The notes under the pieces were generated by a model. The model did not search any database. It saw only the letters and a program-made list of their open reading frames with translations, and was not told the DNA's origin. Shown here one piece after another: positions 1 through 31,106 of a stretch of DNA of 31,106 bases (positions are counted from its first letter, which is position 1; each line of letters starts with the position of its first letter). The DNA comes from a virus: positions 1-31,106 of the IMG/VR virus record IMGVR_UViG_3300046005_001266. One strand, 5' to 3'. Both the position numbers and the translations under genes were made by a program.

Positions 1-207
1 GGATACGGTCGGAAGGGAGTCCCGGATCTGCTGCTGTCAGTGAAGGGGAAGTTCCTCGCGATCGAGGTGAAAAAACCCGGAGGAAAACCGACTCAGATGC
101 AGTTGATGGAGCAGGAGAAGATTCGTATGACTGGATCTCGATCTGAGATCGTTGAGAGCTTTGTTGAGGCGAAGTTGATTATTTTGGAGGTGTTGAATGG
201 TGAGTAA
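1..207 (+). CDS. VRR-NUC domain nuclease, C-terminal part (cut by window edge)
   Basis: The reading frame is open from base 1 to the TAA at 205-207 and gives 68 residues of the end of a protein. The order GxPDLL, then FLAIEVKKPGGKPT, then a Gln-containing helix (QMQLMEQEKI) is the core of the VRR-NUC / Holliday-junction-resolvase-like nuclease fold. In it the Asp of PDLL, the Glu and Lys of EVK and the following Gln form the metal-binding site. In phages such small stand-alone VRR-NUC proteins are thought to act on branched or replicating DNA. The gene overlaps the following AP2 gene by 11 nt, so the two are probably co-translated. The N-terminus lies outside the window, so the full length is unknown. 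Confidence 0.8.
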   Translation, partial: GYGRKGVPDLLLSVKGKFLAIEVKKPGGKPTQMQLMEQEKIRMTGSRSEIVESFVEAKLIILEVLNGE

Positions 208-601
208 ACCAAATGTTCCTGCTGATGGGCTGAAGTGGATTGCATCGCGAAGTCACTTCAAGGTCTGGATAAAGGTGCTGAATGGGCACAAATTTGTCGG
301 ATGCTTCAAAACATTCGAAGATGCTTACGCTGCCAGAAAACAGGCGACTATCGAATATCTTGAGAAAAGAAGTCTCACTGGAGAGCGTAGGACACTTCAA
401 AAACCAGTAAAAAACAGCAAGAGCGGAGTCACTGGAGTGAGATGGAACGAAAAAAGGCAGAGATGGCAAGCATTAGTGAAGGTTGACAAGAAACAGATCC
501 ATCTCGGGTTCTTCGTCGAGAAGGACGCTGCCATTGCTGCGAGACAAGCAGCCAACGTAAAGTACGGGTTCTTTCCCAGTGAGAAGACCGGAGAAAAATG
601 A
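197..601 (+). CDS. AP2-domain DNA-binding protein
   Basis: This is a 134-residue protein. Residues about 74-127 form a typical phage AP2/ERF-like DNA-binding domain: SGVTGVRWNEKRQRWQA, then a strand ending HLGFF, then a helix with AARQAA. Residues about 13-56 (WIASRSHFKVWIKV ... FVGCFKTFEDAYAARKQA) look like a second, degenerate copy of the same fold, which would give a tandem AP2 protein. No HNH nuclease motif is present, unlike the two other AP2 proteins in the window at 1204 and 5428. The ATG at 197 is supported by GGAGG at 186-190. Its stop overlaps the next ATG (ATGA). It may be a homing-endonuclease relative that lost its nuclease domain, or a regulator; the sequence does not decide. 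Confidence 0.75.
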   Translation: MVSKPNVPADGLKWIASRSHFKVWIKVLNGHKFVGCFKTFEDAYAARKQATIEYLEKRSLTGERRTLQKPVKNSKSGVTGVRWNEKRQRWQALVKVDKKQIHLGFFVEKDAAIAARQAANVKYGFFPSEKTGEK

Positions 602-933
602 TGGATTCCCTGAACGACCTGTCTAACTATCGAACCGTCGGCTTAATGGGGCGGCTCATGAAACAGGGGAAACGCTGGGAAACCACGCCGGAGATCAGGA
701 ATAAGTCGCTTGAATTGATCGGCGATGTGATTGATGACTCGAGCGAAAACGTCGCAAACCGCCTGAAAGCCGTCGATCTGCTGCTGAAGTGCGAAGCCCA
801 GAATATGCTGGATGACAAGGTGTCGCTTGAGTTGGCTGGCGGCGGCGGAGAGGTGGAACAGCCGAAGGTTATTCTTATCTTGCCGCCGAATAATTCGGAG
901 ACTTCTGCTACTGTGGGTGAGTTCGGCGCATGA
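598..933 (+). CDS. hypothetical phage protein, possibly small terminase-like
   Basis: This 111-residue protein starts at ATG 598, overlapping the previous stop; ATG 601 is an equally good in-frame start. Residues about 30-75 are predicted helical, with NRLKAVDLLLKCEAQNMLDDK. This resembles the C-terminal helical part of some small phage terminase or DNA-packaging adaptors (R-x-KA-x-x-LL pattern), but the similarity is slight. A Gly-rich stretch (AGGGGE) and the hydrophobic strand VILILPP follow. The large terminase lies about 5 kb away, which argues against a classic small-subunit neighbour. The gene closes the short operon that starts with the VRR-NUC gene. The function is not recognised with confidence. 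Confidence 0.6.
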   Translation: MMDSLNDLSNYRTVGLMGRLMKQGKRWETTPEIRNKSLELIGDVIDDSSENVANRLKAVDLLLKCEAQNMLDDKVSLELAGGGGEVEQPKVILILPPNNSETSATVGEFGA

Positions 934-959
934 AAAAACCCGAGTGATGAGTTCGGGTT
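931..959 (-). terminator. Rho-independent terminator reading leftward
   Basis: AACCCGA (937-943) pairs exactly with TCGGGTT (953-959) around a 9-nt loop. On the + strand no T-run follows. On the - strand the stem is followed directly by a run of six T, so the signal terminates leftward transcripts. It sits 20 bp beyond the stop of a small minus-strand open frame (980-1186), and it overlaps the stop of the + strand gene ending at 933. Confidence 0.6.
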
Positions 960-979
960 CAGTGAATTCAGTGTGATGA

Positions 980-1186
980 CTAACTCAACGAATCAAAGCT
1001 AATCCCTGGCGACTCTTGCCTCCGGGGAACAGGGGCATCCCATGGGAATCCGTGGGTCCGGCGATAGAAGTGCAACAACGCCGTTTTGTCGTTCGGGCAT
1101 TCTGCCATAACGCCGAAACAATGCAAGCGAAGAATCCGACGTGCCTCTGCTGCTACCTTGCACACCGGAGCATCAGGTGGTAGCAT
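980..1186 (-). CDS. possible minus-strand small protein (or leftward RNA)
   Basis: This 68-codon open frame lies on the minus strand, and would be the only minus-strand gene of the window. Its ATG at 1186 lacks a Shine-Dalgarno sequence; an inner ATG at 1108 gives 42 residues (MAECPNDKTALLHFYRR...). Support comes from the leftward terminator 20 bp after its stop and from the absence of any + strand gene between 934 and 1203. Its N-terminal codons run through a copy of the 17-bp repeat at 1138-1154. No family is recognised. It could equally be a leader RNA or the remains of a gene disturbed by the neighbouring homing endonuclease. Confidence 0.25.
   Translation of the reverse strand: MLPPDAPVCKVAAEARRILRLHCFGVMAECPNDKTALLHFYRRTHGFPWDAPVPRRQESPGISFDSLS
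1138..1154 (+). repeat. 17-bp repeat, isolated copy upstream of HNH gene
   Basis: GACGTGCCTCTGCTGCT differs at two positions from the last two units of the four-copy array at 1670-1737. It sits 50 bp before the HNH/AP2 gene, while the array begins one base before that gene's TGA ends, so copies bracket the gene. TGCTACC at 1151-1157 can also pair with GGTAGCA at 1179-1185 just ahead of the ribosome-binding site. Confidence 0.6.
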
Positions 1187-1203
1187 CCCGCAAGGAGGCT
1201 ACT

Positions 1204-1671
1204 ATGATTTCGATTGAGACACTTCGTGAAAAGTATTCGTACAACCCTGAGACCGGCGAGATCAGGAATCGCAAACTGGGATTCGCGATTACGAATCGAT
1301 GCAAGAACCGCAACACACACTATCAGTATCTGAAGGTTGGCGAATCGATAGTTTCAGCTCATCGCGCAGCCTGGGCTATGCATCATGGAGAGTGGCCGAA
1401 CGGTCAGATTGATCATCGAGACGGCGATGGAATGAACAACCGGATCGACAATCTCAGAGATGCTACGCACTCGCAGAACCAGAGGAATCAGCGACTCCAC
1501 GCAAGGAATAAGACCGGGGTTCGCGGTGTCTGCCTCTGCAAGAGGACTGGCAGATGGCAGGCACTGATATGGGATGGAAACGGGAAGAGGGTTTTCATCG
1601 GTCGCTTCGAGACCATTGAAGCCGCCGCTGCTGCTCGCAAAGAAGCTGAGTTGAAGTATTGGGTCGAGTGA
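1204..1671 (+). CDS. HNH homing endonuclease with C-terminal AP2 domain
   Basis: This is a 155-residue protein. Residues 1-25 carry the N-terminal pattern of this family (YNPETGEIRNR). Residues about 50-95 hold the HNH_3 nuclease core: AHRAAW, then IDHRDGDGMNNRIDNLRDAT, with the central Asp-His (70-71) and the downstream Asn. Residues about 101-153 are an AP2 DNA-binding domain (NKTGVRGVCLCKRTGRWQA ... FIGRF ... AAARKEAELKYW). Such enzymes cut at a specific site and spread their own gene among phages. ATG 1204 is preceded by AAGGAGG at 1192-1198, so it is preferred over the GTG at 1141, which would read back through a repeat. It stands alone between non-coding stretches with 17-bp repeats on both sides, as expected for a mobile insert. 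Confidence 0.9.
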   Translation: MISIETLREKYSYNPETGEIRNRKLGFAITNRCKNRNTHYQYLKVGESIVSAHRAAWAMHHGEWPNGQIDHRDGDGMNNRIDNLRDATHSQNQRNQRLHARNKTGVRGVCLCKRTGRWQALIWDGNGKRVFIGRFETIEAAAAARKEAELKYWVE

Positions 1672-1737
1672 CCTGCATCTGCTGCCGACCTGCCTCTGCT
1701 GGTGACCCGCCTCTGCTGCTGACCCGCCTCTGCTGCT
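1670..1737 (+). repeat. four tandem 17-bp repeats
   Basis: Four adjoining 17-bp units start at 1670, 1687, 1704 and 1721. The last two are identical (GACCCGCCTCTGCTGCT); the first two differ at two to four positions. The array begins on the last bases of the HNH gene's stop and ends at a GC-rich hairpin. A fifth copy lies upstream of the gene at 1138-1154. Confidence 0.85.
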
Positions 1738-1757
1738 GGGCCGTGAATCCCGGCCCA
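1737..1757 (+). other. GC-rich hairpin after the 17-bp array
   Basis: TGGGCCG (1737-1743) pairs perfectly with CGGCCCA (1751-1757) around a 7-nt loop. No T-run follows, so it is not a standard terminator. It may be an RNA structure or simply the boundary of the repeat array. Confidence 0.4.
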
Positions 1758-1768
1758 TACCGGACAAC

Positions 1769-1831
1769 CGGATATCCTTGTATTAATACAAACATATCTT
1801 TTTGTATTAATACAAAAAGACAAAGATATCC
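1769..1831 (+). promoter_or_regulatory. tandem palindromic operators
   Basis: The 14-bp palindrome TTGTATTAATACAA occurs twice, at 1778-1791 and 1802-1815, with centres 24 bp apart. The second copy extends into a perfect 24-bp palindrome (1797-1820). The pair is framed by GGATATCC (about 1770-1777) and GATATCC (1825-1831), so the whole block is nearly self-complementary. Spacing slightly over two helical turns would place two dimeric repressors on nearly one face of the helix. The block lies about 75 bp before the -35 box at 1906 in a 307-bp gene-free interval (1672-1978). That interval also holds the 17-bp array, a hairpin and the promoter. A DNA-looping or silencing element, or a large cruciform, are alternatives. 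Confidence 0.6.
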
Positions 1832-1905
1832 GATTTTCGGCTGTCCTTATTATCTATCCCGGCAGATCGCTGATCATTATTCCGATAATATTTCTACCAA
1901 TTGTC

Positions 1906-1933
1906 TTGACGAGTGTTTTCATTGCGTTAGACT
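1906..1933 (+). promoter_or_regulatory. sigma70-like promoter
   Basis: TTGACG (1906-1911), a 16-nt spacer, then TAGACT (1928-1933) is a good match to a bacterial housekeeping promoter. It is preceded by AT-rich DNA and lies 45 bp before the first gene of the early-type cluster. It probably drives the genes from 1979 to the terminator at 2642. Confidence 0.55.
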
Positions 1934-1978
1934 GCCGATAGTTCATTTTGACAATTCAACACTTTTGGAGATTGAACC

Positions 1979-2191
1979 ATGCGACTAACAGTAATTCCAG
2001 CCTATGGGCGAGACTACAAGAGCGCCAAAGCAGTAAAGGCCGACTTCGATTCAAACAAGGACTTCCTGATCTGCGATATGAGTTCACCGGATGACGGACG
2101 ATACGTTAACGCTGATGACTTGAAAACAGGCGATACGCTTTACATCCGTTACGCTCGCAACACGAAGCAAACGAATTGCACTAAGAAGTAG
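1979..2191 (+). CDS. conserved small phage protein of unknown function
   Basis: This is a 70-residue protein. It has the pattern YGRDYKSAKAVKADFDSNKDFLICDMSSPDDGRYVNADDL, followed by a strand (DTLYIRYA). I recall similar short proteins from assorted phages and environmental genomes, where the DGRY-x-N part is conserved, but no function is established. It looks like a small mixed alpha/beta domain. GGAG at 1966-1969 supports ATG 1979. It is the first gene after the promoter and operators, so it is probably expressed early. Confidence 0.7.
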   Translation: MRLTVIPAYGRDYKSAKAVKADFDSNKDFLICDMSSPDDGRYVNADDLKTGDTLYIRYARNTKQTNCTKK

Positions 2192-2239
2192 CCCACGTTT
2201 CCCCGTTTTCCATTTTTCACCATTCAAGGAATTCAGACC

Positions 2240-2629
2240 ATGACTCAGAACACTATCAATCTGCGCAGCACCGCGACCCTGACAGCATACGTCAAGACAA
2301 CCGACAAGATGCGGACACTCGCCAAGCAATTGAACGAGCTATCGAAGATGGAAGCGAAACTCCGGCCTGAAGTATTGGAAGCAATCGGCGATCGCAGGGA
2401 AATCGCCGTTCGTGGCCAGGTGAGGATTCTAGAGCCGAGCATTAAGGAGAGCATCGGCCAGGAAGACGCGGAGCGCACCGTAGAAGTATTCCGGGAACTC
2501 GGTTTGCCATTGAACACCCGCAGCGCCGAATACGTAGCTCCAGCATCGTTCAGCAAACTGGTGCGCGATGGAGTTGTTCCTGACGAACTGATCAAACGAA
2601 CTTCCGAGTCTATCGTCATCGTCCACTAA
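2240..2629 (+). CDS. hypothetical protein, early-type operon
   Basis: This 129-residue protein is not recognised. It is mostly helical, with a probable coiled coil at about 20-50 (TDKMRTLAKQLNELSKMEAKLRPEVLEAI) and charged middle and C-terminal parts. ATG 2240 follows CAAGGA at about 2226-2231. It is the last gene before the strong terminator at 2642, so it forms a short unit with the 70-residue gene upstream. Confidence 0.65.
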   Translation: MTQNTINLRSTATLTAYVKTTDKMRTLAKQLNELSKMEAKLRPEVLEAIGDRREIAVRGQVRILEPSIKESIGQEDAERTVEVFRELGLPLNTRSAEYVAPASFSKLVRDGVVPDELIKRTSESIVIVH

Positions 2630-2641
2630 GAACCCACCACC

Positions 2642-2668
2642 ACCGCGCGGAATTGTCCGCGCGGTTTT
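2642..2668 (+). terminator. Rho-independent terminator
   Basis: A 10-bp perfect stem with the core CCGCGCGG on both arms (2643-2650 and 2657-2664), closed by A-T pairs at each end around a 4-nt loop, is followed by TTTT. It ends the unit begun at 1979 and separates it from the gp88-like gene. Confidence 0.85.
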
Positions 2669-2699
2669 CCATTTTCAGCATTTGATCAGGATTGCAAAC

Positions 2700-3482
2700 A
2701 TGAAACTATTGTCACCAGCATCGGCGAACACGAAGACACGCAAGAGCGCGGAGAAGGCGCGGGAATATCGGATTGTCTCATTGATGTTAGCACCAGCCGA
2801 CAGCGCCAATGGGAAGACCGTTTGTAGTCACTCGACAAGCGCTTGCGAACGTCTTTGTGTCGGAGGCGACGGAATTGGGCTTGCGCAGGTATTTCAGACA
2901 ATAGGCCAAAGCCGGCGTGACAAGGTAAATTGGCTGCATGCAGACCGCGCAGCATTCATGAAGCAACTTGAGACCGAACTGGAAACGGAACAACGTCTGG
3001 CAGATCGAGACGGGACTACGCTTGTCGCTCGTTTGAATTGTTTTAGTGACCTGAATTGGTTTTCCCTGATTCGTCGTTTTCCGTCCATGGTCGCCTATGA
3101 TTACACTAAAAACCTACAGCGCATCACATCACCCGACAAGCCTGAAAACTATTGGCTGACCGGGAGCTTCACAGAGAACAAAGCAAACCAACGGGAATGC
3201 ATTGAACTCTTGCGTAGGGGTGAGAATATCGCGATTGCGTTTGCTGATCTCAATGGCCATTTTGTAGGCAATCGGGCCCTGAATCAGAGAATACCGAAGA
3301 CGTGGACGCTTGACGGAACCGAGTTCAACGTGCTGGACGGCGACGACTCGGACTTGAGAATGCTAGACAGACGCGCCAAGCCCGGAAAGCCCGGATATAT
3401 CGTGGCTCTTCGCCTCAAGAGCGGGACATCGGAACAACGTCGGGAGTCTATTGAATCCGGATTTTGCCAGATTATTGAGTGA
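2700..3482 (+). CDS. gp88-like protein
   Basis: This is a 260-residue protein. The N-terminus (LLSPASANTKTRKSAEK ... YRIVSLMLAPADSANGKTVCSHSTSACERLCV) and the later VARLNCFSDLNW are the conserved marks of the family named after mycobacteriophage gene product 88. C42, C49 and C53 form a close cysteine group typical of it. The family's biochemical role is, to my knowledge, unsettled. It occurs in many unrelated phages and plasmids, usually as a single gene. ATG 2700 is chosen over TTG 2682 because AGGA at 2688-2691 fits it. The gene is isolated between two strong terminators (2642 and 3499), so it must have its own promoter within or just before the short gap, or rely on read-through. Confidence 0.8.
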   Translation: MKLLSPASANTKTRKSAEKAREYRIVSLMLAPADSANGKTVCSHSTSACERLCVGGDGIGLAQVFQTIGQSRRDKVNWLHADRAAFMKQLETELETEQRLADRDGTTLVARLNCFSDLNWFSLIRRFPSMVAYDYTKNLQRITSPDKPENYWLTGSFTENKANQRECIELLRRGENIAIAFADLNGHFVGNRALNQRIPKTWTLDGTEFNVLDGDDSDLRMLDRRAKPGKPGYIVALRLKSGTSEQRRESIESGFCQIIE

Positions 3483-3498
3483 TACGACCTGAAGACGG

Positions 3499-3531
3499 AA
3501 ACGCCGAGCACATTGTGCTCGGCGTTTTTTT
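3499..3531 (+). terminator. Rho-independent terminator
   Basis: AACGCCGAGCAC (3500-3511) and GTGCTCGGCGTT (3515-3526) form a perfect 12-bp stem with a 3-nt loop. The T-run reaches 3531. This is the strongest terminator in the window, and it ends the gp88-like gene. Confidence 0.95.
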
Positions 3532-3536
3532 GTGCG

Positions 3537-3578
3537 CCGGATGGCTGCAGCCTCGACTGTGATCCGGATGTCTGCAGC
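3537..3578 (+). repeat. direct repeat of 15 bp with CTGCAG cores
   Basis: CCGGATGGCTGCAGC (3537-3551) recurs as CCGGATGTCTGCAGC (3564-3578), one mismatch, 27 bp apart. Each copy contains the palindrome CTGCAG. They lie between the terminator and the next gene, where regulatory sites are expected. An open frame runs through them into the gene at 3730, but it has no ribosome-binding site upstream. Confidence 0.45.
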
Positions 3579-3673
3579 GCATCGAATTCGAACTATCGAC
3601 GAAATCGTAGGGGCGGCGAAGGGGGCATTAACGATGTCACTCAACTACTCCAAAAATAAAAAACAAATTTGCG

Positions 3674-3702
3674 TTCCATTTCTCCAACATTTCGTCTACA
3701 CT
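3674..3702 (+). promoter_or_regulatory. weak candidate promoter
   Basis: TTCCAT (3674-3679), a 17-nt spacer, then TACACT (3697-3702), preceded by a strongly A-rich stretch (about 3648-3667) that could act as an UP element. A promoter is expected here, because a strong terminator closes the unit upstream and a tightly overlapping operon begins at 3730. The -35 box is poor. Confidence 0.3.
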
Positions 3703-3729
3703 TCTACTTCCATCAACAAGGATCCCATC

Positions 3730-3954
3730 ATGTCCATCAAGCCAATGGTCCAGTCTCACGAGTTCTACGAAAAGATCTCCCCGCTCTTTGGGAGTCTTCC
3801 GCCGCACATTACGAAGATGTCAATCTATTTGGACTTTGCCTCTGTTCTTCCGGTTGTCATCAAGGCCGAGTTCTTCTGTGACATCGCGGAGAACGGCGAT
3901 TTCATCAGTGATAAGCAGGAGACAGCGTTCTTCAAGTTAGTGAGGGAAGAATGA
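3730..3954 (+). CDS. hypothetical small protein
   Basis: This 74-residue protein is not recognised. It has the pattern KPMVQSHEFYEKISPLFGSLPPHITKMSIYLDFASVLPVVIKAEFFCD, reading as a helix followed by two strands. ATG 3730 is chosen because AAGGA lies at 3718-3722 and because codons further upstream run through repeats and AT-rich non-coding DNA. Its stop overlaps the next ATG (ATGA). It is the first of four short genes tied by such overlaps (3730-4659). Confidence 0.65.
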   Translation: MSIKPMVQSHEFYEKISPLFGSLPPHITKMSIYLDFASVLPVVIKAEFFCDIAENGDFISDKQETAFFKLVREE

Positions 3955-4124
3955 AGCAAATATTACTGACTCGCCTCGAAGCCGAATGGCTCTTAAAGAA
4001 AACTTTGGACCGCAAGTCCGAGGTTTTATGCGATGACAACCGTCCGGAGTATTACGATCGTGAACTGATTGCGTTTTTTGACAGTATTATCAGCAAGCTA
4101 TGTGCATCGATAGAAATTCCATGA
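3951..4124 (+). CDS. hypothetical small protein
   Basis: This 57-residue protein (MKQILLTRLEAEWLLKKTLD...) is not recognised. It is predicted helical and has many acidic residues in the second half. It overlaps the previous gene by ATGA at its start and the next gene by ATGA at its end. That double coupling, and the lack of any other use for this stretch, are the main reasons for calling a gene this short. Confidence 0.6.
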   Translation: MKQILLTRLEAEWLLKKTLDRKSEVLCDDNRPEYYDRELIAFFDSIISKLCASIEIP

Positions 4125-4324
4125 CCCAAACAAACCCCGGTTCCCCCGCAGCAATCGCGGCAGGTTGTCTCTGCCCGATCTCGATGAACAACCAGGGCAA
4201 CGGCGTATCGACGAACACGCCGAATCTGCGTCGGTTCATTCATGCGAACGCATGTCCGTTGCATGGCGTTTACATTCCGCAAAACACCACCATCACAATC
4301 GACAGTTCAGGAGTCCAGCGATGA
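4121..4324 (+). CDS. conserved small phage protein (NPGSPxA motif)
   Basis: This is a 67-residue protein. NPGSPAAIAAGCLCPISMNN and the later ANACPLHGV form a pattern I know from short proteins in many tailed phages (NPGSPEA-x-x-x-GC-x-CP ... CPLHG). The Cys and His residues of GCLCP and CPLHG suggest a small metal-binding domain. The function is unknown. ATG 4121 overlaps the upstream stop, and its own stop overlaps the next ATG. Confidence 0.7.
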   Translation: MTQTNPGSPAAIAAGCLCPISMNNQGNGVSTNTPNLRRFIHANACPLHGVYIPQNTTITIDSSGVQR

Positions 4325-4659
4325 TCCGTAATTCCATTCTTACCTTGCTCATGATCGCCACAAGCCGAATAGCAACTGCCGGCGAATCAGCGAGTGACCG
4401 GCATTTTGCGGCGATGGAGGCGAGGGTTTCTGTGCCAGTGGCAGAGAAACAAGAACCGCCACAGCCAGCGAAGCCTCCCATCAGGAAGATCACAAAGAAG
4501 CCGACGCCACGAGAGTTGCACCTTGCGGATCAGGCCCGTCACCTCGCGCAGCGAGTCGCCCCACCGAAGGTGACCTTCGACGGTGTTTACTACTGGAACG
4601 AGGCGGGAGAGTGTGTTGGGATGCGAACGCGGTGTAAGGCGTGTAGAATCGGGCGTTAG
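4321..4659 (+). CDS. hypothetical exported or membrane-anchored protein
   Basis: This is a 112-residue protein. The N-terminus (RNSILTLLMIATSRIATAGE) looks like a signal peptide with a likely cleavage site after ATA or TAG. A Pro/Lys-rich linker follows (about 45-66), then a helix, and a C-terminal domain with YYWNEAGECVGMRTRCKACR containing three cysteines. It may be an exported small protein of the phage. No lysis-protein motif is seen. It closes the four-gene chain joined by ATGA overlaps. Confidence 0.6.
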   Translation: MIRNSILTLLMIATSRIATAGESASDRHFAAMEARVSVPVAEKQEPPQPAKPPIRKITKKPTPRELHLADQARHLAQRVAPPKVTFDGVYYWNEAGECVGMRTRCKACRIGR

Positions 4660-4667
4660 TTCAACAG

Positions 4668-4687
4668 GTTTCACAGCGTCGTGAAAC
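4668..4687 (+). other. small hairpin between genes
   Basis: GTTTCAC (4668-4674) pairs with GTGAAAC (4681-4687) around a 6-nt loop. No T-run follows. It lies between the stop at 4659 and the ribosome-binding site of the next gene and could affect mRNA stability. Confidence 0.35.
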
Positions 4688-4715
4688 ACAACAACCATTA
4701 GCCGAAGGATCACAA

Positions 4716-4973
4716 ATGTCGAAGCAGTTTCGTTTCAGGATTAACGTCGAGTGTGACGTTCAGAACGCGGATTCCGAGTCGATTGCACGGACAGCAGCAT
4801 TTGCACTGCTGACTCAGATGCAGTCGGAGAAGAAGCGGGGTCGTCCGTCCTCGGACGTGAAGGCGACGATTACGGGGGTAAGCATTGAGGATCAGGAGAA
4901 AACAAAGCCTGCACTTCAGGAAATTTGCAGTCGAATCGCGAAGACAATCGACGTAACCGAACGCGACCAGTAA
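4716..4973 (+). CDS. hypothetical small protein
   Basis: This 85-residue protein is not recognised. It has an N-terminal strand (KQFRFRINVECDV), a helix (ESIARTAAFALLTQMQSEK), a basic KKRGRPSSDVK stretch resembling an AT-hook-like GRP tripeptide, and a C-terminal helix. A minor DNA-binding role is possible from the KRGRPSS segment alone, but unproven. AAGGA at about 4704-4708 supports ATG 4716. A terminator follows its stop. Confidence 0.6.
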   Translation: MSKQFRFRINVECDVQNADSESIARTAAFALLTQMQSEKKRGRPSSDVKATITGVSIEDQEKTKPALQEICSRIAKTIDVTERDQ

Positions 4974-4986
4974 GTCTCTCCCCGAA

Positions 4987-5030
4987 AGCAGTCAGCGATT
5001 CCCCCGAGTCGCTGGCTGCTTGTTTTGTTT
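4987..5030 (+). terminator. Rho-independent terminator
   Basis: AGCAGTCAGCGA (4987-4998) pairs with TCGCTGGCTGCT (5009-5020) through 12 bp with one G-T pair and a 10-nt loop. TGTTTTGTTT follows. Confidence 0.8.
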
Positions 5031-5041
5031 GAAGGCCGAAA

Positions 5042-5338
5042 ATGAGATCATCCCGAGCCTCCCACACTCACGTTCGACACAAGATCGAGCAGATCACGAA
5101 CGACACGGAGCAGATCAACCAGATTCTGGTGAACCACGCTCCGGATATCATCGACCTGCTGACCGAGACTCACTCGCTCCGTCAGGTGGCTCGTCGTGTG
5201 AAGAGATCACCGACATATTTAAGTCAGGTGAAGAACGGGAAGCAGAGGATCTCGTGGGAGACGTATTGCCTGTTGGTGATGTTGCTTGAAGAGGGCGAGA
5301 ACTCTGATAAAATGAAATCATCGTCGCGTGCAAGGTGA
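5042..5338 (+). CDS. small helix-turn-helix protein
   Basis: This is a 98-residue protein. Residues about 45-80 (HSLRQVARRVKRSPTYLSQVKNGKQRISWETYCLLVMLL) read as a Cro/C1-type helix-turn-helix: two helices joined by a turn, with the SPTYLSQVKNGK recognition-helix pattern. The N-terminal 40 residues are helical and could dimerise. It lies between two terminators just ahead of the HNH gene and the large terminase. It may be a regulator of the late genes or, by position, a DNA-recognition packaging subunit; the sequence favours a regulator. AAGG at 5032-5035 precedes ATG 5042. Confidence 0.65.
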   Translation: MRSSRASHTHVRHKIEQITNDTEQINQILVNHAPDIIDLLTETHSLRQVARRVKRSPTYLSQVKNGKQRISWETYCLLVMLLEEGENSDKMKSSSRAR

Positions 5339-5369
5339 CAACGAAACATCCGGGTTAAACCCTGGACTA

Positions 5370-5414
5370 AAACCGTCGATGAGCTGCTTGCACCAGTTTG
5401 TCGGCGGTTTTTTT
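5370..5414 (+). terminator. Rho-independent terminator
   Basis: AAACCGTCGA (5370-5379) pairs with TCGGCGGTTT (5401-5410) with one G-T pair. The loop is 21 nt. The T-run ends at 5414. It lies immediately before the ribosome-binding site of the HNH gene at 5428, so the late-gene transcript probably starts after it or depends on antitermination. Confidence 0.75.
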
Positions 5415-5427
5415 GTGGAGATTGGTG

Positions 5428-5943
5428 ATGGAAACTTCGGAACTAAGGCAGAGAATCCTTTCAATCGTAGAGTATGACTACGAGACAGGATTATTCAGGA
5501 GACTTGTTGCGTCGAAGGGGTGCAGCCTTAAAATCGGATGGACAAAAGGATCGTTGAGTTATCGAGGCTACCGAAAGATGAACCTGCTGAAGAAGTCTTA
5601 TGAGCTTCATCGAATCGCGTGGCTCATTCATTACGGGGATTGGCCGAAGAAAAACATCGACCACATCAACGGAGACAAGTCCGACAACCGAATCTGCAAT
5701 CTGAGAGATGCGACAGTCGCTGAGAACGCCAGAAACATGAGCAAGAGTAGGGCGAACACTTCAGGTCACGTTGGAGTGAGATATTACGAAAAAATCAGGA
5801 AATGGCGTGCTGAAATAAAGGTGAATTACAAGAATATTTCCATAGGCCACTTCAGCACAAAAGAGGAAGCCATTGAAGCAAGAAAGTCTGCTGAAATTGC
5901 TCATGGGTTTCATCCTAACCACGGCAGGCAAAAACAGAAATGA
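5428..5943 (+). CDS. HNH homing endonuclease with C-terminal AP2 domain
   Basis: This is a 171-residue protein with the same layout as the enzyme at 1204. It has an N-terminal YDYETGLFRR segment and a basic central part. The HNH core is LHRIAW (60-65) and IDHINGDKSDNRICNLRDAT (77-96), with Asp-His at 78-79. The AP2 domain spans about 110-163 (TSGHVGVRYYEKIRKWRAEI ... ISIGHFSTKEEAIEARKSAE). The two proteins are clearly related but diverged, so they are separate arrivals or an old duplication. GGAG at 5417-5420 supports ATG 5428; upstream in-frame codons fall inside the terminator. The stop overlaps the terminase start, so this mobile gene is translationally coupled to an essential gene. Confidence 0.9.
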   Translation: METSELRQRILSIVEYDYETGLFRRLVASKGCSLKIGWTKGSLSYRGYRKMNLLKKSYELHRIAWLIHYGDWPKKNIDHINGDKSDNRICNLRDATVAENARNMSKSRANTSGHVGVRYYEKIRKWRAEIKVNYKNISIGHFSTKEEAIEARKSAEIAHGFHPNHGRQKQK

Positions 5944-7373
5944 AGCTCTCAGATCCACAATACAGAGTTTTGGTAACAGAGGCAGAGTGGACCTGCTATG
6001 GCGGAGCTGCGGGCTCGGGAAAGTCACATATTGTCACACTTGACATGCTCAGGCACTGTCAGGGTCCGCATGCGAACCCGATGTTTCGCGGTTTGATCAT
6101 GCGCCGTACATACCCACAGTTAACGAAGTCTGGCGCACTTTTGGATCACTGCAGGACGATGTACGCACCATACGGCGCGATTTACAATCACACTCGCAAC
6201 GAGTTTGAATTCCCGTGCGGGGCTAAGATTGCATTGGGATCCTGCCAGTTTGAGAAGAACCTCGAGGACTATCAGGGAGCCCAGCTTGACGCATTGGCAA
6301 TTGACGAGGCGACACAGTGGCCGCTGAAGTTCGTGCAGTACCTCTGGGGTCGCGCGAGAAGCAAGTCCGGGATCAAGCCGAGAATGAAGCTCAGCATGAA
6401 CCCGGATAATGATTCTTGGTTGTACAGATTCCTGTATTGGTGGCTGAATCCAGAGACAGGGTTGCCGATCCCCGAGCGATCAGGAGTCATTCGGCACTTC
6501 AGGTACGTCGAACCGGATTTTCACTGGTACGACGAACCTCAGTATGAGATCAACGAAGAGACGGGCGAGAACGAGTGTGTTACGACATCAGCGACATTCA
6601 TCGGCGCGACGCTGCGAGACAACACGCACCTGATGCAGTCAGACCCTGCCTACCGTCAACGACTCGAGCAAATGTCGGATGACGACAGGGATCGTTTCTT
6701 GAACGGCTGCTGGCTCGCCTCCTCAAAGACTGGTGCCGAGTGGGACAGAGAGCTCTTTACAAATCTCTACATCCCGCTGGAAAAGTTCCCCATCCCGAAA
6801 CACGCCAACGACATTGTCCGAATGTTCTGCGTCGACCCAAGCAAGGGGCGCTCCGTCAAGAAGGGGGATTATTCGGCAATTGTTTGCATGGCACAAACGT
6901 CAGAACTGGCGTATGTCGATGCGGACTTAAAACGACGATCGCCGTCGGAGATCATCGAGGACTTATTCCTGTTCTGCGATCAGGATCACCACCGGATCAG
7001 ATCAGGCGACCTGATTGGGATTGAATCGACGCAGTTTCAGAGTATTTTTCGCGACTTGATCATGAACTACGCGGCGAATCATCGGGATTATGCGTTGTCG
7101 AAATACCTCATGTCTGGAGGGATAATTATCCCGGTCGAGGACATGCTGAAGAAGGAAATGAGGATCCGGAGAGGCCTGGATAAACGACTGACGCAGCGAG
7201 AGTTCCGGTTCCTTGAGAATCCGGGGACGACGCTTCTGCTGCAGCAGATTAAGCAGTTCGACGGCATCCCGGGCGTCGGGAAACACGACGACGGGCCGGA
7301 TGCATTGGCGATGTGTACTCAGTTGCCGCGATATGAGCAGGAATACTGGGAAAATCTGAGGAAGGAGAAGTGA
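5940..7373 (+). CDS. terminase large subunit
   Basis: This 477-residue protein is the motor that pumps phage DNA into the prohead and cuts it. The ATPase domain holds Walker A GGAAGSGKS (21-29), an adenine/arginine region MRRTYPQ, and Walker B LDALAIDEA (116-124) with the catalytic Glu 123. A coupling motif SMNPD follows at about 152. The C-terminal RNase H-like nuclease shows VDPSKG (D299), GDYSA (D310), GIES (E362) and HDDGPDAL (449-456), giving the acidic metal-binding set. The length is normal for the family. Its ATG overlaps the stop of the upstream homing endonuclease. AAGGAG near its stop serves the next small gene. Confidence 0.96.
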   Translation: MKLSDPQYRVLVTEAEWTCYGGAAGSGKSHIVTLDMLRHCQGPHANPMFRGLIMRRTYPQLTKSGALLDHCRTMYAPYGAIYNHTRNEFEFPCGAKIALGSCQFEKNLEDYQGAQLDALAIDEATQWPLKFVQYLWGRARSKSGIKPRMKLSMNPDNDSWLYRFLYWWLNPETGLPIPERSGVIRHFRYVEPDFHWYDEPQYEINEETGENECVTTSATFIGATLRDNTHLMQSDPAYRQRLEQMSDDDRDRFLNGCWLASSKTGAEWDRELFTNLYIPLEKFPIPKHANDIVRMFCVDPSKGRSVKKGDYSAIVCMAQTSELAYVDADLKRRSPSEIIEDLFLFCDQDHHRIRSGDLIGIESTQFQSIFRDLIMNYAANHRDYALSKYLMSGGIIIPVEDMLKKEMRIRRGLDKRLTQREFRFLENPGTTLLLQQIKQFDGIPGVGKHDDGPDALAMCTQLPRYEQEYWENLRKEK

Positions 7374-7374
7374 C

Positions 7375-7542
7375 GTGAGTAAACGAGGATGCAATTCATG
7401 CCGAGAGAAATCAGATCCGGTCGGTGCTGCGATTCAGACGATCTCGATGGTCGTCGACCAATCGTTTCAGCAGAACGCGAACGTAGGAATTTACCGGCGT
7501 GCAGTGAGATCGACGTTTTGGTGGTGGAGGTTTCTTCGATGA
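7375..7542 (+). CDS. small hypothetical protein, GTG start
   Basis: This 55-residue protein begins MSKRGCNSCREKSDP and ends in an aromatic, basic tail (RSTFWWWRFLR). The GTG at 7375 is supported by AGGAG at 7363-7367, seven bases upstream, and the stop overlaps the nuclease gene's ATG (ATGA). C-x2-C near the start could bind a metal. The WWWRFLR end could touch a membrane. A start at ATG 7389 in another frame would swallow this stretch into the nuclease gene, but that reading lacks a ribosome-binding site and has no nuclease-like sequence. No family is recognised. Confidence 0.6.
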   Translation: MSKRGCNSCREKSDPVGAAIQTISMVVDQSFQQNANVGIYRRAVRSTFWWWRFLR

Positions 7543-7877
7543 TCGCGAAATACCAGTATTCGGCGACCGTCATTTCGATTTACGACGGCGACACGATCAC
7601 TGTGATGGTCGACCTTGGGTTTGGGTCGCACACGAAGCAGAAACTGAGACTGGCGCGGATCAACACACCGGAAGTCAGAGGACCGCAGCGAGAACAGGGG
7701 ATTGCGGCGAGGGACTATTTGATCGCCCTGATGCCGGCGGGATCTGAAATCGACGTGAGGACGATCAAGGACAGCCAGGAGAAGTACGGCAGATATCTGG
7801 CGGAAGTTTTCAAGGGCGATATTTGCGTGAATGACCTGCTCGTTCAGGCCGGAATGGCGGCATACAAGTCGTACTAA
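7539..7877 (+). CDS. staphylococcal nuclease-like (SNase) protein
   Basis: This is a 112-residue protein. YDGDTITVMVDLGF, LRLARINTPEVRG and KYGRYLAEVF line up with the OB-fold nuclease of Staphylococcus: the Ca-binding Asp of YDGD, the Arg of RLARI, the Glu of TPE and the Arg of YGRYLA are kept. The position of the second Ca ligand (Asp in DTPE) is Asn here (INTPE), a change I recall in other phage members. It has no signal peptide, so it acts inside the infected cell on DNA or RNA, or is a structural nuclease. GAGG at 7527-7530 supports ATG 7539. It lies between the terminase and portal genes, inside the packaging block. Confidence 0.85.
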   Translation: MIAKYQYSATVISIYDGDTITVMVDLGFGSHTKQKLRLARINTPEVRGPQREQGIAARDYLIALMPAGSEIDVRTIKDSQEKYGRYLAEVFKGDICVNDLLVQAGMAAYKSY

Positions 7878-7927
7878 GATTGTTTCGGCGTGTTTTCCTG
7901 TGTAATCTGCTGTCGAGGAGACATCAG

Positions 7928-9532
7928 ATGGCATATGCGAACGGTTTACCGACGAGTTGGGTGATTGAGAACGAGAAACTGGCAATCGAGGCTACGAAGG
8001 CTGCTGCGCGGATCTTCGAAGAACTTGGAGTCAGTTGCGGCGGAGTGAATGCTAACGGCGATCAGCTTCCGTTCGGTGGCGACGAGCCGTTCGAGAACAT
8101 TCAGGATGTCCGAGAGGCAATTGTTCTCGGGGATCAGCTTGGCAGGTTGCCCTGGGGGACAAATGCGAAGGACAATCGCAGTTATTACATCGCTGATACA
8201 GGGCACGCAATCACGGTAAAGCCGAGGGACGAGAATCAGCCGAACTCTGATGCGGTGAAGCGGATTGAGGCGTTCATTGAGCTGTGGACGGCTGAGAATC
8301 AGTGGCAAATGCGGCAGTCGGAAGTCAGTCAACGGTGCGATCGGCACGGTGAGGTGTTCGACCTGCTGAGTTACGACGACGACGGGATGGTCCGGGTTTA
8401 CTTTGGCGAGCCACAGGATCTCGACGACGACCCGAAGAGCAGTTTCGTGGATCCGGACGACGCTTCGAAGGAATACTTTGATTCGCTGGGCGTCCGGAAG
8501 ACAAATGATCTCCGCGCTCAGCCGGTCGCGTACTTCCTGAAGGATGTTTGGTATCCGGACCTGCGATTCGTCACGAAGATGACAAAGGACGGTAGTCTTG
8601 CGAATTACCGGGGCGACACGATTCCGCAGATGGAAGAATCTCAGGATCGGATTCTGGTTCAGCATCGCAAGAGAAACGTGTTGTCGGCGGATCCCCGGGG
8701 GCTCACTCTTTACTGGCCGGTACGCGAAGAACTGATCTTCGCGAAGAAGTTGCTGGCGAATCTGATGCGAACGAGTTCGTTTCAGGCGGCGTTCGGTGCG
8801 ATCCGGACAATCATGGGAAATCCGTCGAGCGATTCGGTCAAGAGTTACCTGAATACGCAGCAAAATGGCGGCGCGAGCAGCGGGCAATCAGAAACATACG
8901 ACTTTCCGTCGGCAGCGGTTGTCACAATTCCGTCGCAGATCAAGTACGAGTTTCCGGAGACAGGCGCCGGTAACAGTAACCACATAGAAACTCTGGTATC
9001 GCTGCTTCGGTCGTGCGCTGCGGGCATGAAACTGCCGGAGTTCATGCTGACGGCAAACGTCAGCGAGGGGAATTTCGCCTCGACGCTGGTTTCGGAGGGG
9101 CCGTTCCACAAGTCGATGCGGTTCGAGCAGTCTCTTATGGTGCAGGAAGACCTGCGGATTCTGAAGCAGGCTCTGTGGTACGCTGCGGAGTCGGGACAGC
9201 ATGACATCACAACGGCTGACGTGCTGCAGGTTGTGCTGGAGATCAAGCCGCCACGAGTTCAGACGAGAAACCGCCAGGAAGATCACGAGGTGATGAAAGA
9301 CTGGTGGGATCGTGGCCTGCTGGGGAATAAGACGGTTCTGGCTCCGGAAGGGCTGGAATCGGTGGCCGAGAATGCTCAGCGGAAGTCAGAACTGGTAACG
9401 GAGCTTCCGTTGCCGGCGGGATCGCCGCAATCGCCGCAGAACATGGGCACTCCGGGTCCAGTTGCGGGCAATAAAGCCGATCCGATGAAAGAAAAGGGTG
9501 TTTCGAAGAAAGATCCGACTCGAAACGCTTAA
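7928..9532 (+). CDS. portal protein
   Basis: This 534-residue protein is called portal from its place directly between terminase and prohead protease, from its size, and from its fold pattern. The pattern is an N-terminal helical wing, a central part with FAKKLLANLMRTSSFQAAFGAIRTI (the long stem helices) and a region LPEFMLTANVSEGNFASTLVSEGPFHKSMRFEQ typical of phage portals of this type. The C-terminal 50 residues are Pro/Gly/Lys-rich and probably disordered (LPLPAGSPQSPQNMG). Twelve copies would form the ring through which DNA enters. GAGGAG at 7915-7920 fixes the start at ATG 7928; the extra upstream codons are spurious. The gene is followed by a promoter-like region. Confidence 0.88.
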   Translation: MAYANGLPTSWVIENEKLAIEATKAAARIFEELGVSCGGVNANGDQLPFGGDEPFENIQDVREAIVLGDQLGRLPWGTNAKDNRSYYIADTGHAITVKPRDENQPNSDAVKRIEAFIELWTAENQWQMRQSEVSQRCDRHGEVFDLLSYDDDGMVRVYFGEPQDLDDDPKSSFVDPDDASKEYFDSLGVRKTNDLRAQPVAYFLKDVWYPDLRFVTKMTKDGSLANYRGDTIPQMEESQDRILVQHRKRNVLSADPRGLTLYWPVREELIFAKKLLANLMRTSSFQAAFGAIRTIMGNPSSDSVKSYLNTQQNGGASSGQSETYDFPSAAVVTIPSQIKYEFPETGAGNSNHIETLVSLLRSCAAGMKLPEFMLTANVSEGNFASTLVSEGPFHKSMRFEQSLMVQEDLRILKQALWYAAESGQHDITTADVLQVVLEIKPPRVQTRNRQEDHEVMKDWWDRGLLGNKTVLAPEGLESVAENAQRKSELVTELPLPAGSPQSPQNMGTPGPVAGNKADPMKEKGVSKKDPTRNA

Positions 9533-9538
9533 ATTCGG

Positions 9539-9567
9539 TTGCACAGCACTTGTCAAGTTCGTACAAA
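9539..9567 (+). promoter_or_regulatory. candidate promoter before the head genes
   Basis: TTGCAC (9539-9544), a 17-nt spacer, then TACAAA (9562-9567) lies just after the portal stop. With the 78-bp gap to the next start, it is the widest non-coding stretch within the head block. It may give extra transcription of the protease, scaffold and capsid genes. Confidence 0.4.
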
Positions 9568-9575
9568 ATGACTTA

Positions 9576-9598
9576 TTGTCAATTTGGCGATTTGACAA
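9576..9598 (+). promoter_or_regulatory. hairpin adjoining a ribosome-binding site
   Basis: TTGTCAA (9576-9582) pairs with TTGACAA (9592-9598) around a 9-nt loop; a third copy of TTGTCAA lies at 9550-9556. The right arm ends two bases before the GGAG that serves the microgene at 9611. It could control translation of the head operon, or the copies could be binding sites. Confidence 0.4.
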
Positions 9599-9610
9599 AA
9601 GGAGTTTGCC

Positions 9611-9670
9611 ATGGGATGTGGCTGCGGAAATAAGAAGAAACCGAAGGGCGGCAAAGGCGGAACCAAATGA
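9611..9670 (+). CDS. 19-residue Cys/Gly/Lys microprotein
   Basis: The product MGCGCGNKKKPKGGKGGTK is 19 residues long. It has an ideal ribosome-binding site (AAAGGAG at about 9598-9604), a normal ATG and an ATGA overlap with the prohead protease gene, so it is almost certainly translated. Tiny proteins beginning MGCGC and followed by Lys/Gly are known to me from phage head-gene regions, but no role is assigned. The CxC pair could bind a metal or form a disulfide, and the basic tail could touch DNA. It may act mainly as a translated leader that couples the protease gene. Confidence 0.7.
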   Translation: MGCGCGNKKKPKGGKGGTK

Positions 9671-10647
9671 GTGACATCCTCGTAACAGAAGATGCGTTCG
9701 AAGCCATTGCTGAAGATCGAATTGACCGAGAGCGGGGAATTATCCGTGGGGTTAAGTTGCTGGGGTTGAGAAGCCTCAACAAACGCAACTACGATACACC
9801 CGGAGTCCAGAAGTCAGCGATGAAACTGCTGCCGGGAACGTCGATTTACATCGACCACCCTCCGACAGCAACGACGAATCGCTCTTATCGGGACAAATTC
9901 GCTGTTGTTGGCCAGAAGGTTGAGTACCGTCCCGGCGAAGGCTACTTCGGGGACGTGCATTTTAACCCGAAACATGCTGTTGCAGAACAGTTCTTGTGGG
10001 ATGTTGTTAACGCTCCGAAGTCGTTGGGGATGTCGATCAATTCCTCAATCAAGTCCGGAAAAGTCGGTTCCGACGGGGACGTGATTGTCGAATCCATCGA
10101 GGTTCTCCGGTCTGTCGACATTGTTACGAAGCCGGCAACAACTGCTGGCATTTTCGAATCAGAGGAAGAAGAGATCATGGACCTGAAGACACTCCGCGAC
10201 AAGCATCCGGAATTAGTGAAGTCAATTCTCGAAGAATCACAGGCGACTGACGCGACCGAAGCCGCGCTCGCCCAGGCGAAGAAAGAGAAGGACGAGTTGA
10301 AAGCTCGTCTAGACGCACTGGAAGCCGAACGAGCGACTGAGAAGTTGCGAGGCGAAGTGTCTGCCGAGTTCACGAAGGTCTTCGAAGGCGTGACCATCGA
10401 AGCTGACCTGATGAAAGAAATCGTCGAGTGCGCCTGCGAAATGCAGGAAGGGGCTCGCAAGAAATTTGGTTCGGTTCTGTCCAAGATCAGCCCGATGCTG
10501 ATCGATGACAATCCGGAAGACACAGAGGAAACCCCTGTCAAGGAAGAGGAAGAGCAGGCGAAGAAGCCAGCTTACCGTCCGACGCCAGGGAACAAGGCTG
10601 GTTACAAGAAGGGTTCTTTGCTTGAAGAACTCGGCCTGAAGAAGTAA
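9667..10647 (+). CDS. prohead protease with C-terminal scaffold domain
   Basis: This is a 326-residue protein. Residues about 20-165 resemble a phage prohead serine protease: GIIRGVKLLG, N-x-RNYD, IDHPP (candidate catalytic His 64), GMSINSS (candidate catalytic Ser 123) and the hallmark SVDIVTKPA (149-157). Residues about 170-326 are highly charged and helical (DLKTLRDKHPEL ... AKKEKDELKARLDALEAERATEKL), like a scaffolding protein, with an acidic stretch and a basic C-terminus (KAGYKKGSLLEELGLKK) that could bind the capsid protein. The protease would cut scaffold and capsid during head maturation. A nested start at 10177 could make the scaffold alone. It lies just upstream of the capsid genes, as is usual. 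Confidence 0.85.
   Translation: MSDILVTEDAFEAIAEDRIDRERGIIRGVKLLGLRSLNKRNYDTPGVQKSAMKLLPGTSIYIDHPPTATTNRSYRDKFAVVGQKVEYRPGEGYFGDVHFNPKHAVAEQFLWDVVNAPKSLGMSINSSIKSGKVGSDGDVIVESIEVLRSVDIVTKPATTAGIFESEEEEIMDLKTLRDKHPELVKSILEESQATDATEAALAQAKKEKDELKARLDALEAERATEKLRGEVSAEFTKVFEGVTIEADLMKEIVECACEMQEGARKKFGSVLSKISPMLIDDNPEDTEETPVKEEEEQAKKPAYRPTPGNKAGYKKGSLLEELGLKK
10177..10647 (+). CDS. possible nested scaffold protein (internal start)
   Basis: The in-frame ATG at 10177 (residue 171 of the protease) follows AGAGGAAGAAGAG at 10161-10173 and lies at the boundary between the protease-like and coiled-coil parts. It would yield a 156-residue scaffold. The arrangement is known for phage lambda, where a scaffold is translated from within the protease gene. 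Here it is inference: the purine-rich stretch also encodes an acidic Glu run, so its resemblance to a ribosome-binding site may be accidental. Confidence 0.4.
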   Translation: MDLKTLRDKHPELVKSILEESQATDATEAALAQAKKEKDELKARLDALEAERATEKLRGEVSAEFTKVFEGVTIEADLMKEIVECACEMQEGARKKFGSVLSKISPMLIDDNPEDTEETPVKEEEEQAKKPAYRPTPGNKAGYKKGSLLEELGLKK

Positions 10648-10688
10648 TCACTGACCGTTTCGGTTCGTTTGTTTGAAAAGGGCGAGAC

Positions 10689-11222
10689 ATGCCACGCTGT
10701 TTGAATGTAATGCACCAGTACGGTCAGGTTCCTGCGGTCACTGACATCCGTCACATGACTCCGCCTGACACTCTGGTTGATATGTGTCCTGGCGACTTCC
10801 TCGGAAGCGACAGTGCGACTGGAATCCTGAAGGCGGCTCTGATCCAGACGGATCAGGCATGGGACACAAACTTGGCAACCACGCAGACTGCTGCGAAAGC
10901 CAAGTTTCAGGGTGTGAACCTGCAGGAAATCGATTCCGACGACGGTGTCTGCAACGACGCTCCGGATTGCATCCCGTTCGCACTTTATCGCGAAGGGTCA
11001 ACCTTTCAGCGAGCTTACAAGATCGTCGATGTTGACGGGGCTGCTGCTCCGACGACCTGGACTCGCGGCCAAGGGTTCACGTTCGGCAAAGTTGCCGGAT
11101 CGAATCTCTTGAGCAACGACACGATCCAGAAGACCGATACTGCCGGCCTGAAAGTGTTTCAGGCAGTGAATGACAGCGGAGCCGAAAGCCAGGCTTACGC
11201 TCTCGTCGAATTCAAGTCGTAA
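10689..11222 (+). CDS. putative head decoration protein
   Basis: This 177-residue protein lies between protease/scaffold and major capsid genes, the usual place of a head decoration or stabilisation protein. The sequence is rich in Thr, Ala, Gly and Asp with predicted beta structure (IPFALYREGSTFQRAYKIVDV, GLKVFQAVNDSG) and carries a few cysteines (MCPGD, DDGVCNDAPDC). I do not recognise a family; the call rests on position and composition. A GGGCGAG ribosome-binding site ends at about 10686 before ATG 10689. Confidence 0.55.
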   Translation: MPRCLNVMHQYGQVPAVTDIRHMTPPDTLVDMCPGDFLGSDSATGILKAALIQTDQAWDTNLATTQTAAKAKFQGVNLQEIDSDDGVCNDAPDCIPFALYREGSTFQRAYKIVDVDGAAAPTTWTRGQGFTFGKVAGSNLLSNDTIQKTDTAGLKVFQAVNDSGAESQAYALVEFKS

Positions 11223-11261
11223 TTTGTGTGGTGATTCCAAGGTTCAGACAAGGACAGTAAA

Positions 11262-12482
11262 ATGGCGAATCGCCAACTCACGAAAAAGGTTGTTGACGCT
11301 TACAAGAAGCACGGCGAGCAGGTCTTCGAAGAGTTCGACGAGGCTCTTGAGTCAAAGCAGGTCAAGCCTTTCGACATCGACTTGAACTACTGCGTTGAGC
11401 AGGATTTCGGGCCAAACTTCAAAGAGAAGATCCTGAACATGGATGCTGATGCGATGGAAGCCATCGTGACCAGCGGCACGTTCAACAAGATGGTTCAGCG
11501 AACCATCCGCTACTCGCTGCAGGAAAACCCTCGTGAAGAGTACAAGCTCTCAGCGATTACTCCTGTCGAGACTCGTGGTGAGTGCGAAGAGTCGTTCAAG
11601 GACTGGGGTGTCTTCAGCGACATGAAGGCCCACGAGTTGTGCGAACTTGAAGCCAGCCCGCTGTACGGTGTTGCCAGTGATTATCTGGAGCATCCGAACG
11701 GCAAGACTGTTGGTCTGGGCCTTGCGTTCACTCGTGAAGCACTCTGCAAAGATCCGAATGGATTCGCATTGCAGCAGGTTCCGAAGATCGCTGACGCTCA
11801 CAACCTGTACCGCGAAGAAAAGTTGGTTGACGCTCTGATCGGCTACAACGTGACCTACGATCGCAGCGGAACTCTGTACGACATCTTCTACGAAGATGGC
11901 GCGACAGGCACTCCGTTCGACGACGGTTCAGGTGGACCTTGGATCAACGCAGCTTCACTGACTTTGACCTGCGGCGAAGACCTGCAGACTGTCAAGAACC
12001 TGTTCTACGACATGACGGACTTGGTTCACGGTCGCCCGATGTCGGTCGACGTGACGAATCTGAACGTGTTCACGAGTCAGCGAACTCGAGACCGGATTCT
12101 GCCATTGCTGAACGCGACCAGCGTTGAGCGAGAATCAACCTGCCCGGGATCAGGCGACCTGACTCACTTCTTCATGACTCCGGAAGTCGCCCATGGGATG
12201 ACTTTCGCTCCTGTCGAATATCAGCGACTGACTTCTGCAATCGCGGCTCGGTACAGCTTGACGCTGGCTCAGGCTCGTGAATGGATCTTCTTCGGCAAGA
12301 TTCCTGAGTTCATGGCGTGGGTCTTCCAGATCCGCCCGACGGTCACACGACTGAACCTGAGCGAAGAGTCTCAACGTCGTCGAATCGTGGCTCAGTACGA
12401 CAGCATCAGCAAGGGATACGCTTACATCAAGGAGCCACAAAAGGCTGTTTGGCTGACCGGCGATTCCAGCGAATCAACATAG
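11262..12482 (+). CDS. major capsid protein
   Basis: This is a 406-residue protein. Size, place after protease/scaffold and the presence of a terminator right after it point to the major capsid protein, probably of the HK97 fold that all tailed phages share. The N-terminal helical arm (MANRQLTKKVVDAYKKHGE) is followed by a conserved-looking core (FNKMVQRTIRYSLQENPREEYKLSAITPVETRGECEE) and a C-terminal domain ending IRPTVTRLNLSEESQRRRIVAQY. No cleavage site can be read with certainty, although an N-terminal delta-domain removed by the protease would be expected only if the mature protein is shorter. AGGACAG precedes ATG 11262. Confidence 0.85.
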   Translation: MANRQLTKKVVDAYKKHGEQVFEEFDEALESKQVKPFDIDLNYCVEQDFGPNFKEKILNMDADAMEAIVTSGTFNKMVQRTIRYSLQENPREEYKLSAITPVETRGECEESFKDWGVFSDMKAHELCELEASPLYGVASDYLEHPNGKTVGLGLAFTREALCKDPNGFALQQVPKIADAHNLYREEKLVDALIGYNVTYDRSGTLYDIFYEDGATGTPFDDGSGGPWINAASLTLTCGEDLQTVKNLFYDMTDLVHGRPMSVDVTNLNVFTSQRTRDRILPLLNATSVERESTCPGSGDLTHFFMTPEVAHGMTFAPVEYQRLTSAIAARYSLTLAQAREWIFFGKIPEFMAWVFQIRPTVTRLNLSEESQRRRIVAQYDSISKGYAYIKEPQKAVWLTGDSSEST

Positions 12483-12508
12483 TCTGCGGTGAGCAGATGA
12501 CGCATCGA

Positions 12509-12542
12509 AGAGCGACGGCGAGTGATCGTCGCCGCTCTTTTT
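12509..12542 (+). terminator. Rho-independent terminator after the capsid gene
   Basis: AGAGCGACGGCGA (12509-12521) pairs with TCGTCGCCGCTCT (12526-12538) with one mismatch and one G-T pair. The loop is 4 nt and TTTTT ends at 12542. Partial termination here would make capsid mRNA more abundant than that of the connector and tail genes. Confidence 0.8.
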
Positions 12543-12570
12543 GTTTCCAGTTCCTGAAGGAAGGTGTAGA

Positions 12571-12834
12571 ATGGCAAGTAGCACGATGTGGGCTGTTCGT
12601 TGTCCTGGCGGGCCAACGAAGGTTGTGAAGTCGAAGAAACCGATCAGCGAGAACACGGTCAAGGAAGCTTACCTTGAGTCGTTCTCAAAGATTCGGACGG
12701 AAGTCGACAAGGACAAAGAGTTGAAGTGGCCAATCCTGAAACCGATTGACGAGACGGAATTCCAGAAGGAATTTGCACAGGTTTGTGCCCCGTCTCCGAG
12801 CAGTGGTCGGGAATGGCGAATCGTTGAAGTCTAA
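12571..12834 (+). CDS. hypothetical protein, head-tail region
   Basis: This is an 87-residue protein. AAGGAAGG at about 12557-12564 supports ATG 12571, so upstream in-frame codons inside the terminator are not used. The N-terminus (MWAVRCPGGPTKVVKSKKPISENTVKEAYL) starts with a strand and ends in a helix. The remainder is charged with an aromatic C-terminus (GREWRIVEV). No family is recognised. Genes at this position in siphophages often encode a head-completion or connector-associated protein. Confidence 0.55.
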   Translation: MASSTMWAVRCPGGPTKVVKSKKPISENTVKEAYLESFSKIRTEVDKDKELKWPILKPIDETEFQKEFAQVCAPSPSSGREWRIVEV

Positions 12835-12845
12835 GGAGATCTACG

Positions 12846-13154
12846 GTGGCAAGCTGTCTTTCGTGTGAAGAGCTAGAGCAGAAGATCTGTGATCTTTCGG
12901 AAGAGATCACAGCAGCCTCCTGCACGGCATCGATCACGAAAGAGGGCGACACCTCCGAGGACAGAACTCCGGGACTGAAGGCCAAGATTGAGGTTCTGAA
13001 GACGTACAAGGATTTGTACGCTACGAAGAAGTGCGGCTCATCGAATGACTTGTTCGAGTTCATTCATGTGCCGTGCGTGACTCCGGTAAGCTGTATCGGT
13101 GATGTCTGCATTTCGACTCCGTTGATTCGGAGGAATCGCAGGTATCGCCGATGA
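12846..13154 (+). CDS. hypothetical head-tail connector-region protein, GTG start
   Basis: This 102-residue protein begins MASCLSCEELEQKICDLSEEI. It has a helical hairpin of about 60 residues (EELEQKICDLSEEIT ... GLKAKIEVLKTYKDLYATK) followed by a Cys-rich tail (HVPCVTPVSCIGDVC) and a basic end (RRNRRYRR). The helical hairpin of short length is compatible with a small connector protein, but no family is clear. GGAG at about 12836-12839 supports GTG 12846. Its stop overlaps the next ATG. Confidence 0.55.
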   Translation: MASCLSCEELEQKICDLSEEITAASCTASITKEGDTSEDRTPGLKAKIEVLKTYKDLYATKKCGSSNDLFEFIHVPCVTPVSCIGDVCISTPLIRRNRRYRR

Positions 13155-13834
13155 GCGAGTCAGAATCTGAATCGTGTTGTCTTGAGATCCCGTGCGGATG
13201 CACGAGTTGGCTGACAGCATTCTGTGACTATGTTCCGCTGACTTTCGAGTATTGCGGAGAGACGACGCAGTTTCTGTCGGCCAGATCGAAGGGCGTGAAG
13301 TTCGAGGCGACGAACAATCACACGAACGTGCATATGAGTGATCGGATCTTCCGTGTGTCAACTCAGGAGAATCCGGTCGAGGTCGGCGCGGGAGCAGTGA
13401 TTACGGATGCTGATGGTGCGGAGTGGGTCGTTTACGCGACTGAGTATCTGACATCGTTCTGTGTCTGGAAGTTGTGGGCTCGGTCGGTTGCGGCGTGTTT
13501 CCTGCTGACGGAGACGATCGATGTACTCGAAGAAGACTGTGAGGACTGCGACTGCAGTCAGGAAACGGTTTACCGGCGAGTTGCGAGAGTCAAGGGAAGC
13601 ATCTACGCAGAGACAGGGCAGATTCAGTCGAGGAACGACGGGCGAGATCTGGTGTACCAATATTCCGGAGATCTGGTCAAGTGGCCTCTCAGTGACAAAC
13701 CCTCGGCCAGACATCGACTGAAGACGAAGACAGGCTCTTATAAGATCACGAGGGTGTCGGATCAGGGGAAGTTTGTCCCGTTCAAAGTTGGATTGGAGAA
13801 GGAAAGTGCTGACTGCTCGGTACGAGGATCATAG
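13151..13834 (+). CDS. hypothetical structural protein, head-tail region
   Basis: This is a 227-residue protein. The N-terminus MSESESESCCLEIPCGCTSW carries a Ser/Glu run and four cysteines close together. A second Cys cluster (LEEDCEDCDCSQE) lies at about 128-140. The middle (GVKFEATNNHTNVHMSDRIFRVSTQENPVEVGAGAVITDADGAEWVVY) is mostly beta strands, as in small stopper or head-closure proteins. Position after the putative connector fits such a role. CxC-rich clusters recur in other tail genes of this window. No family is firmly recognised. Confidence 0.55.
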   Translation: MSESESESCCLEIPCGCTSWLTAFCDYVPLTFEYCGETTQFLSARSKGVKFEATNNHTNVHMSDRIFRVSTQENPVEVGAGAVITDADGAEWVVYATEYLTSFCVWKLWARSVAACFLLTETIDVLEEDCEDCDCSQETVYRRVARVKGSIYAETGQIQSRNDGRDLVYQYSGDLVKWPLSDKPSARHRLKTKTGSYKITRVSDQGKFVPFKVGLEKESADCSVRGS

Positions 13835-14309
13835 CGATCGGGTGATCGAGATGCTGAACAGGAAGCTGACTGCTTCGATCAGGGCTGCAGCGGAACACTT
13901 GGCGGATGCTTACAAATACGGGCTGCAGTTGGATGAGTCTCCGGAGCATTCTCCTCCTAATCAGATACCTCATCGATACCTCGGTCACGCGAGAGACGGT
14001 TATGGTCCTGTAAACGGAGAAAATGAACCAAACAACACTCCACTTCAGGGATTCAGCGGGACTCAGACAGACTTTCTTGCAACTTACATTGACGGTGGAG
14101 CAGATGATGTTTTCGGGGTGGTTAATGGCTATGTGGGATTCCTTCCAAGTCACGTAACCAGAAGAGATCAGAACTACCTTCTTCAATGGGACCAAGGTAC
14201 AATCCCGCGAAAGCTAGGCGTAAGGCGACCATGGGTCGATGAGATTTATGATCGCAATAAGGGTTACATAAAGGCCGATGCGAAAGCAGCCTTCGAAGGA
14301 ACGAATTGA
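13806..14309 (+). CDS. putative tail-completion / neck protein
   Basis: This is a 167-residue protein. The start is set at GTG 13806 because GGAG lies at 13795-13798; it overlaps the previous gene by 29 nt. The N-terminal helix (RVIEMLNRKLTASIRAAAEHLADAYKYGL) and the C-terminal RRPWVDEIYDRNKGYIKADAKAAF resemble the layout of small neck proteins of the HK97 gp10 type, whose first and last helices are like these, but the match is by shape rather than motif. It would sit at the head-tail joint. The middle is Gly/Pro/Asn-rich and probably loops. Confidence 0.5.
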   Translation: MLTARYEDHSDRVIEMLNRKLTASIRAAAEHLADAYKYGLQLDESPEHSPPNQIPHRYLGHARDGYGPVNGENEPNNTPLQGFSGTQTDFLATYIDGGADDVFGVVNGYVGFLPSHVTRRDQNYLLQWDQGTIPRKLGVRRPWVDEIYDRNKGYIKADAKAAFEGTN

Positions 14310-14470
14310 TGAAGTACATTGTTTACGGCGCAGGATCTCCAATTGAGGTGGAAGCCTTGAGTCCGGAGATCGCTGAAGCCGTCGTGATCCGAGATCATGG
14401 AGTGGCACTTGAGAATTTGGTTGTCGTAAGGAAGTCAGATGTCATGTTGCATCGAAGACGCAGTTCTTGA
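14309..14470 (+). CDS. small hypothetical protein
   Basis: This is a 53-residue protein: MKYIVYGAGSPIEVEALSPE..., two strands and a helix, then LENLVVVRKSDVMLHRRRSS. The ATG at 14309 overlaps the previous stop by one base (TGATG arrangement), and the end overlaps the next gene by 32 nt. Both overlaps and the compact alpha/beta pattern support a real gene. No family is recognised. Confidence 0.55.
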   Translation: MKYIVYGAGSPIEVEALSPEIAEAVVIRDHGVALENLVVVRKSDVMLHRRRSS

Positions 14471-14873
14471 AACCCTCCGGGGTTTGAATTGCACGACCAT
14501 CAAGAGCGAGAATCACTTTCTGAATGAGAAGCGATGTTCGGATTGTCTTCCGTATGTCGTGGTCAAGATCGATACCCAGTCTGGGCTGCGGACATCGTCT
14601 GCAGTCCAGAAGAGTCACACGGTGGATCTGAAGGCTTACTTTTCTGACACGATGCAGAAGAAGGCTCAGGAATACCGTGCTCTGGTCGAGGACTGGCTGT
14701 TCGCAGCCGGCTGCGTGACTCTTGGGAGTTGCGGGTGTTTTTGCCAGCGAGGGAACGCAAGTTCATCGATTCGCAGTGGCACTGGTGGCGTAATCGTTTA
14801 CAGTCTTGTTTTTCGTGGGACGTACAAGCAGTCGGAGTCTTCAGATTCCGTATCCGCGTCTGAATCTGTTTGA
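14439..14873 (+). CDS. putative tail terminator protein
   Basis: This is a 144-residue protein. It lies directly before the putative tail tube gene, where siphophages keep the tail terminator. The pattern helix, strand (LPYVVVKIDTQSG), long helix (TMQKKAQEYRALVEDWLFAAG), strand (GGVIVYSLVFRGTYKQ) fits the small alpha/beta fold of that family. The C-terminus is a Ser-rich acidic tail (SESSDSVSASESV), whose SDSVS wording resembles the DSVSGSVSGS segments of the large Ser-rich protein. AGGAAG at about 14429-14434 supports ATG 14439. Confidence 0.55.
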   Translation: MSCCIEDAVLETLRGLNCTTIKSENHFLNEKRCSDCLPYVVVKIDTQSGLRTSSAVQKSHTVDLKAYFSDTMQKKAQEYRALVEDWLFAAGCVTLGSCGCFCQRGNASSSIRSGTGGVIVYSLVFRGTYKQSESSDSVSASESV

Positions 14874-14885
14874 TGGAGAGTTGAA

Positions 14886-15350
14886 ATGCCATTTTCTGCT
14901 GGTGAACTGTGCTGCCCATCGGAAGCCTGCGTGTTGCTGGATACGACTGCTGCCGAGAGTTCTGCGTCGTGGGACACGATCCCGCACGTAACTCGCGTTT
15001 CATTCACGAAAACTTCTGCGGTCAAGAAGCTCGTCACGTCGTCAACCGGCGGCAATGAAAAGACAGCCTGCGGAACAGTGACCAGCGCTGGCAACCTTGC
15101 GATTGCCTGTCACGACGGGACTGCTCCGCTTCCGTTTGCGATCAACGGCATCTACCACATCATGTGGTCGGTGAACTGCGACAACATTCTGGAGTCACCG
15201 TCAGATCCGTACTACGAAGCGAACATTCGCATCGTGTCGGTTCCGGTTGACTTTGACATCGCTGGGAATTCTCCGGTGGTTTACAACTATGGGTTTGAAG
15301 TGGATGAGTGGCTGCACGAGCCAACGACACAAACTCAGGAAAATCAGTAA
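14886..15350 (+). CDS. putative major tail tube protein
   Basis: This is a 154-residue protein. It is rich in Thr, Ser and beta strands (SAVKKLVTSSTGGNEKTACGTV, EANIRIVSVPVDFDI). It sits immediately before the frameshifted chaperone pair, the nearly universal place of the tail tube gene. It begins MPFSAGELCC. No long helices are present except at the ends, as expected of a tube subunit that stacks in hexameric rings. GGAGAG at about 14875-14880 precedes ATG 14886. Confidence 0.7.
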   Translation: MPFSAGELCCPSEACVLLDTTAAESSASWDTIPHVTRVSFTKTSAVKKLVTSSTGGNEKTACGTVTSAGNLAIACHDGTAPLPFAINGIYHIMWSVNCDNILESPSDPYYEANIRIVSVPVDFDIAGNSPVVYNYGFEVDEWLHEPTTQTQENQ

Positions 15351-15364
15351 TTGAGGAGTGAGGC

Positions 15365-15859
15365 ATGATCTCAGTCGTTCTTGGCGGAACAACGATTGAG
15401 GTGAGGCCGAAGAGATTATTGAACTACGTTGAGAAGCTCGAGCACATCAAGTCTCGTCGCGACAAACCGTGGAATCTGATCTCCGGCTTCCCCAAGGATA
15501 TGACCGAGGAGAATTACAAAATTCTCGTCGGGATAGCGATGAAACAGGTTTACTGCAATTCTTCAGCGGTTTCGATCGAGGAAGAATTGCAGTACGACCG
15601 ATCGCTGGAAGGCTTTTTCTTCGACGTTTGGCGATGCAACAAGCGGAAGATCAAGACCGGCAAGGGACTGCGTGACGAGACGTGGGAGGAAGGGATCCAG
15701 CGAATCAAGGATCTCTGGGACCGCGCGACTCCGGAGGCACAGGCCCAGTTGAAACTGGCGTTGTTTGCGACGGACGAGTCGAACACGCTGGGAAACTCAG
15801 ATGGCCCGAGCGAACAAAGCCAGACGCTGGGGCCACAAAATCCACAACCATCACCGTAG
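15365..15859 (+). CDS. tail assembly chaperone (G-like product, no frameshift)
   Basis: This is a 164-residue, helix-rich protein. It lies between tail tube and tape measure and ends in a Pro/Gln stretch after the slippery site. In lambda and many siphophages the corresponding protein G is made in excess, and a few percent of ribosomes shift -1 to make a fusion with T; both bind the tape measure protein during tail building. Here the slip site is at 15790-15796, codons 143-144. Residues about 90-130 (NKRKIKTGKGLRDETWEEGIQRIKDLWDRATPEA) are the most charged part. GAGG ahead of ATG 15365 supports the start. Confidence 0.8.
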   Translation: MISVVLGGTTIEVRPKRLLNYVEKLEHIKSRRDKPWNLISGFPKDMTEENYKILVGIAMKQVYCNSSAVSIEEELQYDRSLEGFFFDVWRCNKRKIKTGKGLRDETWEEGIQRIKDLWDRATPEAQAQLKLALFATDESNTLGNSDGPSEQSQTLGPQNPQPSP

Positions 15860-16011
15860 AGAAGAAAGCTCCGGTGGATGTGGTTGACGGAAATCGCTAT
15901 AAGATGCTGGCGCTCGCAGTGACAAAGAACTCCGGGATCGGACTCCGGGAGGCAATGAGTCTGTCATTGGTTGAGGCTTATCTTGCGTTAGGAGCGACGA
16001 TCAGTGGCTGA
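15365..16011 (+). CDS. tail assembly chaperone frameshift fusion (GT-like)
   Basis: If ribosomes slip -1 on GGGAAAC (15790-15796), translation passes from residue 144 into the frame that stays open to the TGA at 16009-16011, adding 71 residues for a fusion of about 215. The added part (TTITVEKKAPVDVVDGNRYKMLALAVTKNSGIGLREAMSLSLVEAYLALGA) has sound protein character, lacks its own ribosome-binding site and start, and ends overlapping the tape measure start, just as lambda T does. The fusion is thought to hold the tape measure protein for tail tube polymerisation. Confidence 0.78.
15790..15835 (+). promoter_or_regulatory. -1 programmed ribosomal frameshift signal
   Basis: The slippery heptamer GGGAAAC (15790-15796) is in the X XXY YYZ phase of the upstream gene (codons CTG GGA AAC). 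Five bases later a stem-loop begins. TGGCCC (15802-15807) pairs with GGGCCA (15830-15835), and AGCG (15809-15812) pairs with CGCT (15825-15828), separated by a single G-G mismatch with a 12-nt loop. Heptamer, phase, spacer and stem all fit the standard model. Confidence 0.85.
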
Positions 16012-18580
16012 CGGCGACGAATCACTGCTGGACGTGTTTGTCAACATTCGTCCGGATCCGAACTTTCAGGACATCATCCGCACGTCAGCGAATGAGGCAA
16101 TTGCCGAGTACGCTCGCATCTTCTCCACAGCGTCCATCCCATCTCCAAGACTCGGCCCTCCGAATGTTAGTGGCGGCGGAACGGGAGGCGGAGGTGGGGG
16201 GAATGCTGGAGGCGGAGGAACTGGTGGCGGCGGTCGAGGAACGCTCGCCCAGGAATACCGTGACGCGGCCAGAGCCTTGGAAGATCTCCAGCGAAACCTG
16301 CGAACAGTCAGTCGAGAATCATCGCTGAGTGGGATTGTGCAGTTCGACGACGAGGTTAAGAGACTGCAGGACCAGTTGTCGGACTTGGTGCTGAATGTTC
16401 GCAGGCAGACTCAGGACAGAGACCTGCTTGGCATTCAGGCGAGCCTGCAGTACGTCGAACCATTGCGGCAGGAGATTCTGCGAGTCTTCCAAGACGTGTC
16501 GAATCAAAGGCCGCTGAAGGAGCAGTTTGATCTGGAAGTCGGTCGCGGGCGCGAGGCAATTAGCGAAGGCCGAATCACGAACAGGCTTGAGGCATCGCTG
16601 GTGCGTGGCTTGCCGTCTGCTGAGATTCGAAGAGCAATTGCGATTGTTCGGTCGGAGATTGAACTTGCTGAAGCTGATGTTCGCCGACTGTCTGCAGCGT
16701 TCAACGGGACTTCTGAAAGCGTCGAAAACCTTTCTAACGCGACACAGATTCTTGCCCTGAGAAATCAGGAACTGAAGGAGGTCTATCAGCAGGCCCAGCA
16801 AGTATCTCAGTCGATGAATACACTGAGCAACAATGCATACCAGTTGGGGCAAGCATTTGAGGACTTCTCTGTTGGATTCAGTCTCAATGGGTTTGCTGGT
16901 GGTATTCGCGGCGCTGCGAACAACCTCGCATTCCTGCTGAATGATATGTCAAGGCTTGAGTCGGTCCAGAAAGCACTTCCGGCTGGATGGGCCAAGCAGC
17001 TTCCATTGATCGCTGGTATTGGTTCAGCGCTGGCGATTGTTGTTCTGCCGAAAATCGTCGAGTGGCTCGAGTCGCTGAATGATATCGAAGGCAAATTCGC
17101 AGACATTTCGGAAGAGTTAAGAACGTCATTCGAGGACATTGAGTTTGACGTTAAGTTCAACACTGATAATGCCGCACTCGAGAGGGCGTTGGCGACATCC
17201 AGTTCAGTTCTGGACGTGCTAAGTCAGATTCGAGATCTTGATTTTGAGTCGAAGCAAAAAGGGAATGCGATCAAGGATTTGTTTGAGGGAATCAATCAGG
17301 GCACTCGATTCGAAGAGTCTGGATTGTCTCAGATAAACTCACTCGCAACTCAGTTTGAAAACGCGATTGCTGCACAAGACGCGATCCTTCAGGAAAAGGC
17401 AAGACGCCGCCGACAGCTTCGAAACGCTGACTTTCCGGTTCTGGAACCATTTACAGTTCTCGGTGAAGGATTTTCTGACTTAATCGGGTTTGGAACTGCT
17501 GAAGGAAATCTCGCATTAGTCAAAGAGTTGAAGACAACTCTTTTTACAATGCAGAGAGAAATAAACGCAGCCTCAGAAGAAGCACTGGGAGGACGAGGAA
17601 CAGCAGAAACATTTGTGAGAGCCCAGAATTCAATAGCGACGTTCAGGAAGACGATCGCTGAGAATATTGGACTGCTTGATATGGCAGATGACAAAGCACT
17701 TGAGTCGTTCAATAACACAATCGGTGTTCTTGAAGAGGCTTTCAAGAAAAGTGAGGCGATCGCCAGAGAGCAGGAGAACATCATTAACAACAGCCTCGAA
17801 ATCGCATTCGGCGCTGCTACGGTGAAGGTCCGCGAACTTCAGGATCAGCTTGATCTGTCGAGAGCAGTCGCACTGAAAGTAAATGTCGACTTCGATCTTG
17901 ATCTTTTGGCGTTGGACGCTCAGATAAACGAAGGCCGAAGCATTCTTACGGATTCGATCAAGGCAATTCGGGATGCTGTTCCTGCGACACCAGAGAGAGA
18001 GGCCGGAATAAAAGTTCTCGAGGAGGAGTTCCGTGTTCGTTCGTTGCTTTCTGTTGAGCAACTACAATCGACTAATCTCAAGGAGCGTGAGAAGATCGAG
18101 GAACGAATCCTTGAGATAAAAGAACGTCAGCGACAGTCGGCGAAGTTCACGAACCTTGAAGAGTTTGCAAGAAGTCTGCAGATCAACGCATTGTCAGGAT
18201 CGGACGAAGAGAAGCGTCGAAAGAAAAGGCTCGCGGACCTTCAGGACGAACGAAATCAGAATCTTGAAGACTTCAAGAGAATCACTGAGGCCCGCGACTT
18301 AATCGAGAATGGAAGGGCGTTCGGCGATGTGGCTACTCGACAAAGAACTCTGGAAGGAACAGGGACCGGATTCATGCCGTTCTTCCTTGAGATGGCTGCT
18401 AAGTATGCAGAGAATGCGATGGATCTGAAAAGAGCCGACGGAGGCCAAGCAAAGCCTGAAGAGATAAAGAACGCGATCTCAGAAGGAGTCAGAGAAGGTA
18501 TGAAAGCCATCTCTGATGGTTTCGGAGGAAAGACTGTCGACGCGCTGGGTAAATTGAAGGGTGTAGCGGTGGCACAATGA
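16004..18580 (+). CDS. tape measure protein
   Basis: This 858-residue protein is the longest tail protein and lies right after the chaperone pair. Residues about 57-79 are a Gly-rich linker. Long helical and coiled-coil stretches fill most of the rest (IRRAIAIVRSEIELAEADVRRLS, LKEVYQQAQQVSQSMNTLSN, EEKRRKKRLADLQDERNQNLEDFKRI). One hydrophobic segment at about 331-354 (LPLIAGIGSALAIVVLPKIV) may insert into the host membrane during DNA entry. At the usual 0.15 nm per residue the tail would be about 130 nm long. GTG 16004 is supported by GGAG at 15991-15994. Confidence 0.88.
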   Translation: MADGDESLLDVFVNIRPDPNFQDIIRTSANEAIAEYARIFSTASIPSPRLGPPNVSGGGTGGGGGGNAGGGGTGGGGRGTLAQEYRDAARALEDLQRNLRTVSRESSLSGIVQFDDEVKRLQDQLSDLVLNVRRQTQDRDLLGIQASLQYVEPLRQEILRVFQDVSNQRPLKEQFDLEVGRGREAISEGRITNRLEASLVRGLPSAEIRRAIAIVRSEIELAEADVRRLSAAFNGTSESVENLSNATQILALRNQELKEVYQQAQQVSQSMNTLSNNAYQLGQAFEDFSVGFSLNGFAGGIRGAANNLAFLLNDMSRLESVQKALPAGWAKQLPLIAGIGSALAIVVLPKIVEWLESLNDIEGKFADISEELRTSFEDIEFDVKFNTDNAALERALATSSSVLDVLSQIRDLDFESKQKGNAIKDLFEGINQGTRFEESGLSQINSLATQFENAIAAQDAILQEKARRRRQLRNADFPVLEPFTVLGEGFSDLIGFGTAEGNLALVKELKTTLFTMQREINAASEEALGGRGTAETFVRAQNSIATFRKTIAENIGLLDMADDKALESFNNTIGVLEEAFKKSEAIAREQENIINNSLEIAFGAATVKVRELQDQLDLSRAVALKVNVDFDLDLLALDAQINEGRSILTDSIKAIRDAVPATPEREAGIKVLEEEFRVRSLLSVEQLQSTNLKEREKIEERILEIKERQRQSAKFTNLEEFARSLQINALSGSDEEKRRKKRLADLQDERNQNLEDFKRITEARDLIENGRAFGDVATRQRTLEGTGTGFMPFFLEMAAKYAENAMDLKRADGGQAKPEEIKNAISEGVREGMKAISDGFGGKTVDALGKLKGVAVAQ

Positions 18581-19776
18581 GCATGTACAACGATTACGAT
18601 TTTGATGTCATCGCAGTTGATCCGTCTGGATTCCTGAGTTACCAGTCTGGTAAGGCATCATCATCGCTGAAGTTTGTTATGTCCTGTGAGCATGCCGAGG
18701 AGTTCGCACTACGGCAGATGGGCAAATTCTGGACTTCCGCTGCGCCAAGTCCTGTGCTTCCTGTGCCGTTTCCATTCGACAACCTCACTGATCAGCCGCG
18801 AGGCTATGGGCGAATGAACCTTGTCGCAACAGGGTTTTCAATTGAGCCAGTGTCTGCCGCGTGCTTCGGCAACAATCTTAGCGCCCCGAGGGCTCCTGTT
18901 GGAGATCCTGCAGACATCGATACGATGGCTTTGTACTTCACTCCCTCTCCGGAACCAGAAGAGGAGCAGCCAGACAACTCCTGCTGCGAATGTATGGTGA
19001 CTCTGACATACGAGGAGAATCCGTGTGACTGCTGCGGGTACGACCAGAATTCTTTGAGCCCAACGTATCGGCAGTGGGTCGCTAATGATGAGATCTTGCC
19101 GGGGACGTGCATTTCCGTTGAGAGAAATCCAGCCTACGAAATGCTGACGCTTCCGAACGGAAATCTAATCTGGAAAGATCTTCCATCATCGACAGAAGAC
19201 GAGCAGATCGCAAGGCAGTTGAAATCTGATTCGTATGCGTACAAGATTATTCCAAAGGCTGACATCATCGTCAGTTGGCACAACGTCCCGGTCAGGAATA
19301 TTTGTGCAATTGAAAACCACCTGAGAAACTTCAGGGGAACAGTAAACGACTTGGCATGGGGCGACGTGCTTCAGTGCGATGCGGCTCCAGTTGCTCCAAC
19401 GGCATGCGGGTGTGGCCAGTACGAGCCAGAGACGATCATGTTCATCGACTATCAGGAAGACAGATCAAGGAGGACCGATGCGTTTGGCGGAAACTTCCTG
19501 AACTCTGGCGACCCTGCAAATAACATGAATACGACGACTCTCAAGCTGATCTTCAAGCAGAAGCGAATTGAGATACCCAATTCAGAGACATACTCTGACA
19601 GCAACGGCTGTCCTGACGATAATGACGAAGCCTATGGATGGAACCATCTGTTCTTCGACAGAAACACTGAAGACGACTCTCCTGGCGAATGGATGCGTGT
19701 CGCCGTTGACAACGCAACAGAAGATCCGCTCTTTCCGCTAAAATCATTCTCTGACATATTCTACCCAGTCCTATGA
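18577..19776 (+). CDS. putative distal tail structural protein
   Basis: This 399-residue protein starts by ATGA overlap at the end of the tape measure gene, the usual place for a distal tail or tail-tip protein. The sequence is mostly beta (MVTLTYEENP, YKIIPKADIIVSWHNVP, TLKLIFKQKRIEIP). Two Cys clusters stand out: CCECM ... CDCCGY at about 134-151, and ACGCGQYEP at about 274-282. Acidic and Pro-rich linkers (PSPEPEEEQPD) lie at about 122-132. It could contain a baseplate hub-like domain, but I do not recognise one. Its stop overlaps the Ser-rich gene's ATG. Confidence 0.65.
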   Translation: MSMYNDYDFDVIAVDPSGFLSYQSGKASSSLKFVMSCEHAEEFALRQMGKFWTSAAPSPVLPVPFPFDNLTDQPRGYGRMNLVATGFSIEPVSAACFGNNLSAPRAPVGDPADIDTMALYFTPSPEPEEEQPDNSCCECMVTLTYEENPCDCCGYDQNSLSPTYRQWVANDEILPGTCISVERNPAYEMLTLPNGNLIWKDLPSSTEDEQIARQLKSDSYAYKIIPKADIIVSWHNVPVRNICAIENHLRNFRGTVNDLAWGDVLQCDAAPVAPTACGCGQYEPETIMFIDYQEDRSRRTDAFGGNFLNSGDPANNMNTTTLKLIFKQKRIEIPNSETYSDSNGCPDDNDEAYGWNHLFFDRNTEDDSPGEWMRVAVDNATEDPLFPLKSFSDIFYPVL

Positions 19777-21464
19777 CAACACCAAAGCGATGGACTCCCG
19801 GAGATCCGATCACCGCTGAACGCCTAAACGCGACGATCAGCGAATCTGTTCGTCCGCGCCGAGACATTTCACTTGGTAATGGGTCATCGCTGGTCAATGA
19901 AACTCTTGGGAACCAGTCGGCCACTGAGAGGCACCAGCAGATAAAACTGGTTGTCGCTGTGACGGACTTCGCGATTTCCGGGACTCCGACAGACATCGCA
20001 GCATGGCCCGACGACATTCCGTCCGGACTGGTTAAAGAAGTCCGACTGAACCGCAGGTCAGGAACTCATGGGCAAGACGACTCTAATAAATCCTTCCGCG
20101 CCTACGACGCTGTCGGCGGATTAAATGGAGGGATTTGCCAGACGGGGACAACCACAAACCCTGCCAGCGAGTCATCGACAACGGCAGCCAGCAAGTTGGC
20201 ATGTGACGTTTTTTATGTCTTGTTCAATACAGCATCAAAGAGATGGGAAGTCATTGAGGCTGGCGGGCGCACCCATGAAATCTGGTTCACTATTGACGAG
20301 GTGCAGAGAGAACAGGAATGCGAAACAACCCTGATTGTCCGGCCAACTTACTACACAGGGGGATGCTCTACAGGGATTCCCGGCGAGGATCAGGACGGGC
20401 TGATCACTGTCACAGACCCATTCAGAACTCTGGAACAATACTCGGAAGAGTTTCTACTTGCTGCGACAGGACGTGCAACGTGGATGTATCCACGCACTGG
20501 CAACGGTTCCAGTAGTTCATCCGCTGAATCAACGAGCAGTTCTTCAGGTGGTGAGTGCGATCCAGTCTGGATCGTGGACATTATCTACGAAGCTGTAATA
20601 TGTGCTTCGTCGAGTTCATCATCGAGTAGTTCGTCATCCAGCAGCAGTTCGTCCTCAAGTAGTTCGTCCTCAAGTAGTTCTGCATCCAGTTCTGCATCCA
20701 GTTCTGCATCCAGTTCTGCATCCAGTTCTGCATCCAGTTCTGCATCCAGTTCTGCATCCAGTTCTGCATCCAGTTCTGCGTCCAGTTCTGCGTCAAGTTC
20801 TGCGTCAAGTTCTGCGTCAAGTTCTGCGTCAAGTTCTGCGTCAAGTTCTGCGTCTGCTTCTGCGTCTGCGTCTGCATCCGGAAGCAGTTCGTCATCCGGA
20901 AGCAGTTCTGCATCCAGTAGCAGTTCGTCATCCAGCAGTTCAGCATCCAGCAGTTCAGCATCCAGCAGTTCAGCATCTAGCAGTTCAGAATCTGATTCTG
21001 TGTCTGGTTCGGTGTCTGGTTCGGTGTCTGGTTCGGCGTCTGGTTCGGCGTCTGGTTCGGCGTCCAGCAGTAGTTCGGCGTCCAGTAGCAGTTCGTCATC
21101 CAGCAGTTCAGCATCCAGCAGTTCAGCATCCAGCAGTTCAGCATCCAGCAGTTCAGCATCCAGCAGTTCAGGATCTGATTCGGTGTCTGATTCGGTGTCT
21201 GGTTCGGTGTCTGGTTCGGTGTCTAGTTCGGTGTCTGGTTCGGAGTCCAGCAGTAGTTCGGCATCCAGCAGTAGTTCGGCATCCAGTTCGGCATCCGCAT
21301 CCAGTTCGGCATCCGCATCCAGTTCGGCGTCTTCCGAATCCGGATCATCTGACTCATCGGCAAGTTGCAATCTTGTTTTGATAGACGTAACTTTCGACTC
21401 CGTGACGTGTTCGCTGGTAAAGACGTTCTGCAACCTGACTACAGGCGAAATAACAACAGGGTAG
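19773..21464 (+). CDS. serine-rich repeat tail protein (putative fibre or spike stalk)
   Basis: This is a 563-residue protein. Residues 1-240 form a folded-looking N-terminal part with strands and a plausible tail-attachment role. Residues about 245-262 carry a first Ser cluster. Residues about 278-530 are low complexity, built only from Ser with Ala, Gly, Val, Asp and Glu, in SASS, GSVSGSAS and SSSSAS patterns. Residues 532-563 (C-N-L-V-L-I-D-V-T-F-D-S-V-T-C...) form a short end. The motif just before the stalk (CDPVWIVDIIYEAVIC) resembles the one just after it (CNLVLIDVTFDSVTC). Such stalks are expected to be extended and exposed, and dense Ser is a classic acceptor for O-glycosylation. The gene is part of the tail operon, and its stop abuts the next ATG. 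Confidence 0.8.
   Translation: MTTPKRWTPGDPITAERLNATISESVRPRRDISLGNGSSLVNETLGNQSATERHQQIKLVVAVTDFAISGTPTDIAAWPDDIPSGLVKEVRLNRRSGTHGQDDSNKSFRAYDAVGGLNGGICQTGTTTNPASESSTTAASKLACDVFYVLFNTASKRWEVIEAGGRTHEIWFTIDEVQREQECETTLIVRPTYYTGGCSTGIPGEDQDGLITVTDPFRTLEQYSEEFLLAATGRATWMYPRTGNGSSSSSAESTSSSSGGECDPVWIVDIIYEAVICASSSSSSSSSSSSSSSSSSSSSSSSSASSSASSSASSSASSSASSSASSSASSSASSSASSSASSSASSSASSSASSSASSSASASASASASGSSSSSGSSSASSSSSSSSSSASSSSASSSSASSSSESDSVSGSVSGSVSGSASGSASGSASSSSSASSSSSSSSSSASSSSASSSSASSSSASSSSGSDSVSDSVSGSVSGSVSSSVSGSESSSSSASSSSSASSSASASSSASASSSASSESGSSDSSASCNLVLIDVTFDSVTCSLVKTFCNLTTGEITTG
20608..21360 (+). repeat. serine-codon repeat tract inside the tail protein gene
   Basis: The tract is made of three repeat styles. 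From about 20678 to 20855 a 12-bp unit AGTTCTGCATCC (and variants with GCG and TCAAGT) recurs about 14 times, coding SSAS. From about 20935 to 20990, and again about 21085 to 21170, units of the kind AGCAGTTCAGCATCC recur. From about 20995 to 21060, and 21170 to 21245, TCTGGTTCGGTG-type units occur. Several serine codon families are mixed. Strand slippage would change the stalk length. Confidence 0.9.
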
Positions 21465-21959
21465 ATGGATATGAGTTCGGGTTCGAGTTCATCATACTGC
21501 CATTGCTGCAACAACTGTATCTGTGGTCGTCCAGTGGGAGATATCTTGCGGGTGCTGTGGTCATCAGGAAACGGCACGCATGGCTCAGCAGCGAGAGAGT
21601 TTCTCATTTACTACGGAATGCACGATGAGCCTGGGATCACGTGTTCCCCATTCTCACCAGACCCATTCCCGGGTTACCGTGGGAGTGTTTCTGGGACGTT
21701 CCCATTGCCAATGGGCGGAACAAGAGGCGACACTCTGGAAGTGATTTTAGTGTGTCAATGCATCGGGTGTGAGTTTTGCATATATTATCGGTGGGTAAAC
21801 GATGATGCTTATCCTACCTGGCAAGTGGTTCCTTACACCATTCTCACGTGTGACTGCCCTGCGGTCTTAGACGTGATCGGTGGTTTCACTGAAGGTAACT
21901 CTTGGGGGTATCAGGTCAGCGATGTCACTGTTTACGAGCTTGAAAGCAACTGTTTATGA
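21465..21959 (+). CDS. Cys-rich tail-region protein
   Basis: This 164-residue protein starts directly after the stop of the serine-rich gene. It opens MDMSSGSSSSYCHCCNNCICG, with five cysteines in a short stretch and a Ser run, and it has a second cluster (VCQCIGCEFCIYYRW) in the middle and CDCPAV later. Between them it is beta-rich with Gly, Thr and Asp (FPLPMGGTRGDTLEVILV). The cysteines could bind zinc or form disulfides in the extracellular particle. It is part of the tail block and may be a tail-tip or fibre accessory protein. No family is recognised. Confidence 0.6.
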   Translation: MDMSSGSSSSYCHCCNNCICGRPVGDILRVLWSSGNGTHGSAAREFLIYYGMHDEPGITCSPFSPDPFPGYRGSVSGTFPLPMGGTRGDTLEVILVCQCIGCEFCIYYRWVNDDAYPTWQVVPYTILTCDCPAVLDVIGGFTEGNSWGYQVSDVTVYELESNCL

Positions 21960-22111
21960 GACGCCTTCTGCTTGTTCTGTTGATTCCAATTGTGTCGCAA
22001 TTTGGAGTCCACTATTTCCGAATATTCGCTAAGGCAATTGGCGAGGCATCGGTCAACCAGTGGAAACAAGTGATGGTCGAAAACATTGAGAAGGAATTCC
22101 CTCGTGAGTGA
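21956..22111 (+). CDS. small membrane protein
   Basis: This 51-residue protein (MRRLLLVLLIPIVSQFGVHY...) has one N-terminal hydrophobic segment of about 15 residues after two arginines and a charged helical C-terminal part. ATG 21956 overlaps the upstream stop, and its end overlaps the next start by 8 nt. Topology would be a single membrane span with the tail facing one side. It could be a small holin-like or spanin-like lysis protein, or an accessory of the glycan genes that follow; no motif decides. It is placed exactly at the switch from tail to glycan genes. Confidence 0.55.
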   Translation: MRRLLLVLLIPIVSQFGVHYFRIFAKAIGEASVNQWKQVMVENIEKEFPRE

Positions 22112-24740
22112 TTGCCAGTGCGAACTGACCGGATTTTGTAAGGTGCGAAACATCGCAATGAAGCGAACGCATCAAATGATTTGCCGGGAGAATAAGCATC
22201 GCATGGACGCAATTCTGGCTGGCGAGCACACTAAAAGTCACGACGAAAACAACCAAGAAAAAGTGAAAGGTGTCGGAACAGTTCTGTCGTCAATCTTCAA
22301 AACTATTGGGATTGAATCGTCGGAAACTTGTAATTGCAGGCGATATGCAGTGGAGATGGATCGACGAGGGACGAAGTGGTGTCTTGAAAACATAGACACA
22401 ATCGTAGGATGGCTGCAAGAAGAAGCTGTCGCAAGAAAACTGGTGTTCTTTCGTGCTGGTGTAAAGATTGCCTTGTATTCATTACTTAAAAGCTATTCGA
22501 TATTTGAAAAGGTTCGTCCGGACAGCGGCGAGGACAGCAGGGTCTTCAGCAGGCGAGACGACGAATGGGCAGTCGCAGTCACGGCAGCACCGCGAGCCGG
22601 AGAGTACACTCTTGCCAAATGCCTGCAGTCAATAATTGCGGCTGGCTGGAGCGACCCTATTGTCTTCGCAGAGCCTGGCATCGAGGTGCCTGAAGGAATA
22701 ACCACATTCCACAACCCAGAACGTCGAGGCTGCTTTCACAACTGGCTTCACAGTGCAAAATGGGCACTTGAGAATACGCAAGCTGAAATGATCCTGTGCG
22801 TTCAGGACGACTCTCTGTTCCACCCGGACAGCAGGCAGTTCACCGAGGATCACTGCTTGTGGCCCAGTGATGACACTGGGATTGTCAGTCTCTACACTGC
22901 CTCGCACTACCAAAGCGAAAAAGGGGCGATGAAAGCAGTTGGGATTAACGAAGTCTACACGGGCGTATGGTGGGGCACTTGTGCTGTCGTTTGGAGGAGA
23001 TCAGCACTTGAGGCAGTGGTCAGCCATGAAATAACAAAGAACTGGCTGGGTATTTCACCACGGAAACAGGCTGATGAAACCCATAACCCTAAACTGCGAG
23101 CAAAAAGGGTCGCTGATTATTTTGAAGGAAGAAAAAAGCAGCCGCACCTAATCAACAACAGTGACTACGTCGCTGGGCATGTTCTCAACCTGCTTGGCTT
23201 CAGGAAGTTCTTTGTAGACCCATCCCCAGTATCACACATTGCCAAAGTCTCAACAATAAATCACGGAGGGAATAGCGGCAAGAGGAATTGCGCACGATGT
23301 GCAGACCATAAAAAACCACTCATGTCTCAGGTTGGGACAGTTATCAACAGGATTGAAAAGGAAGAAGACATTATGGCATCAGGAAGAGGACCAAGGCCAG
23401 CAGGAGCGTCGCTAATCATAACTCCGGGACCATCAGTTGGCGCTGTGCCGAAACATACGTTTCTGATAAGGACTTCGTTTCGAGATCCAATAGTGTCGGC
23501 CTACAGATGGAACGTCACTCAGCATACGTTGCTCAAGTCGCTCGCATCTCAAAACAACAAAGACTTTGAGATTCAACTCATCTGTGGAGATGATGACCCG
23601 CTGCGTGAAGTGAAGTTAGCGGCATTCAGTGAAGTTGCCCCGACAACAATTGCCCCGAAGGACTGGTACAACCAGCCACACGACGGGGTGTGGAGAAGAA
23701 CAACCCGAGTCGATGACGACGACATGCTGTCGATCCGGTTCGTAGAGCTTCTGGCAGAGCAGCCGTTTGACGGAACCGAATGTCTATTCAACTTCCCGAT
23801 CGGATGCCTATGGTCAGAGGGGGTGTCACATCGCTGGAATTACCCAGTGAATCAGTTCATTACCATTCAGACGAACACGCGACTGACTCCGTATCATTTT
23901 GCGCATCAATACTATCAGCAACTCCTGCCTGTTGTTGTCGTGACCGAGGAGATCCACTGGATGTGGATCAGGCACCACGGGGTACTCAGTGGGGCAACAC
24001 CGGGAGCAATTCCGAAGCGGTTTACGCATGGCGTGATACAGACAAACGCAAGTCTGTTTCCGTACGACTTTGCCACCATCAAGACTGCTCTAGTCCATGA
24101 TCAGTCGGCGGTCGTGAAGGTTTTGGAGTTGCGGGCGAAGTACGGACGAGTTGACAAAGATGTACTCAACATCTGCGCAAACGCGACGACTGATGAGTTA
24201 ACAACACTTGCAGCGACTTACGGAACTGACAAAGGTGTCACTGGGACTACAGACAAAAACCATCAGTACACGCTGGTCTACGATCGCCTGTTTAAGGGGA
24301 TGCGAGACCAGGTCGAACACGTCCTTGAATTCGGCGTGGGCACCGGCGCAAGTCTTCGAATGTGGGCAGACTATTTCCCTAAAGCGATGATTCACGGGCT
24401 GGACGTTAAGCGAAGAAGTGTGCCACATCCTCGGATCGTAACACACAGGTTTAACTCCATCACCCCGCTTGACACACACTTCAAGTTCTCATTGGTGATT
24501 GACGACGCGAGTCACATATCGAGTCACCAAAGAGTCATGTTCGAACTGCACAGCAAACATGTCAAGCCAGGAGGGTTCTATATAATTGAAGACCTTCATG
24601 CCTGCAGACTGGGTGGCAAGTATTTAAACGAATCTCCTTCAATGCTTGAAACATGCCGTCTGTGGGTGTCTACTCCGCCATTCGGATGGACGTGCCAGCT
24701 TTACGGCGACCAGTTGTGCATACTGCAGAAAGATGAATAG
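22104..24740 (+). CDS. three-domain glycosyltransferase - glycosyltransferase - methyltransferase
   Basis: This is an 878-residue protein (GTG 22104, AAGGA about 10 nt upstream). Residues 1-30 carry cysteines (CQCELTGFC ... MIC), and about 76-110 another Cys module (CNCRRYAVEMDRRGTKWC). Residues about 155-385 form a GT-A-like domain (AVAVTAAPR ... CVQDDSLFHPD, Asp-Asp at about 235-236). Residues about 450-650 form a second GT-like domain (TFLIRTSFRDP ... VDDDDMLS at about 536-541). Residues about 697-878 are a class I SAM methyltransferase of the sugar-methylating type (LAATYGTDKG, HVLEFGVGTGASLRMW, IHGLDV, VIDDASHISSHQ, IIEDLH). An in-frame ATG at 23373 with AAGGAAG ahead could make the second half alone. 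It begins the glycan cassette. Confidence 0.85.
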   Translation: MSDCQCELTGFCKVRNIAMKRTHQMICRENKHRMDAILAGEHTKSHDENNQEKVKGVGTVLSSIFKTIGIESSETCNCRRYAVEMDRRGTKWCLENIDTIVGWLQEEAVARKLVFFRAGVKIALYSLLKSYSIFEKVRPDSGEDSRVFSRRDDEWAVAVTAAPRAGEYTLAKCLQSIIAAGWSDPIVFAEPGIEVPEGITTFHNPERRGCFHNWLHSAKWALENTQAEMILCVQDDSLFHPDSRQFTEDHCLWPSDDTGIVSLYTASHYQSEKGAMKAVGINEVYTGVWWGTCAVVWRRSALEAVVSHEITKNWLGISPRKQADETHNPKLRAKRVADYFEGRKKQPHLINNSDYVAGHVLNLLGFRKFFVDPSPVSHIAKVSTINHGGNSGKRNCARCADHKKPLMSQVGTVINRIEKEEDIMASGRGPRPAGASLIITPGPSVGAVPKHTFLIRTSFRDPIVSAYRWNVTQHTLLKSLASQNNKDFEIQLICGDDDPLREVKLAAFSEVAPTTIAPKDWYNQPHDGVWRRTTRVDDDDMLSIRFVELLAEQPFDGTECLFNFPIGCLWSEGVSHRWNYPVNQFITIQTNTRLTPYHFAHQYYQQLLPVVVVTEEIHWMWIRHHGVLSGATPGAIPKRFTHGVIQTNASLFPYDFATIKTALVHDQSAVVKVLELRAKYGRVDKDVLNICANATTDELTTLAATYGTDKGVTGTTDKNHQYTLVYDRLFKGMRDQVEHVLEFGVGTGASLRMWADYFPKAMIHGLDVKRRSVPHPRIVTHRFNSITPLDTHFKFSLVIDDASHISSHQRVMFELHSKHVKPGGFYIIEDLHACRLGGKYLNESPSMLETCRLWVSTPPFGWTCQLYGDQLCILQKDE

Positions 24741-25507
24741 TGGAAGACATAAACGCAGTTGCTGCCATGAAGACGTACAGCAGCGACGATAACGCTTCTG
24801 ATCGCGAAGACATTCACAGGGCAATCAACACATACCAGAATACATGTGGCTTGCCGCTGCATGTGTTCGACGATAGTTCATGCCCGACGTATGTCGAGTA
24901 TTTGATGGGATTCAAGGGCGTTTTTCTTCACAAACATGGGGAGAATGTCGGGCCAACTGAGAACAGCAATCGCTGTATGAGTCTGTTCAAACAGTATCAC
25001 GAGATCGATGCGTTAATCCTGCTGGATGACGATATCGAGTTCCTGAAGCCTGGCTGGTCAGACCTATACCTCAATGCACTCTCAGACGAAGTTCAGCTAC
25101 TGTCATTCAATGACAAAGAAATCACGCAGTCACCCGGTGTCCCGCACGGCAACTACTCACTTTCGCAATGGAGTTGTGGAGTTTGCGTGACATTGACGCG
25201 GCAATGCTGGATGAAAGCTGGAATGTATGGACCATTCCCGGAAAAGTATGGATGGTGCCATATAGAGTACAACTGGCGATGTGCGTTACTGGGGCTCATC
25301 CCAATGGATGGGTTCTATGACGTACCTGGAATCCATAACTACATTAAGATTTCCTCTTACTTAGGAAGCGAAGAAAAGCTGCGTCAAATCGCAGTCAACT
25401 GGTCATCAGAAACAGTTCAGTTGACTGTAGATAAATACTTCGCAGGAGATCAGGAGAGATGGGATAAATTAAAGAAAATCAATCAACCACTGCGGCCAGT
25501 TAGGTAG
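24740..25507 (+). CDS. GT-A type glycosyltransferase
   Basis: This is a 255-residue protein. The pattern KTYSSDD ... INTYQNTCGLPLHVFDDSS and then ALILLDDDIEFLKPGW (Asp 96-98) is the nucleotide-sugar and metal-binding half of a GT-A glycosyltransferase. Later GWCHIEYNWRCALLGLIPMDGFYDVPG reads as the acceptor side with the usual acidic pair region. GTG 24740 shares one base with the previous stop; the start could instead be ATG 24767. No signal peptide or membrane segment is seen, so it is cytoplasmic. It is part of the run of glycan genes. Confidence 0.75.
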   Translation: MEDINAVAAMKTYSSDDNASDREDIHRAINTYQNTCGLPLHVFDDSSCPTYVEYLMGFKGVFLHKHGENVGPTENSNRCMSLFKQYHEIDALILLDDDIEFLKPGWSDLYLNALSDEVQLLSFNDKEITQSPGVPHGNYSLSQWSCGVCVTLTRQCWMKAGMYGPFPEKYGWCHIEYNWRCALLGLIPMDGFYDVPGIHNYIKISSYLGSEEKLRQIAVNWSSETVQLTVDKYFAGDQERWDKLKKINQPLRPVR

Positions 25508-25643
25508 CTACATCAGAATCACCTCGCACGATTGCAGGACCGCAGAGAGGGACAGGCAGGCTGGCATCAACGGGTTATCAGAGCAAGTCCAATCATCTCT
25601 AAGCAAATACACTGCGATGAGGCTGGAGGCAGGCATAGCATGA
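25473..25643 (+). other. orphan open frame without a standard start
   Basis: A 56-codon frame ends in an ATGA overlap with the cytidylyltransferase start, the coupling used throughout this genome. Its sequence reads like a helical protein (CRTAERDRQAGINGLSEQ and SLSKYTAMRLEAGIA). It has no ATG, GTG or TTG except an ATG eight codons from the end. It may be the remains of a decayed gene, or the 132-bp gap may be a leader. The reading is weak. Confidence 0.25.
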
Positions 25644-26053
25644 TCAAGGTCTACACGGGCGGAACTTTCGATTTGTTTCATGCGGGGCATGTGCGATTCC
25701 TTCGCCGGTGCGCAGATATCGGGTACGTGACGGTTTCAGTAAACACAGATGACTTTGTATTGCGGTATAAAGGGAAAGCCCCTGTCATCAAACTTGAGGA
25801 CCGCATTGCAGTCCTTGACGCATGCCGGTGGGTTTCATGCGTAGTGGTGAATGAAGGTGACGAAGATTCAAAAGTCGCAATTGAAAAGATTTCCCCGGAT
25901 GTAATCGCGATTGGTTCTGACTGGCAGGCAAAAGACTACTGCCGACAGATGGGGTTCACATCAGAATGGCTGGAAGCCAGAAACATTGCACTGGTATACC
26001 TGCCCTATACGGATGGAATTTCATCAACCTTGATTAAAGAGAGAATGCAATGA
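25640..26053 (+). CDS. cytidylyltransferase (glycerol-3-phosphate type)
   Basis: This is a 137-residue protein. VYTGGTFDLFHAGHVRFLRRC (4-24) contains the HxGH nucleotide-binding site (14-17), and LEDRIAVLDACRWV and YTDGISSTLIKERM (123-136) carry the closing ISSTLI motif of the TagD/PCYT family. Members join CTP to glycerol-3-phosphate or related alcohol phosphates, giving CDP-activated units for teichoic-acid-like or capsular polymers. The length is normal for the single-domain bacterial type. ATG 25640 has GGAGG about 15 bases upstream, and the open frame further upstream shows no family sequence. The stop overlaps the next ATG. Confidence 0.85.
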   Translation: MIKVYTGGTFDLFHAGHVRFLRRCADIGYVTVSVNTDDFVLRYKGKAPVIKLEDRIAVLDACRWVSCVVVNEGDEDSKVAIEKISPDVIAIGSDWQAKDYCRQMGFTSEWLEARNIALVYLPYTDGISSTLIKERMQ

Positions 26054-26712
26054 TTCACATTCTGATGCCGACCAGAAACAAGCCCGAAGAAATCACCAGA
26101 GTGTGCAGCGAGTTAAGCGGATCGGAGTGTCGACTGTGGCTTTACGTGGCAGATGACGACCCTAAACTCGGCGAATACCAATCATTGCGTTTACCGACTG
26201 CAGCAACAGTCGTCTTCGGAACACCACTGGGGTTCAGTCGCGGAGTGAATCATCTTGCGAGCATCGCAGCAAAACAGCCAAACGCGACTATGCTCATGCG
26301 TGCCGAGGATGACTTTTATTTCAAGCCGGGGTGGGATAAAAAATACAAAGAAGCCATGTGGAAAGACGGCGTCGGAATGGTATGGTGTAATTATGTGATG
26401 AAGGGGCCGGAAGCAGAGCCACACACAGCAGCGATAGGACTTGGGTGGTATCGTGCGCTCGGATGGTTTTCGTTGCCTGGCGTTCAACACCACTACTGCG
26501 ATAACGTGTTGCGAGAAATTGCTGAGGCCGCTGGTCGCAGCAGATACATCCCAGAGCCGATGATTGAGCATCGGCACAACCTCAAAGATCCAAGAAAGTG
26601 TGGGCATGGCCAGCAAATCTATGATGCAGACAAAAAAAGGTATGATCAGTGGCGGAGTGGCGAAAAAGCAGACGACTGCAGACGAATTTTCGAAGCTCGA
26701 CATGGAGTCTAG
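26050..26712 (+). CDS. GT-A type glycosyltransferase
   Basis: This is a 220-residue protein. IHILMPTRNKPEEITRVCSEL is the classic GT2-like opening strand and loop, followed by RLWLYVADDDPK and MLMRAEDDFYFKPGWD (EDD at 86-88 as metal-binding motif). The C-terminal part (YDADKKRYDQWRSGEKADDCRRIFEARHGV) is charged. It is cytoplasmic by sequence. The ATG overlaps the cytidylyltransferase stop, so it is co-translated. The substrate is unknown. Confidence 0.75.
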   Translation: MIHILMPTRNKPEEITRVCSELSGSECRLWLYVADDDPKLGEYQSLRLPTAATVVFGTPLGFSRGVNHLASIAAKQPNATMLMRAEDDFYFKPGWDKKYKEAMWKDGVGMVWCNYVMKGPEAEPHTAAIGLGWYRALGWFSLPGVQHHYCDNVLREIAEAAGRSRYIPEPMIEHRHNLKDPRKCGHGQQIYDADKKRYDQWRSGEKADDCRRIFEARHGV

Positions 26713-26860
26713 CCTGATTGCGGGCGAGATGATGATCAGGGTTCGCGTGACTGACGGGAAAGTGCTGACACGAGTTCAGACAAAAGAATTCCCGAACGCG
26801 GACATCGCAATCGCGGCAAAGTCAATCGAAGAACAATTGGCGACTCTGTACGCCACATAG
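26606..26860 (+). CDS. small hypothetical protein overlapping a glycosyltransferase gene
   Basis: This is an 84-residue protein if the ATG at 26606 is used; ATG 26642 (72 residues) or ATG 26702 (52 residues) are possible, and none has a convincing ribosome-binding site. The C-terminal half, beyond the neighbouring gene's stop at 26712, is clearly protein-like: IRVRVTDGKVLTRVQTKEFPNADIAIAAKSIEEQLATLYAT, two strands and a helix. The first half overlaps the glycosyltransferase in another frame, so its sequence may be only partly functional. No family is recognised. Confidence 0.5.
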   Translation: MASKSMMQTKKGMISGGVAKKQTTADEFSKLDMESSLIAGEMMIRVRVTDGKVLTRVQTKEFPNADIAIAAKSIEEQLATLYAT

Positions 26861-26865
26861 TATTG

Positions 26866-27615
26866 ATGGCGGCGAAATCAATGACCCAGTTCGTCTATCT
26901 CAACGTCATCGGTCCCGACAACGGCGAAGAACTCCGGCTGTCGATGGCATCCGTGCGGAAGAACTTCACAGGATCGTCGACGTTCACGATCATCGGTGAA
27001 AAGCCGAACTGGTACACAGGGCATCACATTCCGGCTTCACGCCTGACGAAGATGCGAGAACTGCCAGGTCGCATGGCGTTCCGCGACACACAAGCGAAGA
27101 TCATGCTGGCAGCGTCTCATCCGGAGATCGACGAAGAGTTCGTCTGGATGATGGATGACCAGTTCTTCCTGAAGCCAGCGTCGATCGAGGATCTCAGAGT
27201 TCTTCGGTACGATCCGTGGTATCGGACGAATTCGAAGCGTGAATGGCATCGACTGATCAAGATGACGTTCGCCGCGCTGGCTGCAAATGGCAGGTCTAAC
27301 TTTCAGGCCGGCACTCATCTTCCGCATGTCTTCGAGAAGACGAAACTGCAGCAGATGTTCGTCGAATACGGGTTCCCGAATAATTTGTACCTGTTCGAAA
27401 TACTGTACGAAAATCATTGGCAATTGGATCGCACGCCGATACCTTACGGAAGCATTTGGCAGGGTGTTCAGTATCCGCAGTTTCTGAAGAGATTGCTGAG
27501 GCCGCTGATGTCTCGCCAATTGAATGAAATTGATGCCAATGTGCTCAACTACCAGAGCAACGTATGGAGGCCGACTATGCGAGATTGGCTGAGGAACAGG
27601 TTTACGGAGGAATGA
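26866..27615 (+). CDS. glycosyltransferase-like protein
   Basis: This is a 249-residue protein. The opening FVYLNVIGPDNGEELRLSMASVRKNFTG ... FTIIGEKP and the acidic EEFVWMMDDQFFLKP (DDQ at 97-99) match the GT-A nucleotide-binding half. THLPHVFEKTKLQQMFVEYGF resembles the acceptor region of Stealth-type and capsular phosphotransferase proteins. The basic C-terminus lacks a membrane span. ATG 26866 is preferred, but there is no strong ribosome-binding site; an ATG at 26881 is an alternative. It may transfer a sugar or sugar-phosphate; the exact reaction cannot be read. Confidence 0.7.
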   Translation: MAAKSMTQFVYLNVIGPDNGEELRLSMASVRKNFTGSSTFTIIGEKPNWYTGHHIPASRLTKMRELPGRMAFRDTQAKIMLAASHPEIDEEFVWMMDDQFFLKPASIEDLRVLRYDPWYRTNSKREWHRLIKMTFAALAANGRSNFQAGTHLPHVFEKTKLQQMFVEYGFPNNLYLFEILYENHWQLDRTPIPYGSIWQGVQYPQFLKRLLRPLMSRQLNEIDANVLNYQSNVWRPTMRDWLRNRFTEE

Positions 27616-27616
27616 G

Positions 27617-29107
27617 ATGCTCAATGTTTTCACCTACTGGGAGCATGCTCCGAAAGCTCGCAAGTGGCCTTACATTGAATTTTGCCTCGACACTATTCGA
27701 TCGAAGTGTTTGGACGGCTGTTTGTTCCACCATATTACTTCAGCGAATATCGAGAAGTACATCCCAGACGGGATCATTCATCCGTCATGGAAGAACATCA
27801 AAGAACTCGGTGTGAAGTCCGATTGCGTCCGCGCTGCTGTGCTGATGCAGTATGGCGGGCTTTACATTGACGCAGATACGCTGATGCTGCGATCGCCAAA
27901 GGAACTCGACACAGGGCATGAATGCGGATTCATGACGTGGTCTACTCCGCCGCGACGGGTAATCGCTGGTTACATCTACTGCTTCCCAGGCAGCGAAGTC
28001 GCGAAGAAGTGGGTTGCGAATATCAATGCAATGCTCGAGCAGGGAAAGCATGGATGGACTGATCTTGGAGAGAGGTGCCTGACTCCTGCCGTTGATTCCA
28101 GCGAAAACACGATCAACTGGCCTTTGGCGACATTCCTCCCAATAGAGATCGACACGGATGTCCAGCGGTTCTTTAGCAGTTCTCCGTGGAAGGCTCCGGA
28201 TCAGTCAGTCGCGATTGGATTGAATCATTCTCTTATGACGAGGAAGTATGCTGGAGAAATGAGGTCTGCAGGTCACGAGAATGCGTCGTTTAAGAAAAGA
28301 TCGAAGGACTCAAAGCTAACGATTCACAAGATCTTCAGCAAAAGCAGATCATCTCAGAGTCAAATGAGGATCGGAGTTTGCGTTCCAACATTCCGCAGGC
28401 CGAAACTGCTTGGGCATTTGATCTCCTGCTTCGAAAGCCAAAAGTACGAAGACAGGCTCCTGATCGCATATGACGACCATGGAGAGATCGCTGAGTCGTC
28501 CGGCGATCGCTGGAAGATCGTAAGTCGCAACGATCCACATGCCTCTCTAGGAGATAAGAGAAACGCGATCGCTGAGATGTTCGGCGATTCCGTCGATGCA
28601 TTCGTGTTCTGGGATGACGACGACATCTTCCTTCCTGATGCATTGTCTGCCGTGGAGAACGCACTGAGCCGATCAGACTGGTGCAGGGCGAGTCAGGTAC
28701 TTGTTCGTGGAACTCGGGATCTGTCGCGGTGCAAGACTTACTGGCGCGAAGACAAGTCTGACAAAGCGTTTCAGTGTACCTGGGGGGTGACTCGTTCTGC
28801 GTTCTGGAGTGTCGGCGGGTTCGATTCTGTTTCTCTGGGAGAAGACCTTCGACTTGCAAAGAAACTGCGAGACGCGAAGATCAGCGAGGCTGACCCGATT
28901 GCAATGGGATGGAGTCCTTATGCTGTTTCATCGCCATACGGAAATGAACACTTTTCGTGGACTGTTAAGGATTACGAGAAGTGGAAGGATGTCGCAAAGT
29001 CTGACGGCGAATTCAGGGTTGCGGATCATCCATTCAGTTTGAAGATTGCAGATCATGTCAATGATCGATCTTGGAAGGGAGATTGGTATGACGACGAAGT
29101 ACGATGA
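27617..29107 (+). CDS. two-domain glycosyltransferase (GT32-like + GT2-like)
   Basis: This is a 496-residue protein. Residues 1-240 look like a GT32 / Gly_transf_sug domain: FTYWEHAP, KSDCVRAAVLMQYGGLYIDADT with the Asp-Ala-Asp motif at 85-87, then a WSTPPRR and CFPGSEVA part. After a basic Ser-rich linker (about 225-250), residues 251-470 form a GT2-like domain: RIGVCVPTFRRPKLL, then AFVFWDDDDIFLPDALSAV with Asp 333-336, and a WGVTRSAFWSVGGFDSVSLGEDLRLAKKL acceptor segment. Each half has a complete nucleotide-binding motif, so it may add two sugars in sequence. AGGAATGA ahead of ATG 27617 supports the start. Confidence 0.85.
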   Translation: MLNVFTYWEHAPKARKWPYIEFCLDTIRSKCLDGCLFHHITSANIEKYIPDGIIHPSWKNIKELGVKSDCVRAAVLMQYGGLYIDADTLMLRSPKELDTGHECGFMTWSTPPRRVIAGYIYCFPGSEVAKKWVANINAMLEQGKHGWTDLGERCLTPAVDSSENTINWPLATFLPIEIDTDVQRFFSSSPWKAPDQSVAIGLNHSLMTRKYAGEMRSAGHENASFKKRSKDSKLTIHKIFSKSRSSQSQMRIGVCVPTFRRPKLLGHLISCFESQKYEDRLLIAYDDHGEIAESSGDRWKIVSRNDPHASLGDKRNAIAEMFGDSVDAFVFWDDDDIFLPDALSAVENALSRSDWCRASQVLVRGTRDLSRCKTYWREDKSDKAFQCTWGVTRSAFWSVGGFDSVSLGEDLRLAKKLRDAKISEADPIAMGWSPYAVSSPYGNEHFSWTVKDYEKWKDVAKSDGEFRVADHPFSLKIADHVNDRSWKGDWYDDEVR

Positions 29108-29795
29108 AGAGAAGCGATTCTGGAAGGATGAGATCTCTTTTTACGTCCGATGGTTCCACGGAAGAATCAAGGAACTGTACGGCATTCCCTGTCCGAAGCA
29201 GCATGAGAAGATTCAGCGTTTCTCTTCGGAAGAACTGAATGCGATCGAGACGTGGATCAATGCCGACAAATGGCGATACTGCAAGAGACTGCATGTTGAG
29301 CCAACGTACTTCTCGGGCAAGAAAGTTCTGGAAGTTGGCTCTGGTCCGCTGGGGTTGAGTCGGTTCTTTGCTGGCGCGGAAGTGCATTATCTCGATCCAC
29401 TTCATGCATGGTACTGGCAGTGCGGATACCGCAAGGTTGGATATTCAATCGAGGCGAGAATAGAAGACTGCATGCACCATCGATATGACGCTGTAATTTC
29501 AGTGAATGCAATCGATCATGTCGATCAGTTTGAAGACGCAATCGATGCCTGTGAAATGATGTGCGACATGGACGGCGAAATCCGCATGGACATCCACTAC
29601 CACGCACCAACAGTCACAGAACCACACGTCCTGAATGACGAGATCGTCGCTGCGGCATTTAAGAGATTCGACATGAAGAAGATAGCGGAGAATCCGTCGC
29701 GAGTCTTCTATCCACGCGGTACGCATCCAGACTCCGATCGATTCGCTGTGTGGAGCAATCGCGACTACGTTTATGACGCAGTGAGGTCGCTGTGA
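29088..29795 (+). CDS. class I SAM-dependent methyltransferase
   Basis: This is a 235-residue protein. The N-terminal helical part (KRFWKDEISFYVRWFHGRIKELYG) is followed by the SAM-binding motif I KVLEVGSGPLGLSRFF (79-94), motif II VHYLDPLHAW (99-108), and YDAVISVNAIDHVDQFEDAIDAC (motif IV region). This order is typical of small-molecule or sugar methyltransferases. AGGGAG at about 29077-29082 supports ATG 29088, which overlaps the glycosyltransferase end by 20 nt. The acceptor is unknown. It is one of three methyltransferase domains in the cassette. Confidence 0.8.
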   Translation: MTTKYDEEKRFWKDEISFYVRWFHGRIKELYGIPCPKQHEKIQRFSSEELNAIETWINADKWRYCKRLHVEPTYFSGKKVLEVGSGPLGLSRFFAGAEVHYLDPLHAWYWQCGYRKVGYSIEARIEDCMHHRYDAVISVNAIDHVDQFEDAIDACEMMCDMDGEIRMDIHYHAPTVTEPHVLNDEIVAAAFKRFDMKKIAENPSRVFYPRGTHPDSDRFAVWSNRDYVYDAVRSL

Positions 29796-30712
29796 ACCGA
29801 GAACAAGCACTTGCAAAGATGGTCGCCCCTGTCAAGAAGCGAAAGACTGCCTGGCTGAAAGGAATCATCCAGATCCACGTCACCCGCGCCTGTGATTTGG
29901 CATGCTCCAATTGCACGCAAGGATCTCAGTTCGGAGGCAAGGCCTCGTTCATTACCGAAGAAAACTTCGAGGCGGCTGTCATCAGTCTGAAGGACTATTT
30001 CGGCGTTGTGGGGATCTTCGGCGGGAATGCCGCTCTTGCTCCAAACTTCGAAGCACTCTGCCTAATCCTTGAAAAGCATATCCCGAAGAATCGTCGAGGA
30101 CTCTGGTGCAACAATCCACGAGGACACGGCAAGCTGATGCGACGGGTGTTTAACCCGAAAGTTTCGAACCTGAATGTGCATTTGGTTAAGGACGCCTACG
30201 ACGAATTTAAGCGTGACTGGCCAGAGTCAGAACCGTTCGGACTTCACCACGACTCACGTCATTCTCCCGTCTACGGATCACTGGAGAAACTGGTTCCGGA
30301 CGAGTCGCAGCGATGGGATCTCATCGGCAACTGTGCGATCAACCAGAACTGGTCGGCGATGATCTGTCAGTTCCGTGGCGAACTTCGCGGATACTTCTGC
30401 GAGATTGCTGGCGGGCAGGCGATGCTGAACCAAGAGAATCCGGAATACCCTGATACCGGAGTGAGAATCGAGGCAGGATGGTGGAAGAAGGCGATGCCGG
30501 AATACGGCGCACAAGTCGACTTTCATTGCCATCGATGTCTCGTTCCGTTGAACGGTCACGGGGCGCTGGCTCAGGCCGACAAGAAGACACAGGTCACGGA
30601 AGAGTATTCTCACCTGAAGTTAAAGTCTGGAGGAACATTCCAGATCGTCGACAGTGTCAATGACATTCTTCCCGAAGAAAATCGCATCGTGACGGAGTAC
30701 CTTGGAACATGA
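29792..30712 (+). CDS. radical SAM protein
   Basis: This is a 306-residue protein. TRACDLACSNCTQ (32-43) supplies the CxxxCxxC [4Fe-4S]-binding motif (C34, C38, C41). GVVGIFGGNAALAPNFEAL stands where the GGEP motif lies in the family. Cysteines at 181, 192, 203, 246 and 249 (GNCAINQ, MICQFRG, YFCEIAG, FHCHRC) are placed like the SPASM/twitch ligands for a second cluster. Radical SAM enzymes start difficult reactions such as C-C bond formation, epimerisation or complex methylation. A role in modifying the glycan or a peptide is inference. GTG 29792 overlaps the upstream stop (GTGA), and the end overlaps the next ATG. Confidence 0.85.
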   Translation: MNREQALAKMVAPVKKRKTAWLKGIIQIHVTRACDLACSNCTQGSQFGGKASFITEENFEAAVISLKDYFGVVGIFGGNAALAPNFEALCLILEKHIPKNRRGLWCNNPRGHGKLMRRVFNPKVSNLNVHLVKDAYDEFKRDWPESEPFGLHHDSRHSPVYGSLEKLVPDESQRWDLIGNCAINQNWSAMICQFRGELRGYFCEIAGGQAMLNQENPEYPDTGVRIEAGWWKKAMPEYGAQVDFHCHRCLVPLNGHGALAQADKKTQVTEEYSHLKLKSGGTFQIVDSVNDILPEENRIVTEYLGT

Positions 30713-31106
30713 GAATACAAACTCGTGACTGCTTGGGTGATGTTGCGAACGCTTTGGGCCTTAGAACTGCTGTCGAGGTAGGGACTCATCAGGCAGTATT
30801 TGCCCGCTCATTCATGAAGAGATTCAGGGGATCGATCACGCTTGTCGATCCTTGGCTCGACTACGAGCAGGGCAAGGATGCGTTTTATCCTTCTGTCGAC
30901 CCAACAAGCAAGACTCGATCGAAGGACATGCAGATCGCCGTCGGGATCATGACGGAATTCTACGGACGGGTGACTTTTATGCAGACGACGGGTGAGCAGG
31001 CGTCTCATTCGTTTGCCGATTCATCAGTCGGCATTGTCTACATCGACGCACTTCACGAGTATCAAGACGTGATCAGCGATATCAACACATGGTTTCCGAA
31101 AGTTGC
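30709..31106 (+). CDS. class I SAM-dependent methyltransferase, N-terminal part (cut by window edge)
   Basis: The first 132 codons are present; the window ends inside the gene. AVEVGTHQAVFARSF (21-35) is motif I, SITLVDPW (42-49) motif II, and GIVYIDALHEYQDVISDINTWF (108-129) is the pattern seen in the Methyltransf_24-like group of sugar and macrolide methyltransferases. ATG 30709 overlaps the radical SAM stop by ATGA. It is therefore a further member of the coupled glycan genes, and the cassette goes on beyond the window. Confidence 0.8.
   Translation, partial: MRIQTRDCLGDVANALGLRTAVEVGTHQAVFARSFMKRFRGSITLVDPWLDYEQGKDAFYPSVDPTSKTRSKDMQIAVGIMTEFYGRVTFMQTTGEQASHSFADSSVGIVYIDALHEYQDVISDINTWFPKV

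What the first reader, a model, noticed from the sequence alone, without database searches (positions are those of the whole stretch)
19773..30712. Serine-rich tail protein followed at once by a glycan-building cassette: possible self-glycosylated phage tail
A 563-residue tail protein with about 250 residues of Ser-dominated stalk is followed, after one Cys-rich tail gene and one small membrane-protein gene, by an unbroken chain of glycosyltransferases, methyltransferases, a cytidylyltransferase and a radical SAM enzyme. Overlapping starts and stops run through most of this stretch. In Gram-positive bacteria, serine-rich repeat adhesins are encoded beside the glycosyltransferases that decorate them. 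The layout here suggests the same logic in a phage: the stalk would be an acceptor for O-linked, methylated sugars, which could shield the virion or alter host binding. Alternatives are modification of host surface sugars or of other virion proteins. Sequence gives only proximity and enzyme families; the acceptor is inference.
Basis: partly seen in the sequence, partly recalled or inferred. Interest (0 to 1): 0.88.

Follow-up and report, generated by a model that had tools for sequence, protein, structure and literature searches.

The report
Serine-stalked phage tail with sugar enzymes
In a group of viruses that probably infect Planctomycetota bacteria, a very long serine-rich stalk in a probable tail protein and a small set of sugar-attaching enzymes come and go together as one exchangeable package, which makes it plausible, but not proven, that the virus sugar-coats its own tail.

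Summary
g20 (19773-21464) has a 254-residue stalk, 74% Ser, followed by a mostly overlapping chain of glycosyltransferase, methyltransferase, nucleotidyltransferase and radical-SAM genes. The interpretation must be split. Related phage contigs allow a natural test. The proximal genes g22-g25 (22104-26712) occur only with the stalk: they are in 3 of 3 stalk-bearing lineages and 0 of 9 nearer stalk-less ones. The distal genes do not track the stalk: g26 is in 15 of 26 records with or without it, and g27-g30 are missing from stalk-bearing L004 yet present in six stalk-less lineages. Stalk and g22-g25 sit together on three different backbones (monophyly at g14 rejected), with lower dS than either flank, although g21 between them differs in each. 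Near-identical phages differ by whole stalk repeats. g22 joins a GT13-like domain, a rhamnosyltransferase-like domain and a macrolide-sugar-type O-methyltransferase. Best reading: an exchangeable module whose cytosolic enzymes put methylated O-glycans on a mucin-like tail stalk. The acceptor is inferred, independent assortments number only three, and a bare polyserine spacer remains possible. Virion glycosylation by phages is known, so I call this a new variant.

The parts
16004..18580 (+). g18, probable tape measure protein (anchors the tail region)
   Evidence: weak PHROG match to tail length tape measure, E 2.2e-4
18577..19776 (+). g19, tail-region protein of unknown family, next to g18
   Evidence: 58-92% identity in the close relatives other than L003; no Pfam family
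19773..21464 (+). g20, N-terminal conserved domain plus Ser stalk plus Cys-bracketed C-terminus
   Evidence: ORF; g20 homologs in 22 of 41 records
20604..21365 (+). Ser stalk, residues 278-531 of g20, 187 of 254 Ser, tandem repeats
   Evidence: the only indels seen against near-identical phages
21465..21959 (+). g21, Cys-rich protein, a different one in each stalk-bearing lineage (possible tip)
   Evidence: no tblastn match in 10 of 10 strains other than L003; first 18 aa shared with L005
21956..22111 (+). 21b, 51-aa membrane-like ORF
22104..24740 (+). g22, Cys motif + GT13-like GT + rhamnosyltransferase-like GT + macrolide-sugar-type O-methyltransferase
   Evidence: full length only in stalk-bearing phages
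24740..25507 (+). g23, glycosyltransferase (LLDDDIEF motif)
   Evidence: phrog_2456 E 4.6e-14; only in stalk-bearing phages among 26 records
25640..26053 (+). g24, nucleotidyltransferase between TagD and HldE-C families
   Evidence: only in stalk-bearing phages among 26 records
26050..26712 (+). g25, glycosyltransferase; its pairing with g24 recurs in actinophages
   Evidence: phrog_14945 E 3.4e-20
26564..26860 (+). g25b, small ORF overlapping the end of g25, seen only with the module; start and reality uncertain
   Evidence: 97-100% identical in L004/L005, absent from the 8 stalk-less strains
26863..27615 (+). g26, GT-like by motif only; core gene, present with or without stalk
   Evidence: phrog_7999, unknown function; 15 of 26 records
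27617..29107 (+). g27, two-domain glycosyltransferase; not linked to the stalk
   Evidence: PF05704, PF04488, PF00535
29046..29795 (+). g28, probable class I methyltransferase; not linked to the stalk
   Evidence: weak Methyltransf_11 E 0.016
29792..30712 (+). g29, radical SAM protein; homologs in two bacterial MAGs
30709..31106 (+). g30, methyltransferase, cut by the window end
   Evidence: full copy in L212 hits Methyltransf_24 E 2.5e-14

Best explanation
The finding is two things joined. (1) An exchangeable module of g20 with its long Ser stalk plus g22-g25. Shown: these genes co-occur and have moved together. Inferred: g24 makes an activated donor used by g25; g22, g23 and g25, working in the cytosol before assembly, build an O-methylated (possibly rhamnose-containing) glycan on the stalk serines; the resulting stiff mucin-like rod carries or extends the variable Cys-rich tip (g21); rod length changes by gain and loss of whole repeats. 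(2) A core glyco island (g26 and, downstream of the window, g31-g33, with the optional g27-g30) that the phage lineage keeps whatever its tail stalk. It acts on something else or on something general, perhaps the short Ser linkers seen in every region checked. The host is most likely a Planctomycetota bacterium.
For: Co-occurrence: near full-length g22 in 4 of 41 records, all stalk-bearing; SSSA array in 4 of 22 records with g20, the same four; g24, g23 and g25 in 4 of 26 each, the same four; a separate collection scan with g25 returns the same four contigs. Lineages: 3 of 3 with stalk vs 0 of 9 nearer ones without, Fisher p 0.0045. Moves as a unit: at g14 each stalk-bearing backbone groups with a different stalk-less phage (window-L008 94%, L004-L007/L011 99%, L005-L006/L012 98-99%); monophyly rejected at g14 (p 1e-40) and g18 (p 1.5e-9), while g20-N is one clade, support 100/99. 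dS window-L005: g19 0.68, g20-N 0.04, g22 0.04, g23 0.07, g24 0.08, g25 0.13, g26 0.36; window-L004: 0.57, 0.17, 0.15, 0.17, 0.39, 0.17, 0.45. Purifying selection: dN/dS 0.03-0.21 for g23-g25 and 0.16-0.44 for g22 (the variable N-terminus raises g22). Enzyme types: MT domain to 3ssm (recalled as MycE) E 4.7e-18 and demethylmacrocin O-methyltransferase 8ia9 E 6.9e-14; first GT domain to protein O-mannose GlcNAc-transferase 5ggi Z 17.9 and GnT-I Z 16.9, next family 14.9. No strongly hydrophobic segment in g22-g25 by a 19-residue scan (maximum 1.08), as expected for cytosolic enzymes. Stalk length differs by whole repeats (12 and 30 nt) between near-identical phages.
Against: Only three independent assortments; a sign test on them cannot reach significance (p 0.25). 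The genes are contiguous, so one acquisition followed by block exchange gives the same pattern without any functional tie. No initiating Ser-O-glycosyltransferase of a known family was identified; GtfA/GtfB-type enzymes were not seen among the families scanned. No known family covers g20, and its place in the virion is not shown. Long Ser linkers with no known function exist in other bacteria (PMC2699552, passages read). GT-A folds resemble one another, so the GT13-like match does not fix the acceptor.
Confidence: 0.5

Rival explanations
1. The stalk is a bare, flexible polyserine spacer and g22-g25 are passengers: the two were acquired side by side once and now ride together when homologous recombination in the flanks swaps the tail-tip block.
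For: The module is contiguous, lies between g19 and g26 which relatives share, and dS shows recent block exchange. Short Ser linkers occur in every stalk-less region checked without g22-g25. Polyserine linkers of about 40 residues, 80% Ser, of unknown function occur in carbohydrate-active enzymes of Teredinibacter and relatives (PMC2699552, passages).
Against: g21 between stalk and enzymes differs in all three stalk-bearing lineages, so it was replaced at least twice without separating them. 254 residues is far longer than the quoted linkers. g22-g25 are under purifying selection. No record searched has one part without the other.
Confidence: 0.25
2. g22-g25 glycosylate another virion protein (capsid, tail tube, or the g21 tip), as in mycobacteriophages, and the stalk matters only mechanically.
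For: Phage glycans on capsid and tail-tube C-termini are described for mycobacteriophages (reported in PMC12619734 and PMC12363180, passages). The g22 methyltransferase domain matches mycobacteriophage methyltransferases (9 of 14 records hit); the one region viewed has a GT gene beside it.
Against: The putative capsid protein g10 (so named by position; no PHROG hit) is 99% identical between the window and stalk-less L006, L007, L011 and L012, so a capsid acceptor would not explain why the enzymes follow the stalk allele. g21 differs in each stalk-bearing lineage.
Confidence: 0.13
3. The enzymes modify host surface glycans (receptor masking or seroconversion).
For: Phage GTs can modify host serotype (PMC12619734, passage); the distal GT g27 has capsule-synthesis and sugar-binding GT domains; a distant (28%) g29 homolog lies beside an ORF that looks by eye like an ABC transporter ATPase (locus L220).
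Against: No strongly hydrophobic, flippase-like or membrane-GT-like protein was seen among g22-g25. The genes sit at the end of the tail operon. No integrase was noticed, but that was not searched for.
Confidence: 0.09
4. The enzymes glycosylate phage DNA bases.
For: DNA glucosylation by phage GTs is a known role (PMC12619734, passage).
Against: In the near-identical genome G001, 13 ORFs outside the structural and sugar genes were scanned (some in one library only): an N6-adenine methyltransferase was found but no base hydroxymethylase or base kinase. Not every ORF was scanned.
Confidence: 0.03

Closest known systems
Serine-rich repeat protein (SRRP) adhesin loci of Gram-positive bacteria (Fap1, GspB, L. 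reuteri SRRP)
   Same: Ser-rich repeat acceptor candidate, Ser mixed with Ala/Val/Gly, encoded beside several glycosyltransferases (definition from PMC6973325 passages).
   Different: No LPXTG end and no accessory Sec family among the genes scanned; no GtfA/GtfB-type enzyme found; a probable tail gene of a phage; a methyltransferase domain and a nucleotidyltransferase belong to the module.
Mycobacteriophage virion glycosylation (Che8, Corndog, Myrna)
   Same: Phage-encoded glycosyltransferases with methyltransferases; the g22 methyltransferase domain matches mycobacteriophage methyltransferases.
   Different: Reported acceptors there are capsid and tail-tube C-termini (primary paper not held). 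Here the candidate is a 254-residue Ser stalk, the enzymes travel with it, and the GT domains of g22 did not match (one search hits cover residues 725-854 only).
Polyserine linkers of marine polysaccharide-degrading bacteria
   Same: Long, nearly pure Ser segments between folded parts.
   Different: About 40 residues in carbohydrate-active enzymes against 254 here in a probable phage tail gene with co-inherited sugar enzymes.
GT + nucleotidyltransferase pairs of Streptomyces and Arthrobacter phages (Beuffert, Mimi, MeganTheeKilla)
   Same: Homologs of g25 and g24 carry consecutive gene numbers in five phages listed in both searches.
   Different: In Beuffert, the one such region viewed (matched by g24), the pair lies among DNA-metabolism genes, not at the tail.

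Membership tests
SRRP glycosylation locus | Long Ser-rich repeat with Ser mixed with Ala/Val/Thr | tested here: met
   187 of 254 Ser, the rest mostly Ala, Gly, Val; definition from PMC6973325 passages
SRRP glycosylation locus | Two to ten glycosyltransferase genes co-located | tested here: met
   GT domains in g22 (two), g23, g25, then g27
SRRP glycosylation locus | LPXTG wall anchor at the C-terminus | tested here: not met
   g20 ends ...CNLTTGEITTG
SRRP glycosylation locus | Accessory Sec (SecA2/SecY2/Asp) genes in the cluster | tested here: not met
   no such family among g20-g29 or g22-g31
SRRP glycosylation locus | GtfA/GtfB initiating O-GlcNAc transferase | tested here: inconclusive
   no family hit, but g23 and g25 have no close characterised relatives
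Mycobacteriophage-type virion glycosylation | Phage-encoded GTs plus methyltransferases | tested here: met
Mycobacteriophage-type virion glycosylation | Glycan demonstrated on virion proteins | not testable with these tools
   needs virions and mass spectrometry
Mycobacteriophage-type virion glycosylation | Homologous glycosyltransferases (Che8 gp110 / Corndog gp38 cluster) | tested here: inconclusive
   g22 tblastn hits in mycobacteriophages cover only the methyltransferase domain; g23 has no hit in the phage collection
Polyserine linker | About 80% Ser, joins folded domains, tens of residues | tested here: inconclusive
   74% Ser, but 254 residues
Phage O-antigen seroconversion (Gtr) cluster | Membrane flippase GtrA, polyprenyl GT GtrB and membrane GT | tested here: not met
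   no membrane GT or flippase among g22-g25; highest 19-residue hydropathy 1.08; no Gtr family hit. Definition recalled

The most novel reading that the evidence does not exclude
A phage version of the serine-rich-adhesin logic: a repeat-length-variable, mucin-like glycosylated tail stalk whose acceptor gene and private glycosylation and O-methylation enzymes form one allele that is exchanged as a unit among phages of Planctomycetota, giving each virion lineage a switchable sugar coat and a tunable reach to its receptor.
Probability: 0.4. Interest if true: 0.82.

Novelty: new variant of a known kind. Interest (0 to 1): 0.6.

Why it matters
To my knowledge phage virion glycans are known from few systems, and which acceptor goes with which enzyme usually has to be found by mass spectrometry. 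Here natural recombination has already done a genetic separation: it assigns four enzyme genes (g22-g25) to the Ser-stalk allele and sets g26-g30 apart. That turns a vague 'glyco-cassette' into a small co-expression test (one acceptor, four enzymes). If true, it would be a dedicated protein O-glycosylation module on a phage tail, with a repeat-number-variable acceptor. It would bear on how phages hide or tune their adsorption apparatus.

Tried and rejected
Whole-cassette reading (g22-g30 all serve the stalk): rejected by g26-g30 in stalk-less relatives and the absence of g27-g30 from stalk-bearing L004.

9 passed a loose cut, and only one was a long stalk, which was the contig of L004 again. 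So no generalisation beyond this clade was possible; the SSSA pattern also misses other repeat types. I did not look at the neighbours of the shorter Ser runs.

Structure: g20 N-part model pLDDT 48 with no viral fold match at E <= 0.001; g20, g23 and g25 profiles found nothing usable in the PDB. Only residues about 60-385 of the g22 model are roughly usable.

Host by capsid in genome contigs: no relative. A g29 scan gave 2 loci: one in a Schlesneria MAG, one in a MAG of unnamed taxon on a contig with tail-like ORFs (read by eye).

Literature: the listings of searches (titles and abstract starts) showed no paper pairing a phage Ser-rich tail protein with GTs. The library lacks most subscription journals, and the key paper (Freeman 2023) is not held, so I know it only through sentences in other papers.

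Errors and dropped rows: the g14 and g22 rows were out of frame; redid them. In one search L003 was left out (near-copy of the window). L010 (same phage as L009), L002 and L003 (same as the window) and L204 (near-copy of L209) were not counted as lineages. In one search, L204 and L208 hold little sequence past g20, so the lack of g22-g25 in L208 is weak evidence.


Full report
WHAT THE WINDOW IS. The window is a whole virus record of 31,106 bases from IMG/VR with a siphophage-like order: terminase, portal, protease, putative capsid g10 (by position; no PHROG hit), tape measure. Its closest kin in the collection, G001, is 55,725 bases and covers all but the first 3 bases of the window. The first 126 bases of G001 recur at its end, with the last base of the overlap disagreeing, so it is probably a nearly closed genome of about 55.6 kb, although listed as linear.

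THE OBSERVATION. g20 (19773-21464, 563 aa) contains a 254-residue stalk with 187 Ser, made mainly of 12-, 15- and 18-nt repeats, followed by g21, a 51-aa membrane-like ORF, then g22 to g30 with mostly overlapping or abutting ends and gaps of about 130-150 nt at g23-g24 and g25-g26. Mixed Ser codons and mostly third-position differences (29 of 45 and 68 of 97) indicate that the Ser frame is the translated one. The finding is real.

THE ENZYMES. g22 is one long ORF. Residues 153-420 model as a GT-A domain closest to protein O-mannose GlcNAc-transferase (5ggi, Z 17.9, rmsd 3.3 over 215 residues) and GnT-I (Z 16.9), with the next group at 14.9 (both are GT13 enzymes, recalled). Its middle matches a putative rhamnosyltransferase family (E 2.4e-6). 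Its end matches sugar O-methyltransferases (3ssm, recalled as MycE, E 4.7e-18; 8ia9, demethylmacrocin O-methyltransferase, E 6.9e-14). g23 and g25 are GTs by PHROGs. g24 is a nucleotidyltransferase that scores the same against the heptose-1-phosphate adenylyltransferase and glycerol-3-phosphate cytidylyltransferase models (74.2 and 73.4 bits, both far below cut-off), so its substrate is open. g25 and g24 homologs are neighbours in distant actinophages: of 12 rows listed for g25, five (Mimi, Racecar, Talia1610, MeganTheeKilla, Jada) are also among the 20 rows listed for g24, with consecutive gene numbers in all five. I read g24 as making the donor for g25 (inference).

THE NATURAL TEST. Scans with g19, g20, g26, g22, g10 and g25 gave related phages. 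tabulates 12 strains. g22 (near full length), g23, g24, g25 and g25b occur in the window, L003, L004 and L005, all with the stalk, and in none of L006, L007, L008, L009, L011, L012, L036 and L203; partial g22 matches of 26-30% in five of these fit the separate core genes g32/g33. g26 is in all 12. g27-g30 are in six of the eight stalk-less strains (not L008, L009) and absent from stalk-bearing L004, where g26 is followed by g31-g33 without them. Whole-record searches agree: near full-length g22 in 4 of 41 records (15 of 41 have some match), g20 in 22 of 41, the SSSA array in 4 of the 22 with g20, g24, g23 and g25 in 4 of 26 each, g26 in 15 of 26, g29 in 12 of 41, two of them bacterial genomes. 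For the module and the array, the four are always the same. Counting lineages once (L002 and L003 with the window, L010 with L009; L202 added), 3 of 3 stalk-bearing and 0 of 9 nearer stalk-less lineages have the module (Fisher 0.0045; 0 of 16 with more distant ones, 0.001). The lineages are related, so these p-values overstate.

IT MOVES AS ONE UNIT. At g14 the window is closest to L008 (94%), L004 to L007 and L011 (99%), L005 to L006 and L012 (98-99%): three backbones, each nearer to a different stalk-less phage. One clade of stalk-bearers is rejected at g14 (p 1e-40) and g18 (p 1.5e-9), while g20-N forms one clade with 100/99 support. dS in window-L005 drops from 0.68 (g19) to 0.04-0.13 (g20-N and g22-g25) and rises to 0.36 (g26); in window-L004 from 0.57 to 0.15-0.17 (0.39 for g24), then 0.45. 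Inside this block g21 differs: L005 shares only its first 18 residues with the window, and L004 has a protein that resembles that of stalk-less L007 (30%) instead. So recombination has cut between stalk and enzymes without parting them. Against over-reading: there are only three assortments (sign test p 0.25), and contiguity alone could explain much of it.

STALK LENGTH. Against G001 the window has 6 mismatches, five of them clustered at window 2686-2714 just inside the start of the G001 contig (a variant or an edge effect) and one at 12192, and the only indels are +12 and +30 nt in the stalk. Against G002, in the stretches compared (window 4893-29743), the one mismatch is again at 12192 and the one indel is +30 nt in the stalk. 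These are whole SSSA and SSSSA units. Metagenome assembly of repeats can err, so this needs long reads.

THE CORE ISLAND. After g30, G001 continues with g31-g33. g32 and g33 resemble the two GT domains of g22 at 27-29%, and g31 hits a GT2 family below cut-off (E 8.7e-5). A g31 homolog is found in all 17 lineages examined, down to 32% identity, in most with g33 and in many with g32; where the sequence held ends early (L006, L007, L012) the later genes are cut off. Short Ser linkers were found in all 15 regions checked (7-26 residues in the stalk-less ones). The stalk may therefore be an overgrown form of a family habit, and g22 a fused paralog of core GTs (inference).

HOST. A capsid profile matched 3 of 294 Planctomycetota genomes; two of the matches, the two examined, lie in prophage-like regions with terminase, portal, protease and capsid homologs in the same order. 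A g29 homolog (60%) lies on a contig with ordinary bacterial genes in a Schlesneria MAG. No other phylum was searched as a control in the same way, so Planctomycetota is likely, not proven.

MECHANISM AND VERDICT. Most likely the module's cytosolic enzymes O-glycosylate and O-methylate the stalk before assembly, giving a stiff, repeat-tunable rod near the tail tip. Shown: stalk, enzyme families, co-occurrence, block exchange, purifying selection (dN/dS 0.03-0.21 for g23-g25, 0.16-0.44 for g22). Inferred: acceptor, sugar, order of steps, virion location. Phage virion glycosylation is known (passages), and the SRRP pairing is known in bacteria (passages); a phage module that pairs them was not seen in the listings of searches of an open-licence library. 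I file it as a new variant of a known kind.

Noticed in passing
window 1-2686 and G001 ends: The first 126 bases of G001 recur at its end (the final base disagrees), so a near-identical phage genome of about 55.6 kb is probably nearly closed although listed as linear; five mismatches to the window sit right after this overlap.
   Followed up: partly
window 22104-22200; L206:4343, L207:4517, L208:5161, L210:3881, L008:14229: A short Cys motif (C-x-C-x3-G-x-C-x2-R...) starts g22 and also ORFs just after the tail genes in relatives (read by eye); possibly a metal-binding tag of this phage family.
   Followed up: no
window 16004-18580 (g18) and 13773-14309 (g14): Tape measure and g14 are hypervariable (down to 36% and 53% identity among the close relatives) while g15-g17 between them stay at 85-99% to the window: strong mosaicism.
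   Followed up: partly
window 21465-21959 (g21) and the ORF after g20 in L004-L009, L011, L012: The ORF after g20 varies from 132 to 713 aa in nine lineages; only L006 and L009 match over full length (73%), L004 and L007 at 30%, others share short N-termini or nothing, as expected for a receptor-binding tip.
   Followed up: partly
L225 and L226: Prophage-like regions in two unnamed Planctomycetota genomes share terminase, portal, protease and capsid order with this phage.
   Followed up: partly
window 29792-30712; L201:1171-2202; L220: The radical SAM protein has a 60% homolog next to a MazG-like ORF (by eye) in a Schlesneria MAG and a distant 28% one beside an ABC-transporter-like ORF; function unknown.
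   Followed up: partly
window 197-601, 1141-1671, 5398-5943: Three ORFs look alike, like HNH/AP2-type endonuclease paralogs (read by eye, not searched).
   Followed up: no
L213:3680-4690: The near-identical genome encodes a D12-class N6-adenine DNA methyltransferase.
   Followed up: no
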